A stretch of DNA of 64,000 nucleotides from Magnetospirillum sp. (GTDB lineage: Bacteria > Pseudomonadota > Alphaproteobacteria > CACIAM-22H2). Location: assembly GCA_027532905.1 (NCBI GenBank), contig JAPZUA010000004.1, forward strand, positions 90,001-154,000. Reading direction: 5' to 3'. Shown here in pieces: positions 1 through 64,000 of the stretch. The notes under the pieces are model-generated. The model had not been told where the DNA came from, did not search any database, and saw only the letters and a list, made by a program, of their open reading frames with translations. Each line of letters starts with the position of its first letter. Position 1 is the first letter of the stretch. Position numbers and translations under genes: made by a program.

Positions 1-2300
1 CGGAACAGCAAAATATCGTCGAGCCGATTGAGGAATTCGGGGCGGAACGCGCGTTGGACAACGTTCATCACGCTCGCGCGCGCGAGTTCGACATCGTCGT
101 CCTCTTTGAGTGCTGCGATCGCGTCGCTGCCAAGATTGCTGGTCAGCACGATCAACGTATTCTTGAAATCGATCGTGCGGCCCTGCCCGTCGGTCAAACG
201 GCCGTCGTCGAGAACCTGCAACAGGATATTGAATACGTCCGGATGCGCCTTCTCGACTTCGTCGAACAGAATCACCTGGTAGGGGCGACGGCGCACGGCT
301 TCGGTCAACGCCCCGCCCTCGTCGTAGCCGACATAGCCGGGCGGTGCGCCGATCAGCCGCGAGACGGCGTGTTTCTCCATGTATTCGGACATGTCGATGC
401 GCAGCAAAGCGCTGTCGTCGTTGAACAGAAATGCAGCCAACGCCTTTGTCAGCTCGGTTTTGCCCACGCCCGTCGGCCCCAGAAACAGGAACGAGCCGAT
501 CGGCCGATTGGGATCCTGGAGGCCGGCCCGCGCGCGCCGCACGGCTTCCGACACAGCGGCGACCGCTTCGCTTTGGCCAACCACGCGCGATTGCAAAGTG
601 CTTTCCATCGACAGCAGCTTTTCGCGCTCGCCGGACAGCATTTTGTCGACCGGCACGCCGGTCCAGCGCGACACGACGGCCGCGATGTCGGCCTCGGTCA
701 CTTCTTCGTTGAGCAGGCGCGGCGTTGCGTCGGCACCCGCACTGCGCCCGCTCTCAAGCTGTTTTTCGAGGGCTGGAATGGTCGCGTATTTGAGCTCGGA
801 GGCGCGCGCAAGATCGCCCTTGCGCTGGGCCGCCTCGAACTCGGCGCGTGCGGCTTCGAGCCGTTCTTTCACGCGCTGGCCGCCTTGCAGCGACTCTTTC
901 TCGGAACGCCAGCGGCGCGTGAGGTCCGCAGACTGCGCCTCGAGCGTTGCCAGCTCCGTGTCGAGCTTCTGCAGCCGGTCGCGCGAAGCCGCATCGGTCT
1001 CGCGCTTCAGCGCTTCGCGCTCGATCTTGAGCTGGAGGATGCGGCGGTCGATTTCGTCGATCGATTCGGGCTTGCTGTCGACCGCCATGCGCATGCGGCT
1101 GCCCGCCTCGTCGATGAGGTCGATGGCCTTGTCGGGCAGGAAACGCTCGGAAATATAGCGATTCGAAAGTGTGGCAGCCGCGACGATGGCGCTGTCGGTG
1201 ATGCGCACGCCATGGTGCGTTTCGTATTTTTCCTTGAGGCCGCGCAGGATCGAAATCGTGTCCTCGACCGTGGGCTCGGCCACAAAAACAGGTTGGAAGC
1301 GCCGCGCGAGCGCCGCATCCTTCTCGATATGCTTGCGGTATTCGTCGAGCGTGGTTGCGCCCACGCAATGCAGGTCGCCGCGCGCGAGGGCCGGCTTCAG
1401 CATGTTCGACGCATCCATGGCGCCGTCGGCTTTGCCCGCCCCCACAAGCGTGTGCAATTCGTCGATAAACAGCACAACGTCGCCCTGGGCCGATGCGATT
1501 TCGGCCAGAACGCCCTTCAGGCGCTCCTCGAATTCGCCGCGGTATTTGGCCCCCGCGATCATGGCCCCAAGATCGAGCGACAGGAGGCGCTTGTCTTTGA
1601 GCGATTCGGGCACGTCGCCATTGACGATGCGCTGGGCAAGACCCTCGACGATCGCGGTTTTGCCCACGCCCGGCTCGCCGATCAGCACCGGGTTGTTCTT
1701 GGTACGGCGCGCCAGAACCTGGATCGTGCGCCGGATCTCTTCGTCGCGGCCGATCACAGGGTCGAGTTTGCCGTCGCGCGCGGCCTGGGTGAGATCGCGC
1801 GCGTATTTCTTGAGCGCCTCGTACTGGTCTTCAGCACCCGCCGTATCGGCTTTGCGGCCCTTGCGAAGATCCTCGATCGCGCGATTGATGGCTTCCGGTG
1901 TCGCCTTGGCTTTGGCAAGCGCATCGGCGGCTGGCGTGCCCTTCTGCAGGGCGACCGCCAGCAGCAAGCGCTCGACCGTCACGAACTGGTCGCCGGATTT
2001 TTTGGCAATTACTTCGGCCTGCTCGAACACTTTGGCCAATTCGGGGGCCAAATAGATCTGGCCTGCCCCGCTGCCTTCAATCGTCGGCAATTTGGCCAGC
2101 GCAGCATCGTTTTCGGCCGACGCAACGGCGACGTTGCCGCCGGCGGCGGCAACGAGCCCGGCTGCAAGCCCTTCGGGATCGTCGAGCAAGGCTTTCAGGA
2201 GGTGTTCGGGCGTTACGCGCTGGTGCGTGCTGCGCTGGGCCAGGGTTTGCGTGTTCTGCAGGAAACCCTTGGCGCGGTCGGTGTATTTGTTCAAATCCAT
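1..2300 (-). CDS. clpB: ATP-dependent disaggregase chaperone ClpB, C-terminus cut by window edge
   Basis: Hsp100 AAA+ unfoldase that, with DnaK, resolubilises aggregated protein after heat stress in the cytoplasm. Reading leftward from the ATG at 2300, about 766 codons are visible. They hold the N-terminal Clp repeat domain (starts [14 protein letters not shown]), the first ATPase module with Walker A GEPGVGKT and Walker [10 protein letters not shown], a middle coiled-coil region rich in charged residues, and the second module with Walker A GPTGVGKT, the pore loop GYVGYDEGG and the sensor region LTSNLGSD. The frame runs off the left edge after an arginine-finger-like [11 protein letters not shown] segment. 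About 90-100 residues are missing compared with the usual ~860. The gene follows DUF4167 and prmC on the same strand after a gap holding the MOSC gene on the other strand. The long opposite-strand open frame here is a shadow. Confidence 0.97.
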
Positions 2301-2380
2301 GGTCGCGGCGTCCTTCTGAAAGGTCCCCCATCGCGGGCGGACAGGCGTGCCGGGGACCTCAAGCGAGCATCCCCAAAAAC

Positions 2381-2409
2381 CATATGGCGAGTAAAAACCG
2401 TGCCGCAAG
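2381..2409 (-). promoter_or_regulatory. Possible heat-shock (RpoH-type) promoter for clpB
   Basis: On the minus strand, a CTTGCGG element is followed after 15 nt by CCATATGG, about 80 nt upstream of the clpB start. The arrangement resembles sigma32 promoters (CTTG-rich -35, CC-AT-rich -10). The match is only partial, so this is tentative. The rest of the 174-nt gap between clpB and the divergent MOSC gene shows nothing else clear. Confidence 0.35.
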
Positions 2410-2474
2410 TGCGGCTTCCCACCGCAGGCCGCCGAATCGGTTGACGTCGGAAAACCCCCATGTAGGCTAGCGCC

Positions 2475-3233
2475 ATGGGTTTTTCCGTCGATCAAATCTA
2501 CCGCTATCCGGTCAAGGGGCTGAGCCCCGAAAAGCTTGCGCGAACCGCCGTCGTTGCGGGCCAAGGCATTGCAGGCGATAGGCGATTTGCGATTGCGCAC
2601 GGCTCGACCGCGTTCGATGCTGAGGCGCCCGCCTGGATGCCCAAGCACAATTTTCTGATGCTCGCCAAGAACGAGCGTCTGGCGCTGTTGCGAACCGTTT
2701 TCGACGACGCGACCGGAACGCTCACCATCGAGCGCAACGGCCGCCAGGTCGTGCGCGCCGATATTTCGACGCAAACCGGCCGCACGCTGGTCGAACAGTT
2801 TTTTGCGGCCTTCATGGGATCGGAGTCGCGCGGCAGCCCGAAACTGGTCGAGGCCCCCGGCCATATGTTCTCGGACACGGCGCGCAAGGTCGTGTCGCTG
2901 ATAGGCCTTGCGAGCATTGCCGACATCGAGCGCGTGGCGCGCGCGCCCGTCGATCCGCTGCGCTTTCGCGCCAATCTCTATATCGCGGGAACGCGCGCCT
3001 GGGAGGAGTTCGACTGGCTCGGGCGCGAGATCGTCGTCGGCCAAGCGCGGCTGCGCGTGCTCGACCGCATCGACCGCTGCCCTGCCACGAGTGTGAATCC
3101 TGCAACCGCGCAGCGGGACATGAACGTGCCCCGCCTGCTGCAGGACGGATTCCGCCACATCGATTGCGGCGTGTTTGCCGAAATCGTCGCCGGCGGCGAA
3201 ATCGCCCCCGGCGACGAAGTTACGCTTGTCTGA
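2475..3233 (+). CDS. MOSC domain-containing protein (molybdenum-cofactor sulfurase C-terminal family)
   Basis: A 252-residue protein with an N-terminal beta-barrel MOSC_N segment (begins [20 protein letters not shown]) followed by a MOSC domain with the conserved RCPATSVNP cysteine motif near residue 203. MOSC proteins handle sulfur on molybdenum cofactor or reduce N-hydroxylated compounds in the mARC/YcbX/YiiM lineage. The substrate here cannot be told from sequence. The gene is divergent from clpB. Its stop codon (3231-3233) abuts the stop of the convergent DUF4167 gene with no intergenic base, so no terminator lies between them. Confidence 0.9.
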
Positions 3234-3797
3234 TTAGCCGCGGCCTTCGTCGGGCGGATTGCCCATGAAGGACGGGACGGGACCTGCCGCCTGCATGTCG
3301 CCTTGCGGCGGCTGCGGCTGGTTCGTGTGCACCACCACCGGTCCCGGCATTGTGGGCTGCGGCCCAACGCCCGGCAACTCGCCCGTAGGCGCCGTGGGCG
3401 TGCCGTTGCCCGCGTTCGGATCGCCCGTATAGGCCGCCTGCTGCTGCAGCCCGCCCTGCGGACGCTGCGGCGGATAGGGCTCCTGGTTGGCATTGATCAG
3501 ACGGAAATAATGTTCGGCGTGCTGATAGAAATTTTCAGCCGCAATGCGGTCGCCGCTGGCCGAGGCATCGCGCGCCAGGGCGAGATACTTTTCGAGCACC
3601 TGATAGGCATTGCCGCGGATGCGCACATCCGGCCCGTTCGAGTCGAACGTCTGGGCGCGGAACGGCACGTTCGAGCGATTGCCCCCACCACCGCCGCCGC
3701 CCCCACCACCACCACCACCACCACCGCCCCCACCGCCGCCGCCCCCTCCGCCGCGATAATTGTTGCTGTGCCCGCCGCGATTGCGCTGCCGTTTCAT
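3234..3797 (-). CDS. DUF4167 domain protein with long polyglycine tract
   Basis: Conserved alphaproteobacterial protein of unknown function, 187 residues. The start is the ATG at 3797 (MKRQRNRGGHSNN), preceded by a GAGGAA ribosome site; the open frame extends further but without support. The basic N-terminus leads into 24 consecutive glycines. The DUF4167 core follows (NVPFRAQTFDSNGPDVRIRG...NAYQVLEKYLALARDA...NFYQHAEHYFRL), then a Pro/Gln-rich disordered tail. A basic, glycine-rich N-terminus suggests nucleic-acid binding, but that is inference. Position between prmC and clpB is the usual alphaproteobacterial context. Confidence 0.9.
   Translation of the reverse strand: MKRQRNRGGHSNNYRGGGGGGGGGGGGGGGGGGGGGGGGNRSNVPFRAQTFDSNGPDVRIRGNAYQVLEKYLALARDASASGDRIAAENFYQHAEHYFRLINANQEPYPPQRPQGGLQQQAAYTGDPNAGNGTPTAPTGELPGVGPQPTMPGPVVVHTNQPQPPQGDMQAAGPVPSFMGNPPDEGRG
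3681..3752. repeat. 24-codon glycine tract, low-complexity trinucleotide repeat
   Basis: Seventy-two nucleotides of CC-ending triplets on the plus strand (ccc, cca, ccg, cct) encode 24 consecutive glycines of the DUF4167 protein on the minus strand. Within it lies a run of seven identical acc triplets. Such a tract can change length by replication slippage while staying in frame. Confidence 0.9.
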
Positions 3798-3992
3798 CGT
3801 CGTTCCTCGTGTTGTGGCGAAAACTTCGGCATGTCGGGCAGCATTGCCCGCATGCGCGATTTCATTCTGGGATGGGACGACGAGGAGGGGCGCTGAAGGC
3901 CGCGATCCCGGTCGCGCGGCGCCCTTAAATCTCAAGGGCCGCCGCTGGTTCGAAAACGAACCTGCAGCCCGGAAACTAGACCCCTGCCCCCT

Positions 3993-4856
3993 TCAATCCA
4001 AGCGGTTTTTTTCGGCCACCACGCAGCGCTCGATGCCAGCCAAATCGCGATAAAGCCGGATCGGCGCCAGGCCTGCCTTGGCGCACAGAGCGGCCACATC
4101 GGCTGCCTGCCCTTGTCCGACCTCGAAAAAAACGCGTGCGCCCGGCGCCATCACACGCGGCAGATCGGCGAGGATCGCGCGGTAGCACATCAAGCCGTCC
4201 GGGCCGCCGTCGAGCGCTTCGATCGGTTCGAAATCGCGCACTTCGAGGCCCAACCCGTCGATATCGCTTGCCCGGATGTAAGGCGGATTGGCGAGGACGA
4301 GATTGAAACTGGCACGCAAAGCACTGGTCCAATTGGCACAGACGAACGACGCGCGCGATGCGAGCCCCAGCGACACCGCATTGGCGGCGGCAATTTCGAG
4401 CGCTTCGGCACTCGCATCGATGCCGAGCCCGCGCGCCAAACGCCGCTCGGACAAAAACGCCAGCAACAGGCACCCCGAGCCCGTCCCCAGATCGAGCACG
4501 CGGCCCGTCCAGTCGCGGCCTTCGGCAAATTCGAGGGCGGCCGACACAAGCGTCTCGCTGTCGGGGCGCGGCACGAGCGTGGCGCTCGAGACCTTGAAAT
4601 CGAGGCTCCAGAACTCCTTGCGCCCGACGAGATAGGCCGAGGGTGCCCCCAACACGCGCGCTTCGGCTAGCGCATAGGCGTAGGCGCACGCCTCCGGGTC
4701 GATCGGCGTGTCGGGATAGGCGATCATCGCCTCGAGCCCCAAGCCGCTTGCCGTCATGGCGATAAGGCGCGCTTCGAGCCGCGGATTGTCGATTTCGGCA
4801 GTTGCCATCGTCCGCGTGAGATCGCGCATCAGTACATCGAGCCGCATGGAACCCAT
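3993..4856 (-). CDS. prmC: Peptide chain release factor N5-glutamine methyltransferase PrmC
   Basis: Methylates the glutamine of the GGQ motif of release factors RF1 and RF2 using SAM, raising termination efficiency. The 287-residue protein shows a helical N-terminal substrate-binding domain, the SAM-binding motif LDLGTGSGC near residue 121, and the diagnostic NPPY motif at residues 190-193. It lies 6 nt downstream of prfA, its substrate gene. The start at 4856 (MGSMRLDV) is used; the internal ATG at 4847 is an alternative because neither has a strong ribosome site. Confidence 0.95.
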   Translation of the reverse strand: MGSMRLDVLMRDLTRTMATAEIDNPRLEARLIAMTASGLGLEAMIAYPDTPIDPEACAYAYALAEARVLGAPSAYLVGRKEFWSLDFKVSSATLVPRPDSETLVSAALEFAEGRDWTGRVLDLGTGSGCLLLAFLSERRLARGLGIDASAEALEIAAANAVSLGLASRASFVCANWTSALRASFNLVLANPPYIRASDIDGLGLEVRDFEPIEALDGGPDGLMCYRAILADLPRVMAPGARVFFEVGQGQAADVAALCAKAGLAPIRLYRDLAGIERCVVAEKNRLD

Positions 4857-4862
4857 CGGCTT

Positions 4863-5927
4863 TTACCCGAGCTCGGCGAGCTTGGCGGCACGATCCTCCG
4901 CGATCAGCGCGTCGACGAAGCGGTCGAGCTCGCCTTCCATGACCTTGTCGATCTCGTAGATCGTGAGATTGATGCGATGGTCGCTCACGCGGCCTTGCGG
5001 AAAATTGTAGGTGCGGATGCGCTCCGAGCGGTCGCCCGAGCCGACCTGGCCTTTGCGGTCGGCGGCGCGAAGTGCATCGGTGCGCGCACGCTCGGCCTCG
5101 TAGATGCGCGCGCGCAGAATCTTCATCGCCTTGGCTTTGTTCTTGTGCTGCGATTTTTCGTCCTGCTGCTGCACCACGATGCCGGTCGGCATGTGCGTGA
5201 TGCGCACCGCGCTGTCGGTCGTGTTGACCGACTGGCCGCCGGGGCCGCTCGATCGGAAGATGTCGATGCGCAGATCCTTTTCTTCGATCTGCACGTCCAC
5301 CTCTTCGGCCTCGGGCAGCACCGCGACGGTCGCGGTCGATGTGTGGATGCGCCCGCTTGCTTCCGTTTGCGGCACGCGCTGGACCCGATGCACGCCCGAT
5401 TCGAACTTGAGCCGCGCGAACACGCCTGCACCCGAAATATTGGCCGTCGCGTCGCGATAGCCGCCGAGGCCCGTTTCGCCGATTTCCATGACCTCGAAGC
5501 GCCAGCCGCGCAATTGCGCGTAGCGCTGATACATGCGGAAAAGCTGGGACGCGAACAAGGCGGCCTCGTCGCCGCCGGTCCCTGCGCGCACTTCGAGAAT
5601 GGCGTTCTTCTCGTCGGCCGCGTCCTTGGGCAGCAGCATCGCCTGCAGATCGCGCTCCATCTCGGGCAGGCGCGCCTTCAGCACGAAAAACTCCTGCTCG
5701 GCCATTGCGCGCATTTCGGCGTCGTCGCCGCTGCGCAAGGCTTCGAGCTCGAGCATTTCGGCTTTGGCTTTGGCCAGCGTTTCGATCGACGCGACCACGG
5801 GGCCAAGATCGGAATATTCCTTGGAAAGCTTGGCGAGGCTTTTGGAATCGGCTGTGCCGCTGGACAGGATGTCGCCCAGTTCGCGATAGCGGAAAACGAC
5901 TTTGTCGAGACTAGCGTCGAAACTCAC
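4863..5927 (-). CDS. prfA: Peptide chain release factor 1 (RF1)
   Basis: Recognises UAA and UAG stop codons and triggers peptide release. The 354-residue length is typical. The catalytic GGQ loop is clear ([16 protein letters not shown]), and the C-terminal RF signature region with VRITHMPTG follows. The start is a GTG at 5927 that overlaps the hemA stop as GTGA, implying translational coupling. The order hemA-prfA-prmC is the one seen in enterobacteria such as E. coli. Confidence 0.97.
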
Positions 5928-7186
5928 TTCTTGTTCTCCGGTTTGTCGAGGCCGAAAGCGCGGGCAATCAGCGCTTCGTCCTCAAGGCTGGCGGGCGTGC
6001 CGTCGGCGGCAAGTTCGCGCAGCAGGGCGGTCGGCGCATGCAGCAGGCGATGGACGAGAAGCTCGGTCGCGCGCGCCGGATCGTCGGGCTTTTCAGCCAG
6101 CACGCGCAAGCGCTCGCTTTCGAAATGCCGGCGCAATGCCACGATGGTGCCCGACGCCTCGCGCACGGCAAGGGCGCGCTGGAACGCCGCAAGCTCTGCA
6201 TCGACGATCGCGACCGCCTCGCCGAAGGCCGCTTCGCGCGCATCGCGGCCTTTGAGGGCAAGGCCCTCAAGATCGTCGATACCGTAGCGATAGGCACCGT
6301 CGATCTTTTCGACCTCGCGCGCCACGTCTTCCGGCACGCCCAAATCGAGAAACAGGATCGGCCGCCGCCTGCGCTTGCGCAAGGCGGCAAGCGTGGCCGC
6401 ACCGTCGATCGCAATACGCCCGGTGCCGAGAGCGGTGACCACAAGATCGGCCCCCACAAGCGCCTCGCCGATCTGGTCGAGCGGCACGTGATGCGCCTCC
6501 AAGCGGCGCGCAAGCTCGCCTGCGCGCGCTGCCGCCGGTGCTGCGACCGCCAATTGCTTGAGCCCGCTGCGGCGGAAATGCTCGACCAGCAATTCGCCCA
6601 TCTCGCCAAGCCCCAGCAGGAGCCCTGCACATTGCTTGAGATCGCCGTGCACGTCGCGCGCGACGGCCGCCGCAGCGGCGGCAAGCGACACGGGCCGTTC
6701 GCCGATCGCGGTTTCGCTGCGCACGCGTTTGGCCGCCGAATAGGCATGTGCGAGTGCGGCTTCGAGTTCGGCACCCACGAGGCCCATCTCGCGCGACAGC
6801 GCGTGCGCGGCTTTGAGTTGGCCCAGCACCTGCGGTTCGCCGATCACCTGGCTGTCGAGCGAGCAAGCCACGGCAAACACATGCCGAAGCGCATCGGCAT
6901 CCGCGTGCGCGTAAAGTTCGCGCCCCGGCGCATGGCCCAAGCGATCGGCGAAGGTCTGACGCACGATGTCGGCTGCCGCATTGGGATCGTCGTGTGCGAA
7001 CTGCACTTCCACGCGGTCGCAGGTCGAGATCAGCACGGCTTGGCCGAGGCCCATGCGTCGCAATTCGGCTAGAACACCGCGCAATTCGCCGTCCGGCACG
7101 AACAACGCGTCGCGCGTGGCTGCAGAACTCGAACGGTGATTGGCGCCCACGACGCCCAGCCGGGCGCGTGCCGCACGCGTCTCCAT
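5924..7186 (-). CDS. hemA: Glutamyl-tRNA reductase (first committed step of C5 tetrapyrrole synthesis)
   Basis: Reduces glutamyl-tRNA to glutamate-1-semialdehyde with NADPH, feeding heme, siroheme and cobalamin synthesis. With the ATG at 7186 ([14 protein letters not shown], preceded by GAGG) it has 420 residues, the usual length. Visible marks are the catalytic-cysteine motif STCDRVEV (Cys56; the usual Asn after Cys is Asp here), His102, the signature [17 protein letters not shown] at 112-128, the dinucleotide-binding GLGEMGELL, and [12 protein letters not shown]. The C-terminal dimerisation helices follow. The open frame extends to 7279 over the ispG 3' end, but that extension is unlikely. 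The gene lies 46 nt after ispG and overlaps prfA by 4 nt. Most alphaproteobacteria use ALA synthase instead, so this enzyme is unexpected. Confidence 0.93.
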
Positions 7187-7232
7187 CGCTGGGGGCCTCG
7201 CTACAAAAAAGCCGGCGGCGGGGCGGGGTCCG

Positions 7233-8366
7233 TCATTCGGCGGCTTTCTCGCCCGCAGCAGTCTCGGCCGCTTGGGCAAGAAGTTCGGCCGCGCGCTTTT
7301 CGACCATCTGCGCCAGATGCTCGACGATGTCGCCGTCTTTGAGGCGGTGGTCTTGTTGGCCCGCCACGTAGACCATGTGCGTCCCGTTGCCCCCGCCGGT
7401 GAAGCCGATATCGGTCTCGCGCGCTTCGCCGGGGCCGTTGACCACGCAGCCGATTACCGACAGCGTCATCGGCACGGTGATGGCGCTCAAACGCTCCTCA
7501 AGCCGCTCGACGGTCTTGATCACGTCGAATTGCTGGCGTGCGCAGGACGGGCACGCAATGACCGTGACGCCGCGCCGGCGCAGGCCCAGCGCCTTCAACA
7601 TGTCGTAGCCGACTTTGACTTCCTCGACCGGATCGGCCGACAGCGACACGCGGATCGTGTCGCCGATCCCGGCCCACAGCAACGAGCCCAAGCCGATCGC
7701 CGACTTGACCGTGCCCATGCGCAGCGCACCCGCCTCGGTGATGCCAAGATGCAAAGGATAGTCGCACGCCTCGGCGAGCTGCTGATAGGCCGCTACGGCC
7801 AGGAACACGTCCGAGGCTTTGCAGCTGATCTTGAATTCGCGGAAATCTTCGTCTTCGAGATATTTGGCGTGGTTGAGCGCACTCTCGACCATCGCTTCGG
7901 GGCACGGCTCGCCGTATTTGTCGAGCAATTCGCGCTCGAGCGAGCCCGCATTGACGCCGATACGAATCGAGCAGCCGTAATCCTTGGCCGCCTTCACGAC
8001 CTCGCGCACGCGTTCCTTCGAGCCGATATTGCCGGGATTGATGCGCAAGCACGCCGCCCCGGCCTTGGCTGATTCGATGGCGCGTTTGTAGTGGAAATGG
8101 ATGTCCGCCACGATCGGCACGCTGACCTGCGGGATGATCTTGGCAAGGCCCGCGGTCGACTCTTCGTCGGGGCACGAGACACGCACGATGTCGGCCCCTG
8201 CCGCTTCGGCAGCCCGGATCTGTGCGACCGTTGCATCGACGTCGGAGGTCAGCGTGTTGGTCATCGTCTGCACGGTGATCGGCGCGTCGCCGCCGACCGG
8301 CACTTTGCCGACCATGATCTGGCGGCATTTGCGACGAAGGATCTGGCGATAGGGGCGGATGCTCAT
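7233..8366 (-). CDS. ispG: 4-hydroxy-3-methylbut-2-en-1-yl diphosphate synthase (IspG/GcpE)
   Basis: Iron-sulfur enzyme of the MEP isoprenoid pathway converting MEcPP to HMBPP. The 377-residue protein starts [20 protein letters not shown] and shows the TIM-barrel motifs ([20 protein letters not shown]) and the [4Fe-4S] cysteines in [10 protein letters not shown] and [12 protein letters not shown] poorly conserved alanine-rich tail ends the protein. It sits 62 nt downstream of the rodZ-like gene and upstream of hemA on the same strand, as in many alphaproteobacteria, where hisS rather than hemA commonly follows. Confidence 0.97.
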
Positions 8367-8428
8367 GGCAGGTTTGCTCGCATTGGCGGCGGAGGCGCGT
8401 TCAGGCCTCTCTTATAACCCAACCAAGG

Positions 8429-9535
8429 TCACCCAGGCGAGCCGTCCGACACGGGGTCCGAAGCAGGGGCCGGGGCGGGCGCCAAAGCAGGGGCTGCCGA
8501 CGGCGGCGGGGCAACAGGGCGCGGCGGCTCGGGCGGGGCGGCCGTACCGGCCACGAGGCGCACAGGATCGAGCGGCACGCTGCGCTGGACGAAGCCCACG
8601 CGGCCGATCGCCGGCACCAATCGCCCATCGACGCGAATATCGAGGCCGCCGGCATTGCCGGTCCACAGAGCGAGGCCCTCGCGGTCGGGTGCGTTGTAGC
8701 TCTCGCCAGCGCGCAAGATGCGCGAGAACACGATGTTGCCCGCAGCGTCGCGAATTTGCGTCCAGCTGTCCGACGTCGCGCGAATGACAATGCGGCCTTC
8801 CTGCAGCTCGCCGAAGCTGCGCGGGCCCTCGGCCGCCGGAGCCGGTGCTGCCGATGCCGGCGCGGCAGACGGCGGCAAAGCCGCGAGTTGTGTGGCCGGA
8901 GCGGCCGGGGTCGGCACGAAAGCGGCGGGCGGCAGCGGTGCTGGCGCTTCGAGCACCGGCGACGGGATGGGCTGCGGGAGCGCGCCCGCGCGCGCTTCGC
9001 TCGACGACAAGCCGTTGCTGCGCGGCGGCAGCGGCTCGGGTGCCGGCACGCGGGCGGCGAGCGTTTCGGGCACGGCCGTCACGCGCTGAGCAGGCGTGCG
9101 ATTGTCGAGCGTATGATAGTACCAGCCGCCGTAAGAGAGCACGGCCGCGAGCAGAGCGCTGGCGACCACGAGCGAGCCCGGCAGCCGCGTTTCGTTGATC
9201 GGCGTGGGGAACGAAAGTTCGGCGCGCTCTTCCAGGCCGCTCGTCTCGGCACGAAAACGGCGCACGAGTTCGGTGCTGTCGAGTTCGAGGAAATCGGCAT
9301 ACGCGCGCACGAAGCCCGCGGCATAAGCACCGCGCGGCAGATCCTGATGGCGCCCGGTTTCGATCGCATCGAGCATCAAGCGACGGATCTTGAGTTGGCG
9401 CGCGATATCGACGATCTGCCAGCCGCGCCGTTCGCGCTCGGCACGCAGCAATTCGCCCACGCTGGCGTTTGCACGAGGTGCCCGCACCGAGGTGTTGCGC
9501 AATTGCGCGGTCGGATCGTTGCTATCGCTCGACAA
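8429..9535 (-). CDS. RodZ-like helix-turn-helix membrane protein with DUF4115 domain
   Basis: Probable cell-shape or cytoskeleton-associated protein. An N-terminal XRE-like HTH (VGELLRAERERRGWQIVDIA ... LKIRRLMLDAIETGRHQDLP) is followed by one membrane segment (SLVVASALLAAVLSYGGWYY), a long Pro/Ala-rich linker and a C-terminal DUF4115 domain (DSWTQIRDAAGNIVFSRILR). This is the RodZ layout, and RodZ-ispG adjacency is common. The start is uncertain: the TTG at 9535 is chosen because it follows a GGGAAAG site. The frame stays open to a GTG at 9637, but that stretch contains a 7-bp hairpin (9555-9573) more typical of intergenic DNA after ptsP. Confidence 0.85.
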   Translation of the reverse strand: MSSDSNDPTAQLRNTSVRAPRANASVGELLRAERERRGWQIVDIARQLKIRRLMLDAIETGRHQDLPRGAYAAGFVRAYADFLELDSTELVRRFRAETSGLEERAELSFPTPINETRLPGSLVVASALLAAVLSYGGWYYHTLDNRTPAQRVTAVPETLAARVPAPEPLPPRSNGLSSSEARAGALPQPIPSPVLEAPAPLPPAAFVPTPAAPATQLAALPPSAAPASAAPAPAAEGPRSFGELQEGRIVIRATSDSWTQIRDAAGNIVFSRILRAGESYNAPDREGLALWTGNAGGLDIRVDGRLVPAIGRVGFVQRSVPLDPVRLVAGTAAPPEPPRPVAPPPSAAPALAPAPAPASDPVSDGSPG

Positions 9536-9660
9536 GCGGACTTTCCCAACGGAAGGCCGAACATTTTTCGGCCTGGACAACCAATTTCCACCGTCTTTGT
9601 AGCAAAACGCCGGAAAACGGGCAACTCCTTGCCGCACTGCGAAAAAGCGGATTTACCCCC

Positions 9661-11934
9661 TCAAACGGGGATATTGTGGTCGCGCGCGAAATCCTGCAGC
9701 TTTTTGCGCACCGAATGATCTGCAAGGCGGCACAACTCTTCGAGATATTTTGCCAAAGGCGGCAAATCGAGGCTGCGCACCATCGCTTTGACCGCCCCGA
9801 TCGCCGGAAACGGCATCGACAGGCGTCGGAAACCCACACCGATCAGCGCCATTGCCTCGAGCGGGCGGCCGCCCATGTCGCCGCACAAAGACAGCGGCAC
9901 GTTGGCGGCGTCGCACTCGGCCGCGATCGCGCGAAAGAAGCGCAACACCGGCGGCGAGAGCGCGTCGTAGCGCCCGGCCATTTCCGGATTGCCGCGGTCG
10001 CAGGCGAAAAAGAACTGCAACAGATCGTTCGAGCCGATCGACAGAAAATCGGCGCGCTTCAGAAGTTGCGGCAGCTGCCAGTAGAGCGACGGCACCTCCA
10101 TCATCGTGCCGATGTGGATAGGATCGGGCAGACTGCGGCCGCGTTTGCGCTCGCGCGCGATTTCGATCTGGACGAGTTCCTTGGCCGCATCGAACTCGGC
10201 TACGTCTGCGACCATTGGAAACATGAGGTCGAGCCTGCGCCCGGCCGCCGCGCGCAAAAGCCCGCGTACTTGCTCGCGCAAAATCGCCGGCCGCTCGAGC
10301 GTGAGGCGCACGGCGCGCAAGCCCATCGCCGGATTTTCCTGCGGCGTGTTTTCCATGTAGGGCAAAAGTTTGTCGCCGCCGATATCGAGCGTGCGAAACA
10401 CGACCGGGCGCCCCTGCGCGCGGTCGAGGATGCGCCGGTAAAGATCGGTCTGCTCGACCACGTCGGGCATCGACGTGCGGATCATGAACGGAATTTCGGT
10501 GCGGTAGAGCCCCACGCCGTCGGCCCCGCTCTCGGCGAGATTGTCGATGTCGATGACAAGACCCGCATTCATGTTCAGCGAGATCGGCGTGCCGTCTTTG
10601 GTGACGGCGGGCAGCTTGCGGATCGCGGCATAGCCTTGACGTAGCGCTTCGCGCTGGCGAATCGCTGCGGAAAACGTCTCGCGCACGTCGTCGCTGGGGC
10701 GCAAGATCGCTTGGCCGAAGCCGCCGTCGACGACAATCGTATCGCCCGCCTCGACGCGCGCGACGAGATCGGAGAGGCGCCCGACCATCGGCAGGTCGAG
10801 CGCGTGTGCGATAATCGCCACATGCGCCGTGGGCGACCCTTCTTCGAGCACCACGCCTTTGAGTTTGCGCCTGTCGTATTCGAGGAGTTCGGCCGGGCCT
10901 AAGGAACGCGCCACCAGCACCGTGTCGTCGGGCAGGTCGGCCGCGTCCGCCGCCGTGCGGTCGCCGGTGAGATGGCGTAACAGCCGATTGGCGAGATCGT
11001 CGAAATCGGCGATGCGCTCGCGCAAGTACGGATCGGGGATCTGCACCATGCGCGCGCGGTTGTCTTCCTGCACCTTCTGCACGGCAGCTTCGGCCGTGAG
11101 GCCGGTCTCGATCGCCTCGCTGATGCGCTGAAGCCAGCCGCGGTCTTCGGCGAACATGCGGTATGTTTCGAGGATCTCCCACCGCTCGTCGCCTTCGGAC
11201 AGGCCCGAAGTCTGGAAAATGCGGTCGATATCGACGCGCATGCCGCTCATCGCTTCGCGCAGGCGGCGCGCTTCGGCCTGCGGGTCGTCGGCCACCATCT
11301 GGCGCACCGACACGCGCGGCTGATGCAGAACGGCCGTACCGATGGCAATGCCTTCGTTGAGCGGCAGACCTTCGATGCGGTCGCTGGTCCCCGCCCCGGC
11401 ATCGTCCACGCGCAGCATTTCGGCCGGACCGATGAGTTCGCCGCCCGCCACAAGCTCGGCCAGCACCATCGCCACCGTTTGCAGCGCTTCGGCTTCTTCG
11501 TCGGTGTATTCGCGGTAGGTGCGGTTCTGCAGCACGAGCACGCCCAAGGTGCGGCCCGCGCGCAGGATCGGCACGCCCATCAGCGAATGGTAGATTTCTT
11601 CGCCCGTTTCGGGGCGATACGCGAAATTTGGATGCGACTGCGCGTCGGCCAGCGCCAATGTGCGCGCAGTCTGCGCGATTTCGCCGACGAGGCCCTCGCC
11701 CACGCGCAGGCGCGTTTTGTGGACGGCGTCCGGATTGAGGCCTTCGGTCGCGAACAGCTCGAGCACTTGACCCGCGCGCATCACATAGACCGAGCAGACT
11801 TCGGCGATAAGGTCGGCGGCGATGATCTTGACGATGCGGTCGAGGCGCTGTTGGGCCGTACCGGCCGCCGCCATCATGTCGCGCAGACGCTTGAGCAGGC
11901 GGCGCGTCGCACCGGGCCCGAGCGTCGCCTGCAT
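9661..11934 (-). CDS. ptsP: Phosphoenolpyruvate-protein phosphotransferase PtsP (EI-Ntr)
   Basis: Enzyme I of the nitrogen PTS; it autophosphorylates from PEP and passes phosphate to NPr. It is a regulatory rather than sugar-transporting relay that senses nitrogen and potassium status. The 757-residue protein has a GAF domain (about residues 20-165), the EI N-terminal domain, the swivelling phosphohistidine domain with GSPTAHVAIIAHALD, and the PEP-binding TIM barrel with GLYRTEIPFM, SIGSNDLLQF and the catalytic-cysteine motif SLCGDMGG. The true start is the ATG at 11934, overlapping the previous stop as TAATG. The much longer open frame further upstream is out of register with any family member. 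It lies downstream of lysC, as in many alphaproteobacteria. Confidence 0.95.
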   Translation of the reverse strand: MQATLGPGATRRLLKRLRDMMAAAGTAQQRLDRIVKIIAADLIAEVCSVYVMRAGQVLELFATEGLNPDAVHKTRLRVGEGLVGEIAQTARTLALADAQSHPNFAYRPETGEEIYHSLMGVPILRAGRTLGVLVLQNRTYREYTDEEAEALQTVAMVLAELVAGGELIGPAEMLRVDDAGAGTSDRIEGLPLNEGIAIGTAVLHQPRVSVRQMVADDPQAEARRLREAMSGMRVDIDRIFQTSGLSEGDERWEILETYRMFAEDRGWLQRISEAIETGLTAEAAVQKVQEDNRARMVQIPDPYLRERIADFDDLANRLLRHLTGDRTAADAADLPDDTVLVARSLGPAELLEYDRRKLKGVVLEEGSPTAHVAIIAHALDLPMVGRLSDLVARVEAGDTIVVDGGFGQAILRPSDDVRETFSAAIRQREALRQGYAAIRKLPAVTKDGTPISLNMNAGLVIDIDNLAESGADGVGLYRTEIPFMIRTSMPDVVEQTDLYRRILDRAQGRPVVFRTLDIGGDKLLPYMENTPQENPAMGLRAVRLTLERPAILREQVRGLLRAAAGRRLDLMFPMVADVAEFDAAKELVQIEIARERKRGRSLPDPIHIGTMMEVPSLYWQLPQLLKRADFLSIGSNDLLQFFFACDRGNPEMAGRYDALSPPVLRFFRAIAAECDAANVPLSLCGDMGGRPLEAMALIGVGFRRLSMPFPAIGAVKAMVRSLDLPPLAKYLEELCRLADHSVRKKLQDFARDHNIPV

Positions 11935-13010
11935 TACGCGGCTCCGGCTTCGGCGCTGGCTACGGCGGCGTCGCGCGCGCGTGCGGCAAGCGCCGCCAGC
12001 GCCTGGCCGACGAGCTCGGCGATGATCGCTTCCGTCGGCTGGGCTTGCGTGACCAGCCCGACCGACTGGCCGGCCATCAGCGAGCCGTTCTCGATATCGC
12101 CGTCGACAGCGGCCCGGCGCAAAGCACCGGCCCAGAAATGCTCGATTTCGAGCTGGGCTGCCTTCATGTCGAGCTCGCCGCGGTCGACCTTGTCGATCAC
12201 GGTGCGCTGTGTGGCCATGAAAGCGGCGGTCGCTTTGTTGGCAAGGGCACGCACCGGGATCACAGGGAAGCGCGGATCGAGCTGCACGGACGGAACCGCG
12301 TCGCGCGCCGAAGCGCGGATGAAGGCCTTCTTGAAATCGGGGTGTGCGACGCACTCGTCCGCGCACACGAAGCGCGTGCCGAGCTGCACGCCGGCGGCTC
12401 CCATTTCGAGGAACGACAGAATCGCTTCGCCGCGACCGATACCGCCGGCCACGAACACCGGCACGTCGCGGATGGCGGGCAGGATCTCCTGGGCAAGCAC
12501 AGCCGTCGAGACCGCACCGATATGCCCGCCTGCTTCCATGCCCTCGATCACGAGCGCGTCGATGCCCGAGCGCACGAGTTTTTTGCCGATCACCAAAGCA
12601 GGCGCAAAGCCGATGATCTTGGCACCGCCGTCTTTGAGGATCTTGATGATCTCGGCCGTCGGCATGCCGCCGGCGAGCACCACATGCCCGACCTTGGCTG
12701 CAACGCACACGCGCGCAAGCTCGGCGAGCTGCGGATGCATGACGATCAGATTGACGCCGAAGGGCCGGTCGGTAAGTTTTCTCGTCGCCGCGATTTCGGC
12801 CTCAAGCAACGCTGGCGGCATCGAGCCGCAAGCCAGCACGCCGAAACCACCCGCATTCGAAATGGCCGCGACCAGGTTGCGCTCCGACACCCAGGTCATC
12901 GCACCGCCCATGATGGCCACTTTCGTGCCCAAGAATGCGTTGCCGCGCGCCCATAGCCGGTCGAGCTGGCGCCGGGCTGCGATCTCGGCGGCGGGCGGCA
13001 TTTCGGTCAT
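11934..13010 (-). CDS. Nitronate monooxygenase family flavoprotein (2-nitropropane dioxygenase-like)
   Basis: FMN-dependent TIM-barrel enzyme related to nitronate monooxygenase and FabK. The 358 residues include the N-terminal flavin-site region (VAIMGGAMTWVSERNLVAAISNAGGFGVLACG), EGMEAGGHIGA, the phosphate-binding VFVAGGIGRGEAILSFLEMGAAGVQLGTRF, and a conserved C-terminal helical region. The exact substrate is not evident; members oxidise alkyl nitronates or reduce enoyl groups. It is translationally coupled at both ends, ATGA with lysC upstream and TAATG with ptsP downstream, so the three genes form an operon. Confidence 0.88.
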   Translation of the reverse strand: MTEMPPAAEIAARRQLDRLWARGNAFLGTKVAIMGGAMTWVSERNLVAAISNAGGFGVLACGSMPPALLEAEIAATRKLTDRPFGVNLIVMHPQLAELARVCVAAKVGHVVLAGGMPTAEIIKILKDGGAKIIGFAPALVIGKKLVRSGIDALVIEGMEAGGHIGAVSTAVLAQEILPAIRDVPVFVAGGIGRGEAILSFLEMGAAGVQLGTRFVCADECVAHPDFKKAFIRASARDAVPSVQLDPRFPVIPVRALANKATAAFMATQRTVIDKVDRGELDMKAAQLEIEHFWAGALRRAAVDGDIENGSLMAGQSVGLVTQAQPTEAIIAELVGQALAALAARARDAAVASAEAGAA

Positions 13011-14227
13011 GCCGCGTCGAGCCCGTAAGCGGTGTGGAGTGCCCGCAGCGCAAGCTCCAGATACTCGGCGCCAATCAGCACGGAGATCTTGATCTCCGAC
13101 GTCGAGATGACCTGGATGTTGATGCCCTTCTCGGCGAGCGTGCGGAACATCGCGAGTGCGACACCGGCATGGCTGCGCATGCCGACGCCGATCACGGACA
13201 CTTTGACGACGTTGGGATCCGGCTTGAGCTCGGCATAGCCAAGGCTTGCCTTCTGCTCGCCCAGCAGCTTCACGCAGCGGTCGAGATCGGCCTTGCCGAC
13301 CGTGAAGGTGAGGTCGGTCGCCTTGCGGTCGTCCGAGATGTTCTGGACGATCATGTCGACATTGATGGCCGCATCGGCGAGCGGCCCGAAAATGGCAGCA
13401 GCAACGCCCGGCCGGTCGGCGACTTTGGTCAAAGTGACTTTCGCCTCGTCCCGGCTATAGGCGATCCCACTCACAACTTGCTTTTCCACGATCTCTTCCT
13501 CATCGACGACCAGCGTGCCGGGCTTGTCCTCGAAGCTCGAGAGGACCTGCACGCGCACGCGATGGTTCATGGCTAGCTCGACCGACCGCGTCTGCAGCAC
13601 CTTGGCGCCGAGCGAAGCCATTTCGAGCATTTCTTCGTAGGTGATTTTGTCGAGCTTGCGCGCCTTTGGCACGATGCGCGGATCGCACGTGTAGACGCCA
13701 TCGACGTCGGTGTAGATGTCGCAGCGCGCGGCCTTGAGCGCGGCCGCCAGCGCCACGGCCGAAGTGTCTGAACCGCCGCGCCCGAGCGTGGTCACGCGCG
13801 CGCCCTCGGCCACACCCTGGAAGCCCGCCACGACCGCGACTTCGCCCGCCGCAAGAGCGGCCGACAGACCGTCGGTATCGATACCTTCGATGCGCGCTTT
13901 GGAGTGCGTGGCATCGGTGCGCAGCGGAATTTGCCAGCCCTGCCAGGAGCGCGCCTTGAGGCCCATCTCCTGCAGCGTAAGCGCCATGAGGCCGCTTGTG
14001 ACCTGCTCGCCCGTTGCAACGACCGCATCGTATTCGCGTGGGTCGTAGAATTTCGAGATCTCGTTGACCCAGGCCACGAGCTGGTTGGTCACACCCGACA
14101 TCGCGGAGACGACGACGGCCACCTCGTGCCCGGCCTCGACCGCGCGTTTGACGTGCACAGCCGCGTTGCGGATGCGCTCGATGTTTGCAACCGAAGTGCC
14201 GCCGAATTTGAGAACCAAACGTGCCAT
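13007..14227 (-). CDS. lysC: Aspartate kinase
   Basis: Phosphorylates aspartate at the head of the lysine, threonine, methionine and diaminopimelate pathway. The 406-residue protein has the kinase N-terminus [18 protein letters not shown], the conserved [16 protein letters not shown] and [12 protein letters not shown] motifs, and two C-terminal ACT domains (about 265-335 and 345-406), the site of amino-acid feedback inhibition. It is the first gene of the lysC-NMO-ptsP operon and is divergent from ubiG. Confidence 0.97.
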
Positions 14228-14300
14228 TGCGCAGATCCAAACCGATTCGAAGAAAGCCCTTTCCGCTCAGAGACTTGGGAAAGGTGCAGCGGAACCGCTC

Positions 14301-14352
14301 TTGCCCCGACCGCGACTGCGCCTTATCTAAAGGTTTGCGGGTCCCAGGGCAA
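14301..14352. promoter_or_regulatory. Possible overlapping divergent promoters for lysC and ubiG
   Basis: On the plus strand, TTGCCC (14301-14306) is followed after 17 nt by TATCTA (14324-14329). On the minus strand, TTGCCC (14347-14352) is followed after 17 nt by the complement of the same hexamer, TAGATA. Two opposed promoters sharing one -10 fit the divergent lysC and ubiG genes. Each -10 matches the consensus only moderately. Confidence 0.35.
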
Positions 14353-14398
14353 GTCGTTGCCCACGCGTCCGTTTGCCCGTTTCAAGGAGTGCGCGCGT

Positions 14399-15181
14399 TT
14401 GACCGAATCCCCTGCGGTGGCCCCTGTCCTGGTCCCTCCCGATGCGGCGGCCGGCAGCTCGGTCGATCCCGCGGAAATCGCGCGTTTTGCCGCGATGGCC
14501 GACGAATGGTGGGATCCCACCGGGAAATTCAAACCGCTGCACAAATTCAACCCGGTGCGCTTAGCCTATATCCGCGACCGGCTGGCCCAACATTTCGGCC
14601 GCGATCCCTTGTCGGCCAAGCCGCTTGCGGGTTTGCGTCTGCTCGATATCGGATGCGGCGGCGGACTCGTCGCCGAACCGATGGCGCGGCTCGGCGCCAA
14701 TGTGGTGGCCATCGACGCCTCGGCCAAAAACATCGGCATCGCGTCCAACCATGCCGAGCGCATGGGGCTTGCGATCGACTATCGCCATACCACCGCCGAA
14801 GACCTCGTCGCGGCCGGCGAAAAATTCGACGCCGTGCTGTCGCTCGAAGTGGTCGAGCACGTCGCCGACGTCGCAGGCTTCTTGGGCAGCTGCGGCACGC
14901 TCGTGCGTTCGGGCGGCGCGATGGTTGTTGCAACGCTCAATCGCACGCCCAAAGCGTTCCTGCTCGCGATCGTGGGGGCGGAATATGTGCTGCGCTGGCT
15001 GCCGCGCGGTACGCATGAATGGTCCAAATTCGTGCGCCCTGGCGAGATGAGCGACGCGTTGCGAGCACCGGGCCTCGCCGTCACGCACCTTACGGGCGTT
15101 GCCTACAACCCGATCCTCGACGTCTGGCGCCTGTCGCGCGACCTCGACGTCAACTACATGGCCTTCGCGGTTAAAGCCTAA
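14399..15181 (+). CDS. ubiG: 3-demethylubiquinol / 2-polyprenyl-6-hydroxyphenol O-methyltransferase UbiG
   Basis: SAM-dependent enzyme catalysing both O-methylations of ubiquinone biosynthesis at the inner membrane. The 260-residue protein shows the UbiG N-terminus ([27 protein letters not shown]), SAM motif [31 protein letters not shown], and the C-terminal [10 protein letters not shown] and [11 protein letters not shown]. The start is a TTG at 14399 with a good AAGGAG site 9 nt upstream; the upstream open frame has no homology and covers the promoter. The neighbour on the other strand is lysC, a common alphaproteobacterial arrangement. Confidence 0.96.
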
Positions 15182-15184
15182 GCT

Positions 15185-15646
15185 TTACGCGTTTTTGTCG
15201 GGCAGCCACGGAACGGGAGCAAACTCCACGCCCTCGTCGGCGAGTTCTTGCGCCTCCTCGGCGGTCGTGCGGCCGTAGATGTTGCGCTGCTCGGCCTCGC
15301 CGTAATGGATCTTGCGCGCCTCTTCGGCGAATTTGTCGCCCACCGGATCGAAATTCGTCTCGATATGCTGGCGCAATTGCGCCAATTGGCGATGCAATTC
15401 GGCAGCCTTCTCCGTTGCCGGACTCGCGGCCACAGCCACCGGCGACGCTGAAATCTCCGCCGTCTTCTTCCGGCTTTTTTTGGTACCGGCAAGGCGCGGC
15501 GCCATCAGCGCCTTTTCGACCTTCGCCGAGCCGCAATAGGGGCACGTCACCAGGCCGCGTTTTGCCTGGCGCACGTAAGCCGCACTGTCTTTGAACCAGC
15601 TTTCGAAGACGTGTTTCTTCGCGCATTGCAGATCGAACAGTATCAT
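15185..15646 (-). CDS. DUF1178 family protein
   Basis: A 153-residue conserved proteobacterial protein of unknown function. The N-terminal part looks like a small zinc-ribbon (MILFDLQCAKKHVFESWF ... TCPYCGSAKVEKALMAP, cysteines at 8, 35 and 38). After a variable linker comes the conserved C-terminal helix region (HIETNFDPVGDKFAEEARKIHYGEAEQRNIYG) and the terminal EEGVEFAPVPWLP-like block. It ends 3 nt from ubiG (convergent) and is divergent from the following methyltransferase gene. Confidence 0.93.
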   Translation of the reverse strand: MILFDLQCAKKHVFESWFKDSAAYVRQAKRGLVTCPYCGSAKVEKALMAPRLAGTKKSRKKTAEISASPVAVAASPATEKAAELHRQLAQLRQHIETNFDPVGDKFAEEARKIHYGEAEQRNIYGRTTAEEAQELADEGVEFAPVPWLPDKNA

Positions 15647-15684
15647 GCGCTATATTTGGGGCTACCCTCCGCCAAAGGCAAGAC

Positions 15685-16224
15685 ATGCAAGAGCCCCCGC
15701 GTTCCGGCCACGCGCATCTGTCCGAACCCTCTTCCTGGATCGTTGCGCATGCGGGGCTGATCCCCGCAGGCGGAACGGTGCTCGACGTTGCGGCCGGCGG
15801 CGGACGGCACGCCAAATTCTTTGCCGATCGCGGCCATCGCGTGACCGCAATCGACCGCGATATCGGCGCCCTAATCGCCCTTGCCGGCATCGATGCCCAG
15901 CGCGCCGACCTTGAAGACGACCAGCCCTGGCCGCTGCCGGGGCGGCAATTTGCCGGCGTGGTGGTAACGAACTATCTCCACCGACCGCTGTTTGGGGCGC
16001 TCGCCGCGAGCGTCGCACCGGGCGGAGCTTTGATCTACGAGACGTTCGCGCGCGGCAACGGCCAGTACGGCAAGCCCGACAATCCGGATTTTCTGCTGAA
16101 CGACAACGAACTTCTGAACGCGTTCACGCCGCATTTGCGCGTCGTTGCCTATATGCACGGCTATATCGACAGCCCGCGCCCCGCACTCGTGCAGCGCATC
16201 GCGGCCGTGCGCGATCGGATCTAG
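15685..16224 (+). CDS. Class I SAM-dependent methyltransferase, unknown substrate
   Basis: A 179-residue short methyltransferase. SAM-binding motif I is VLDVAAGGGRHAKFFADRGHRVTAID around residues 33-58, followed by an acidic YLHRPLFGAL / PGGALIYETFA segment resembling the TehB-like tellurite-resistance methyltransferase group. The substrate is not predictable. Its stop overlaps the stop of the convergent grxC gene at the shared ctag. Between grxC and DUF1178 many alphaproteobacteria carry a carbon-nitrogen hydrolase instead; that gene is absent here. Confidence 0.85.
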   Translation: MQEPPRSGHAHLSEPSSWIVAHAGLIPAGGTVLDVAAGGGRHAKFFADRGHRVTAIDRDIGALIALAGIDAQRADLEDDQPWPLPGRQFAGVVVTNYLHRPLFGALAASVAPGGALIYETFARGNGQYGKPDNPDFLLNDNELLNAFTPHLRVVAYMHGYIDSPRPALVQRIAAVRDRI

Positions 16225-16481
16225 GCCGCTTTCAGCAGCGGATCGAGCTTGCCGGCGGCATCGAGCGCGTAGAGATCGTCGCAGCCGCCGACATGTTTGT
16301 CGTCGATGAAAATCTGCGGCACCGATGTGCGCCCGCCCGCGCGCGCTTCCATGCCGGGCCGCAAACTCGTGTCGGCCAATACGTCGTATTCGACGAAGGC
16401 AACGCCTTTGCGCTCGAGAAGGCTTTTGGCGCGCGCGCAATACCCGCAGAAAGGACTCGTGTAGATCTCGACTTTCGACAT
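16221..16481 (-). CDS. grxC: Glutaredoxin 3
   Basis: Small glutathione-dependent dithiol oxidoreductase, 86 residues, starting MSKVEIYTSPFCGYC at the ATG at 16481. The active site is CGYC rather than the common CPYC. The GSH-binding TSVPQIFIDDKHVGGCDDLYALD segment with its cis-proline is intact. It lies 62 nt downstream of comF on the same strand, as is usual in alphaproteobacteria. The longer open frame upstream of this start is antisense noise. Confidence 0.95.
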   Translation of the reverse strand: MSKVEIYTSPFCGYCARAKSLLERKGVAFVEYDVLADTSLRPGMEARAGGRTSVPQIFIDDKHVGGCDDLYALDAAGKLDPLLKAA

Positions 16482-16543
16482 CGCCCGAACTCGCGAAAGG
16501 GGGAACCGATTGGGAAAGATTAGCACCCTTGCGGCCGCGCCCG

Positions 16544-17305
16544 CTAGACCCGGCCCTCGCCGGGCCGCACCACGCGCGCCAGTGTCAAAGTGCGGATTTC
16601 GGCGGCCCCGGCGCGGCGCAAGGCGCGCGCGCATTCGCCGAGTGTAGCCCCCGTCGTCAGCACGTCGTCGACCAGCACCACGATCTTGCCGCGCACGCGG
16701 GCACGATGGCGCGGCGACAAAGCAAATGCACGGCGCACATTGCGCAAGCGTTCGCCGCGACCGAGCAGGCCTTGCGCGCGCGTGCGGCGCTGACGGCGCA
16801 AGAGATCGGGTACGCTGGCAATGCCCGCAACACGCGCCAGCGCGTTGGCGAGCAGGGCCGATTGGTTGAAACGCCGGAAGGCAAGCCGCGTCCAGTGCAG
16901 CGGGACCGGCGCGATCAGATCGGCACCGTCGAGCACATCGCGGCCCGCGCGCGCAAGCCAGCGTGCAAAGGCAGGGGCCGCGTGCGTGCGGTCCGCGTTC
17001 TTGAAAGCCAAGATAAGCCCGCGGCTCGCTGCATCGTAGCGCAGCACGGCGCGCGCTTTGCCGAAGGGCGGGGGTGCGGACAGGCACGCCCCGCAAGCCA
17101 AACCCGTGCGGCCCAGGAACCCAGGGTCGTAGTCGAACGGCAAGCCGCAGGTCTCGCAGTAGGGCCGATCGATCCAGGCGAATTGCGACCAGCACGCGGC
17201 ACACAAGGCACCAGGCTCGGCCACCACGGCTTGGCAATTGAGGCACAGCGGCGGAACCACCGCATCGAGAGCCGCCCGGGTCCCGTGCGCAAACAGCGCC
17301 TGCAT
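16544..17305 (-). CDS. ComF family phosphoribosyltransferase-like protein
   Basis: ComF/GntX family protein, about 253 residues. A double zinc-ribbon N-terminus (CLNCQAVV ... CAACW, CETCGLP ... CGACLS) precedes a phosphoribosyltransferase fold with the PRPP loop VVLVDDVLTTGATL. ComF proteins are linked to DNA uptake and processing, but many members have no tested role. The start at 17305 (MQALFAHGTRAALDAVV) is chosen because it immediately precedes the conserved region; no strong ribosome site is visible. It is divergent from the BioC/NDUFAF5-like gene. Confidence 0.9.
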   Translation of the reverse strand: MQALFAHGTRAALDAVVPPLCLNCQAVVAEPGALCAACWSQFAWIDRPYCETCGLPFDYDPGFLGRTGLACGACLSAPPPFGKARAVLRYDAASRGLILAFKNADRTHAAPAFARWLARAGRDVLDGADLIAPVPLHWTRLAFRRFNQSALLANALARVAGIASVPDLLRRQRRTRAQGLLGRGERLRNVRRAFALSPRHRARVRGKIVVLVDDVLTTGATLGECARALRRAGAAEIRTLTLARVVRPGEGRV

Positions 17306-17420
17306 GCGGTCGAGGATTTTCAAAGCCAAAGATCGCAGCACGCGCGCGACCGCAAAGTCAATATGCAGATGCGCGCATGTTCGGTTTCGCAACGCCGCGA
17401 AACGCGCTACCAATTCCGAC

Positions 17421-18335
17421 ATGGGCGCCCAGATTCCTCCGCAGGTCTTCGACCGGCACATCGTTCGCCGCCATCGCGAACGTGCGGCGCGCCATTTTGC
17501 CGACCACGATTTTCTGTTTCGCGAAGCGGGCGAACGTTTGGCCGAACGGCTCGACGATCTCAACCGCGTGTTTCCGCGCGTGCTCGATCTGGGTGCCCGC
17601 ACTGGTTTTCTTGCTCCGCTCCTCGCCAAGCGGCCCGGCACGCAGACGATCGTGCAATGCGACATGTCGGCGCGAATGATGCGCGCGGCGCGCGCGCGCG
17701 CCTGCACCGAAACGAAGGGCGTGCACAGTGCGGTGTGCGTGGCCGACGAAGAGTTCCTGCCTTTCGCGCCCGGCAGTTTCGATCTGGTCGTGAGCTGCCT
17801 GTCGCTGCATTGGACGAACGATCTGCCGGGAGCGCTCCTGCAGATCCGCCATGTGCTGAAGCCCGACGGCCTATTCTTGTGCGCGATGCTCGGCGGCGAC
17901 ACGCTGAGCGAATTGCGGCGCGCGCTGATCGAAGCCGAAGTCGCCGAGACCGGCGGGGCGGGTCCACGCGTTTCGCCGTTCGCCGATTTGCGCGACGCGG
18001 GCGCCCTGCTGCAGCGGGCGGGCTTTGCCTTGCCCGTGGCCGACGCCGACACGCTGACGGTCTCCTACGAAAACGCACTCGATCTGATGCGCGATCTGCG
18101 CGGCATGGGCGAGGCCAACGCAGTCGCCGAGCGGCGCAAGGATTTCACGCGCCGCTCGACGCTGCTGCGCGCGGCCGCCATCTACGAAGACATGTTCGCT
18201 GAAGAAGGCCGCATGCCCGCGACCTTCCAAATCCTCAATCTCACAGCCTGGGCGCCGCACGAATCGCAGCAGAAGCCGCTGCGCCCTGGCTCGGCCGCCA
18301 ATCGTCTCGCCGATGCCGTCGGCAAAGACGGCTAA
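17421..18335 (+). CDS. BioC/NDUFAF5-like SAM-dependent methyltransferase
   Basis: A 304-residue methyltransferase of the BioC-like family that includes the mitochondrial complex I assembly factor NDUFAF5. It begins MGAQIPPQVFDRHIVRRHRERAA. Motif I is RVLDLGARTGFLAPLLAKRPG, and the family motif LSLHWTNDLPGALLQIRHVLKPDGLF is present. It ends with the GRMPATFQILNLTAWAPHESQQKPLRPGSA block typical of the NDUFAF5-type subgroup. An arginine hydroxylation or methylation role for complex I is plausible by orthology only. It overlaps the convergent mutT gene by 4 nt at shared stop codons. Confidence 0.9.
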   Translation: MGAQIPPQVFDRHIVRRHRERAARHFADHDFLFREAGERLAERLDDLNRVFPRVLDLGARTGFLAPLLAKRPGTQTIVQCDMSARMMRAARARACTETKGVHSAVCVADEEFLPFAPGSFDLVVSCLSLHWTNDLPGALLQIRHVLKPDGLFLCAMLGGDTLSELRRALIEAEVAETGGAGPRVSPFADLRDAGALLQRAGFALPVADADTLTVSYENALDLMRDLRGMGEANAVAERRKDFTRRSTLLRAAAIYEDMFAEEGRMPATFQILNLTAWAPHESQQKPLRPGSAANRLADAVGKDG

Positions 18336-18793
18336 AGCAGATCGCGCAGCATCGCCACCAGCGGCACGTCCGCCGGCGGCATGGGATAGTCCGACATTTT
18401 GAGCGGCCGCACCCAGGCGAGTTCCTGCCCCTCGCGGGGCACGGGCGTGCCTTTCCAATTGCGCGCGGCGAAGAGCGGCATCAGCAGATGGAAATCGGGA
18501 TAGCGGTGCGAGGCGAAGGTCAAAGGTGCGAGGCACGCATGCGCAAGATCGAGCCCGAGCTCTTCTTTGAGTTCGCGGATGAGGGCCGCTTCCGGCGTTT
18601 CGCCCGGCCCCACTTTGCCGCCCGGAAACTCCCACAAGCCCGCCATCGCCTTGCCGGGCGGGCGACGGGCGAGCAGCACGCGCCCGTCGGCATCGATCAG
18701 AGCGGCCGCAACGACGAGCAATACGCGCGCAGGCGCCGCCAGCAACGCCGACAGACGCGGATCGTCGCAGCCTTCAGCTTCTGTAGCTGCCAT
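18332..18793 (-). CDS. mutT: 8-oxo-dGTP diphosphatase (MutT, Nudix)
   Basis: Removes oxidised guanine nucleotides from the pool to prevent A:T to C:G mutations. The 153-residue protein has a complete Nudix box (GGKVGPGETPEAALIREL...EELGL, residues about 58-80) and the surrounding WEFPGGK and LLARRPPGKAMAGLWEF context typical of MutT. It overlaps the 3' end of argJ by 20 nt, and argJ-mutT is a standard alphaproteobacterial pair. Confidence 0.93.
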   Translation of the reverse strand: MAATEAEGCDDPRLSALLAAPARVLLVVAAALIDADGRVLLARRPPGKAMAGLWEFPGGKVGPGETPEAALIRELKEELGLDLAHACLAPLTFASHRYPDFHLLMPLFAARNWKGTPVPREGQELAWVRPLKMSDYPMPPADVPLVAMLRDLL

Positions 18794-20006
18794 TGATGTC
18801 GATATAGGCGTGGGTGAGATCGCAGGTCCACACGCGCGACTTGCCGCGCCCGATGCCGATATCGACCGCTATACGGATGTCGCGGCCCTGCATATGGGCC
18901 GTCACCGGGGTTTCGTCGTAGCCCGCGACCGGTGCGCCGTTGCGCGTGATCGTGGTACCGCCGATCGACACTTTGAGGCGGTCGCGATCGGCCTTTTCGC
19001 CGCTTTTGCCGACCGCCATCACGATGCGACCCCAATTGGCGTCGGCCGCCGCGATCGCGGTTTTGACGAGCGGCGAATTGCCGATCGCCATTGCGATGTT
19101 GCGCGCGGCAGCGTCGCTCGCGGCCCCCGTCACGTCGATCTGTATAAGTTTCTGGGCACCCTCGCCGTCTTTTGCGATCTGGATCGCAAGATCGAGGCAC
19201 ACCGCATCGAGCGCCTTTTTGAAAGCCTTGCACGCCGGATCGGACGCACGCGCGATCGGCTTGTTGCCGGCAGCCCCGGTTGCGAACACGAGCAGCGTGT
19301 CGGAGGTCGAGGTGTCGCTGTCGACCGTCACGGCATTGAAGCTATTGTGTGTGGCGTCTTTGAGCAGCGTGCGCAGCACGGAAGGCGACACAGCCGCATC
19401 GGTGAACACGAAGGCCAGCATCGTCGCCATGCTGGGCGCGATCATGCCGCTGCCCTTGGCAATGCCCGCGACCGTAACGGTCTTGCCGCCGATGCGAACC
19501 TTGGCGACCGCCCCCTTGGGGAACGTGTCGGTTGTCATGATGGCTTTGGCGGCTTCGAGGAAACCCGCCTGCCCCAGGCTTGTTGCCGCACGGGCGGCCG
19601 TACCCGCAATCTTGGCGCCGTCCGGCACTTGGCCGATCACGCCGGTCGAGGCCAGCAGAATGTCGGTGGGCTTGCAACCGAGGGCCTGCGCCGTCGCCTT
19701 CGCGGTTTGCAGGCACACGGCCGCACCGGCCTTGCCGGTAAACACGTTCGAATTGCCGGCATTGACGACGAGCCCGGTAGCACGGCCCCCGCCGATCAGC
19801 TTGCGGCACCAATCGACCGGAGCGCCCGGCATTTTGTTCGTCGTGAACACGCCGGCGGCGGTCGTGCCGGGTGCGAACGCAGCGAGCAGCAGATCGTCGC
19901 GGCCTTTGTAGCGCGTCCTCGTCAGTGCGGTCGCAAAGCGCACGCCGGCAACCGGGCCGATTTCGGGAAATTCGGCGGGTGCCAGCGGCGAAACGGCGTG
20001 GGCCAT
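18774..20006 (-). CDS. argJ: Bifunctional glutamate N-acetyltransferase / N-acetylglutamate synthase ArgJ
   Basis: Recycles the acetyl group in arginine biosynthesis, transferring it from acetylornithine to glutamate. The 410-residue precursor is autoproteolytically cleaved before the nucleophilic threonine; the motif KAIMTTDTFPK is visible near residue 158. Other marks are the N-terminal GVRFATALTRTRYKGRDDLLL, NAGNSNVFTGKAG, the oxyanion region STGVIGQ, GSGMIAPSMATML and the C-terminal AYIDINGSYRS. It is translated with mutT downstream and follows the parvulin gene. Confidence 0.97.
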   Translation of the reverse strand: MAHAVSPLAPAEFPEIGPVAGVRFATALTRTRYKGRDDLLLAAFAPGTTAAGVFTTNKMPGAPVDWCRKLIGGGRATGLVVNAGNSNVFTGKAGAAVCLQTAKATAQALGCKPTDILLASTGVIGQVPDGAKIAGTAARAATSLGQAGFLEAAKAIMTTDTFPKGAVAKVRIGGKTVTVAGIAKGSGMIAPSMATMLAFVFTDAAVSPSVLRTLLKDATHNSFNAVTVDSDTSTSDTLLVFATGAAGNKPIARASDPACKAFKKALDAVCLDLAIQIAKDGEGAQKLIQIDVTGAASDAAARNIAMAIGNSPLVKTAIAAADANWGRIVMAVGKSGEKADRDRLKVSIGGTTITRNGAPVAGYDETPVTAHMQGRDIRIAVDIGIGRGKSRVWTCDLTHAYIDINGSYRS

Positions 20007-20037
20007 CGATGCTTCTCTTGCGATTGGAGGCGCGCGC

Positions 20038-20889
20038 TCAGGGCGCTTTGGGCAGCGGCTTGCCGTCGAGGCCGAAGCGTTCGACCTTGGCTTTCTTGAC
20101 GAGGCCTTCGACGTAGCCCGTCATGATCTCCTGCGACATGTCGCTTGCGAGCTTTTCGCGCAGTTCGTCGAAGGATTCGGGCACCACGCGGCGTTCTTCG
20201 ACGCGGATCACGTGCCAGCCGAACTGGCTGCGCACCGGCGCTTTCGTGGTCTCGCCCGCTTTCAGTGCGGAAGCCGCCGTCCAGAATTCCGGCACCATGT
20301 CGTCCTTGCCGAAGAAGCCCAGATCGCCGCCCGACTGCTTGCCGGCCGGATCGACCGAGCGGTCGCTTGCGATCTTCGCAAAATCACCGCCGCGGCCAAG
20401 CTCGGCGATGATCCCTTGGGCGGCCTGTTCGTTGGCGACCAGAATATGGCGCGCGCGGATCTCGTCGCGGCCGGGGTTTTCCTTCTGGTACTCGGCAAAG
20501 CGCGCCTGCAGGGCCGCGTCGTTGAGGCGGCTTTCGAGCATGCGGTTTAAAACGGTTTCCTGCATCACGCGCTCTTCGAACTGCGCTAGACGTGCTTTGA
20601 CCTCGGGGTCGTTCTGCAGATTGGCGCGACGCCCTTCGGCGGCGATGAGCTTCTGCGAGACGAGCCGGTCGACGATGGGCTCGAGCAGCGCTTCGATCGG
20701 CACTTGCTGGAACTGCGGCGGCAAGGCGCGCTGGAAAGCCAGCACCTCCGAACGCCGAATTGCCTGCCCGTCGACGCGGGCCACGACGGGATCGTCCGCC
20801 GCCGGGCGCGGGGTTTGCGCTTGTGCGGAAACGTCTGCGAATGCCGCAAACGCGCAAAATGCCAAAACAAGGGCTGAAAAACGGAGCAT
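20038..20889 (-). CDS. Periplasmic parvulin-type peptidyl-prolyl cis-trans isomerase
   Basis: Probable periplasmic or envelope folding factor of the PrsA/SurA/PpiD family, 283 residues. The ATG at 20889 is chosen because an AAAGGAT site lies upstream and a signal peptide follows (LRFSALVLAFCAFAAFADVSAQAQ). A SurA_N-like helical region (about 30-135) precedes one PPIC domain (about 140-243: RARHILVANEQ ... GGDLGFFGKDDMVPEF ... QFGWHVIRVEE). The gene is divergent from secA, the motor exporting its likely clients; this pairing is conserved in the class. Confidence 0.93.
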   Translation of the reverse strand: MLRFSALVLAFCAFAAFADVSAQAQTPRPAADDPVVARVDGQAIRRSEVLAFQRALPPQFQQVPIEALLEPIVDRLVSQKLIAAEGRRANLQNDPEVKARLAQFEERVMQETVLNRMLESRLNDAALQARFAEYQKENPGRDEIRARHILVANEQAAQGIIAELGRGGDFAKIASDRSVDPAGKQSGGDLGFFGKDDMVPEFWTAASALKAGETTKAPVRSQFGWHVIRVEERRVVPESFDELREKLASDMSQEIMTGYVEGLVKKAKVERFGLDGKPLPKAP

Positions 20890-20987
20890 CGGACAACATC
20901 CTTTCCAAAAATCGCGGGCACTTTGGCACAAAAAACCGGACGGAAACAAGGCCGGAACGGGTAACCCGCACCACCCCGGCCGCTCAA

Positions 20988-21016
20988 TTGACATGCCCCG
21001 CCATTCGCCCTATCTG
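20988..21016 (+). promoter_or_regulatory. Sigma70-like promoter for secA
   Basis: TTGACA (20988-20993), a 17-nt spacer and TATCTG (21011-21016) lie about 70 nt upstream of the secA start. The -35 is a perfect consensus match and the -10 matches at three of six positions. The 195-nt divergent gap between the parvulin and secA holds no other clear element. Confidence 0.6.
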
Positions 21017-21084
21017 TCCTGGGCCTCGACACCCGAATGGGCCGCCCATCGGCGATCTTGCATTCACGCGAAGGACCTTTCCGC

Positions 21085-23796
21085 ATGTTCGGCGCCATCG
21101 CCCGCGCGCTTTTCGGCTCGTCAAACGAGCGCATCCTCAAAGGGATGTACAAAACGGTCGCCGCCATCAACGCCAAGGAAGCGGAAGTCCAAGCCCTCGA
21201 CGATGCGGCCCTCGCCGCGCGCACGCCGTGGCTGCGCGAGCGCCTGGCCAAGGGCGAAACGCTCGACGACGTGCTGGTCGACGCGTTCGCCACCGTGCGC
21301 GAAGCGGCCAAGCGCGTACTCGGCCAGCGCCATTTCGACGTCCAGCTTCTGGGCGGCATGGTGCTGCACAAGGGCATGATCGCCGAAATGAAGACCGGCG
21401 AAGGCAAAACCCTTGTCGCCACGCTTGCAGGCTATCTCAACGCGCTGCCGGGGACCGGCGTGCACGTGGTCACGGTCAACGACTATCTCGCCAAGCGCGA
21501 CGCCGAATGGATGGGTCGCGTCTACCGGTTTTTGGGCATGCGCGTGGGCTCCATCGTGCACGGCCTCACCGACGTCGAGCGGCGCGAAAACTACGCATGC
21601 GACGTGACGTACGGCACGAACAACGAATTCGGCTTCGACTATCTGCGCGACAACATGAAATACCGGCTCGACCATATGAGCCAGCGCCCGTTCAATTTCG
21701 CGATCGTCGACGAAGTCGACTCGATCCTGATCGACGAAGCGCGCACGCCGCTTATCATTTCGGGGCCGACGGACGATTCCTCCGAGCTCTATCTCGCCGT
21801 CGACAAGCTGATGCCGAGCCTTGTGCCCGGCGACTTCGAGAAGGACGAAAAGGCGCGCGCGGTCTCGCTGACCGAGGCGGGTGCGGAGAAGATCGAACAG
21901 CTGCTGACCGAATCGGGTCTGCTCAAAGGCGGCTCGCTCTACGACATCGCGAATGTGAGCCTTGTCCACCACGCCAACCAGGCGCTGCGCGCGCACAAGC
22001 TCTTCGCGCGCGACGTGGATTACATCGTTAAGGACGACAAGGTCATCATCATCGACGAGTTCACGGGTCGCATGATGGAAGGCCGGCGCTATTCGGAAGG
22101 CCTGCACCAAGCGCTCGAAGCCAAAGAAGGTGTCCGCGTCCAGCAGGAAAACCAGACGCTCGCCTCGATCACCTTCCAGAACTATTTCCGCATGTACCCG
22201 AAACTGTCGGGCATGACGGGTACGGCGATGACCGAAGCTTCGGAGTTCGGCGAGATCTACAAGCTCGAAGTCGTCGAAATCCCGACCAACCAGCCGGTCA
22301 AGCGCATCGACGCCGACGACGAGGTGTATCGCACCGCGCGCGAGAAGGCTTCGGCCATCGTCGATCTCATCGACGAAGCGCGCAAGCGCAACCAGCCGGT
22401 CCTCGTCGGCACGGTCAGCATCGAAAAATCCGAAGCGCTGTCCGCCGAACTGCAGAAGCGAAACGTGCCCCACCAGGTGCTCAACGCGCGCTACCACGAG
22501 CAGGAAGCCGCCATCATTGCGCAGGCCGGCCGGCCCGGCGCGGTCACGATCGCAACGAACATGGCCGGCCGAGGCACCGACATCCAGCTCGGCGGCAATC
22601 TCGACATGCGCATTCGCCTCGAGCTTGGCGACGTGCCCGAAGGCGCGGCGCGCGAGGCGCGTATCGTCGAAATCCGCGCCGAGATCGAAACCGCGCGCCA
22701 AGCCGTGCTTGCGGCGGGCGGGCTCTACGTGGTTGGCACAGAGCGCCACGAAAGCCGGCGCATCGACAACCAGCTGCGCGGCCGCTCCGGCCGCCAGGGC
22801 GATCCGGGCGCTTCCAAATTCTTCCTGTCGCTCGACGACGATCTCATGCGCATTTTCGGTTCCGAGCGCATGGACGGCATGCTGCAGAAGCTCGGCCTCA
22901 AGGAAGGCGAAGCGATCGTCCACAGCTGGATCAACAAGGCGCTCGAGAAGGCGCAGCAGAAGGTCGAAGCGCGCAACTTCGAAATCCGCAAGCAGCTGCT
23001 CAAATACGACGACGTGATGAACGACCAGCGGAAGGTCGTGTACGAGCAGCGCCGCGACATCATGCGCCAGGACGACGTCGCCGACCAGATCGTCGACATG
23101 CGACGCGAAACGCTCGAAGCGCTGATGGCGCGCTGCATCCCGTCCAACGCCTACCACGAGCAATGGAACACGGGCCTGCTGCACGAGGAAGTGCGCCGCA
23201 TCTTCGGCCTCGACCTGCCGGTCGCGGATTGGGCCAAGGAAGAAGGCATCGCCGAGGAGGAAATCTCCGAGCGCATCTCCGACGCGGTCGAGCGCAAGAT
23301 GGCCGAGAAGACCGCCAATATCGGCCCCGACATCATGCGTCAGGTCGAAAAGAGCCTGCTGCTGCAGGAACTCGACCATGCCTGGAAAGAGCATCTGCTG
23401 ACGCTCGACCATCTGCGCCAGGGCATCAATCTGCGCGCCTACGGCCAGCGCGATCCGCTCAACGAATACAAGCGCGAAGCCTTCGAACTGTTCGAGACGA
23501 TGCTCGCCGACCTGCGCGAGCGCATCACGCTGCTGCTCGCCTTCGTGCAGATCCGCATGGACGCGCCCCCGACCGGCGACTTCCTGCCGAACGAGCCCGA
23601 TCCCGCGCGCATGCAGGCACAGCATCCGCCGACGGGCCAGGCCTTCGAGGCCGGCACGCCGCCCTCGCCGACCAAGGCAGCACGCGCGGCGCGCGTCGAT
23701 ACCGCCGATCCGGCGACGTGGGGTGCGACACCCCGCAACGCTTCGTGCCCGTGCGGCTCGGGCAAAAAATACAAGCACTGCCACGGGCGCGTCTGA
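21085..23796 (+). CDS. secA: Preprotein translocase ATPase SecA
   Basis: Motor of the Sec pathway, driving unfolded preproteins through SecYEG. The 903-residue protein starts [20 protein letters not shown] after an AAGGA site; the open frame's upstream ATG at 21037 lacks support. It shows Walker [18 protein letters not shown]-box motif [19 protein letters not shown], the preprotein crosslinking domain, [29 protein letters not shown], and the C-terminal zinc finger [12 protein letters not shown] for SecB and lipid binding. It is followed 13 nt later by a Nudix gene. Confidence 0.98.
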
Positions 23797-23809
23797 CGCA
23801 AGCACGCCG

Positions 23810-24343
23810 ATGATCCGCACGCTCTGCTCGCGCGAGGTCTACGCCAACCGCTGGATGCGGGTGCGCGAAGACGAGGTCGCGTTTGCCGACGGCTCGCGCG
23901 GCATCTACGGCGTGGTCGACAAAAGCGACGGCGTGGGGCTGATTGCCCTCGGCGCCGGCACCATCCATCTCGTCGAGCAATATCGCTACACGCAGGCGCG
24001 CCGCCGCTGGGAGATCCCGCAAGGGGCCTGGGAGTTCGCGCCCGATGCCGACGTGGCGGCCATGGCGCGCGGCGAACTGCGCGAAGAAACCGGGCTTGAA
24101 GCAGGTACCCTCGACAAGATCGGCGAGCTCGCGATGGCCAACGGCTTCGTCGCGCAGCGCCTGCACGTGTTCGTGGCGCGCGACCTCACGCAAGGCAAAC
24201 CGCAGCGCGAGAAGACCGAGATCGACATGGTCCATCGCGAATGGACGCTCGCCGAATTCGAAGCGATGATGCGCAACGGCACGATCGACGACAGCACGAC
24301 GCTGGCAGCCTACGCGCTCGCCAAGCTGCACGGCGCTCTTTAG
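23810..24343 (+). CDS. Nudix hydrolase, ADP-ribose pyrophosphatase-like
   Basis: A 177-residue Nudix protein resembling NudF/ADP-ribose diphosphatases (begins MIRTLCSREVYANRWMRVREDEV, with DGVGLIALGAGTIHLVEQYRY). The Nudix box is GAWEFAPDADVAAMARGELREETGLEAG. The catalytic glutamates are present, but the first arginine of the REUxEE core is glycine (GELREE), a deviation that may affect activity. The likely substrate is a nucleoside-diphosphate sugar; this is inference. Its stop abuts the stop of the convergent giant repeat gene with no gap. Confidence 0.85.
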   Translation: MIRTLCSREVYANRWMRVREDEVAFADGSRGIYGVVDKSDGVGLIALGAGTIHLVEQYRYTQARRRWEIPQGAWEFAPDADVAAMARGELREETGLEAGTLDKIGELAMANGFVAQRLHVFVARDLTQGKPQREKTEIDMVHREWTLAEFEAMMRNGTIDDSTTLAAYALAKLHGAL

Positions 24344-27300
24344 CTACTTCTTCCAGCCCACGATCGAGGCAAGCGTCATGTAGAGCTTGCCGACATCCGC
24401 CGACAGGAAGGTCGAGACCAGCACGTTTTCGGGATCGGCCTCGCGCGCGTCGGCCAGCAGGCGGTCGTACTGCGTGAGATAGTCGGTGACGTAGCGCCGG
24501 AACTCCGCATCGTCGCCGTAGCGCTTCTGCACGAGGCGGCCCGTTTCGCCCCAGTTGAGGCGCAGCAAGCGACGCACGAACACACCGCGGTCGCCGCCCA
24601 GAAACTCCTTGAGCACGCGGTCGGTGACCGACGGATCGAGCGTACGGGCCAAATCGATGGAAAGAGAATTCAGCCCTTCGACGACGAGGCGCGAAGCGCG
24701 CAGGAAGCGGCCGCGCTTGGCTTCGAACTCGCTGGAGGTGAGCTGGCGCTGCGCGTCGTTGGCGGCAGCAGCAGCGGCAGCCAGATCGTCGGCCTGGCGG
24801 CGGAACGCGTCGGTCGCTTCGCTCGCTTCGCGCGTGACCTTGCCGGCCGCGACATCGAGCGTCTCGCTCTGCAGCGCCAGCAAGCGTTCGGCCTCGGCGA
24901 TGCGCCGCTCGGCCGCATCCATCGCAAGCCCCATATCGCGCGACTGGCGCGCGAAACTTTCGCCGACCGAGGCGATGCGCGCGGCCGCTTGGCCGACGGC
25001 GGCCATGACCTCTTCGGCCCGGCGGCGGAAGCTTTCGGCCGTCGCTTCGAGGCGCACGCCGCCTTCTTGGGCAGCGGCGGAAAGTTCGTCCGAGCGGCGG
25101 CGCAGCGACTGGCCAGTTTCGCCGATGCGCTGGCTTGCGACCGTCGCGGCGTCGGCCGCTTCGCGCGCTTGCAGATCGAACTGCGCGCCGATTTCCGACA
25201 GGCGCTCGCCCGCTTCCGAGACCACGCCGTTGAGATGGTCGGCCTGGCCGCGCAGCACCTGGCCAAGCTCGCTTGCGCGCGAACCCAACGTTTCGAGCGT
25301 GCGCACGAGCGTTTCGCGCTGTTCGCCCAAGGCCTGGTCGACCGTCGAGAGGCGCGCTGCCGTGCCGTCGGACATCGCCGACAATTCGGCCGCACGCCGC
25401 ACCAACGCTTCGCCCAGCGCATCGAGCTTGATCGCCGAACGGTCGGCCGTGTCGGCAAGGCCGCTTGCGTTGCCGCGCAGCAATTCGGCGACCATCGACA
25501 GGCGCGCTTCGGCGGCATCGGCCGCCCCGCCCAAATCGACCGTGCGCTCGCGCAGAGCCTGGCCCACTTGCGCCACGCGCGCCGTCGCCTGATCGACCGC
25601 GATCTGCAGATCGCCCGTATGGCGGCGGAAATTCTCGCTCGCCTCGGCCATGAGCCCGCCCACGCCGGCAGCAGCGCGGTTCATGTCGTTGAGGCGGTTG
25701 CGGAAGGTCTCGCCGCCTTCTTCGAGACGTCCGACCGCTTCGACCGCCTGCGTCGCCAGCGCATGCAGGCGGCGTTCGGCCTCGGCCCCCGTCGCCGCGA
25801 CCTTTTCGGTCGTGGCTTGCGACAGCGTCTGCATTTCGCCTGCACGGTCGCGGAACAGATCGGACGAGGCGCGCAAGCGCGCCATCGCATCGTCGGATGC
25901 GCGCGAGACGGCCGCAACTTGGCTTTCGAGCACGGCACCCACGTCATTGGCGCGGCCCGAGACCTGCTCCATCGTTTTGAGCAGCAGCAAAGTTTGGTCG
26001 CGCAAGCCGGCGTCGATAGTACCCACGCGCGTTGCCGAACGGTCGGCAGCCCCTTCGAGCTCTGCCGTGCGCGCGCGCAGACTTTCGGACGATTCCTTGA
26101 GGCGCTGGCCGGCTTGTGTTGCGATCGATGCGAGTTCGGTCGAGCGCTGGCCCAACAGCGCTGCCGTTTCGTCGATGCGCGCACTCGATACGGAAGCCGC
26201 AGCCTGCAGCGCTTCGGTCTCGCGGCGCAGTGCATTGCCGGCCGTCCCGATCGCAGCGACCGACGTTCCGGCCGTCTCTTCGACGTCGAGACCGCGCTTG
26301 CGCAGCGCGTCGCCCGCTTCGTCGAGACGCGCAAGCGCGCGGTCGGCGGCGGCATTGGTTTCGAGCGCGCGCTGGGCGATCGCGGTCTCGAGCAAGCTTG
26401 CGCGCTCGAGGCCGGTTTCTGCCGCGTGCACCAGGGCCTGCGTTTCGCTGCGGAATGTCTCGCCCGCATGGCGCACGCGCGCGGCCGATTGGTCGGCGGC
26501 AAGCACCAGCTGCTCGTTCTCGCGCCGCGCCACGTCGCCGCTGGCGGCCATGCGCGCACTGGCGCGGTCGACGGCCGCACTCGTTTCGCCCGCGTCGCGC
26601 GACAGGGCAACGGCGGTCGCATCGAGACGCTGCGTGGCGGAAGCCACGTTGGCTTCGGCTTCGGCCGTGCGCTGGCGCAACTGGTCGGCCGCGTCGCGCA
26701 GGCGCAGCAATGCTTGGTGCGCGGTTGCGTCGAGATCTTTGGCGCTGCGCGCGATCTCGTCGCGTGCCGCGTCCACGCTGCCGCGCGTGCGGTCCGCCTC
26801 AACGCCCAGTGCGGCCGTGCCCGCACGCAGCGATTCGGTCGCCTGCTCGAGAACGCCCGCCTTTTCGGCCGCAACGTCGCCCAATTCGACGGTCTGGTTC
26901 TTGAGAGCGGCATGCAGCGTGTCGAGCTGTTCGCCCGTGCGCGCTGCAAGCGAGCCGAGCTCGTCGGCGCTGCGCTTCAGCGTTTCGTCGTAGAGATGGG
27001 CTTGCGCGATGCCGGTTTCGGCCGCGCGCACCAATCCGTGCGTCTCGGTGCGGAAAGCTTCGCTCGTGGCGCGGATGCGCGTCGCCGACTGGTCGGCCGC
27101 CAGCACAAGCTGGTCGTTCTCGCGCCGCGCCACGTCGCCGCTTGCTTCCATGCGCGCAGCCGCATTGTCGACCGCTTGGGCAACTTCGCCCGCGTCCTTG
27201 GCGAGCAGGCTTGCTGTGAGATCGAGGCGCTGGGCCGCAGCGGCGACATTCGCGTCGGCCTCTTGGGCACGGGCGCGCAGCTGGTCGGCCGCATCGCGAA

Positions 27301-30277
27301 GGCGTGCCGCGGCCTGGTGCGCGGTCGCGTCGAGATCCTTGGCATTGCGCGCCACGTCTTCGGCTACTTCGCCGATGCGGTTGCGCGCGGCATCGCCCGT
27401 CGCTTCGATCGCGACGGTCTTGAGGCGCAATGTTTCGCCCGCACGGTCGAGCTGGGTTGCGACGGCATCGGCCGTTTCGCCCAGCGTGCCTGCTTGTGCG
27501 CGCAGATCGCCATGCAGCGCTTCGAGCCGTTCGCCCGTACGCGCGGCCGTCGCGGCGACGTCTTCGGCGCGGTGCTTGAGCGTTTCGGCATAGGCGTCGG
27601 CCTCGGCCATGCCGGCCTCGGCGGCGCGCACCATGCTTTGCGCCTCGGTGCGGAAATTTTCGCCGGTGGCGCGCACGCGTGCGGCCGCCTGCTCTGCACC
27701 CAATTCAAGCTGGGAAGCTTCGCGCCGCACGACCTCGCCGGTCGCCTCGATGCGCGCCGACGTGCGGTCGAGGGCGACGGCAACTTCGCGCGAATCCTGG
27801 ACGAGGGCTTGCGCACTCGTGTCGAGGCGCTGGGTTGCGGAAGCGACGTTGGCTTCACCTTCGAGCGCGCGCGCGCGCAGACGCTCGGCACTGTCGTCGA
27901 GCTTCTGGGCCGCAAGCTGGGCAGCCGCGTCGAGCTCCTTCGTGCGCCGTTCGATCGTGGCGCCCGCATCCCCCAGCCGCGCCATTGCGGCATCGGCTGT
28001 AGCGTCGATCGCTTCAGTCTTGAGTCGCACCTGCTCGCCCGAGAGCGTGAGCTTCTGCGCGGCGTCGCCGGCCGCTTCGGCCAGCACCTGCGTCTGGTCG
28101 CGCACATGGTCGGCCAATTGGTCGAGGCGCTGGGTCGTGCGTTCCGACGTGCCGTCGATCTCCTCGGCACGGCGCTTGAGCGTGGCGCCGAGTTCTTCGG
28201 CGCGCGCGAGTGCGAGTTCGGCCGAATGCGTGAGGTCTTGCGTCTGCACGCGCACGCCGTCGCCCGTCGCGCGCACGCGCTGGGCGGCCTGTTCGGCCGC
28301 AACGAGCAGCTCTTCCGCGCGGCGGCGGGCAACCTCGCCCGAGGCATCGACGCGTGCGGCCACGCGGTCGAGCGACTCTTGCGCGCGCATCGCAAGCCCA
28401 TCGAGGGCGACTTGCGATTCGGCCGTGCGGCGGGCAGCCGCGTCGAGATCTTCGGTCCGCGTCTTGAGCGCAATGCTGGCGGAATCCACGCTTGCCTTGG
28501 CGCGCATCGCCGCCTCGGCGACCTGGCGCGTTTCGGCCTGCAAGGCGGCTTCGGTCGCCAGCGCTTCGGCCGACAATGCCCCAGCCGCGCGCAGAATCGT
28601 CTCGGTTTCGCGGGCAAGCTTGGCACCGGTTTCGGCAGCACTGCGCCCGGCCGCATCCACGGCCTCGATGAATTCGCCGCCATGGCGGCGGATGTCCTGG
28701 CCGATGGCCGCCGCCTTTGCTTCGGCATCCTGCAGGCGCTGCGCCATATCGCGCGCGGATTCCGTGAAGCCCGCACTTGCCCCGCCCATACGCGCAAGCG
28801 CTTGGGCCGCCGCATCGGTAAGCTCGCGCGATTGCGACTGGAAAGTTTCGCCCGCTGCACGCACGCGCGCAACCGCCTGGTCGGCGGCCGTCGCAAGCTC
28901 GTGGCCCTGGCGACGCACGGACTCGCTCGTGGCTTCGGTGCGCACGGTCATGCGCTCGATCGCCGCCTGCATGTTGCGCGTTTCGGCCGCGAGGTTCGTT
29001 GCGACCTCGTTCATGCGGATTGCCGCACTCGCCACTTCCGTGGTGCGCGCGCGGATGGTTTCGCCGGCCGTGTCGACGCGCGACTGCGCATCGCCTGCCG
29101 CTTCGGCCAAGGTGGCGGTCTGCGCGCGCAGCGAGTTCTGGGCAGAGTCGCTTTGCTTGGCAAGCTCGCGCGCGATCGCGACGAGTTTTTCGGCGGCATC
29201 GGCCAAATGGTCGCTGGCGGCTTCGGCCGAACGACGCGCGGCGCCCATTTCGACAGAGGCGGTGCTCGCCCGGCCTTCGGCCATTTCGGCGGCATCGCCG
29301 AACGCGTCGGACTGGCGGCGCAGCAATTCGCCCACTTCGCGCGCGCGCGCGAGGGCGGCTTCCGTCGCGTCGGTAAGCGCACTGCCCTGGTCGGCAAGCA
29401 CGGCGCGGATTTCGCTCGCCCGAGCACGTGCGCGCTCGGTCGTCTCGGCCAGATCCTGCGACTGCTCGCGCAAGGATTCGCGGATGGCACCGGCATTGGC
29501 CGAGGTGCGCTCGTTGGTCGCGGCTAAGGTTTCGATTTGCTCGCGCAAAGTCGCGTTGATTTCGCGCGACTGCGACAAGGCGCGGTCGGAAGCGCCCGCC
29601 AACGCATCAGCTTGTTCGCGCACGGCCGATTCCACGATCTGCACGCGGCTCGTGAGCAACGCCGTCACGCGCTCGAGCCCGTCGGCATGGCGGCGCAAAC
29701 CCGCCATCACCTGCATGGCGCGCATCGCCGCCTGGTCCGAAACGGTCGTGAGTTCGCCCGCCTGCGAGGACAGGCCCTGGCGCGCTTCCATCAAGCGGCG
29801 TGTGGCTTGGTCCGAGGCATCGGCAAGGGCCAGCGCTTGTTCGCGCAAACTATCGCCGATCGTGCGCAGCTTGGCTTCGGCACGCTCGGCCGGATAGGCA
29901 AGCTCGGCCAAACGCACTTCGAGGGCGCGCGAATGGCGCAGAAGATCGCGCCCGCGCGCCAGATACGAAACCGCAAACCAAAGTACGAGGAGCGGCATCG
30001 CAGCCCCGCCGAAGAACGCGCCGAGTTCATGCGGCAGCATGACTTCGAACGCACCCAGCCCCACCTGGGACAGCGCGTACCACGCGACGAGCCCGAGCCA
30101 CGCCGCACTGATCGCCGTCGCGGCCGCGAAGCTACGCTTGCCGGCCGGCGGCAACGGTTCGTAAACGGGAGCGCCCAGATCGTTGGCCGGGCGAACGGCT
30201 TCGGCCGTCGGGGCTTCGAGGCTGCGCAAACGGCGCGGACCGTTGCCCGGTGTGCCGCCTTGTGTGTCGTCGCTCAT
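24344..30277 (-). CDS. Giant membrane-anchored coiled-coil protein of 25-residue repeats
   Basis: A 1,977-residue protein that I do not recognise. A polar N-terminus (1-48) leads to two hydrophobic segments (about 49-72 and 86-106). From about residue 144 to 1849 there is an almost unbroken 25-residue repeat, about 68 copies. Its consensus is roughly Leu-Arg-x-Arg/Gln-Thr/Ala-x-Glu/Asp-Leu, then Ala-rich helix, Arg-Leu/Val and Gly/Ala-Glu. Twenty-five residues equal two heptads plus one hendecad, so a long continuous coiled coil is expected; a few repeats are shortened by about 4 residues. Three successive units of exactly 200 residues (8 x 25) occupy 648-1247. The last 128 residues (from EFEAKRGRFLRASRLVVEG) are non-repetitive and look globular. 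The gene starts 6 nt after the mutase stop, so the two probably share a transcript. The two-helix anchor plus coiled coil recalls the Caulobacter polarity protein TipN in layout only. Confidence 0.85.
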   Translation of the reverse strand: MSDDTQGGTPGNGPRRLRSLEAPTAEAVRPANDLGAPVYEPLPPAGKRSFAAATAISAAWLGLVAWYALSQVGLGAFEVMLPHELGAFFGGAAMPLLVLWFAVSYLARGRDLLRHSRALEVRLAELAYPAERAEAKLRTIGDSLREQALALADASDQATRRLMEARQGLSSQAGELTTVSDQAAMRAMQVMAGLRRHADGLERVTALLTSRVQIVESAVREQADALAGASDRALSQSREINATLREQIETLAATNERTSANAGAIRESLREQSQDLAETTERARARASEIRAVLADQGSALTDATEAALARAREVGELLRRQSDAFGDAAEMAEGRASTASVEMGAARRSAEAASDHLADAAEKLVAIARELAKQSDSAQNSLRAQTATLAEAAGDAQSRVDTAGETIRARTTEVASAAIRMNEVATNLAAETRNMQAAIERMTVRTEATSESVRRQGHELATAADQAVARVRAAGETFQSQSRELTDAAAQALARMGGASAGFTESARDMAQRLQDAEAKAAAIGQDIRRHGGEFIEAVDAAGRSAAETGAKLARETETILRAAGALSAEALATEAALQAETRQVAEAAMRAKASVDSASIALKTRTEDLDAAARRTAESQVALDGLAMRAQESLDRVAARVDASGEVARRRAEELLVAAEQAAQRVRATGDGVRVQTQDLTHSAELALARAEELGATLKRRAEEIDGTSERTTQRLDQLADHVRDQTQVLAEAAGDAAQKLTLSGEQVRLKTEAIDATADAAMARLGDAGATIERRTKELDAAAQLAAQKLDDSAERLRARALEGEANVASATQRLDTSAQALVQDSREVAVALDRTSARIEATGEVVRREASQLELGAEQAAARVRATGENFRTEAQSMVRAAEAGMAEADAYAETLKHRAEDVAATAARTGERLEALHGDLRAQAGTLGETADAVATQLDRAGETLRLKTVAIEATGDAARNRIGEVAEDVARNAKDLDATAHQAAARLRDAADQLRARAQEADANVAAAAQRLDLTASLLAKDAGEVAQAVDNAAARMEASGDVARRENDQLVLAADQSATRIRATSEAFRTETHGLVRAAETGIAQAHLYDETLKRSADELGSLAARTGEQLDTLHAALKNQTVELGDVAAEKAGVLEQATESLRAGTAALGVEADRTRGSVDAARDEIARSAKDLDATAHQALLRLRDAADQLRQRTAEAEANVASATQRLDATAVALSRDAGETSAAVDRASARMAASGDVARRENEQLVLAADQSAARVRHAGETFRSETQALVHAAETGLERASLLETAIAQRALETNAAADRALARLDEAGDALRKRGLDVEETAGTSVAAIGTAGNALRRETEALQAAASVSSARIDETAALLGQRSTELASIATQAGQRLKESSESLRARTAELEGAADRSATRVGTIDAGLRDQTLLLLKTMEQVSGRANDVGAVLESQVAAVSRASDDAMARLRASSDLFRDRAGEMQTLSQATTEKVAATGAEAERRLHALATQAVEAVGRLEEGGETFRNRLNDMNRAAAGVGGLMAEASENFRRHTGDLQIAVDQATARVAQVGQALRERTVDLGGAADAAEARLSMVAELLRGNASGLADTADRSAIKLDALGEALVRRAAELSAMSDGTAARLSTVDQALGEQRETLVRTLETLGSRASELGQVLRGQADHLNGVVSEAGERLSEIGAQFDLQAREAADAATVASQRIGETGQSLRRRSDELSAAAQEGGVRLEATAESFRRRAEEVMAAVGQAAARIASVGESFARQSRDMGLAMDAAERRIAEAERLLALQSETLDVAAGKVTREASEATDAFRRQADDLAAAAAAANDAQRQLTSSEFEAKRGRFLRASRLVVEGLNSLSIDLARTLDPSVTDRVLKEFLGGDRGVFVRRLLRLNWGETGRLVQKRYGDDAEFRRYVTDYLTQYDRLLADAREADPENVLVSTFLSADVGKLYMTLASIVGWKK
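26537..28336 (-). repeat. Three in-frame 600-bp tandem units within the giant coiled-coil gene
   Basis: Units at 27737-28336, 27137-27736 and 26537-27136 encode residues 648-847, 848-1047 and 1048-1247. Aligned block by block they keep exact 200-codon spacing with no gaps; for example the AxVARR/DVARREN, TLKxRxE, KDLDATAH and NVASATQRLD landmarks recur at fixed offsets. A partial fourth unit follows and a 196-residue diverged unit precedes. The underlying period is 75 bp. Recent units share long near-identical DNA (for example around 26511 and 27111). Confidence 0.9.
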
Positions 30278-30283
30278 GTCGAA

Positions 30284-32434
30284 TTACGCCGCTTTCTTGC
30301 GCCGCCGCACGAGGCCGATGACCTCTGCCGCAGCATGGGGAATGTTGGTGCCGGGTCCGTAGATTGCGGCCACACCGGCATCGAGAAGGGCTTGGTAGTC
30401 CTGCGGCGGGATCACGCCGCCGCACACTACGATAATGTCTTCAGCGCGCGCGGCCTTGAGGGCTTCGATAAGTGCCGGCACAAGCGTCTTGTGGCCCGCC
30501 GCCTGCGAAGACACGCCGACGACATGCACGTCGTTTTCGATCGCTTGGCGGGCGGCCTCTTCGGGCGTTTGGAACAGCGGGCCCACATCGACGTCGAAGC
30601 CGATATCGGCAAAGGCCGTGGCGATGACTTTCGCACCGCGATCGTGGCCGTCCTGACCGAGTTTCACGACCAACATGCGCGGCCGGCGCCCTTCGGCTTT
30701 GGCAAAGTCTGCGACGTCATCTTTGATGCGCGCAAACCCTGCATCGCCCTCGTAGGCCGAGCCGTAGATGCCGGTGACCGAACGGATCGTGGCGCGATGG
30801 CGCGTATAGACTTTCTCGAGCGCATCGGAGACTTCGCCGACAGTCGCGCGCGCGCGCATGGCGTCGATCGCCAGCGCCAAGAGATTGCCGGTTCCGGTCT
30901 TGGCGGCATCCGCCAAGGCCGCCAGCGACTTTTCGACGGCCGCCGAGTCGCGCTTGGCGCGCACGGCATTGAGGCGAGCGATCTGGGATTCGCGCACGGC
31001 CGTATTGTCGATGTCGCGGATCTCGATCGGCTCCTGTTCGGCGAGCTTGTATTTGTTGACGCCGACCACGACCTCTTCGCCGCGGTCGATACGCGCCTGG
31101 CGACGCGCGGCGGCTTCTTCGATCCGCAGCTTCGGCATGCCGCTTTCGACGGCCTTGGTCATGCCGCCGAGTGCTTCGACCTCGCCGATCAATTTGCGCG
31201 CTTCTTCCGCCATCGACGCGGTCAGATGCTCGAGATAATAGCTGCCTGCGAGCGGATCGACGACATTGGCAACACCGGTCTCTTCCTGGAGGATGAGCTG
31301 GGTGTTGCGCGCGATGCGCGAGGAGAACGGCGTGGGCAGGGCCAGCGCTTCGTCGAACGAATTGGTGTGCAGCGACTGCGTGCCGCCAAGGGCCGCCGCC
31401 ATCGCCTCGAACGCGGTGCGAACCACGTTGTTGTAAGGATCCTGCTCGGTCAGCGACACGCCGGACGTCTGGCAATGTGTGCGCAATGCGAGGCTGTCGG
31501 CCTTTTTGGGGCCGAAAGGCTGCACCATTTCGGCCCACAGCAGGCGGGCCGCGCGCAGCTTGGCGATCTCCATGAAGAAGTTCATGCCGATCGCGAAGAA
31601 GAACGACAGGCGCGGCGCAAACGCATCAATATCGAGCCCTTGCGACAGGGCCGCACGCACATATTCGAGACCGTCGGCGAGCGTGAAAGCGAGCTCCTGC
31701 ACGCAGGTGGCACCTGCTTCCTGCATATGGTAGCCGCTGATCGAGATCGAATTGAATTTCGGCATGTGGCGCGCGGTGTGCGCGATGATGTCTGCCACGA
31801 TGCGCATGCTAGGCGCGGGCGGATAGATGTAGGTATTGCGCACCATGAATTCTTTGAGAATGTCGTTCTGGATGGTGCCCGACAATTTGTCGGCGGACAC
31901 GCCCTGCTCTTCGCCCGCGACGACGAAGGCCGCGAGCACGGGCAGCACCGCCCCGTTCATCGTCATCGACACTGACATTTTGTCGAGCGGGATGCCGTCG
32001 AACAGGATCTTCATGTCTTCGACCGAGTCGATCGCGACACCGGCCTTGCCGACGTCGCCGGTCACGCGCGGATGGTCGCTGTCGTAGCCGCGATGCGTGG
32101 CAAGATCGAACGCGACCGACAGACCCGCTTGGCCGCCGGCGAGCGCCTTGCGGTAAAATGCATTCGATTCCTCGGCCGTCGAGAAGCCGGCGTACTGGCG
32201 GATCGTCCAGGGGCGGTTCGCATACATCGTGGCGCGGGGCCCGCGCACATAAGGTGCGATCCCGGGCATGCCGTCCAGATGGGCCAGCCCCGCGAGGTCG
32301 TCTTTCGTATAAAGCGGTTTGACGACAATGCCTTCGGGCGTGGTCCAGGCAAGCGTGTCGGGGCCCGCACCTTTGAGCTCGGCGCGCGCCAGTTTTTCCC
32401 AATCCGCGATCGTGGGGCGTGCAAACTCGGCCAT
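30284..32434 (-). CDS. Methylmalonyl-CoA mutase, large (catalytic, B12-binding) protein
   Basis: Adenosylcobalamin-dependent interconversion of methylmalonyl-CoA and succinyl-CoA, used in propionate and ethylmalonyl-CoA routes. The 716-residue protein has the substrate barrel ([44 protein letters not shown]) and a C-terminal cobalamin domain with the base-off histidine motif [14 protein letters not shown] and [16 protein letters not shown]. An AAGGGAG site precedes the ATG at 32434. A candidate promoter (TTGTGC, 17 nt, TACAGT; 32454-32482, minus) lies just upstream. No small subunit gene is adjacent, so the protein may act as a homodimer or pair with one elsewhere. Confidence 0.96.
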
Positions 32435-32609
32435 CGGCTACTCCCTTGATAGAACTGTAACTTGGCCCTGCTTCGGGCACAAAGCTGCACGAGTCCTTGA
32501 ATCGCAACTATGCGCTCTAGGCAGCTGATTCGGATTGATAAAGAGGCGTTATGCACACCCCTGGGGAAAACTCGCTCGCAGCGCTTTTGCGCAACCGAAA
32601 CCGGATTTT

Positions 32610-33470
32610 CTACCAGCGCAGCTCGGCCAGCATGTAAGTCGGCGCGAAACCGAAGCTCTGCGCGAGGGCCAACATCGCCTCGGAAGTCGGCAAGTTTCCA
32701 ATCGGAGCTTGCAGCCCTTCAGCATGGATGCCGCCCGAGACGAAGACTTGGTCGAAGCCAAAAGCGCGCGCGCCGGCAACGTCGGTGCGCATCGCGTCGC
32801 CGAGTGCGAGCACGCGCGACGGGGCGACGTCGCCTGCGAACCCGAGTGCCCGCTGGTAGACGCCCGCGTGCGGCTTGCCGTGATAGATCGTGCGTCCGCC
32901 GATCGCCTCATAGGCTTGTGCGAGCGTGCCCGCGCACAAAAAACGCTGTTCGCCGCGCAACACTTCGAGATCCGGGTTCGCGCACAGCAAGGCGAGATCG
33001 CGCTTGCGCGCTTTGGCCAGCATGTCGCCGAACGAATGCATATCGAGCGTGCCATCGCCGGCAGGCCCGGTCGCCAGAATGAAATCGGCGTCGTCGATGT
33101 CGGCGACGATTTCGAGGCCGATTGCTGCGGGATCGCCGAGATTGAGAGCCGAACCCACATGCAAAAAGCGGCGCCCGAGCTTGTGCGTGTCGGCAACCAA
33201 GGCCTGCCACGCATCTTCGCCGGACGTGACGATGCCGTCGAACGCGTTGGGATCGAGGCCGAAGCCAGGCATCTGCAAACGCAACGACGCTACGAGGCGC
33301 GGCGCGTTCGAGATCACGACGCAGCGTTTGCCCCGTTGGCGCAATTGGGCGAGCAGATCGGCCACGCCCGGGAACGCGCGAATGCCGTCGTGCAGGCAGC
33401 CCCACATGTCGAACATAAACACGTCGTAGTGCGGCGCAATCGCGCCGATTCCGTTGAGTGCTTTTGTCAC
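32610..33470 (-). CDS. HAD-IIA family hydrolase (TIGR01459-type)
   Basis: A 286-residue haloacid-dehalogenase superfamily member with a type IIA cap, related to NagD and pyridoxal phosphatases. Motif I is FDMWGCLHDG, with Trp in place of the usual second Asp, which characterises this alphaproteobacterial subgroup. Motif II is VVISNAPR, the lysine motif YHGKPHAGVYQRAL and motif III LALGDAMRTDVAGARAFG. The substrate is unknown. The start is a GTG at 33470 overlapping the EAL gene's stop as GTGA, so it is the last gene of the DUF952-pyrD-EAL-HAD set. Confidence 0.9.
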   Translation of the reverse strand: MTKALNGIGAIAPHYDVFMFDMWGCLHDGIRAFPGVADLLAQLRQRGKRCVVISNAPRLVASLRLQMPGFGLDPNAFDGIVTSGEDAWQALVADTHKLGRRFLHVGSALNLGDPAAIGLEIVADIDDADFILATGPAGDGTLDMHSFGDMLAKARKRDLALLCANPDLEVLRGEQRFLCAGTLAQAYEAIGGRTIYHGKPHAGVYQRALGFAGDVAPSRVLALGDAMRTDVAGARAFGFDQVFVSGGIHAEGLQAPIGNLPTSEAMLALAQSFGFAPTYMLAELRW

Positions 33471-34582
33471 TTGGCTTCCTTGAGCGGGCGCGGCTCGCCG
33501 AACAGGAAGCCTTGGCCGTAATCAACCTCGAGATCGAGGACCTCGACCAGCAGCGGTTCGGCTTCGATCTTTTCGACGATCAGGGCGAGCTTGGCGTCCA
33601 TCATCGCCGCACGAATGCGCGCAAAGGCTGAGCCGCGCGCGCTGTTGGCGAAATCGAGCAGCTTGCGCGCTTCGATTTTGACGAAGCGGAAATTGCGCTT
33701 GGCGAGCGTGTAGGATTCGACGTCGATGTCGGTGACTTGGTCCATCGAGAAGCGGAAACCGATGCTACCCAGGCGGTCGAGCTCGGCCCATTGCATCTCG
33801 GTCAAGCGTCGCGTGTGGCTCTCGGCAAGTTCGAACACCAGATTGTGCGCGAGTTCGGCGTTCTGCGCCATGAAGTTCACGAACTCCGAGAAAAAGCGCG
33901 TATCGGCCAAGGTGTGTTCGGAGATGTTCACGAACACGCCCACATCGGTGCTCGTCCCCTGCATGCGGCGCACGAGCTGCACGCAGCGGAACAGCAGCAT
34001 GTTGTCGATCGCCGAAACGAGGCCCGCACTCTCGGCCAACGGCAGATAGCGGTCGGGGCCGATCAGCGTGCCGTCGGGGGCGCGCATGCGCGAGAAACAT
34101 TCAAAATGGCGGCGGCGACGCTGCGGCAAATCGACAATGGGCTGGACATAGAGTTCGACGCGGTTTTCGCGCAGCGCGTCGCGCACGATGTCGAGCACTT
34201 GCGCATCGGCGAAGGACGGCGAGGAGATCGGCAGGCCTTGCTTCGGCAGCGGCTGGCCCGACAGCTGCTCGACGAGGCCCTGCAGCACGCGCACTTCCGT
34301 CATCACGTGTCCGAGATCGGGGCGCGTGCGTGCCGCGTCTTCGATCGCCTCGAGAATGCCGCGCGCTTCTTCGCGTGCGGCCCCAAGCTCGCGGCGGATT
34401 TGGGCCAGGGCGCGCTTGCCGTCTTCGGCGGTTTCGGTCGCGCGCGCGGCAAGCCACAGGCCGTGCACGCCGGCAGCAGCACCGAACGCCGCCAAGCCCA
34501 AAGCAGGACCCAGCGTCAAACCCAAGGCCGCGGACAGGACGAGATAGGCGATTGCGGGCAGAATCAGCGTCATCGGCGACAT
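33467..34582 (-). CDS. Membrane-anchored degenerate EAL-domain protein, TipF-like architecture
   Basis: A 371-residue protein with two N-terminal membrane helices (about 5-46), a coiled-coil linker (about 52-110) and an EAL domain (about 125-368). The signature EAL is ECF (Glu161 kept). Asn219, Glu251, Lys302 and Gln357 are kept, but the DDFGTG loop is altered to MDQVTD (Asp281-Gln282), so phosphodiesterase activity is doubtful while c-di-GMP binding remains possible. Caulobacter TipF, a c-di-GMP-binding flagellar assembly factor, has the same order of parts; orthology is not proven. The ATG at 34582 follows an AGAGGATA site. The gene lies 31 nt after pyrD and is coupled to the HAD gene. Confidence 0.85.
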   Translation of the reverse strand: MSPMTLILPAIAYLVLSAALGLTLGPALGLAAFGAAAGVHGLWLAARATETAEDGKRALAQIRRELGAAREEARGILEAIEDAARTRPDLGHVMTEVRVLQGLVEQLSGQPLPKQGLPISSPSFADAQVLDIVRDALRENRVELYVQPIVDLPQRRRRHFECFSRMRAPDGTLIGPDRYLPLAESAGLVSAIDNMLLFRCVQLVRRMQGTSTDVGVFVNISEHTLADTRFFSEFVNFMAQNAELAHNLVFELAESHTRRLTEMQWAELDRLGSIGFRFSMDQVTDIDVESYTLAKRNFRFVKIEARKLLDFANSARGSAFARIRAAMMDAKLALIVEKIEAEPLLVEVLDLEVDYGQGFLFGEPRPLKEAK

Positions 34583-34613
34583 AGCGTTGGTATCCTCTTT
34601 CGCAAGGCCCCGG

Positions 34614-35663
34614 TCAACGCCGATCCACGCCGACCGCATCAGCCACGCGCGCAAAACCGTCGCGGCGCAACAGCTCGCCGAGATCGGCGGCGATCGCGGC
34701 GGCCACACTGGGTCCACGATAGACCATCGCCGAATAGAGTTGCACGAGTGTCGCGCCGGCGCGGATTTTCGCATAGGCGTCGGCCGCATCGAAAACGCCG
34801 CCCGTACCCACGAGCGTCAAGGCCCCGCCGGCGAGGCTGTAAGTCTTGGCGAGGATCTCGGTCGATAGCGCCATCAGCGGCCGCCCCGAAAGGCCTCCTG
34901 CTTCGATTTTCTGTGCGTCGGCGAGCGAGACCGGGCGCGACAAAGTCGTATTGCCCACGATCAAGCCCGCAAGCTTGCGGTCGAGTGCCACGCGCACGAC
35001 GTCTTCGAGATCGGCGTCGGCGAGGTCGGGGGCGATCTTGAACAGCAGCGGGATCGCCGCGTTGCTCTCGGCGAGTGCCGCCTGCACGCGCACCACGAGT
35101 GCGTCGAGCGCTTCGCGGCTTTGTAACGCGCGCAAGCCCGGCGTGTTGGGCGAGGACACGTTGCACACGAGATAGTCGGCAAAGGGGCCGAGGGCCTGCA
35201 CGCCCGCGACATAGTCGTCGCCGGCCTCGACCGTCTCTTTGTTTTTGCCGAGATTGACGCCGACGATGCCGCGCCGCTTTCGGCGCTCGAGATTGGCTTT
35301 GGCGACGCCAATGCCGCGGCTGTTGAAGCCCAAACGGTTGATCACCGCCTCGTCCTGCGTAAGGCGAAACAGGCGCTTCTTGGGATTTCCCGGCTGCGGG
35401 CGCGGTGTCACTGATCCGATTTCGACAAAGCCGAAACCCTGGTCGAGCATCGCGTCCGGCACTTCGGCGTCCTTGTCGAAACCGGCGGCAAGCCCAATCG
35501 GAGAGGGAAACGATAGCCCCCATAGATCTACGCGCAAAATTGGATCGGCGACAGCGGCCGGGCGCGGCACAAGTCCGTTGCGCAAGGCCGCGATCGCGTA
35601 ACCGTGGGCGGCTTCCGGATCGATGCGGTTCACGAGCGGCCGAACGAGATCGTACCAGCTCAT
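34614..35663 (-). CDS. pyrD: Dihydroorotate dehydrogenase (quinone), class 2
   Basis: Membrane-associated flavoenzyme of pyrimidine synthesis passing electrons to quinone. The 349-residue protein starts MSWYDLVRPLVNRIDPEAAHGYAIAAL, the class 2 amphipathic N-terminus. It shows GLAAGFDKDAEVPDAML, the GFVEIGSVTPRPQPGNPKKRLFRL FMN motif, NVSSPNTPGLRALQ with the class 2 catalytic serine, and LVGTGGVFDAADAY. The true start at 35663 overlaps the DUF952 stop as ATGA. Confidence 0.97.
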   Translation of the reverse strand: MSWYDLVRPLVNRIDPEAAHGYAIAALRNGLVPRPAAVADPILRVDLWGLSFPSPIGLAAGFDKDAEVPDAMLDQGFGFVEIGSVTPRPQPGNPKKRLFRLTQDEAVINRLGFNSRGIGVAKANLERRKRRGIVGVNLGKNKETVEAGDDYVAGVQALGPFADYLVCNVSSPNTPGLRALQSREALDALVVRVQAALAESNAAIPLLFKIAPDLADADLEDVVRVALDRKLAGLIVGNTTLSRPVSLADAQKIEAGGLSGRPLMALSTEILAKTYSLAGGALTLVGTGGVFDAADAYAKIRAGATLVQLYSAMVYRGPSVAAAIAADLGELLRRDGFARVADAVGVDRR

Positions 35664-36007
35664 GCGAGGTCCCACGGGAAGACGTGGCGGCCATTCGCGT
35701 CCAGCCGCAGCGGTGCGGTGCGCGCGACCTTGACCGGGTCGAGCGGGCCGTAAAGGTGCGGGAACAGCGCACCGCCGCGGGACGCTTCCCATTTGAGGGC
35801 AGCACCCAACGATTCGGCATCGATCTCGATCAGCACGAGATCGTCCTGGCCTGCCCGGTGCCGCGCAGCGCTGGCGACGATCTGGCCGCGATCCGAGAAA
35901 TGGATGAAGCCGTCGGCTTGGTCTTGCGACGAGCCGAAATAGCGGCCTGCAGCCAGAGCCACCTGCCACTCCTCGCGTTTGCACATATGGTAGATCGGCG
36001 TGTTCAT
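35660..36007 (-). CDS. DUF952 family protein
   Basis: A 115-residue conserved protein starting MNTPIYHMCKREEWQVALAAGRY, with the DUF952 landmarks DGFIHFSDRGQI, LVLIEIDAESL and FPHLYGPLDPVKV. Its function is not established. It is the usual partner directly upstream of pyrD in alphaproteobacteria and is coupled to it. An AAGGGG ribosome site precedes the ATG. The stop of the phage holin gene lies only 9 nt upstream, so no room is left for its own promoter outside coding DNA. Confidence 0.92.
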   Translation of the reverse strand: MNTPIYHMCKREEWQVALAAGRYFGSSQDQADGFIHFSDRGQIVASAARHRAGQDDLVLIEIDAESLGAALKWEASRGGALFPHLYGPLDPVKVARTAPLRLDANGRHVFPWDLA

Positions 36008-36016
36008 GGCCCCTTA

Positions 36017-36562
36017 CTAGCGCCGTTTGACAACGGATTGAAGCGTCTCGATCAGGCTTTCAGGCGCTTGGCCCGCCCCCAGCGCCTTATCGGCGGAGCG
36101 CTTGTAGACATAGACGCCGAGCACCGACAGGCCGACCGACCACATCAGCGACAAGGCCCCCAGCGCTTCGATCACCGGGGCAGCCTCGCGCGGTGCGGCG
36201 ACGACGATCCAAGCGACCGCCGACATTTGCGCTGCCCAAGTCGCGGCCATTACATAGCCGAAGGTCGGCCGCATACGGCGTACGTATGGGTCCTCGGACG
36301 CCGACTCGGCGCGGATCGTCGCGTTCACTTCGCGGATCGTTTCGCGATAATCGTCGCTGTCGAGCTTGGCCAACGTTTCGAGATGCCGGTTGGCCTCGGC
36401 GATCTGGGCCGGATCGATCCTGGCCTGATCGATCGCCGCGGCCACGTCGGACAAAGTGCTGGACGCGGTTTTGGCGACAGGATTATCGATGCGCGCAAGA
36501 GCACCGCCCACGAGCCGGACCAGAACGGGCAGACCCAATTGCGCCAGGAGGGCAGGTATCAT
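36017..36562 (-). CDS. 3TM-type phage holin
   Basis: A 181-residue protein of the 3TM holin family seen in prophages and gene transfer agents. It has an N-terminal hydrophobic stretch (MIPALLAQLGLPVLVRLVGG) and two strong membrane helices (about 104-124 and 134-152). Holins permeabilise the inner membrane for lysis. The start has a good TAGGAGAT site. It is the last gene of the cassette. Its stop is 9 nt before the host DUF952 gene, with no terminator between them. Confidence 0.8.
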   Translation of the reverse strand: MIPALLAQLGLPVLVRLVGGALARIDNPVAKTASSTLSDVAAAIDQARIDPAQIAEANRHLETLAKLDSDDYRETIREVNATIRAESASEDPYVRRMRPTFGYVMAATWAAQMSAVAWIVVAAPREAAPVIEALGALSLMWSVGLSVLGVYVYKRSADKALGAGQAPESLIETLQSVVKRR

Positions 36563-36573
36563 GGGGCGATCTC

Positions 36574-36882
36574 CTAGAGCCTTGCGTCGGCGACGGGATT
36601 GGCGCCGAGCTTGGCTTCGATGCGCAAGAGATGTGCGGTCAAGCGGTTCTCGACGTCTTTAAGATAGGCGATGGACGCGTAATTGCGCGCGATCTCGAGC
36701 TTGAAATCGGCGAGCCGTGCGGCAAGGTCGCGCGTTTCGCGCAGATTGATTTCGTGCGCCTTGGCGAGCGCACGCTCATGCTCTTCGCGCTGTTTCCAGA
36801 ACAGCCACGCGATGGCACCAAACGACGAAGCGTCGGAAGCCGCCAGCAACGCGAGGCCGGGTTCGAGATTCGAAAGATCCAT
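36574..36882 (-). CDS. Small phage protein, spanin (Rz)-like candidate
   Basis: A 102-residue protein starting MDLSNLEPGLALL after an AAAGGAGA site. A weak hydrophobic segment (about 9-28) is followed by a charged coiled coil to residue 90. That layout and its place beside holin and TerL resemble T7 gp18.5, the inner-membrane spanin. No sequence signature confirms it; a small terminase subunit is the alternative, though the hydrophobic N-terminus argues against that. Confidence 0.6.
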   Translation of the reverse strand: MDLSNLEPGLALLAASDASSFGAIAWLFWKQREEHERALAKAHEINLRETRDLAARLADFKLEIARNYASIAYLKDVENRLTAHLLRIEAKLGANPVADARL

Positions 36883-36913
36883 GGAGAGACGTCTCCTTTC
36901 AAAAAAAAGGGGG

Positions 36914-38485
36914 TCAAACGGAAAAGTCGGTTTTGGCGCGGTGCGCTTTGCCGCCTGCCTGCCAGCTGCGTTTGGCGGCTGGCCGCTCGACGGGCTCGAC
37001 GCGCACGGGTTCGGCCAGCAGGCAGCCGGCAACCGCATCGAGCCCGTCGTCGCGCGCTCCGCCGACGGGACGCCATTCGCGCATCTCGACGATGAATGGC
37101 GTTTTCCACACCTCGCGATGGGCATGCAGAACGCCCGCGGCAAGGCGCGCATCGAACGCATCGAGGATGCGCAGCACTTTGCTGCGCGTGGACGCGGCCG
37201 CATGGACGCCGCAAGCAAGCCCTGCCTCGGCCAATTCGCGCCGCAGGATCGAAGGCAAAAAATGACCCACGCCATTCTGCTCGATCGTCACCAGCGGCAC
37301 GCGGTTGCGCGCCGCAAACGCGGCGACCTGGCGGCAGAAATGGCTCGCCTCGTCGCGTTCGCCCAATGCTTCGTGCGGCGGCTCGAGGTAGCGGATGTCC
37401 TGCAGCCAGTAGTGTCCTTGCGTGTCGGTGAAGACCACGGCCACGACCGACCGGTCGCCGTTCGGGCTGCCGTAGGCCGGATCCCACCAGCACGTGGCCG
37501 ACAGCATGCGCCGCCCGCCGATCGACACGATCGCCGCGTCGTTGCCCTCGGAGTACTGCAGCGATTCGTCGTAGACAACGATCCGGTCGGGATCGAGCCT
37601 GCTCGCGGTTTCGGCCACGGGCTCGAGCATCATCTGCGCCTGGAATTTGCGCGGCCCCGTGCGCTTGCGCACCGCTTCGATGCGCGCTGCATCGAAGCGC
37701 GCGGGCCATACGCTCGCACCGCTCTCGTCGAGCAGCGGTATCTTAAGCCGCGCGAAGCCGTCGAGGAACGGTGCGCTCTCCCCGGTCTCCTCGCGCAACT
37801 GTTCAGCGTAGATCGAATAGTAGCTGTGCGGTGTGCCGATATAGAGCTGCAGCCCGCCGGGGACCAGAATGTAGTCGAGCTCGCCCAGGCGCTCGCGCAG
37901 ATCCTCGCGCTTGGCGGCGGTGTCGCAGGTGTTGGGCACTTCGACGTCGTCGCAGATGACTACGTCGGCGCGCGTGCCCGTGATGTTGCCCGACAGGCCC
38001 TTGGCTAGCATCGAAGGGTCGCGCAGCTCGGCCGTGCGCGCGACCACGAACTGGTCGGAGGCCCAGGTCTCGGTCTTGACCGGCTTCAGGCCCGTGGTCG
38101 CCGGGTGGCGCTCGATGATGCGCTTGACGTTGCGCACCATCTTGCGCGCGAGCGCATGCTCGGCCGCGAGCACGAGCACGCGCAAATTGGCGTCCTTGGC
38201 GAGGAGCCAAGCGCAGAACAGGCCCACCAGAGTCGACTTTCCGCTCGAGCGGAACGCAAGCAGCACCGCCCCGTGCGCGGCTGCGCTGCGCTGCGCCTGC
38301 AGCCACTGCGCGATCCGCACGTGCAGATCGGGCGTGCCCTGGCCTTGCAGCGCGTTCCAATCGGCCACGAATTGCGGAAAATCCGGCACCGAAATCGCCG
38401 CTGCTGCCGGCGGCGGATCGCCCGTCGCCGGTTTCTTGCGCAACGATCTTTTGGTCGCGGCCTTCTTTTTCGTTGGCTGCGTCAC
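36914..38485 (-). CDS. Phage terminase large subunit (T7-like)
   Basis: Packaging motor ATPase and nuclease, 523 residues. A basic Lys-rich N-terminus (1-20) precedes the ATPase with Walker A FRSSGKST (78-85) and Walker B VVICDD (175-180). The nuclease domain has acidic residues Asp335 (WWDPAYG), Glu402 (TIEQNG) and Asp479/480/483 (RDDGLDAVAG), so both activities look intact. The start is a GTG at 38485 overlapping the tail-fibre stop as GTGA. In T7 the terminase genes likewise come after the fibre and holin genes. Confidence 0.9.
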   Translation of the reverse strand: MTQPTKKKAATKRSLRKKPATGDPPPAAAAISVPDFPQFVADWNALQGQGTPDLHVRIAQWLQAQRSAAAHGAVLLAFRSSGKSTLVGLFCAWLLAKDANLRVLVLAAEHALARKMVRNVKRIIERHPATTGLKPVKTETWASDQFVVARTAELRDPSMLAKGLSGNITGTRADVVICDDVEVPNTCDTAAKREDLRERLGELDYILVPGGLQLYIGTPHSYYSIYAEQLREETGESAPFLDGFARLKIPLLDESGASVWPARFDAARIEAVRKRTGPRKFQAQMMLEPVAETASRLDPDRIVVYDESLQYSEGNDAAIVSIGGRRMLSATCWWDPAYGSPNGDRSVVAVVFTDTQGHYWLQDIRYLEPPHEALGERDEASHFCRQVAAFAARNRVPLVTIEQNGVGHFLPSILRRELAEAGLACGVHAAASTRSKVLRILDAFDARLAAGVLHAHREVWKTPFIVEMREWRPVGGARDDGLDAVAGCLLAEPVRVEPVERPAAKRSWQAGGKAHRAKTDFSV

Positions 38486-40440
38486 AGCATGACCTCGCAG
38501 ACCAGATCGCGCGTCGCGTTCGTGCGATTGACGAAGGTCGTGTGGGTGTCTGCGTTCATACCGCTGCCGTCGTCGTAGCGTACGTTCACGCGGTCGGTGG
38601 CGGCGGCATTGACTATCGTCGAGCCGATCGTCAGCGGTTCGTCGCGCGCAGAACCCGTGATTTCGGTGAACTGGATTTCGGCGATGAAGGCGATGTTCAC
38701 CGCTCCATCGTGCGAGAAATCGATCCACACATGGTCCCAAACGGTTAGAATATCGTTTGAGACAATCGTACGCGGATTGCCGCTTTCGTTCGCGGTGTCG
38801 ACGAAGGTAATCGAACCGAGCGAGGTGCCGTCCGTGCGACTGCTCGGAGCAGCACCGGTTTTGCCACGCAGAACGAGCGTGACGTTCGGGTCACTCAGGT
38901 TGACAAAACCGATATTGTTGGTCCCCCACACTACAGCTTTCGCGACGCGCTTTCCTGGGGAATAGGATTTTCCGGCGTAGCCCGAGGTCGGCGCAGAGAT
39001 GCGCCCGGAGCCGGTGCCGGTCGCGTTCGTCGTGCCGTCGAAAATCGACACAAGCCCACTGGCTTCCGTAAAAGTCCCCAAATTCGTTCCCGTTGCCCCC
39101 GGCACGATCGATGTGGCTTGGGCCTGCACGGCGTAGGCCCATTGATCGCGCTCGCGGGCACCCGCGTCGGCCCAATGCTGCACCGTGACCGTACCGTCGA
39201 TCGCGACGGCTGAATTGTGCGCGGCGAAGATTGTATCGTCATCGGGATTGAAATCGATCTCGGTCGCACTCGCCGCATAGCCGATCAGCCGTGTGGCATT
39301 TTGCGTACCGCTAGCCGGAATGGTCGGTGCCGATTGCGCAATACCCCCCGGCGAAGCGCTAGCGAAAAGGGGCTGGCCTGCCACAAGGCCCGCGAAACCG
39401 GACACGCGGCCGGGGCGCAATTGCGCCGAACCGCTCGCACCCGACGCGATCGCAGCCAACGCAATGCCGATTCGCGGGCTGATGCGCACCGGACCGACCG
39501 CGTCGCTATCGACCTGGTACCAACGGTCGGCGCCGCCGCCGCGCTGGTTGAAAATGTCCTGGTAGACGAGATCGCGGATCGCAAGCGTCTCTCCGGCGAC
39601 GATCTGCATGGCGCCGCCCGTGAGATTGGTGAGCTGCGATCCATCGACTGCAGGCAGACGGCCAAGGCCATCGAGTCGCGGAACTTGGTTTGCGGAACTG
39701 CCGACGCTCAGCGTCGCGACGCTGCCAAGACCCAAATTTGCGCGCGCGGTCGCAGCCGTATCGGCGCCGGTACCGCCACTTGCGAGCGGCAATGGCAGGG
39801 AGATCGAAGCCGCGCTTACCGCCGCCTCCAATGCTGCATTCGCCGCGGCGGTCGCTAGCGACCCCACGGAGGCCGCTGATGCTGCAGCGGCGGCTGCACT
39901 TGCGGCGGCGTCGGCGGCCGACGCGACGGCGGCGTTCGAACCGGCTTCGATCTGCGCCAGGGTCTGGTTCGACACGGTCGGGTTTCCGCTCGCGTCGAAC
40001 GCGAGCATCCTCGTCGCGCGCACGGCCGCGATCGGCAGCACGGTGGCGGCATCGTCGGCATCGTCGGCAGGCAGCCGCAGCGCGCGCGCGGCAGCCGCTT
40101 CGAGTTGCTGCAAAGCCGCCGTCTGGAAATCGAACTCGTCGTTGAGGGTTTTGGCGCGCAGCTCGCCGCCTTCCTGGAAGTCGGTTTCACGCTTGATCGT
40201 CACCCGGCGCTGCAGCACGACGACGGCGCTGGCGGCGGGTGCAGCGGCGAAGGTCGCTATGCCCGTGCCGTCCGCGAGCAGCGACACGGCAACGCCCGAC
40301 GCAACCGGCACGCCGTTGACGGTAACGAGCAGTTCGCTCGGCTGGAACAGCACGAAGTCGAAGCTGAAAACAGTCTGCGTGCCGTCGGCGACGTAGCGCT
40401 TGCGCGGAATCTTGGCGGTGATCTTGAGATGCTCGGTCAT
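38482..40440 (-). CDS. Phage tail fibre protein with T7-type N-terminal domain
   Basis: A 652-residue receptor-binding candidate. The first ~150 residues match the T7 fibre attachment domain (RKRYVADGTQTVFSFDFVLFQPSELLVTVNG). An Ala-rich helical stalk (about 160-205) and the fibre motif ASGGTGADTAATARANLGLG follow, then a beta-rich C-terminal half likely to contact the host surface. An AAAGGA site precedes the ATG. The C-terminal part was not recognised. Confidence 0.88.
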   Translation of the reverse strand: MTEHLKITAKIPRKRYVADGTQTVFSFDFVLFQPSELLVTVNGVPVASGVAVSLLADGTGIATFAAAPAASAVVVLQRRVTIKRETDFQEGGELRAKTLNDEFDFQTAALQQLEAAAARALRLPADDADDAATVLPIAAVRATRMLAFDASGNPTVSNQTLAQIEAGSNAAVASAADAAASAAAAAASAASVGSLATAAANAALEAAVSAASISLPLPLASGGTGADTAATARANLGLGSVATLSVGSSANQVPRLDGLGRLPAVDGSQLTNLTGGAMQIVAGETLAIRDLVYQDIFNQRGGGADRWYQVDSDAVGPVRISPRIGIALAAIASGASGSAQLRPGRVSGFAGLVAGQPLFASASPGGIAQSAPTIPASGTQNATRLIGYAASATEIDFNPDDDTIFAAHNSAVAIDGTVTVQHWADAGARERDQWAYAVQAQATSIVPGATGTNLGTFTEASGLVSIFDGTTNATGTGSGRISAPTSGYAGKSYSPGKRVAKAVVWGTNNIGFVNLSDPNVTLVLRGKTGAAPSSRTDGTSLGSITFVDTANESGNPRTIVSNDILTVWDHVWIDFSHDGAVNIAFIAEIQFTEITGSARDEPLTIGSTIVNAAATDRVNVRYDDGSGMNADTHTTFVNRTNATRDLVCEVML

Positions 40441-40474
40441 GGGTCGGTCCTTTCGGGATAATGGGAAACAACGG

Positions 40475-40954
40475 TCAGCGCGATTTGAGGCCCCAGCTCA
40501 GCAAGCTGCCCACGCGGCGCTGGATGTCCTGCTGCTGGTCGAGCAGGCTGCGGCTGCGTGCCTGCTCGATGCGGCCGAGCGAGTCCGCAAGGCCCTGGTC
40601 GAGGCCGCCCAACTGCAGCCCGTAGGCGCGGTCGCGGTCGGCCTGCTCGGTCTCGAATTCGGTTTCGATACCCGAGAGCAAAGCACCCGCCGAGCCGTCG
40701 GAGTCCGACAAGCCGCGTGCACCGAACGACGCGCGCGCGCGCGCCGTCGTGCGTTCGAGGAGATTGCGCCGCTTACGCGTGTCGGCCTCCTGCTGCAGCG
40801 CCAGCATCTGGCGCTGGCGGGCGGCGTTGGCGGCGACGGACTGCGCTTGTGCATCCATTTGCGCACGCGCCGCGTTGGCACTGCCGATACCCTGGACGGC
40901 ACCGAGGGCGGTTTGGCCGAGCGCAATGGCGGTAACAGGTTCGATTCCACTCAT
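40475..40954 (-). CDS. Internal virion protein, gp14-like candidate
   Basis: A 159-residue protein starting MSGIEPVTAIALGQTALGAVQGIG, with a Gly/Ala-rich hydrophobic N-terminus and a long helical remainder rich in Ala, Gln and Arg (NAARAQMDAQAQSVAANAARQRQ). T7 gp14 is an ejected internal core protein with the same size, composition and place between tail tubular B and the fibre. It overlaps the tail tubular B stop as ATGA. Genes for gp15 and gp16 that normally follow are absent. Confidence 0.75.
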   Translation of the reverse strand: MSGIEPVTAIALGQTALGAVQGIGSANAARAQMDAQAQSVAANAARQRQMLALQQEADTRKRRNLLERTTARARASFGARGLSDSDGSAGALLSGIETEFETEQADRDRAYGLQLGGLDQGLADSLGRIEQARSRSLLDQQQDIQRRVGSLLSWGLKSR

Positions 40955-42858
40955 CGGTCGTTCACTTTCATTTCTTGGGTTGCGGAAAGCAGGGTGAAGG
41001 GCAGCGGTGCCGGCAATTCGATGCGCCACAGCGGATCGATGCTGGCGCGTTTCCAGCCAAGTGCGCGGATGCGCTTGTCGCCCGAGAAAGGCGGCAGCGC
41101 TTGGTCGAGCGCAAACGCGCCGCCGAGGCCGCGAAAAGGCACGTCGACGAAGCCGGTGCCGGTATCCACACGCAATTGGCAGGTATCCAGCAGCTTGAAG
41201 GTCGCCTCGATCAGCCGCACGCTGCGCGGCATGTTGGCATTGCCGGGGGAGGCCGGTGGCAGCGGCTCGATTTCACCTACGAAGCCGATGCCGATTTCGA
41301 CATCGGTGCGGCTGCCGCGCGCCGAGATCTGGCCGCTCGCAGGAATCGCTGTGCCGATCGGCACGCCGTCGGCGAGGATCTGGACCTCGATGCCGTCGAG
41401 ATGGCCGAGTTCGGTCCACGCCGTTGCTGCAGGTGCAGGTGCGAGCTTGACGGCGGCATCGGTCGAATAGGCGGAATCGAGGCACTCGATCGACCACTGG
41501 CCGGCGCGTTCGACCGCAAGATAGGTTGCGTTCGAAACGACCGCGAGGCTGCGGAAGGCACCCGCCGTGGTCTGGCGCGTCCAGGCCGTAACTTGTTCGG
41601 CACGATAGATCGTAACGGTCGCCATCGATCCATCGGCATTGACGACATGCACAAGCCGGTCGTCGGGATCGTAGTCGAGGGCGACGGGGTCTTGCACCAA
41701 ATGCGGTGCGAGTAAGGCGATATCCGTCGCCTGGTAGGCCTGTTCGGAATCGGCGAACAGGAACTCGCGCAGATCGCGCCCGCCGCGGCCGACGAACAAC
41801 GTCGCACCATCGACGTCGCGCGGCCGCACGGCGCGGTCGCTCGGGCTGCCGATGCGCGTTTGGCGATTGAGCTGGACGTTTTCGGGTGTCAGCGGATCGC
41901 CCGTCACCATCCACTCCGCCCCCGACGTGAAGACCTGCAGATGGCGGCCCGAGAAGACGTGGCGAATCGCGTTGACTTGGTCCGACAGCAAGGCAAATTC
42001 GATCGCCTCGTCGTCGAGAGCCGTGCCGAGATCGAAATTGAACAGATCGCCCGATTTCGACAGCCACAGCCGGTTGGGCAGATCGCGCGAACCGCCGATT
42101 ACGAGACGGTCCTGGTGGAACGTCACGCTGATCGGCCAGCCGCGCAGCGCGCTGAGTGCTTGTTCTTCCCAGTCGGTCGAGGCGGACGTGTCGGGCAACG
42201 TATTGCCGTCGACGAGCGTTGCGGTCGCCGAGCGCGGCCCCGCGACCGCCATGATCGTGGCTTCCTTCTTCGCGATGCGGATGCGCTGGCCGACATGGCC
42301 GGCCACGAACACATCGACTGAAGCACTGAGCGTGATTGTGCCGGACGTACTGCCCGGCGTGAGCGTCGCGGCGTCGGGGGCGAATTTGTGGTAGGGCTGC
42401 TGGATAACGCCTTTCTCTTCGAGGAACGTCCATTGCGCGATCGTCCAGCTCGTGTGCGACGTGCGCGTGATGCGCTGCGGCGGCGCATCGGGATGCACGA
42501 CGAGGAGCGTGTCCGCACTCTGGGTCCAGTTCACCTGCTTGAGCTGTGCGGCACTCCAGGGCGTGGCGAGGGTCGCGACCTGCACGCCGTCGCGGAACAC
42601 GCGCATCTGGCCGTCGCACAGCGCCAGCAGATAGGCCTGCTCGGTGTTGAACTCGAACGCGATTAGGCGCGCTTGCCCCGGCAGGCCCGCGATGCGCGCA
42701 AGGCCCGGGCGCCGCTTGATCCCGCCCGAGGGGAGAACCACGACGTTGCGCAAGCGCCGTGCGCCGTTTTCGTAGGCGCGCAGATCGATGCGGCCCAGCA
42801 TCGACGGCCCGATTTCGCCCGACGCAAAGCTGGTTTTGGTGAGGCGTGCGACACTCAT
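40951..42858 (-). CDS. Tail tubular protein B (T7 gp12-like nozzle)
   Basis: A 635-residue nozzle protein starting MSVARLTKTSFASGEIGPSMLGRIDLRAYENGARRLRN, with the conserved GGIKRRPGLARIA segment. Beta-propeller-like blocks follow (FEFNTEQAYLLALCDGQMRVFRDG, WPISVTFHQDRLVIGGSRDLPNRLWLSKSGD). It is shorter than T7 gp12 (794 residues). The open frame extends upstream to 43476 without homology. The ATG at 42858 overlaps the tail tubular A stop as ATGA. Confidence 0.9.
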   Translation of the reverse strand: MSVARLTKTSFASGEIGPSMLGRIDLRAYENGARRLRNVVVLPSGGIKRRPGLARIAGLPGQARLIAFEFNTEQAYLLALCDGQMRVFRDGVQVATLATPWSAAQLKQVNWTQSADTLLVVHPDAPPQRITRTSHTSWTIAQWTFLEEKGVIQQPYHKFAPDAATLTPGSTSGTITLSASVDVFVAGHVGQRIRIAKKEATIMAVAGPRSATATLVDGNTLPDTSASTDWEEQALSALRGWPISVTFHQDRLVIGGSRDLPNRLWLSKSGDLFNFDLGTALDDEAIEFALLSDQVNAIRHVFSGRHLQVFTSGAEWMVTGDPLTPENVQLNRQTRIGSPSDRAVRPRDVDGATLFVGRGGRDLREFLFADSEQAYQATDIALLAPHLVQDPVALDYDPDDRLVHVVNADGSMATVTIYRAEQVTAWTRQTTAGAFRSLAVVSNATYLAVERAGQWSIECLDSAYSTDAAVKLAPAPAATAWTELGHLDGIEVQILADGVPIGTAIPASGQISARGSRTDVEIGIGFVGEIEPLPPASPGNANMPRSVRLIEATFKLLDTCQLRVDTGTGFVDVPFRGLGGAFALDQALPPFSGDKRIRALGWKRASIDPLWRIELPAPLPFTLLSATQEMKVNDR

Positions 42859-43424
42859 CGGCGCGCCTCCACCAGCGAGAAATCCTCGAAGCTCTGCGGC
42901 GTGTCCTGCTGCGCGTCGATCAGGCGCGCGCGGCGGAACTCGTTTCCAGCAAGCCGATAGAGCAGTTCGGCCCGACTGGTGCTTTCGGTCACCGGAAGGC
43001 AGAACTCGGCCGCAAGCGCTGCAATCAAGGCCGCGTCGAAGAACGGCGGGAAGGCGGATTCGTCGGGCCGGAAAATGTAGGACAGCACGATGCCGTCGCT
43101 GTCGGTCTGCAGGGTCGATTCGACGATCCGGTAGGCGGTTCCGCGACCGCGCGCACCCTGCCCGACGGATAGTGCCCGCAGGAAATCCGGCGGCAGCTGG
43201 TACGCATAGCGATGGTCGGCGACAGGATCGTTCGCCAGGCGCGGCAGTGTGGCCTGGGCACTTGCGAAGCTCCACGGATGCGCCGAGATGAGCCCGTCGC
43301 GCACCGAAGGAAACAGGGCGGCGGCGACCTGCGATTCGACGGTGCCTTCGGTGAACGAGGCGATCGGTTGGGCGCCGAGCTTGATGAGGGCACGCGAGCA
43401 TAGAGCAATCTGCGAAAGAGCCAT
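42855..43424 (-). CDS. Tail tubular protein A (T7 gp11-like)
   Basis: A 189-residue adaptor joining portal and nozzle. It begins MALSQIALCSRALIKLGAQPIASFTEGTVE and has the typical SAHPWSFASAQATLPRLA and YAYQLPPDFLRAL blocks of gp11-like proteins; T7 gp11 has 196 residues. A GGAGGT site precedes the ATG at 43424. The longer upstream frame is discarded because it overlaps the 89-residue gene in another frame. Confidence 0.9.
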   Translation of the reverse strand: MALSQIALCSRALIKLGAQPIASFTEGTVESQVAAALFPSVRDGLISAHPWSFASAQATLPRLANDPVADHRYAYQLPPDFLRALSVGQGARGRGTAYRIVESTLQTDSDGIVLSYIFRPDESAFPPFFDAALIAALAAEFCLPVTESTSRAELLYRLAGNEFRRARLIDAQQDTPQSFEDFSLVEARR

Positions 43425-43495
43425 TTTTACCTCCGATTGTGTAACAAGGTGGCGGCGGGCGCCTTTGAGGGGACACCCGCCGCCAGTTCCGAGGC

Positions 43496-43765
43496 TCAGT
43501 CGGTGTCCGACGCGTCGAACACCGTCATGTTGGCGAGATCCACGACGCCGTTGGCGACCGAGACGACGGCGAACACGCCGTTCTGCGGCGTGCCTGCGGT
43601 TGCGACGTTGGCCAGCATCATGTCGCCGACATGCAGCATGTCGCTGGCGGCGCTGAAATAGCCGGAATTGTCGACCGTCGCGGCAGCGTCCGGCGTGGTG
43701 TAATGCCACAGCGTGAAGCCGTTGGCGTAGGCGAGGACCGACAGGTTCTTGATTTCGAAAGCCAT
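43496..43765 (-). CDS. Small virion-associated protein, unknown
   Basis: An 89-residue protein starting MAFEIKNLSVLAYANGFTLWHYTT after a strong AAGGAG site. Sequence pattern (GYFSAASDMLHVGDMMLA, GTPQNGVFAVVSVANGVVDL) suggests a small beta domain. Similar-looking genes next to capsid genes are often head decoration or fibre proteins, so that is the best guess. It is 10 nt downstream of the capsid gene. Confidence 0.65.
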   Translation of the reverse strand: MAFEIKNLSVLAYANGFTLWHYTTPDAAATVDNSGYFSAASDMLHVGDMMLANVATAGTPQNGVFAVVSVANGVVDLANMTVFDASDTD

Positions 43766-43775
43766 GGCTTGCTCC

Positions 43776-44588
43776 TTACTCCTTGCAGCGCAGGGTCACG
43801 ACGCCGGCGGCGTCGATGATGCCGGCCCCCTGGCTCATCATGTTGCTGATGAAGTACGACGCGCGGTCGCCGTGCCACGTGAGGTCGCTCTTGACCTCGC
43901 AGCCGGCGGCGTGGCCGACGGCGGTTTTGTGGTACCAGTGGCACAGGCGCACGCCGGAGACAGACGTGAGGCCCGAATGCGGCATCCACAGCGTGCCGAG
44001 CCACTTCTTGGCCTGCGTGCCCTGCCACGGGAGTTCCTCGTCGCCGACATAGTCCGCGTTCGCGAACTCGTCGATTTCGAGCAGTTCCGACCACTGCTTC
44101 CAGCCGATCACGGCGTAGCGTTCGCCGTCGTCGGGCACGTCCTGTGCGCCAAGCTTTTCGAACGCGGCCAGGATCTTGGCTTTGGTCAGGCCGTCGGTGT
44201 TGAGGCCGGCGAAGTTCGCCGAACCGTTGAGGGCTTCGATGATGAGCTCGTCGGTCTTGCGCCCGAGCGCGTAAGCGCCCGAGTTCACGACCGCAGAGCG
44301 CTCGTCGCCTGCCGTCTTGATTTCGTCGAGCGCGTCGAGCCATTCGCCCGCGTAGTAGTCCTTGAGGAACACTTCGACGGTCGAATGTTCGACGTTCATC
44401 ACCGGCACCGCCGCGTGGCGGGCCTTGGTCGAGGCCGCGCCGCGGCCCATTTTCTGGAACACGGTGGACGCGCCCTGGACCGCCTTCTTCGAGCGGATCG
44501 TGGGACGCAGCTTCGAGCCCAGGCGTTGGTACGAGAGATGGACTTCGCTCTCGTATTGTTTGACGAACGATTGGTCGATGTTGGGCAT
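43776..44588 (-). CDS. Phage major capsid protein
   Basis: A 270-residue capsid protein (MPNIDQSFVKQYESEVHLSYQRLGSKLRPTI), with VEHSTVEVFLKDYYAGEWLDALDEIKT, GAYALGRKTDELIIEALNG and a C-terminal block in which SDLTWHGDRASYFI is prominent. It looks like the podophage capsid family with the HK97 fold, shorter than T7 gp10A. It follows the scaffold gene after a 295-nt gap that holds a promoter candidate and a GC-rich inverted repeat (CTGCCGG/CCGGCAG). Confidence 0.85.
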   Translation of the reverse strand: MPNIDQSFVKQYESEVHLSYQRLGSKLRPTIRSKKAVQGASTVFQKMGRGAASTKARHAAVPVMNVEHSTVEVFLKDYYAGEWLDALDEIKTAGDERSAVVNSGAYALGRKTDELIIEALNGSANFAGLNTDGLTKAKILAAFEKLGAQDVPDDGERYAVIGWKQWSELLEIDEFANADYVGDEELPWQGTQAKKWLGTLWMPHSGLTSVSGVRLCHWYHKTAVGHAAGCEVKSDLTWHGDRASYFISNMMSQGAGIIDAAGVVTLRCKE

Positions 44589-44839
44589 GGTTGCCTCTCT
44601 GTCGCGTTTGGGGGTTCGGGGACAAGCAATGGGGTTGCCGCATGGCGCGCGAGATCGCGGCCGGTGCGACCCGGACGATTGCGAAGGTGGATGTCGGAGC
44701 CGGAGGGCCTGCCGGTCCGGCAGCCATGGAAGGCTTGCCGGATCGGCGGGTTATCCCGACGGCGGGAGGGGAAGGGAGACTTCGTTATCCGGAAAGGCGG
44801 GGCTGGAGGCGCCTGCCTGCTTCGGGCGAAGTGTTTGTA

Positions 44840-44868
44840 GATTTACTATCTTAGAGAGAAATTGTCAA
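44840..44868 (-). promoter_or_regulatory. Internal promoter candidate upstream of the capsid gene
   Basis: On the minus strand a perfect TTGACA (44863-44868) is followed after 17 nt by TAAATC (44840-44845), inside an AT-rich patch between the scaffold stop and the capsid start. The -10 match is weak. About 250 nt of leader to the capsid start would follow. The rest of the 295-nt gap has no gene. Confidence 0.45.
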
Positions 44869-44883
44869 GACCTTTTGCCGATT

Positions 44884-45678
44884 TCAGTCGCGGTCGGGAT
44901 AAAGGTGCTTGAAGCCCTCCGAAACGATGCGCACGATTTCGGGATCGTGGTCGCGCCAGTAGCGCTTGTCGGCCATCAGCTTGCGCAAGCCTGCCTCGTC
45001 GGCCGGGCCGCTTGCCCCGGCCGACGCACCGCGCAAATTGGGCTCGCCCGAATTCATGAGCTTGTGGAGTGCCCGCACGCCTTCGGGCGTTGCCGCCAGC
45101 GCGCCGTAGACCGACGACGGCAGGTTCGCCTGGCCCCAGCTCGCAAGCTGCGGCGCAAGCGTCGCCCAAGCCGCTTCGCCGCCGAATTCTTCGGCGAGCT
45201 TGGCCTGCGCCAATTCGGAACGGTAGCCTTCGGCATATTCGCGTACGAGCGGCACCATGCGCTCGACCGCAAGATCGTAGACAAGCTGGGCTTGGGTCGG
45301 CGAGAAGCCGGCCGCGTGCAGGCGCTTGTTGACCTCCGGATCGATCTGCAAAAGATCGTCCTTGAGCGCGATGCGGTAGGCATCCGGCGCTTCGGGCACG
45401 CCGAGCGCTTTGCGCACGGCCTGGTCGAATTCGGGCGCTTGCGGGCCCGGCATCATGCTCGAGAGCTTGCGCTCGAGTTCGCCGTAGGATTTCGACATCA
45501 CGTCGAGGCGCGGCTTCTTTCCCTCGGGATCCCAAAACTTCTCGGGCAGATAACTCGGGCGTTCGTTGTCGGCCGACGCAACGGAGGTCGCAGCTTGCGT
45601 CGTGGCGGCAGCGCCGGGCGGCGGCGTCGCAGTTGCGGTCGCAGCAGCGGTTTCGAGCGTCAGCAGATTCGCAGTCAT
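44884..45678 (-). CDS. Phage capsid scaffolding protein
   Basis: A 264-residue acidic, helix-rich protein starting MTANLLTLETAAATATATPPPG. A disordered Ala/Thr/Pro N-terminus precedes YLPEKFWDPEGKKPRLDVMSKSYGELERKLSS, a landmark of podophage scaffolds, and the C-terminal RYWRDHDPEIVRIVSEGFKHLYPDRD, which likely docks on capsid protein. An AAAGGAA site supports the start. The place between portal and capsid matches T7 gene 9. Confidence 0.88.
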   Translation of the reverse strand: MTANLLTLETAAATATATPPPGAAATTQAATSVASADNERPSYLPEKFWDPEGKKPRLDVMSKSYGELERKLSSMMPGPQAPEFDQAVRKALGVPEAPDAYRIALKDDLLQIDPEVNKRLHAAGFSPTQAQLVYDLAVERMVPLVREYAEGYRSELAQAKLAEEFGGEAAWATLAPQLASWGQANLPSSVYGALAATPEGVRALHKLMNSGEPNLRGASAGASGPADEAGLRKLMADKRYWRDHDPEIVRIVSEGFKHLYPDRD

Positions 45679-45706
45679 GGTTTGTTCCTTTCGCTGGGTT
45701 CGGGTT

Positions 45707-47257
45707 CTATTGCGCAGGGGCCGGTTGGCCCAGCGCTTGGAGAAGCAGACCTTGCGCGTTCTGCAGCAATGCCTGTTCGGGCTGCGGCGGACGCACGAGG
45801 TCAGCGGGCACGGACAATGCGCGCGCCATCCAACGTGCCGCGGCGGCACCGTCGATCACGGCCTGGCCTTCGGGGCCGAGGGCCGCTGCCTGCTGCACCC
45901 ACAGCATGGCGTTGCGCACGTCGTCCTGCGCTTGGACGCGGGCGAGCGGGGATTTGTACTGGAGCTCGACAATTTTGCCGTCGACCAGCACGGGCGGAAT
46001 TTCCCCGCGCCGACGCAGGATCGCCAACGCGCGCGCCACGAGCGGCGTCAGCAATTCTGTCTGCAGACGCCCGTAGGTCGCCCCCAGCACGCGCGACATT
46101 TCAGCCGAACGCTCCATCACCTCGGTCGCCGTCATCTTCGGCGCGTCGATCTGGCCGAGACGGTCGGCGAGCAGCGCATGCCGGATGCGTCCACACAGAT
46201 CTTCGAGCACGAGGTTCGACACGTCGAAGCGGCCGGGCGCTTCGAGCGGCGTCAAGCCGGCCGAGCCGACTGCTTTGGGAATAATCGTGCCGGGCGTGAG
46301 TTTTACGTTCGCGGGATTGAGCACGCCGTCGTCGTCGGCCTGCCAAATGCCCGTGACGGCGATCGAGGCATTTTTGAGAACAAGCTCGACCACTTTGTTC
46401 GCCGTCTTGATGTCGGGCAGCGCTTTCATGATCGGCGAGCGCCCGTAGACTTCGCCGGGTGCTTTGAGCCAGCGGAAGCACAGGAACGGCGACTGCGCGA
46501 AGCGACCCTCGGCCAGCACGATGGGGGCTGCGGCGTCGGGCGAGGCTTCGAGCATCGCCATGTAGCGATAGCCTCCACCTTCCTGAATCGTCGCCTCGAT
46601 CACAGTGTGGCGCCGCTCGGCGGCTTCTTTGCCGCCGGCGGCCAAGCTGTCGGGCAGCTGCGCCTTGGGATAGCGCGCACGCAGACGGTCGAAACGCATT
46701 TCGCTTGCGCGGAACACGATATCGAAGGCGCCGTCGGCGGTTTCGTCGAGGGCGATCTGCGCGATCGGCACGGCCGTAAAGCGAAAGGCCGATTCCGATC
46801 CCAGCGGCGCTTCTTCGAACTGCAGTAGGGCCGTGCCCGCCACGACGAGATCGAGGAAGCATTGGTGGATTTCCATCGAGAAGTTCGAGCGGTCGAAATG
46901 GCCCTGCAGCAAGGCGGCCGCATTTTCGAGCACTTCGCCCACATCGGTGCGCTGCATCTCAGGAACTTGCGTGCCGGGCTGCAGGCCGAACCACCGCGAC
47001 CAGGGCGGAACGAGCTGCGACATTAGCGATGCCGCAAGCTGCTCGGCCGCATCGGCGGCCGTACCGTCGAACAGACGGTCGCCGCGCCGGTCGCCGGCCG
47101 AAAACGGCGTGCGTTGCGGGAGTGCGAAATCGTAGCAATCCTGCCACGTCGCATCCCACGTGCCGCGCTGCTGCTTGGCCCGCCGATAGCGCGCGATTAG
47201 ATCGCTCGCATCGAACGTCGCGGTTGCTGGAGCCTGGGCCGTGTTCTCAGGGGCCAT
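45707..47257 (-). CDS. Phage portal (head-tail connector) protein, T7 gp8-like
   Basis: A 516-residue dodecameric portal candidate starting MAPENTAQAPATATFDASDLIARYRRAKQQRGTWDATWQDCYDFALP. The head-tail connector family marks are clear: DRLFDGTAADAAEQLAASLMSQLVPPWSRWFGL, GTALLQFEE, and the conserved middle APGEVYGRSPIMKALPDIKTANKVVEL and MTATEVMERS blocks. T7 gp8 has 536 residues. A GGGAGAG site precedes the ATG, 3 nt after the preceding small gene. Confidence 0.92.
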   Translation of the reverse strand: MAPENTAQAPATATFDASDLIARYRRAKQQRGTWDATWQDCYDFALPQRTPFSAGDRRGDRLFDGTAADAAEQLAASLMSQLVPPWSRWFGLQPGTQVPEMQRTDVGEVLENAAALLQGHFDRSNFSMEIHQCFLDLVVAGTALLQFEEAPLGSESAFRFTAVPIAQIALDETADGAFDIVFRASEMRFDRLRARYPKAQLPDSLAAGGKEAAERRHTVIEATIQEGGGYRYMAMLEASPDAAAPIVLAEGRFAQSPFLCFRWLKAPGEVYGRSPIMKALPDIKTANKVVELVLKNASIAVTGIWQADDDGVLNPANVKLTPGTIIPKAVGSAGLTPLEAPGRFDVSNLVLEDLCGRIRHALLADRLGQIDAPKMTATEVMERSAEMSRVLGATYGRLQTELLTPLVARALAILRRRGEIPPVLVDGKIVELQYKSPLARVQAQDDVRNAMLWVQQAAALGPEGQAVIDGAAAARWMARALSVPADLVRPPQPEQALLQNAQGLLLQALGQPAPAQ

Positions 47258-47260
47258 GGC

Positions 47261-47476
47261 TCACTCTCCCAATTTGGTGCCGAGACTGTCGGCGCTTGCA
47301 GCTGCCGTCAGAACGCCAGGCGCGCCGGCAACTGAGAGCCCGGCCCGACCGCGACGGCGGCGGATCAGAGCCTTGATGCGCGCCTCGCGCGCTTCCTTTT
47401 CGGTGTCGACCGGCTCCGGCAACGGTTGTTGCGGCGGCGGCGGCGGTGCCGACGGCGTCGAGAAAAAACCACCCAT
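47261..47476 (-). CDS. Small proline-rich phage protein upstream of portal
   Basis: A 71-residue protein starting MGGFFSTPSAPPPPPQQPLPEP after a strong AAAGGAGG site. A proline-rich N-terminus is followed by a basic helix (EAREARIKALIRRRRGRAG). Small proteins in this place occur in many T7-like phages (compare gp6.7/gp7.3), where they join the virion; the role here is unproven. The region between it and the next gene (47477-47583) holds no gene. Confidence 0.7.
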   Translation of the reverse strand: MGGFFSTPSAPPPPPQQPLPEPVDTEKEAREARIKALIRRRRGRAGLSVAGAPGVLTAAASADSLGTKLGE

Positions 47477-47583
47477 CGAACGTCCTCCTTTCAGGACCTT
47501 AGAAATCAGCCTCCGCAGCGCCTGCACCGGCCCCTTCGGCAGGTTTTGGCCCCAAAGAGTTCGCTCGAAGAAGCGACTTGGAG

Positions 47584-48042
47584 TTAATATTCTGTATTAG
47601 GTGAATTGTCAAATACAAATTTTTGATCCTGAACAAGATGCCGGTAAAGCTGCCAAGGTGTCACGATCGACCAGGCGTGGATCCCGAGAATCCGCTTGAC
47701 CGCTTCGACGCAAGTGAACGGCAGGATTGGCGCCATACGCGCTGGCGGCGTTTGCACCCGAACTTCGATGGCGTGCAGATAGGCTGCGCCCAAGCGCTCG
47801 ACGATTTCCAGGGATGATCTATTAAATATCTGTTTTATATAAGTTTTATTCGACATTGCGTCGCAAATAACCCAACCTTGCTCGACCTCGACGAGGACGG
47901 CGCAATGGCGAAATCCACGCTTCAAAAACCGCAGCCAGCGAATTTCGGTGGCGTCGCGGAACACCACGATGGCCCGGCCGAGGCCGGATTCCAGCGATCG
48001 CTCGGCGCCGAGACCACTCAAATCGTTGTTCGTATTATTCAT
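47584..48042 (-). CDS. AT-rich small protein, possible permuted papain-fold (NlpC/P60-like) hydrolase
   Basis: A 152-residue protein from the ATG at 48042 (MNNTNNDLSGLGAERS); a TTG five codons upstream is also possible. His46 (KRGFRHCAVLVEVEQGWVICDAMS) followed by a later Cys111 (FTCVEAVKRILGIHAWSIVTPWQLYRHL) recalls permuted NlpC/P60 proteins such as YiiX, where His precedes Cys and a TPxxL motif closes the domain. If right it could be a cell-wall hydrolase for lysis. Composition is visibly more AT-rich than its neighbours. It is the first leftward gene after the promoter at 48072-48100. Confidence 0.55.
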   Translation of the reverse strand: MNNTNNDLSGLGAERSLESGLGRAIVVFRDATEIRWLRFLKRGFRHCAVLVEVEQGWVICDAMSNKTYIKQIFNRSSLEIVERLGAAYLHAIEVRVQTPPARMAPILPFTCVEAVKRILGIHAWSIVTPWQLYRHLVQDQKFVFDNSPNTEY

Positions 48043-48071
48043 ATTTAAAGCACCCAAAAAGAGAAGAACAA

Positions 48072-48100
48072 ATACTAAACTGTTTTTTAGTAGCTTTCAA
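48072..48100 (-). promoter_or_regulatory. Leftward phage-cassette promoter with overlapping inverted-repeat operator
   Basis: On the minus strand TTGAAA (48095-48100), 17 nt, TAGTAT (48072-48077). A perfect 7-bp inverted repeat, TACTAAA and TTTAGTA with a 6-nt spacer (48073-48092), covers the -10 and part of the spacer, just where a repressor would block polymerase. The surrounding 148-nt gap (48043-48190) is strongly AT-rich and separates the divergent S24 repressor from the cassette. Confidence 0.6.
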
Positions 48101-48190
48101 GATGTGAAAAAGATGTTAATTTACCTGACATAAAAAAAATTTGAAAAGGTACCTAATGCAAAGCGCTGCGTTTTGAGCAAAAATTCTCAC

Positions 48191-48829
48191 ATGATTCTCC
48201 GACATGCAGATGTTTGGCAGGCCATCGATCAGCTTGCGAGCGATCACGGCTTCTCCCCCTCGGGTCTCGCGCGCCGCGCCGGGCTCGATCCAACAACCTT
48301 CAACAAGTCGAAGCGCATTTCGCGCGACGGCCGTCCGCGCTGGCCCTCGACAGAGAGCATTGCCAAGATTCTCGAGGCAACTGGCGCCACGATGTCAGAA
48401 TTCGTCGCCTATATCGGCACGGTGCCGAGCGTGGCAGGTGCAATGCGCCGCGTGCCGGTGATCGGCTATGCGCAGGCCGGCGAAAAAGGCTTCTTCGACG
48501 ACGCCGGATTCCCGACAGGTTCGGGCTGGGACGAATTGCTGTTTCCCGAGCTTGCCGACACGCACGCCTATGCGTTGATGGTGGCCGGCGACAGCATGGA
48601 GCCCGTCTATCGCGACGGCGACACGATCGTGATTTCGCCGCAAGCCTCGTTGCGCCGCGGCGACCGCGTGGTCGTCAAAACGACGGCCGGCGAAATAATG
48701 GCCAAGCAGCTGATCCGCAAAGGTCAGCGCAAGCTCGAACTGACCTCGCTCAACGCCGCACACGGCGAACGCGTGCTCGACGTAACCGAAGTCGTGTTCT
48801 GCCACCGCATTTTATGGGTGAGCCAGTAG
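48191..48829 (+). CDS. S24-family HTH repressor (CI/LexA-like)
   Basis: A 212-residue repressor. An N-terminal HTH (residues about 5-75: GFSPSGLARRAGLDPTTFNKSKR ... WPSTESIAKILEATGATMSEF) is joined to an S24 autoprotease domain with nucleophile Ser135 (VAGDSMEPVYRDGD), general base Lys163 (VVVKTTAGEI) and a candidate Ala-Gly cleavage site at 96-97 (GYAQAGEKGFF). Such repressors are inactivated by RecA-stimulated self-cleavage during DNA damage. The ATG at 48191 is used; a TTG at 48173 is possible. It faces the phage cassette across an AT-rich promoter region, so it probably controls it, although similar regulators also occur as host genes. Confidence 0.9.
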   Translation: MILRHADVWQAIDQLASDHGFSPSGLARRAGLDPTTFNKSKRISRDGRPRWPSTESIAKILEATGATMSEFVAYIGTVPSVAGAMRRVPVIGYAQAGEKGFFDDAGFPTGSGWDELLFPELADTHAYALMVAGDSMEPVYRDGDTIVISPQASLRRGDRVVVKTTAGEIMAKQLIRKGQRKLELTSLNAAHGERVLDVTEVVFCHRILWVSQ

Positions 48830-48856
48830 GCTCGCGGCCAATCGACTCTTGAAGGG

Positions 48857-50458
48857 TCAGCCCTTCGCAAGCTCGCCCGCAAGGGCGCGCTTGATGAGGG
48901 CGATCGTTTCGTCGATGCCGTAAAGTGCCACAAATGAGCCCAAGCGCGGGCCTTGGGCCGCGCCGAACAGGATCTCGTAGCAGGCCTGGAACCAAGCCTT
49001 GAGATCGGCAAACGCATGGCGCTTGCCGACGGCGAACACTTCGTCCTGGATGGCCGATGCGTTCGCATCGCGCGGCAGCTTGTTGATCGTCTCGCAAAGA
49101 TCCTGCAAGGCCGCGCGCTCCATGTCGGACGCAAGCCGGTACTTGCGCGTCGGCAGCACATAGTCGCGGAAATACGCGATCGCGTGGCCGACCAAGCGGT
49201 CGAGCATCGGATTGGCCTGCGGGTTGGCCTTGGGCGCGTAGCGCGAGATGAAGCCCCACAGCACGTCCTTGTCCTGCGAGTTCGCCACGCCGGCGAGATT
49301 GAGCAGGATATTGAACGGCAGACCGTTGGGCTCGGCCGGCGGCGGCTTGCCGCCGTGGATATGGAAGGCCGGATTGTCGAGCGCTTGCTGCGTCGTCTGC
49401 GTGGGCAGACGTTCGACGAAGGTCAGGTAGTCGTCGACATGGCGCGGGATCACGTCGAAATGCAGGCGCTTGGCGGCCTTGGGCTGCTGGTACATGAACA
49501 GCGACAGGCTTTCGGGCGGCCCGTAGGTGAGCCACTCTTCGATCGTGAGGCCGTTGCCGCGCGACTTCGAAATCTTCTCGCCGTTTTCGTCGAGGAACAG
49601 CTCGTAGGTGAAGCCTTCGGGCGGCTTGCCGCCGATGGCGCGCGCGACCTTGGACGAGAACTTCACCGAATCGATCAGGTCCTTGCCCGACATTTCGTAG
49701 TCGACGCCAAGGGCCGTCCAGCGCATGGCCCAGTCGATCTTCCATTGCAGCTTGCACGCCCCGCCGGTGACCGGCGTTTCGACGAGGCTGCCACCTTCGT
49801 CGCGATAGACGATGGTGCCGGCCTCGGCGTTGGTCTCGAGCGTGGGCACTTGCAGCACGCGGCCCGTGCGCTTGCAGACCGGCATGAAGGGCGAATAGGT
49901 CTGGCGACGCTCCTCGCGCAAGCTCGGCAGCATGATCGCCATGATGGCCGCATAGTTGCGCAACACCGCACGCAGCGTGTCGTCGAAAGCGCCCGCCCGG
50001 TACATCTCGGTCGAAGACTTGAATTCGTATTCGAAGCCGAAGCGGTCGAGGAACGAGCGCAGCATCGCGTTGTTGTGGGCGCCAAAACTGTCGAACTTGC
50101 CGAACGGATCGGGCACCGACGTCAAAGGCTTGCCGATATGTTCGGCCAGCATCGCGGCATTCGGCACGTTGTCGGGCACCTTGCGCAAGCCGTCCATGTC
50201 GTCGCTGAACGCGAACAGCTTGGTCGGCACGTCCGACAGCATTTCGAAGGCGCAGCGCACCATCGTCGTGCGCGCAACCTCGCCGAACGTGCCGATATGT
50301 GGCAGGCCCGACGGGCCGTAGCCGGTCTCGAACAGCACATAACCCTTCGGCGCCGGTTTGTCGCCAAGCCGCGCCAAAATCTTCTTGGCCTCTTCGAACG
50401 GCCAAGCGCGGCCCTTGAAAGCGTCGTCGCGGGACGGGCGGACAAAAACATCGGTCAT
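48857..50458 (-). CDS. lysS: Lysyl-tRNA synthetase, class I
   Basis: Charges tRNA-Lys; the class I type is found in archaea, spirochaetes and most alphaproteobacteria. The 533-residue protein starts [24 protein letters not shown]. The HIGH-type motif is PHIGTFGE, the KMSKS-type motif is [10 protein letters not shown]. It ends with a helical anticodon-binding region. The ATG at 50458 is chosen over the GTG at 50482 because the conserved N-terminus begins there. It is convergent with the S24 repressor and divergent from the DinG-like helicase. Confidence 0.96.
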
Positions 50459-50558
50459 GGGCGGCACACAAACCTGTCGCAAATGCGCAAATAGGGAGCG
50501 CGAAACTAAGGTGCCGGGGCCGGTCGCGTCAACGTCCCCTACGGCCTATATTGAGGCG

Positions 50559-53393
50559 ATGCGCGATTCGCCCCCTCTCCCGCCAGCCGCCAGCCCAAGC
50601 GTTGTCCCGTTTCGCGGCGGCAATCCGCGCAGCAGCATCGTCGCCGTCCCGGCCGCAAGTGCGCTTGCCGCAGGTGTCGCGCACGCCGCGTTGCTTTCGC
50701 CCGAGGGCGAGATCGTCGAACTGCGTCTTGCCGATGCCGCAAGCCACGCTTTGGCCGAAGCAACCATCGTCGTGCACGGGCCGGCAACCGCGCGTCGCCT
50801 CGGTCTCGACCGGCTGGCCTGCTACGACGCGCTCGAGCTCTTTGCCTTCGTGCGCCCGGCGACATTCTGCTTGCCGACGATCCGCGGCCTTGCCCATGCG
50901 CTGGGGCTCGCTGTTCCGCACGGGCTCGCCGCCGAAGCCACAAGCCTGCACGAAATCGTCGGCCGCCTGCTTGGCGAACTTGCCGAGCCTTTGGTCGCGC
51001 GCAATGCCGACACGGTCAACGCCGCACGCGCCATGGCGCGTGGCGGTTGGCGCTGGGGGAGTGCAGTGCTGGCCGCCCTCGGCGACAGCCCCAACGCGTT
51101 CGAATCCGACCGCTCGGTGCAGGGGCTCGAAGCGTGGCGGCGCATCGAAGAATGGAGCGAGCAAGCGCCCGAGCCGCCGCCGGGATCGCTGCCCGTCGAT
51201 CCCAACGATGCGCGCAGGCGCTTGGCCGAAATGCTCGGCACCGACAGCGAGGCGCGCCCCGAACAGGCCGACTATGCCTCGGCAGCATCGGCCGCGTTTG
51301 CGCCGCGCGACGCCGCCGACAATCCGCGCCTCGTGGTGGCCGAAGCCGGCACGGGTGTCGGCAAAACGCTCGGCTATCTTGCACCCGCCACTTTGTGGGC
51401 CGAAAAAAACGGCGGTGCAGTCTGGATTTCGACCTACACAAAAAATCTGCAGCACCAGATCGACCGCGAACTCGACCGGCTGCACGACGAGCCGATCGAA
51501 AAAGCGCGCAAAGTCGTGATCCGCAAGGGCCGCGAAAACTATCTGTGCCTGCTCAATCTCGAAGAAGCGGTGCGCGCCGTTTCCACGCGCCCGCAAGATG
51601 CAGTCGCCCTTGGCCTCATGGCGCGCTGGGCGGCCGTCAGCCGCGACGGCGACATGGTCGGCGGCGATTTTCCGGGCTGGCTGCCCGATCTCGTCGGCAA
51701 AGCGCGCACGCGCGGCCTTGCCGACAGGCGCGGCGAGTGCATCTACGCCGCATGCCCGCACTATATGCGCTGCCCGATTGAAAAATCGGTGCGGCGCGCA
51801 CGCCGCGCGCAGATCGTGATCGCCAACCATGCGCTTGTGATGATGCAAGCAGCACTGGGCGCGGCGACGGTCGATCTTGCGGCAGGCTCCGCGCAATCGA
51901 ACGTGCCCACGCGCTACGTTTTCGACGAAGGCCATCACGTGTTCGACGCCGCCGATTCGGCGTTCGGTGGGGCTCTCACCGGCCAGGAAACGGCCGAGCT
52001 GCGGCGCTGGATCGTCGGGGCCGAAGGCGGGCGAAGCCGCTCGCGCGGCCTCAAAGCGCGCGCGGGCGAACTCGTCGCCGACATCGACGGCGGCGAAGCT
52101 TTGCTCGACCGCGCGATGGCGGCCGCCCGTGCCTTGCCGGGCGAAGGCTGGCTGCAGCGCATCGCCTCCGGCCAAACGCAAGGCCCCAGCGAAACGTTCT
52201 TGGCCGCCGTGCGCCGCCAGGTGCTGGCGCGTGCCGCCGACCAGCCCGATGGCTATTCGATCGAAGCCGACGTGCAGCCCGCCCTCGAGGATGTCATCGA
52301 GACCGCCGACCGGCTCGAAGCGGCACTTGCGCGCATTGCCGAGCCGATGCTCGAGCTTGCCAAGCGGCTCGTGGCACGCCTCGACGACGAGGCCGAAGAA
52401 CTCGACACCGCCACGCGTTCGCGCATCGAGGCCGTGGCGCGCGGCATCGCGCGGCGTGCGACCAACGAGCTTGCGGGCTGGCGCGCAATGCTCAAAGCGC
52501 TTGCCGCCGAACGCCCGCCCGAATTCGTCGATTGGCTTGCCCTCGAGCGCAACGACGGGCGCGAGGCCGATGTGGGTTTGCATCGGCGCTGGATCGATCC
52601 GACCGTGCCGTTTGCCGCTGCCGTGTTGCGCCCCGCGCACGGCGCCCTCGTAACGTCCGCCACGCTCACGGATTCGACCGGCGACGTCGAAACGGACTGG
52701 CAGGCAGCCGCCGCACGCACGGGGGCGGCGCACATGCCGGACTGGACGCGCGCACAAGTCGCCTCGCCGTTCGACTATCCCAAACAGACGCGCGTCTTCG
52801 TCGTGACCGATATCGACCGCGATTCGCCCGACCGCATTGCGGCCGCCTATCGCGCGTTTTTCCTCGCAGCCAAAGGCGGCGGGCTTGGGCTCTTCACGGC
52901 GATCGGGCGCTTGCGCGCCGTGCATGCGCGCATCGGCGCCTCACTCGAGCGGGCGGGCTATCCGCTCTATGCGCAGCATGTCGACCGGCTCGACGTTTCG
53001 ACGCTGATCGACATTTTCCGCGCCGAAGAAGATTCGTGCCTGCTCGGCACGGACGCCGTGCGCGACGGCGTGGACGTGCCGGGCCGCTCGTTGCGCTTGA
53101 TCGTATTCGACCGCGTGCCGTGGCCGCGGCCCGACATTCTGCACAAGGCGCGCCGCGCGCATTTCGGCAAAGGCGCTTACGACGACCGGCTCGTGCGCCT
53201 GCGCCTTAAGCAAGCCTTCGGGCGTTTGGTGCGGCGCGCGGACGATACGGGCGTATTCGTGCTGCTCGATTCGCGCTTTCCCTCGCGCCTCGCCAAAGCC
53301 TTCCCGGAAGGAGTTGCGATCGAGCGCGTGGGCTTGGCCGAGGCCATCGCCAAGACGGCCGCGTTCCTCAGCCCGGAATTGCCGCGGGCTTGA
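50559..53393 (+). CDS. DinG-like ATP-dependent DNA helicase with iron-sulfur cluster
   Basis: XPD/DinG-type superfamily 2 helicase, 944 residues. The first ~230 residues are an alphaproteobacterial extension without recognisable catalytic motifs. The helicase shows Walker A EAGTGVGKTLGYLAPA (about 262), the Fe-S cysteines in NYLCLLNLE (about 329) and ECIYAACPHYMRC (about 394-406), the DEAH-variant FDEGHHVFDAADSAFGG (about 455) and the C-terminal motif LLGTDAVRDGVDVPGRSLRLIVFDRVPWPRP. DinG resolves D-loops, R-loops and collisions of replication with transcription. Its 3' end overlaps the convergent AEC transporter by 26 nt. Confidence 0.92.
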   Translation: MRDSPPLPPAASPSVVPFRGGNPRSSIVAVPAASALAAGVAHAALLSPEGEIVELRLADAASHALAEATIVVHGPATARRLGLDRLACYDALELFAFVRPATFCLPTIRGLAHALGLAVPHGLAAEATSLHEIVGRLLGELAEPLVARNADTVNAARAMARGGWRWGSAVLAALGDSPNAFESDRSVQGLEAWRRIEEWSEQAPEPPPGSLPVDPNDARRRLAEMLGTDSEARPEQADYASAASAAFAPRDAADNPRLVVAEAGTGVGKTLGYLAPATLWAEKNGGAVWISTYTKNLQHQIDRELDRLHDEPIEKARKVVIRKGRENYLCLLNLEEAVRAVSTRPQDAVALGLMARWAAVSRDGDMVGGDFPGWLPDLVGKARTRGLADRRGECIYAACPHYMRCPIEKSVRRARRAQIVIANHALVMMQAALGAATVDLAAGSAQSNVPTRYVFDEGHHVFDAADSAFGGALTGQETAELRRWIVGAEGGRSRSRGLKARAGELVADIDGGEALLDRAMAAARALPGEGWLQRIASGQTQGPSETFLAAVRRQVLARAADQPDGYSIEADVQPALEDVIETADRLEAALARIAEPMLELAKRLVARLDDEAEELDTATRSRIEAVARGIARRATNELAGWRAMLKALAAERPPEFVDWLALERNDGREADVGLHRRWIDPTVPFAAAVLRPAHGALVTSATLTDSTGDVETDWQAAAARTGAAHMPDWTRAQVASPFDYPKQTRVFVVTDIDRDSPDRIAAAYRAFFLAAKGGGLGLFTAIGRLRAVHARIGASLERAGYPLYAQHVDRLDVSTLIDIFRAEEDSCLLGTDAVRDGVDVPGRSLRLIVFDRVPWPRPDILHKARRAHFGKGAYDDRLVRLRLKQAFGRLVRRADDTGVFVLLDSRFPSRLAKAFPEGVAIERVGLAEAIAKTAAFLSPELPRA

Positions 53394-54339
53394 TCCCTTC
53401 GAACAGGATCATCAGGATCGACAGCGTGATCGGCGACAGCACGGTCGAGATCAGGATCGTCGCCGACGCGCGCTCGACGAATTGTCTGTATTGCTGCGCC
53501 AGCACGAAGCACAAAGCGGCTGTCGGCAATGCCGCGAGAATGACGGCAGCCCCGCGCCAATAGGCGTCGAGCCCGAACACACCCGCAAGCCACCAGGTGG
53601 CGAGCGGCTGCACGATGAGTTTCACATAGACGAGCCAGCTCACCTCGGCGAGCTTCTTGCCGCCGACGAGCGTGCCGAGCGAACGGGTCGACAAAAACAG
53701 GCCGATCGCGAACAAAGCGGCAGGACCGGCCGCCGCCCCCAGCAGCTCGCCGAAATTCACGATGGGCTTGGGCAAGGGCGCGCCGCCGAGGTTCCATGCG
53801 AGGCCCAGCAGCGGGGCGACGACAAGGGGGCTCTTGGCGAGCCCCCTCAGCACATTGACCGCGGCCGTTGCGACATTGCCGCGGCCCGACAGATCCGCCT
53901 CGACGATCACGACCGTCGCACCTACCAGCAGCACTGTGTAGCTCACGGTCGCGATCACGGCCGGCAGCACGCCCTGCGGGCCAAACGCGGCCAAGAACAG
54001 CGGAATGCCCATATAGCCCGCATTCGAGAATGTGCCGCTGAGCAAAGCGAGTGCCGTCACCGCCGGGCGATCGCGAAACGCAACGACGCCGACGACAAGG
54101 GCGATCGCCCAGGTGATCGCAACACCGCCCATGAAGGTGGCGATAAATGGCAGATTGAAGACTTGGTCGAGCGGAACGCGCGCCGGACCCAGAAACAGCA
54201 CCGGCGGCAAGGCGAACCAATAGCAGAATTTGTTGAGCGCTTCCGAACTGTCGGGGCCCAGCACCTTGATGCGCCCGGCAAGATAGCCCGTCAGAATGAT
54301 CGCAAAAACCGGCAGGATGACGTCGAGAATGGCGCGCAT
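53368..54339 (-). CDS. AEC family (auxin efflux carrier-like) transporter
   Basis: A 323-residue integral membrane protein with about ten hydrophobic segments in two similar halves, the AEC fold. It starts MRAILDVILPVFAIILTGYLAGRIKVLGPDSSEALNKFCYWFALPPVLF, and GTFSNAGYMGIPLFLAAFG is the family NxGxxGxP motif. Bacterial members export or import small organic acids such as malonate or malate; the substrate here is unknown. The upstream open frame is discarded because it overlaps the TerB gene. Confidence 0.9.
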   Translation of the reverse strand: MRAILDVILPVFAIILTGYLAGRIKVLGPDSSEALNKFCYWFALPPVLFLGPARVPLDQVFNLPFIATFMGGVAITWAIALVVGVVAFRDRPAVTALALLSGTFSNAGYMGIPLFLAAFGPQGVLPAVIATVSYTVLLVGATVVIVEADLSGRGNVATAAVNVLRGLAKSPLVVAPLLGLAWNLGGAPLPKPIVNFGELLGAAAGPAALFAIGLFLSTRSLGTLVGGKKLAEVSWLVYVKLIVQPLATWWLAGVFGLDAYWRGAAVILAALPTAALCFVLAQQYRQFVERASATILISTVLSPITLSILMILFEGIKPAAIPG

Positions 54340-54463
54340 GATCGGAAGCGACGCTAGCCTCTCGAGCCCACAGGCGTCCACACCTGATATGCTGGTCTGG
54401 ACGGCTTGCAAACCCGTCCGCCCAGCCCCATTTGATCGGCAGCAAGAAAAGGAACACGCTCGG

Positions 54464-54886
54464 ATGCTCGCACTGCAAACCGCCTTGATCCACACGATGG
54501 TGATCGTCGCTGCCGCCGACGGCGACATGCCGGATGCCGAGCTCAAACACATGGGCAATGTCTGCCGCACTTGGCCGATCTTCCGCGGCTTCGATATCGA
54601 CACGCTGCCGGATGTGGCGCGCGAATGCGCCGTGATGCTGCAGGTCGAAAACGGCATGGAGAAAGCGCTCGCGCGCATCGGCCAGAGCCTGCGCGGGGCC
54701 ACGGGCGAGACCGCCTACTTGCTGGCCTGCGAAATGGCCGCGATCGACGGCGATGCGAACTGGCAGGAAACGCGCGTGCTGAGCCAGATGCGCACCGCAC
54801 TCGGTCTCGGGCGGCTCGAGGCCGCCTGCCTCGAGCGCGCCACGCAAGCGCGCTACCGGGCGGGCGAGCCGATCCGCTTCCAGTAA
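54464..54886 (+). CDS. TerB family tellurite-resistance-like protein
   Basis: A 140-residue all-helical TerB/DjlA-N-like protein starting MLALQTALIHTMVIVAAADGDMPDAELKHMGNVCR after an AAAAGGAA site. The two acidic metal-binding-type loops DGDMPDAEL and DGDANWQET mark the two repeats of the fold. Its cellular role is unknown; no other ter genes lie nearby. The 3' end overlaps the convergent GNAT gene by 34 nt. Confidence 0.88.
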   Translation: MLALQTALIHTMVIVAAADGDMPDAELKHMGNVCRTWPIFRGFDIDTLPDVARECAVMLQVENGMEKALARIGQSLRGATGETAYLLACEMAAIDGDANWQETRVLSQMRTALGLGRLEAACLERATQARYRAGEPIRFQ

Positions 54887-55383
54887 AGCTTGGTGCCGGT
54901 GAGGCCGCCCTGCGGCTTCAGCGCGAAACCGGGAATCTCGCCCGCAAAGCTGAAACCGCATTTTTCGTAGAGGCCCGAAGCGCCTTCCTCGCTCGCCGTG
55001 TCGAGTACAAGCAGCGTGCGCCCGCGTTCGACCGCCAGCTTTTCGGCCGTTTCCAGCAATGCGCGCGCAACGCCGCGCCCGCGCCAGGCCACGCGCGTCA
55101 TCATCTTCGCGATCTCGGCGCGGTGCGGCTGGTTGGGCGGCAGATCGAGCAGGAGCGAGACCGTGCCGACGATGCAGTCATCCGCCCAAGCGCCCAACAC
55201 AACGCGGCCCCCACGCGCGGCGGCCGCAAGTGCGCCGTCCCAAAATGCTGCCGCGTCGCTGGGTGCGAGCGGATGCATGAACCCGACCGAGCCGCCATGC
55301 GCCACGGTTTCGACCAGCGCCTCGCAGAGCATTGCGTGCGTGGCAGGCTCCGACTCAAGCGGGCGAATTTCGAAGTTCGGCAT
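54853..55383 (-). CDS. GNAT family N-acetyltransferase
   Basis: A 176-residue acetyltransferase with the acetyl-CoA motif RVAWRGRGVARALLETAEKLAVERG (about 113-137) and the C-terminal LVLDTASEEGASGLYEKCGFSFAGEIPGF block. The substrate is unknown; similar members acetylate small metabolites or antibiotics. It is convergent with the TerB gene and is the next gene after the groESL terminator on the same strand. Confidence 0.9.
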   Translation of the reverse strand: MPNFEIRPLESEPATHAMLCEALVETVAHGGSVGFMHPLAPSDAAAFWDGALAAAARGGRVVLGAWADDCIVGTVSLLLDLPPNQPHRAEIAKMMTRVAWRGRGVARALLETAEKLAVERGRTLLVLDTASEEGASGLYEKCGFSFAGEIPGFALKPQGGLTGTKLYWKRIGSPAR

Positions 55384-55477
55384 GGCTTGAGCTTAGCCAA
55401 CGCGCGGCGGGATCGAAACCAGGATTGAAAGCACGCCGCGACAAAGCCCGAGACGGGCACATCTGGCGCCCGCGAAC

Positions 55478-55510
55478 AAAAAAGGGCCGCCGTTCGCACG
55501 GCGACCCTTT
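55478..55510 (-). terminator. Rho-independent terminator of groESL
   Basis: Read leftward: GGGTCGCCGT, loop GCGA, ACGGCGGCCC, then six T. The 10-bp stem has one G-T pair. It begins about 30 nt after the groEL stop. Confidence 0.88.
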
Positions 55511-55539
55511 CCGTATTCAGCCTTGGAAGCGGGCTGGGC

Positions 55540-57198
<1,659 letters not shown>

Positions 57199-57516
57199 TC
57201 AGGCGGCCTTCTTGGCCGGCGCGGCGGCACCTTCGAGGGTGCCCAGGATGTCGCTTTCTTTCATGATCAACAGCTCCTGGCCGTCGATCTTCACTTCCGT
57301 GCCCGACCACTTGCCGAACAGGATGCGGTCGCCCGCCTTGACCGACATGGCAATGAGCTCGCCCTTGTCGTTGCGAGCACCCGGGCCCACGGCCAGCACT
57401 TCGCCCTGCATCGGCTTTTCCTTGGCCGTATCGGGGATGATGATGCCGCCGGCGGTCTTCGTTTCTTCCTCGACGCGGCGCACGACCACGCGATCATGAA
57501 GGGGTTTGAATTTCAT
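57199..57516 (-). CDS. groES: Co-chaperonin GroES (10 kDa)
   Basis: Heptameric lid for GroEL. The 105-residue protein starts [35 protein letters not shown] at 57516 after an AGGGAGAA site. The mobile loop ([14 protein letters not shown]) that contacts GroEL and the conserved [15 protein letters not shown] are present. An Ala/Lys tail ends it. CIRCE and an RpoH-type promoter lie directly upstream. Confidence 0.98.
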
Positions 57517-57534
57517 CGGTTCGTTCTCCCTGAA

Positions 57535-57561
57535 TTGGCACTCGCTTGGTGCGAGTGCCAA
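57535..57561. promoter_or_regulatory. CIRCE operator (HrcA binding site)
   Basis: TTGGCACTC, nine spacer bases, GAGTGCCAA: a perfect 9-bp inverted repeat matching CIRCE, 18 nt upstream of groES. HrcA binds it and represses the operon until heat shock. Confidence 0.95.
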
Positions 57562-57563
57562 TG

Positions 57564-57592
57564 CAAATAGGGAATGTCGGCGGCACCGTCAA
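57564..57592 (-). promoter_or_regulatory. RpoH-type heat-shock promoter of groESL
   Basis: On the minus strand CCTTGACG (-35; core hexamer 57587-57592) is followed after 17 nt by TATTTG preceded by CCC, matching the alphaproteobacterial RpoH pattern CTTG ... C-TAT-T. The predicted start falls within or next to CIRCE, giving dual control. Confidence 0.7.
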
Positions 57593-57720
57593 GGGGTTGG
57601 CAGCACTCGCCGGAACATGCTGCTAATACACTGATTTATATATTGAAAATGGACTATGACAGTCGCACACTTGTTGCATGGCCCGCGTGACTAGGGCTAT
57701 CGAACAGGAGGTGTAAGATC

Positions 57721-57984
57721 ATGTCGGATTTTGCGCGTCAACTCGAAGACTACCGGCTTACCACAGCCGAGATCCTCTATCGCATGCCGGACCATCCCTC
57801 GGTGCTGCAGACGTTTGTTTGGCAGGATTTGGATCTAGCGCCGAAATTTCCAGTCCTGCAGAAGTTTCTCGATTTCTGGGAGAAAAACCTCGACGGGCGC
57901 CTGTTCAAGGTGCGCGTCGCGCACAGCACGTTGATCCGACCGGCCGAGTTCCGGCTCAACGCGCATCTCGCAACGCTGCACTAA
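57721..57984 (+). CDS. Usg family protein
   Basis: An 87-residue alphaproteobacterial protein of the Usg family, starting MSDFARQLEDYRLTTAEILYRMPDHPSVLQTFVWQDLDLAPKFP, with the conserved LDFWEKNLDGRLFKVRVAHS. A perfect AGGAGGT site precedes the ATG. Biochemical function is unknown; the name comes from a gene once noted near a phage-type locus. It is divergent from groESL and convergent with the ferredoxin reductase gene, 7 nt away. Confidence 0.9.
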   Translation: MSDFARQLEDYRLTTAEILYRMPDHPSVLQTFVWQDLDLAPKFPVLQKFLDFWEKNLDGRLFKVRVAHSTLIRPAEFRLNAHLATLH

Positions 57985-57991
57985 ACGCGCG

Positions 57992-58765
57992 TCACTTTTC
58001 GACGAAGGCGCGCTCGACCACATATGTTGCGGCGTTGGCCGAGTTGCCTTCGACGAACCCGCGCGCCTGCAGGATTGCCACAAAATCGGCCAGCAGCGAC
58101 GGGCTGCCGCAGATCATCGCGCGGTCGTGGGCCGCATCGAGTGCGGGCAGACCCAAATCTTGCTCGATTTTGCCTGCATCGATCAGATCGGTCACGCGGC
58201 CCTGGTTGCGGAACCCCTCGCGCGTGACGGTCGGGTAGTAGAGCAGCTGTTGCGACACGAGCTCGCCGATCAGCTCGTGCTGCGGCAGTTCTTTTTCGAT
58301 CAGGTCGGCATAGGCAAGCTCGGCCACTTCGCGGCAGCCATGCAGCAGCACGACGCGCTCGAATTTTTCGTACGTGGCCGGATCGCGGATGATGCTCATG
58401 AACGGCGCCAAGCCCGTACCCGTGCCTACGAGATACAGATTGCGGCCGGCCACCAGATTGTCGATCACCAGCGTGCCCGTGCATTTGCGGCCGACCAAAA
58501 TCTTGTCGCCGGGCACGATCTTGCACAGATGCTGGGTGAGCGGGCCGTCGGGCACTTTGATGCTCAGGAATTCGAGATGCTCTTCGTAATTGGCGCTGAC
58601 CACCGAATAGGCACGCATCAAGGGCTTGCCGCCGATCGGCAAGCCGATCATGACGAACTGGCCGTTCAGAAAGCGGAAGGTCGGCTCGCGTCGCGTGGTG
58701 AAGGAGAAAAGCCGTTCGGTCCAATGGTGGACGGTCAGAACTTCGGCATCGAAAAAAGCGCTCAT
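57992..58765 (-). CDS. fpr: Ferredoxin-NADP+ reductase (bacterial type, FPR)
   Basis: FAD enzyme exchanging electrons between NADPH and ferredoxin or flavodoxin, important in oxidative-stress response and iron-sulfur work. The 257-residue protein starts MSAFFDAEVLTVHHWTERLFSFTTRREP after an AAGGAC site. The FAD motif RAYSVVSANYEEHLEF and the NADP motif LVGTGTGLAPFMSIIRD are intact, and it ends with VVERAFVEK, the C-terminal extension typical of this subclass. It lies 31 nt downstream of the MarR gene, possibly in one unit. Confidence 0.95.
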   Translation of the reverse strand: MSAFFDAEVLTVHHWTERLFSFTTRREPTFRFLNGQFVMIGLPIGGKPLMRAYSVVSANYEEHLEFLSIKVPDGPLTQHLCKIVPGDKILVGRKCTGTLVIDNLVAGRNLYLVGTGTGLAPFMSIIRDPATYEKFERVVLLHGCREVAELAYADLIEKELPQHELIGELVSQQLLYYPTVTREGFRNQGRVTDLIDAGKIEQDLGLPALDAAHDRAMICGSPSLLADFVAILQARGFVEGNSANAATYVVERAFVEK

Positions 58766-58796
58766 CGGGTTTTTGCGTCCTTGGAAATCCGTCGTA

Positions 58797-59300
58797 TCAG
58801 ACAAGACCGGAGAGTTTCTGCAGCAGCAACGCAAGGGTCGCTCGCTCGCGCGCATCGAGCGGGGCGAGCGTGGTTTGCGAAACCTCTTCGACCTTCACGA
58901 TCGCGTTTTTGGTAAGGGCCAGGCCCGCAGGGGTCAAACGCAGCAGCGTGGCGCGGCGATCCGAGGGGTCGGCGCGCCGCTCGATCAGATTGCGCGCCAT
59001 CAGCCGCTGGATGACGCCCTGGATCGTCGCCGGATCCATCGCCGTTTGGCGGCCGAGCAGATTCTGCGACACTTCGCCGCGCTCGCCGATTTTGGCCAAC
59101 GCCGCGAACTGCGTTGGCGTGAGATCGAGTGCCCCCAGACCCTTTTCGAAATTCGCCACGTGGCGCTGGTGCGAGCGGCGCAGCAAATGGCCGATATGCT
59201 GCTCGAGCGCATAGTCCGACTCCAAACGCAGCGGTGCGCCGGCGACGGCAGGCGCAGCGAGCGGTTTGGCAACGGCAAGGCGACGCGCGGCTGTCTTCAT
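58797..59300 (-). CDS. MarR family transcriptional regulator
   Basis: A 167-residue winged-helix regulator. Helical dimer region (LEQHIGHLLRRSHQRHVANFEKGL), recognition helix region (QNLLGRQTAMDPATIQGVIQRLMARNLI) and the wing (RADPSDRRATLLRLTPAG) are canonical for MarR. The ATG at 59300 has a nearby GAGG, so it is preferred to the ATG at 59369. Target and ligand are unknown; its divergent position to heme A synthase and upstream of fpr suggests one of these. A GTGCGTACG-type palindrome (about 59322-59332) lies upstream and could be its operator. Confidence 0.92.
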   Translation of the reverse strand: MKTAARRLAVAKPLAAPAVAGAPLRLESDYALEQHIGHLLRRSHQRHVANFEKGLGALDLTPTQFAALAKIGERGEVSQNLLGRQTAMDPATIQGVIQRLMARNLIERRADPSDRRATLLRLTPAGLALTKNAIVKVEEVSQTTLAPLDARERATLALLLQKLSGLV

Positions 59301-59406
59301 GGGCCTCGGGAGCTTTGTTTGTGTGCGTACGTTTCTCGCGACGGGGCTGTAAAAGTCAAGCCCGGACACACTGGCGGCGCGTGGCTTTTGGGTCTATGTC
59401 CCTGGC

Positions 59407-60456
59407 ATGATCGATATCGCCGCCCCTGCCAGCGCCTTGCTGCGCGCGTCCGCAAAGACCGCCGATCGCACGATCGCGCACTGGCTATTTGCGTGCTGCG
59501 CGATGATTTTTGCGATGGTCGTGATCGGCGGCATCACGCGCTTGACCGAATCCGGCCTGTCGATCGTCGAATGGCGCCCGGTCTCGGGCATCCTACCCCC
59601 GCTCCGCGAAGCGGCATGGCAGGCCGAGTTCGACAAATACCGCCAGATCGACCAGTACCGGCTCATGAATGCCGGCATGAGCCTCGAGGCTTTCAAGACG
59701 ATCTATTTCTGGGAGTGGTTCCACCGTTTCTGGGGCCGGCTCATCGGGATCGTGTTTGCGGTGCCGTTTTTCTGGTTCGTGCTGCGCGGCCAATTGCGCG
59801 GACGCCAGGCGGTGAAATTGTTTGCCCTTTTCTGCCTCGGCGGCCTGCAAGGGTTGATCGGCTGGTGGATGGTCTCAAGCGGCCTCAAGCCCGACATGCT
59901 GGCGGTCAGCCAATATCGTCTCGCCACGCATTTGAGTTTGGCGCTCGCTTTGTATTTGGGCTTGCTGTGGACCGCGTTGGGGCTGCGCTTCGGCCCGAGC
60001 CCGGGCAGCCCGGCCGGCTTTGCTGTGCTGGCCCTCGTCTTCACGACCGCGATGGCCGGTGCCTTCGTGGCCGGGCTCGATGCGGGGCTCGCCTACAATA
60101 CATTCCCGCTGATGGACGGCGCTTTGGTTCCGCCCGGCTACGGCGACATCGCACCCTTCTGGAGAAACCTGTTCGAAAACCATGCGACGGTGCAGTTCAA
60201 CCATCGCTGGCTCGGCATTGCGAGCCTCGTGGCGCTAAGTCTGCTCGCGTGGCGGCTGTTCAAATCAGTGCCGCGCGCGGCAATCGCGATGGCGCTTGCA
60301 GGGGCAGCGCAAGTCGCCCTCGGCATTGCGACGTTGCTGCTATGGGTCCCGATCCCGTTGGCTGCCGCCCATCAGGCGGGCTCGGTCGTACTGCTGACGG
60401 CCGTCGCCGTGGCCGTGCATGCGGCAGGGCTAAAGCAAGCTCAGCGCAAAGAGTAG
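59407..60456 (+). CDS. ctaA: Heme A synthase (COX15/CtaA type 2)
   Basis: Oxidises heme O to heme A for aa3-type cytochrome oxidase. The 349-residue polytopic protein has eight hydrophobic segments and the four heme-ligand histidines in EWFHRFWGR, ATHLSL, QFNHRWLG and AAHQAGS. The early RLTESGLSIVEWRPVSGILPPL motif is diagnostic of the alphaproteobacterial and mitochondrial type. The presence of this gene indicates an aerobic aa3 oxidase in the organism. Its 3' end overlaps the convergent znuB gene by 27 nt. Confidence 0.96.
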   Translation: MIDIAAPASALLRASAKTADRTIAHWLFACCAMIFAMVVIGGITRLTESGLSIVEWRPVSGILPPLREAAWQAEFDKYRQIDQYRLMNAGMSLEAFKTIYFWEWFHRFWGRLIGIVFAVPFFWFVLRGQLRGRQAVKLFALFCLGGLQGLIGWWMVSSGLKPDMLAVSQYRLATHLSLALALYLGLLWTALGLRFGPSPGSPAGFAVLALVFTTAMAGAFVAGLDAGLAYNTFPLMDGALVPPGYGDIAPFWRNLFENHATVQFNHRWLGIASLVALSLLAWRLFKSVPRAAIAMALAGAAQVALGIATLLLWVPIPLAAAHQAGSVVLLTAVAVAVHAAGLKQAQRKE

Positions 60457-61200
60457 GCTTGCGGTCAGCACCACCGACGGCCCCGACGGCGTATCGAGCA
60501 GCAGCGAAGCGCCGAGCCCGCCCGCGACGGCGAGCGCACCGATCGCTGCCGCCCCGATCGCCATCTGCTCGGGGCTGCGCGCAAAACGCCGTGCTGCCGC
60601 GGCCGGGATGATCAGCAGCGCCGTCACGAGCAGAGCGCCGACGATCTTGGCGGCGACGGCCACGACGAGGGCGAGCAGCAGCACGAAACAAAGCCGCACG
60701 TGGCCCACGCGCGTGCCCTCGACGGCCGCAAGATCGGCGTGCACCGTCGTCGCCAAAAGCGGGCGCCAAAGTGCGGCAAGGCCGCCAAGCGCCACCAAAG
60801 CGCCGCCCCAGATCCAGATGAGATCGCTCGGCGCCACGGCCAAAAGATCGCCGAACAGATAGCCGATCAGATCGACGCGCACGTTGTCGAGAAACGACAG
60901 CACCACGAGCCCAGCCGACAGCGCCGTAAAGGCCGAAATCGAAAGGAGCGTATCGGGTGCCAACCGCGAGCGTGCAAGCAATCCCGTCAACGCGAGTGCA
61001 AACGCGACGCACATCGCGACCATGCCGAGATTGACGTCGACATGCAGCAGGAAGCCCAGCGCCACGCCGAGCAAGGCCGAGTGCGCAAGCGCATCGCCGA
61101 AAAACGCCATGCGCCGCCACAAGACGAAACTGCCGAGCGGGCCTGCGATCGCGGCCAGCCCCAGCCCCGCCGCCAAGGCGCGCCACACAAAATCATCCAT
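60430..61200 (-). CDS. znuB: Zinc ABC transporter permease ZnuB
   Basis: A 256-residue permease of the ABC-3 manganese/zinc family with eight or so membrane segments. It starts MDDFVWRALAAGLGLAAIAGPLGSFVLWRRMAFFGDALAHSALLG, where the FGDALAHSALLGVALG coupling motif is typical. The start at 61200 overlaps the znuC stop by 8 nt; an ATG at 61212 is an alternative. It forms the zinc importer with ZnuC and ZnuA. Confidence 0.94.
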   Translation of the reverse strand: MDDFVWRALAAGLGLAAIAGPLGSFVLWRRMAFFGDALAHSALLGVALGFLLHVDVNLGMVAMCVAFALALTGLLARSRLAPDTLLSISAFTALSAGLVVLSFLDNVRVDLIGYLFGDLLAVAPSDLIWIWGGALVALGGLAALWRPLLATTVHADLAAVEGTRVGHVRLCFVLLLALVVAVAAKIVGALLVTALLIIPAAAARRFARSPEQMAIGAAAIGALAVAGGLGASLLLDTPSGPSVVLTASLLFALSLL

Positions 61201-61972
61201 GGCGATGTCCATGCGGGCTGTGCCCCTGCGGGCTGTGATCGTGTGCGGGATCGGCGCACACCGCATGTTCGTGGTCGTGGCTGTGGCGATAGACGGCAAC
61301 GCTCGCCGCCCCGCGCGCGCCGAACAAAGCTGCAAAAGCAGGATCGTTGCCCAGCGAAGCAGGCTTTCCGGTGCAGCACACATGGCCGTTCAGGCACACG
61401 ACGCGGTCGGCGCGCGCCATCACGAGATGCAGATCGTGGCTCACCAGAAGCACGCCGCAGCCATGTCGCGCCACGACGCGCGCCAAAAGATCGTAGAGCG
61501 CGTCTTGGCCCGTCACGTCTACGCCCTGGGCCGGCTCGTCGAGTACCAGAAGCTGCGGTCGGCGCAGCAGCGCGCGCGCCAGCAACGCGCGCTGGAACTC
61601 GCCGCCCGACAAGGCTTGGATGGGTGCCTCGAGCCGAGCGGCAATGCCCGTCTCGGCGAGTGAAGCGGCGATCTCTGTTTTTGTGTAACGCCCGGCCAAG
61701 CCCACAAATCGCGCCACACTAAGCGGCAGATTGGCGTCGATTTCGATCTTCTGCGGCATGTAGCCGATCGTGAGACCGGGCTTGCGCACCACATTCCCGG
61801 CATCCGCCGCCTCAAGCCCCAACAATATGCGCAAGAGCACGGTTTTGCCGGCCCCGTTGGGACCGATCAGCGTGACGATCTCGCCTTGTGCAACGGCAAT
61901 GTCCACGTCCGACAGCACGCGTCGTGCGTCGTAGGCTTTGGCAAGACCGCGCGCATCAATGAGAGTGGTCAC
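61193..61972 (-). CDS. znuC: Zinc ABC transporter ATPase ZnuC with histidine-rich tail
   Basis: A 259-residue ATPase with Walker A GPNGAGKTVLL, signature LSGGEFQRALLARALL, Walker B LLVLDEPAQGVDV and the switch histidine LLVSHDLHLVM. The C-terminus adds about 30 residues with ten histidines (HSHDHEHAVC ... HSPHGHRHG) likely to bind zinc. The start is a GTG at 61972 overlapping the zur stop as GTGA. The open frame further upstream overlaps zur and is rejected. Confidence 0.95.
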   Translation of the reverse strand: MTTLIDARGLAKAYDARRVLSDVDIAVAQGEIVTLIGPNGAGKTVLLRILLGLEAADAGNVVRKPGLTIGYMPQKIEIDANLPLSVARFVGLAGRYTKTEIAASLAETGIAARLEAPIQALSGGEFQRALLARALLRRPQLLVLDEPAQGVDVTGQDALYDLLARVVARHGCGVLLVSHDLHLVMARADRVVCLNGHVCCTGKPASLGNDPAFAALFGARGAASVAVYRHSHDHEHAVCADPAHDHSPQGHSPHGHRHG

Positions 61973-62454
61973 GCGGTCTGGCACGCCGCACAAAGGCCCA
62001 TGGCTTCGACCGTCCGCCGCTCGACCGCGAAGCCCGCGCGCTTGGCATGGCGGTCGATCGCGGTTGCGATATCGGATTCTTCGAGCTCGGCCGCCGTTCC
62101 GCACTGACGGCAAATCAGAAACTGCGCCGCATGGTCGGAAGCCGGATGCGCGCAGCCCAAATACGCGTTCAACGATTCCACGCGATGCACGAGGCCTAGG
62201 GCCAACAGAAATTCGAGCGCGCGATAGACCGTGGGCGGAGCGGCCGAGCGCCCGTCGGCGCGCAGACTGTCGAGCAGCGCGTAGGCGCCGACCGGCCGGT
62301 GGCTCGCCCACACGAGTTCGAGCACGCGCTTGCGCACGGGCGTGAGCTTTTCGCCGCGCGCTTTGCACACGGCTTCGGCCGTGGACAAGGCGGTGTGCAC
62401 ACATTTGCGATGATCGTGTTTGCCGGGGTCGCGTGCAGGGGCGTTGCGTTTCAT
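61969..62454 (-). CDS. zur: Zinc uptake regulator Zur (Fur family)
   Basis: A 161-residue Fur-family repressor. HTH region (LTPVRKRVLELVWASHRPVGAYALLDSL ... PPTVYRALEFLLALGLVHRVES) and the structural zinc cysteines ICRQCG and GLCAACQ are present. Its coupling to znuC and znuB identifies it as Zur rather than Fur. It probably represses the divergent znuA promoter and its own operon when zinc is replete. Confidence 0.93.
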   Translation of the reverse strand: MKRNAPARDPGKHDHRKCVHTALSTAEAVCKARGEKLTPVRKRVLELVWASHRPVGAYALLDSLRADGRSAAPPTVYRALEFLLALGLVHRVESLNAYLGCAHPASDHAAQFLICRQCGTAAELEESDIATAIDRHAKRAGFAVERRTVEAMGLCAACQTA

Positions 62455-62460
62455 GGTATT

Positions 62461-62496
62461 GTTATACTATAACCGATGCCTCTGTTATACTATTTC
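62461..62496. promoter_or_regulatory. Two Zur-box-like palindromes between zur and znuA
   Basis: GTTATACTATAAC (62461-62473) is a perfect palindrome around a central C. A second copy, GTTATACTATTTC (62484-62496), repeats its first ten bases 23 nt away. AT-rich GTTATA-N-TATAAC palindromes are the form of alphaproteobacterial Zur boxes. They fill the 56-nt gap between the two divergent starts. Confidence 0.85.
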
Positions 62497-62510
62497 ATTG
62501 ACGAGGCAAA

Positions 62511-63425
62511 ATGCGCTTCCTTCCGATCTTGGCTGCAATGCTCTGTCTGCTCGGCACGCCGCTTGGTGCCCAACCGCGCGTGGTCGCGAGTTTCCCGGCG
62601 ATCCAGTCGATCGTGGCAGGCGTGATGGACGGCATCGCAACGCCCGAAACGGTCGTCAAAGGCGGGGCGTCGCCGCACGTCTATGCGCTGCGCCCGGGCG
62701 ATGCGCGCCTGCTTGAAACCGCCGATCTGGTGGTGTGGGTGGGCCCCGCTTTCGAATCTCAGATGGCGCGTGCACTCCGCGCCCTCGGCCCCAAGACGCG
62801 CCAGATCCTGTGGGCCGACCTGCCCGGCACGGTGCTGCTGGCCGCACGCGAAGGTGGCCCGTGGGAAGGCCATTCGCATGCGCACGGCCATGCACACGCC
62901 GAAACACGCAACGACGGGCATCTTTTTCTCGATCCGCGCAATGCGATCGTGCTTGCCGGTGCGACGGCCGCAGCCTTGGCCGAGATCGATCCCGCCAACG
63001 CGCAGCGCTATCGCGCCAATGCCGCGCGCGTGACGGCCAATCTGGAAGCGCTCGACACGAAGCTCGGAGCGACGCTGCGCCCGCTTGCCGGCAAGCCCTT
63101 CATCGTGTTCCACGACGCCTTGCAGTATTTCGAAACGCGCTATGGCCTGACGCCCGCGGGCTCGATCACGGTCAGTCCCGAACGCCGGCCGGGCGCCCAA
63201 CGCCTGCAGCGCATCCGCGAGCGCATACGCCGCGCGCAAGCGATCTGCGTATTCGCCGAACCGCAATTCGAGCCGAGCCTCGTTGCGACAGTCGTCGAGG
63301 GGACGTCGGCGCGCGTGGCGACGATCGACTATGTCGGCGTTGGGATTGCCTCCGGCAAAGACGCCTACGCAGCGATCTTGACCAAACTCGCCGACGATTT
63401 GGCCGGGTGCCTCAAGGCTTCTTGA
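62511..63425 (+). CDS. znuA: Zinc ABC transporter substrate-binding protein ZnuA
   Basis: A 304-residue periplasmic zinc-binding protein. A signal peptide (MRFLPILAAMLCLLGTPLGAQ) precedes the cluster A-I fold with metal-ligand histidines in GGASPHVYALRP, DGHLFLDPRNA and IVFHDALQYFE, and a histidine-rich loop GHSHAHGHAHAETR. It is transcribed divergently from zur-znuC-znuB across the Zur boxes. Its stop overlaps the end of the convergent mutY by 14 nt. Confidence 0.95.
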   Translation: MRFLPILAAMLCLLGTPLGAQPRVVASFPAIQSIVAGVMDGIATPETVVKGGASPHVYALRPGDARLLETADLVVWVGPAFESQMARALRALGPKTRQILWADLPGTVLLAAREGGPWEGHSHAHGHAHAETRNDGHLFLDPRNAIVLAGATAAALAEIDPANAQRYRANAARVTANLEALDTKLGATLRPLAGKPFIVFHDALQYFETRYGLTPAGSITVSPERRPGAQRLQRIRERIRRAQAICVFAEPQFEPSLVATVVEGTSARVATIDYVGVGIASGKDAYAAILTKLADDLAGCLKAS

Positions 63426-64000
63426 CGGCGTTCTTCTGCAAACCGTGCGCGATGAGTTTGCGCATCACGGTCGGTAACGCCTGAGCGGCTAAGGCCTCGG
63501 CTGCAACCCACTGCCCGCCGGAAACGTCGCTGCGCCGCACGTTCGCGCGCCACACGACGGCTTCAAGCTCGAAATGCGTGAAGCCGTGCCGCACCTTGCC
63601 CGGCAGCGCATGCCACGCCGCCGAGGCCGGGGCGGCCTTGCGCGCTGCCGCTTCGCCGGCAGCGCCAACCCGCCATTCGGTCGACGGGACTTCCATCATG
63701 CCGCCGAGCAGCCCGCGATCCGGGCGTCGGCGCAGCCACACCGCACCGCTGCGGTCGGTCAGCACAAACGCGATCGTGCGCCGCGTTGGCCGTTTGGGCT
63801 TCGGCGTTTTGACGGGATAGCGTTCGGCCTCGCCCGCGCGATGCGCCAAGCACGCAAGTTTGAGCGGACATAAAAGACAGCTCGGTTTGCGCGGTGCGCA
63901 GATTGTGGCGCCGAGATCCATCGTCGCTTGCGCAAAATCACCAGGCCGCTCTGGCGGGACCGCATCGGCCACATGCGCGCGAAGCTCGGTCTTTGCTTTG
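63412..64000 (-). CDS. mutY: Adenine DNA glycosylase MutY, C-terminal part (cut by window edge)
   Basis: Removes adenine mispaired with 8-oxoguanine. Only the last 195 residues lie in the window; the frame continues past 64000. Visible are the end of the glycosylase domain (ERPGDFAQATMDLGATIC), the [4Fe-4S] cysteines CAPRKPSCLLCPLKLAC with 6-2-5 spacing, and the Nudix-like C-terminal domain that recognises 8-oxoG (FVLTDRSGAVWLRRRPDRGLLGGMMEVPSTEW ... VRHGFTHFELEAVVW). The catalytic Glu and Asp are outside the window. Confidence 0.96.
   Translation of the reverse strand, partial: KAKTELRAHVADAVPPERPGDFAQATMDLGATICAPRKPSCLLCPLKLACLAHRAGEAERYPVKTPKPKRPTRRTIAFVLTDRSGAVWLRRRPDRGLLGGMMEVPSTEWRVGAAGEAAARKAAPASAAWHALPGKVRHGFTHFELEAVVWRANVRRSDVSGGQWVAAEALAAQALPTVMRKLIAHGLQKNAVKKP

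Follow-up and report, generated by a model that had tools for sequence, protein, structure and literature searches.

In the window, the 64,000-nucleotide stretch of Magnetospirillum sp. DNA analyzed here, intact podovirus-type particle genes form one operon on a single strand, adjoined by a divergent S24 repressor gene and sited between lysK and DUF952-pyrD. The operon runs o157, o88, portal, scaffold, capsid, o89, tail tubular proteins A (TTA) and B (TTB), gp14-like protein, fibre, terminase large subunit (TerL), spanin-like gene and holin. The features, in that direction, are as follows.

48857..50482, minus strand: lysK, flanking host gene, class I lysyl-tRNA synthetase, named by eye
48173..48829, plus strand: S24 (LexA/CI-like) repressor, RogA-like; PF00717 4e-20; likely start ATG 48191
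48140..48155: degenerate repressor operator position, TAGGTACCTTTTCAAA on the minus strand; best position weight matrix (PWM) match, score 15.1
47584..48042, minus strand: o157, leading the operon; may be a cysteine hydrolase of the permuted NlpC/P60 type
47261..47527, minus strand: o88, 88-aa protein with no assigned function; dN/dS 0.16-0.23
45707..47257, minus strand: portal; PF12236 E 7.6e-137; dN/dS 0.07-0.12
44884..45672, minus strand: scaffold; PF05396 E 2.4e-12; dN/dS 0.15-0.27
43776..44588, minus strand: major capsid protein; PF19821 via the relative in locus L053; dN/dS 0.05-0.09
43496..43765, minus strand: o89, conserved 89-aa protein behind the capsid; dN/dS 0.12-0.21; profile of 31 relatives 7e-44
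42855..43421, minus strand: TTA; phrog_394 2.5e-43; dN/dS 0.06-0.09
40951..42840, minus strand: TTB; phrog_376 3.2e-142; dN/dS 0.09-0.15
40475..40966, minus strand: internal virion protein resembling gp14; its start is uncertain, the longest ORF reaching 41029; dN/dS 0.14-0.37
38482..40440, minus strand: tail fibre; phrog_1640 5.8e-14 on the N-terminus
36914..38413, minus strand: TerL, T7 type; NF033889 422 bits; dN/dS 0.11-0.17
36574..36963, minus strand: spanin-like small protein, from position and the label of the sequence-only reading; dN/dS 0.06-0.14
36017..36562, minus strand: holin, 3-TM GTA_holin family; PF11351 E 4.9e-12; dN/dS 0.10-0.15 versus genomes G002, G003 and G004
35660-36007, minus strand: DUF952, flanking host gene; PF06108 1.3e-29
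about 34614-35650, minus strand: pyrD, flanking host gene, named by eye

The true starts of TTA, TTB, TerL and scaffold lie downstream of the longest-ORF starts.

Proteins of the cassette

The sequence-only reading had placed genes for portal, scaffold, capsid and tail, together with TerL, a spanin-like gene and a holin, on one strand beside an S24 gene; this was confirmed, with profile matches for most of the named genes. The capsid matched a phage major capsid protein in the PDB (chain 9eg4_A, 5.8e-23), and its L053 relative, 97% identical, matched PF19821 at 1.2e-77. An ORF at 43618-44727 was rejected as the capsid, being out of frame with a dN/dS of 1.4-5.1; the frame 40498-40950 was likewise rejected as gp14 (dN/dS above 1). 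The gp14-like protein matched PF24072 weakly (E 0.01) and was matched at 9.6e-24 by a profile built from 13 homologues in relatives. TerL scored 422 bits against the T7-type model NF033889 (cut-off 150), and its motifs, FR..GKST among them, were invariant in 20 sequences. A second TerL-like match (genome G000, C2) turned out to be a tail-fibre copy. The longer ORF of the spanin-like gene matched phrog_29007, a family of unknown function, at 4.8e-17.

In o157, H46, C111 and E113 were invariant across 24 sequences. In VIA comparisons its structural model (pLDDT 83) came closest to TseH (Z 7.4) and to a cysteine peptidase (Z 5.5), both middling scores, and the protein is possibly a hydrolase of the permuted NlpC/P60 type. 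Foldseek returned only matches with E above 0.1 for both modelled proteins, and the VIA scores of both fell in what that tool rates as middling. A muramidase is present inside Magnetospirillum-type cassettes; a search of the window's own genome, run with no positive control, gave no match.

Structural and lysis genes are retained at the locus and no gene for replication or integration was recognized there, the gene content of a gene transfer agent (GTA). As had been read from the sequence, no integrase, RNA polymerase or replication family was found among the cassette ORFs scanned from lysK to pyrD, a statement about this locus only; the integration gene that would accompany structural genes in a prophage was not detected among these ORFs. 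TerS, gp15 and gp16, also listed as absent, were not recognizable among the scanned window ORFs. A profile of candidate TerS from five relatives found no match in the window, and neither gp15 nor gp16 had a match among the ORFs scanned.

Selection, spread and inheritance

Cassette genes are under purifying selection, with dN/dS of 0.05-0.33 versus the two nearest relatives (0.01-0.04 for the S24 repressor) and dS similar to that of the flanking host genes. Capsid, TTA and portal belong to the cassette's most constrained genes; the tail fibre evolves fastest (57-68% identity, dN/dS 0.23-0.33). A decaying prophage, for which values near 1 had been anticipated, is ruled out by dN/dS far below 1. 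The portal occurs in 9 of 11 genomes of the genus, own included (E<=1e-100), so that the cassette is not missing from all close relatives; together with dN/dS, this presence within the genus supports the earlier proposal of a kept podovirus-type particle rather than decay. At the same threshold, 0 of 12 genomes from the family's other genera had a portal. One genome (G013) carries a distant portal and another (G009) an internally deleted cassette. The cassette is dispensable, because it is absent in 12/12 other-genus genomes and internally deleted in G009. The pyrD/DUF952 neighbours are retained in relatives without the cassette.

Among 289 genomes drawn from the Alphaproteobacteria, 36 from 25 families had a strong portal match, counted after 12 weaker portals were removed from 48 at E<=1e-100. 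S24 is present in 34 of these 36 genomes; in 32 it is divergent and no more than 5 kb from the portal (coordinates compared by hand). The order portal-scaffold-capsid-TTA-TTB held in 47/47 named loci containing all five genes (80 loci in total), and S24 was divergent upstream in 66 of 68 named loci with more than 3 kb upstream.

Inheritance was assessed against the host markers gyrB and dnaK, which replaced rpoB, a marker without a match in the window's own genome. For the 30 genomes with dnaK loci returned (that of G222 cut at 346 aa), portal distances correlated with dnaK (r 0.65, quartets 0.63) and gyrB (r 0.53, quartets 0.55); the control, dnaK versus gyrB, gave r 0.66 and quartets 0.68. 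By these measures the portal tracks its host almost to the degree that dnaK tracks gyrB. Some genes track it weakly: r was 0.38 for S24 and 0.20 for o157, the latter in a set containing a single genome from the window's genus. That comparison omitted G128 and G220 (distant portals), dropped matches to less than 75% of the query and gyrB sequences shorter than 500 aa, had no gyrB row for G003 (split gyrB) and did not include G053, G073, G174 and G206. Evolution with the host genome, as in a GTA, is observed, though the distribution is patchy, with loss or absence in sister genera.

The arrangement lysK-S24-cassette-pyrD recurs in five families (f1, f29, f41, f60 and f156), and a lysK homologue adjoins S24 in other genomes too; among 24 extended regions, however, lysK was found in 7 and pyrD in 7, which makes the shared site a minority. 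Many families carry the cassette at other chromosomal sites. Pfam searches of three loci (L071, L060 and L079) showed host genes interspersed with the phage genes in each, namely GGDEF-EAL, ODP lactamase and MCP-type, and ABC transporter genes. In G062 and G287 the interval from S24 to the last cassette gene is about 23-24 kb, other genes included, a length that bears on whether particles could hold the whole gene set, which those of a GTA cannot. In the 43-48 kb read from G196, G291, G127, G239 and G111, the remaining cassette genes were not found; the same applied to G037, its capsid excepted. Judged from these sequences, it is very probable that the genes for head, tail, packaging and lysis constitute one operon inherited mainly with the chromosome.

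Repressor and operator

The spacer between S24 and the cassette contains a palindrome, TAGGAA-N4-TTCCTA, conserved across families. Its PWM reached 15.1 bits versus 7.9-8.9 in five shuffles, which moved two-base blocks, and three of the four best among 3328 dyads were registers of one palindrome. The seed was picked by eye, before any comparison with the RogA motif. Excerpts of PMC9632790 give GGAA-N4-TTCC as the RogA site of the Caulobacter GTA (CcGTA). The palindrome upstream of S24 in cassette genomes matches this site in sequence; the window copy is degenerate, with two mismatches to GGAA-N4-TTCC.

The window S24 protein, 212 aa from the ATG, matches PF00717 and, just under its cut-off, HTH_26 (E 0.00027). 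By these predicted domains it has the RogA-type build, a helix-turn-helix with a LexA/CI-like S24 domain in about 213 aa. RogA is described, in excerpts of its source, as devoid of cleavage residues, whereas the window protein retains Ala-Gly, Ser and Lys and so departs from the RogA type. Cleavage residues were kept in 81 and lost in 15 of 96 repressors beside cassettes (92 distinct; some genomes entered under both a genome handle and a named locus). We think it likely that a RogA-type S24 silences the operon via the TAGGAA-N4-TTCCTA palindromes, the motif being seen across families and its binding inferred.

An operator at S24 in genomes with the RcGTA type was not taken as proof: GGAA-N4-TTCC with at most one mismatch was found in 1/6 RcGTA genomes versus 3/10 with neither particle, and a wider PWM scored above 11 in 5/6 versus 2/10. 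S24 itself was present in 16/29 RcGTA genomes versus 23/224 with neither particle, uncorrected for phylogeny.

Relation to phages and gene transfer agents

The closest isolated phage is Pelagibacter phage EXVC031P Hodr (capsid 45%, portal 36% identity), in which portal-scaffold-capsid-TTA-TTB follow in identical order; Hodr is a complete 34.2-kb phage, whereas the genes for structure, packaging and lysis kept in the window add up to about 12 kb. A 5-kb faecal fragment has a portal 56% identical, above that of Hodr. IMG/VR held 240 related viral contigs, the best 80 of which were at most 25.6 kb long. T7-type phages share the PF12236 portal, the NF033889 TerL and tubular tail proteins, but the cassette has no recognized RNA polymerase, replication genes, gp15 or gp16.

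RcGTA is siphovirus-like. Its marker PF13547 (TIM-barrel gene) was found in 0 of 11 genus genomes, own included, with a matching Caulobacter control, and in 0 of the 36 strong-portal genomes, where 3.6 co-occurrences were expected (p 0.033, uncorrected for phylogeny). The cassette resembles CcGTA and RcGTA in host-linked inheritance and in its structural and lysis genes, and the Pfam name of its holin family, GTA_holin_3TM, refers to GTA release. It also resembles CcGTA in a LexA-like repressor with candidate GGAA-N4-TTCC sites, although RogA, as excerpted from PMC9632790, represses the activators gafYZ, while here the site adjoins the cassette itself. BaGTA of Bartonella, a second alphaproteobacterial GTA besides RcGTA, the sole precedent named in the sequence-only reading, is likewise a phage-derived structural cluster co-evolving with its host; according to excerpts of PMC9662315, its capsid is of the HK97 type and it is located close to an active replication origin of viral descent, in contrast to the PF19821 capsid and T7-type TerL found here. 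By sequence family, no HK97-type capsid was found, the L053 homologue matching only PF19821 in Pfam at E<=0.05.

The best reading, which we consider probable, is a mainly vertically inherited, RogA-type-repressed, podovirus-derived GTA. Domestication is well supported at the sequence level; packaging and transfer of host DNA by the predicted particles would follow from the model set out below. Given long, mostly vertical inheritance and a repressor like that of a known GTA, the cassette is therefore probably a further, previously unrecognized lineage of gene-transfer particles.

Host-specific temperate or defective podophages diverging with their hosts, the window holding a remnant of one such prophage, would account for the phage-like character of all structural genes, the fast-evolving fibre, the 240 IMG/VR contigs, the sister genera devoid of the cassette and the location of most extended regions away from the lysK-pyrD site. 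We regard this as unlikely in view of the chromosomal neighbourhood common to five families, the interspersed host genes, purifying selection with dS like the flanks, and the locus having no recognized integrase or replication gene; the nearest isolated phage portal, moreover, is 36% identical, the faecal fragment (56%) aside. We give similarly low weight to a domesticated particle with another use, such as DNA-free killing of kin or competitors or lysis releasing public goods. A variable fibre would suit target specificity, and TerS, gp15 and gp16 were not found in the window, but a DNA-free particle would not need TerL, which is constrained (dN/dS 0.11-0.17, invariant motifs), and capsid, TTA and portal are held among the tightest of all cassette genes. 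A satellite-like element with its own capsid, dependent on a helper phage for replication and mobilization, would fit structural and lysis genes with a repressor and no recognized replication genes; the vertical signal, the common neighbourhood and the failure to recognize an integrase make it highly improbable.

In the podovirus-derived GTA model, a short-tailed phage would have been domesticated, its replication and integration half no longer there, and the divergent RogA-type S24 would keep the operon silent through the palindromes between them. The window repressor has retained both the LexA-like site of cleavage and the Ser-Lys pair, so repression could be lifted by DNA damage and RecA. 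The derepressed cell would then build podovirus-like particles. TerL would pack these with chromosomal DNA of the host, there being no remaining phage genome to replicate. Cell lysis and particle release would fall to holin, the spanin-like protein and possibly o157. By analogy with CcGTA, we lean toward a role in gene transfer or DNA repair among kin. More tentatively, and with slightly less than even confidence, a podovirus-made GTA lineage may have been domesticated near the base of much of the Alphaproteobacteria and passed down with the chromosome ever since. On this view it has repressor type and operator in common with the siphovirus-type GTA system, and the two kinds of particle substitute for one another over the class, which would make the RogA-type switch an older controller of GTAs in general, to which particles from different phages were connected; the first gene behind the operator in many families encodes a small Q-antiterminator-like protein.

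Among the open-licence PMC papers listed on podovirus-type GTAs in the Alphaproteobacteria or Rhodospirillales, this cassette is not named in any title or opening of an abstract. The reading is testable, as named relatives include cultured Magnetospirillum and Azospirillum. From Azospirillum lipoferum strains and strain B510, particles holding host DNA of about 10 kb have been reported and, in excerpts of PMC3899980, assigned to RcGTA-like regions; the cassette is another candidate source of these particles. A 2022 classification, as excerpted from PMC9662315, recognizes three independently exapted GTA groups with known genetic basis. If our reading is true, a mainly vertical podovirus-type set in 25 sampled families would be a fourth, and if the repressor operator is common with Caulobacter, control of captured phages would be testable by one gene deletion.

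Locus and accessory proteins

In the window (G000 C4 90001-154000), lysK borders the cassette at its S24 end, and DUF952, pyrD and an EAL gene follow beyond the holin; lysK and pyrD were identified by eye. Its reading frames were fixed through comparison with relatives, by which a longer ORF considered as the capsid gene was rejected as out of frame. Among the scanned ORFs of the cassette locus, no match to integrase, RNA polymerase or replication families was found. Elsewhere in the window, a very long minus-strand ORF (24344-30277, 1977 aa) lies in a region that is strongly AT-skewed and has a GC content of about 0.70.

Features of the cassette and of related loci (window coordinates unless a locus is named)
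48042 (o157) to 36017 (holin), minus strand: cassette, 13 genes
48173-48829, divergent from the cassette: S24 repressor gene
43776-44588, minus strand: capsid gene, frame chosen by comparison with relatives
L060:7021-7410, with counterparts in 33 more named loci: conserved extra first gene behind the operator, Q-antiterminator-like by predicted fold
L060:16876-17178, also in genomes G050, G081 and G224: candidate TerS, small protein directly upstream of TerL

The candidate TerS sequences are alike in L060, G050 and G081; none was found in the window. In 34 of 80 named loci the extra protein, called at 121-195 aa, is encoded between S24 and o157; a profile search of the window for it gave no match. 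Phage-21 Q antiterminators filled the top seven VIA rows for its model (Z 6.1-7.5, 83-89 residues), followed by sigma factors; the best Foldseek E was only 0.68. The Caulobacter GTA is described as likewise being under antitermination control (PMC11150451). In o157, H46, C111 and E113 are invariant, and its model matched TseH best (VIA Z 7.4, 119 residues, 3.9 A) and also a Bacillus cysteine peptidase (Z 5.5), both middling scores. A second copy of the tail-fibre C terminus, 52% identical to fibre residues 280-652, sits far from the cassette on another contig of the same genome (G000:C2 ~177916-179034; L002:554-1672); a distal fibre gene is also described for the Caulobacter GTA (PMC9632790).

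Candidate repressor and operator

The spacer between S24 and the cassette contains the palindrome TAGGAA-N4-TTCCTA; in 19 of 47 sequences it stands 35 bases away from the start of S24, and in the window it is degenerate (48140-48155). The operator PWM reached 15.1 bits, compared to 7.9-8.9 in five shuffles. An unseeded scan of 3328 dyads in 41 sequences placed AGGA-N6 (27), TAGG-N8 (26) and GGAA-N4 (18; mean 1.6 and maximum 7 in shuffles) at ranks one, two and four. The palindrome was derived before comparison with the published site of RogA, the LexA-like repressor of Caulobacter GTA activators, whose bound region is reported to have two GGAA-N4-TTCC repeats (PMC9632790). On these sequence features, control of the cassette by a candidate RogA-type repressor is likely. 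The Ala-Gly, Ser and Lys cleavage residues are retained in the window S24 and in 81 of 96 repressor rows adjoining cassettes, whereas RogA is described as missing key cleavage residues (PMC9632790), and the trigger may therefore differ.

Distribution and chromosomal site

A scan of named genomes gave 443 portal relatives, of which 80 loci were kept, mostly from Rhodospirillales-type bacteria by title, including Magnetospirillum, Azospirillum, Skermanella, Caenispirillum and Terasakiella. S24 was upstream and divergent in 66 of the 68 kept loci with >3 kb upstream, and the order portal-scaffold-capsid-TTA-TTB was constant in all 47 having the five genes. Of the 56 loci in which scaffold and capsid were both present, 30 had a gap of more than 1.5 kb between them, and all three loci tested by Pfam had host genes in this gap. 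Magnetospirillum-type cassettes also contain muramidase-like genes (L070:7703-9586 and L079:13946-15142), perhaps equivalent to the phage lysozyme noted for the core genome of Azospirillum (PMC3899980).

Scaffold-capsid gap contents (Pfam)
L071: GGDEF-EAL
L060: ODP-type lactamase and chemotaxis-type gene
L079: solute-binding and permease genes

Across the class, 36 of 289 sampled genomes, from 25 families, had a strong portal match; 34 of these carried S24, divergent and ≤5 kb from portal in 32, the exceptions being 11 kb away on the same strand (G053) and on another contig (G086). One broken copy has portal split into two pieces ~17 kb apart (G073:C2 1262473-1280787). Five genomes (G196, G291, G127, G239 and G111) showed only S24, o157, portal and scaffold (G111 without scaffold) within 43-48 kb. 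The order lysK-S24-cassette-pyrD recurs in five families (f1, f29, f41, f60 and f156), with lysK-S24 distances up to 10 kb, and a sixth (f94) has S24, cassette, DUF952 and pyrD. As lysK and pyrD were each present in 7 of 24 extended regions, the cassette is mostly elsewhere or has rearranged flanks.

Within the genus, portal was found in 9 of 11 genomes, including that of the window. G008 lacked detectable portal and lysK, so the region may be absent from that assembly. In G009 an internal stretch is deleted, from ~portal residue 60 to ~TerL residue 560 (of a 608-codon ORF), but S24, o157, the spanin-like gene and holin remain at the site. None of 12 genomes from other genera of the family matched portal at E ≤ 1e-100. 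In nine examined beside lysK, S24 was kept in six (60-78% identity), directly followed by DUF952 in five; the other three pieces held lysK only, near contig ends. The cassette was therefore lost, or never gained, while S24 persisted. Among 13 loci around S24 from genomes counted cassette-free, S24 lay within ~1.2 kb of DUF952 or pyrD in seven (L324, L325, L326, L329, L332, L334 and L335) and 2.5-4 kb away in L330, L331 and L336; L333 carries o157 and stops there.

Selection, descent and relation to other particles

Against the two nearest relatives (G002 and G003), the reference for dN/dS and dS, most particle and lysis genes gave dN/dS of 0.05-0.15, with upper values of 0.23 for the gp14-like gene and o88 and 0.33 for fibre and o157; S24 gave 0.01. 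Cassette dS was 0.23-0.71 (fibre, 0.82-1.45) and that of the flanking lysK, pyrD, DUF952 and EAL genes 0.28-0.64; the divergence time of the cassette genes and their neighbourhood is about equal.

Portal distances correlated with those of gyrB (r 0.63 with n 35; at most 0.28 in permutations), and the remaining genes ranged from r 0.38 (S24) to 0.79 (TerL, n 19). In 30 genomes, r and quartet agreement were 0.65 and 0.63 for portal versus dnaK and 0.53 and 0.55 for portal versus gyrB, compared to 0.66 and 0.68 for the dnaK-gyrB control; with the window's genus reduced to one genome, the values were 0.56, 0.43 and 0.58, respectively. The concatenated cassette gave r 0.65 (n 19), or 0.50 after this reduction (1 of 1000 permutations as high). 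On the reduced set, o157 tracked the host weakly (r 0.20, a value reached in 75 of 2000 permutations). Mainly vertical descent, plus noise or some transfer, is well supported.

The nearest isolate, Pelagibacter phage Hodr (34.2 kb; capsid 45% and portal 36% identity), shares the portal-to-TTB order, and a 5-kb faecal fragment reached 56% portal identity. Among the best 80 of 240 related viral contigs, all ≤25.6 kb, S24 was present in 20 of 23 with 2.3 kb upstream, as in chromosomal loci. On three viral contigs (L306, L318 and L319) the gene order differs, portal lying downstream of the capsid and tail genes, and S24 was not found on them. The RcGTA marker PF13547 occurred in 29 of the 289 class genomes; none of these was among the 36 cassette carriers, where 3.6 would be expected (Fisher p 0.033, kinship ignored). 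S24 was present in 16 of the 29 RcGTA genomes compared to 23 of 224 having neither particle.

Domestication of the cassette is well supported. From the genes kept and the genes missing, we infer that its particles would package host DNA and transfer genes.
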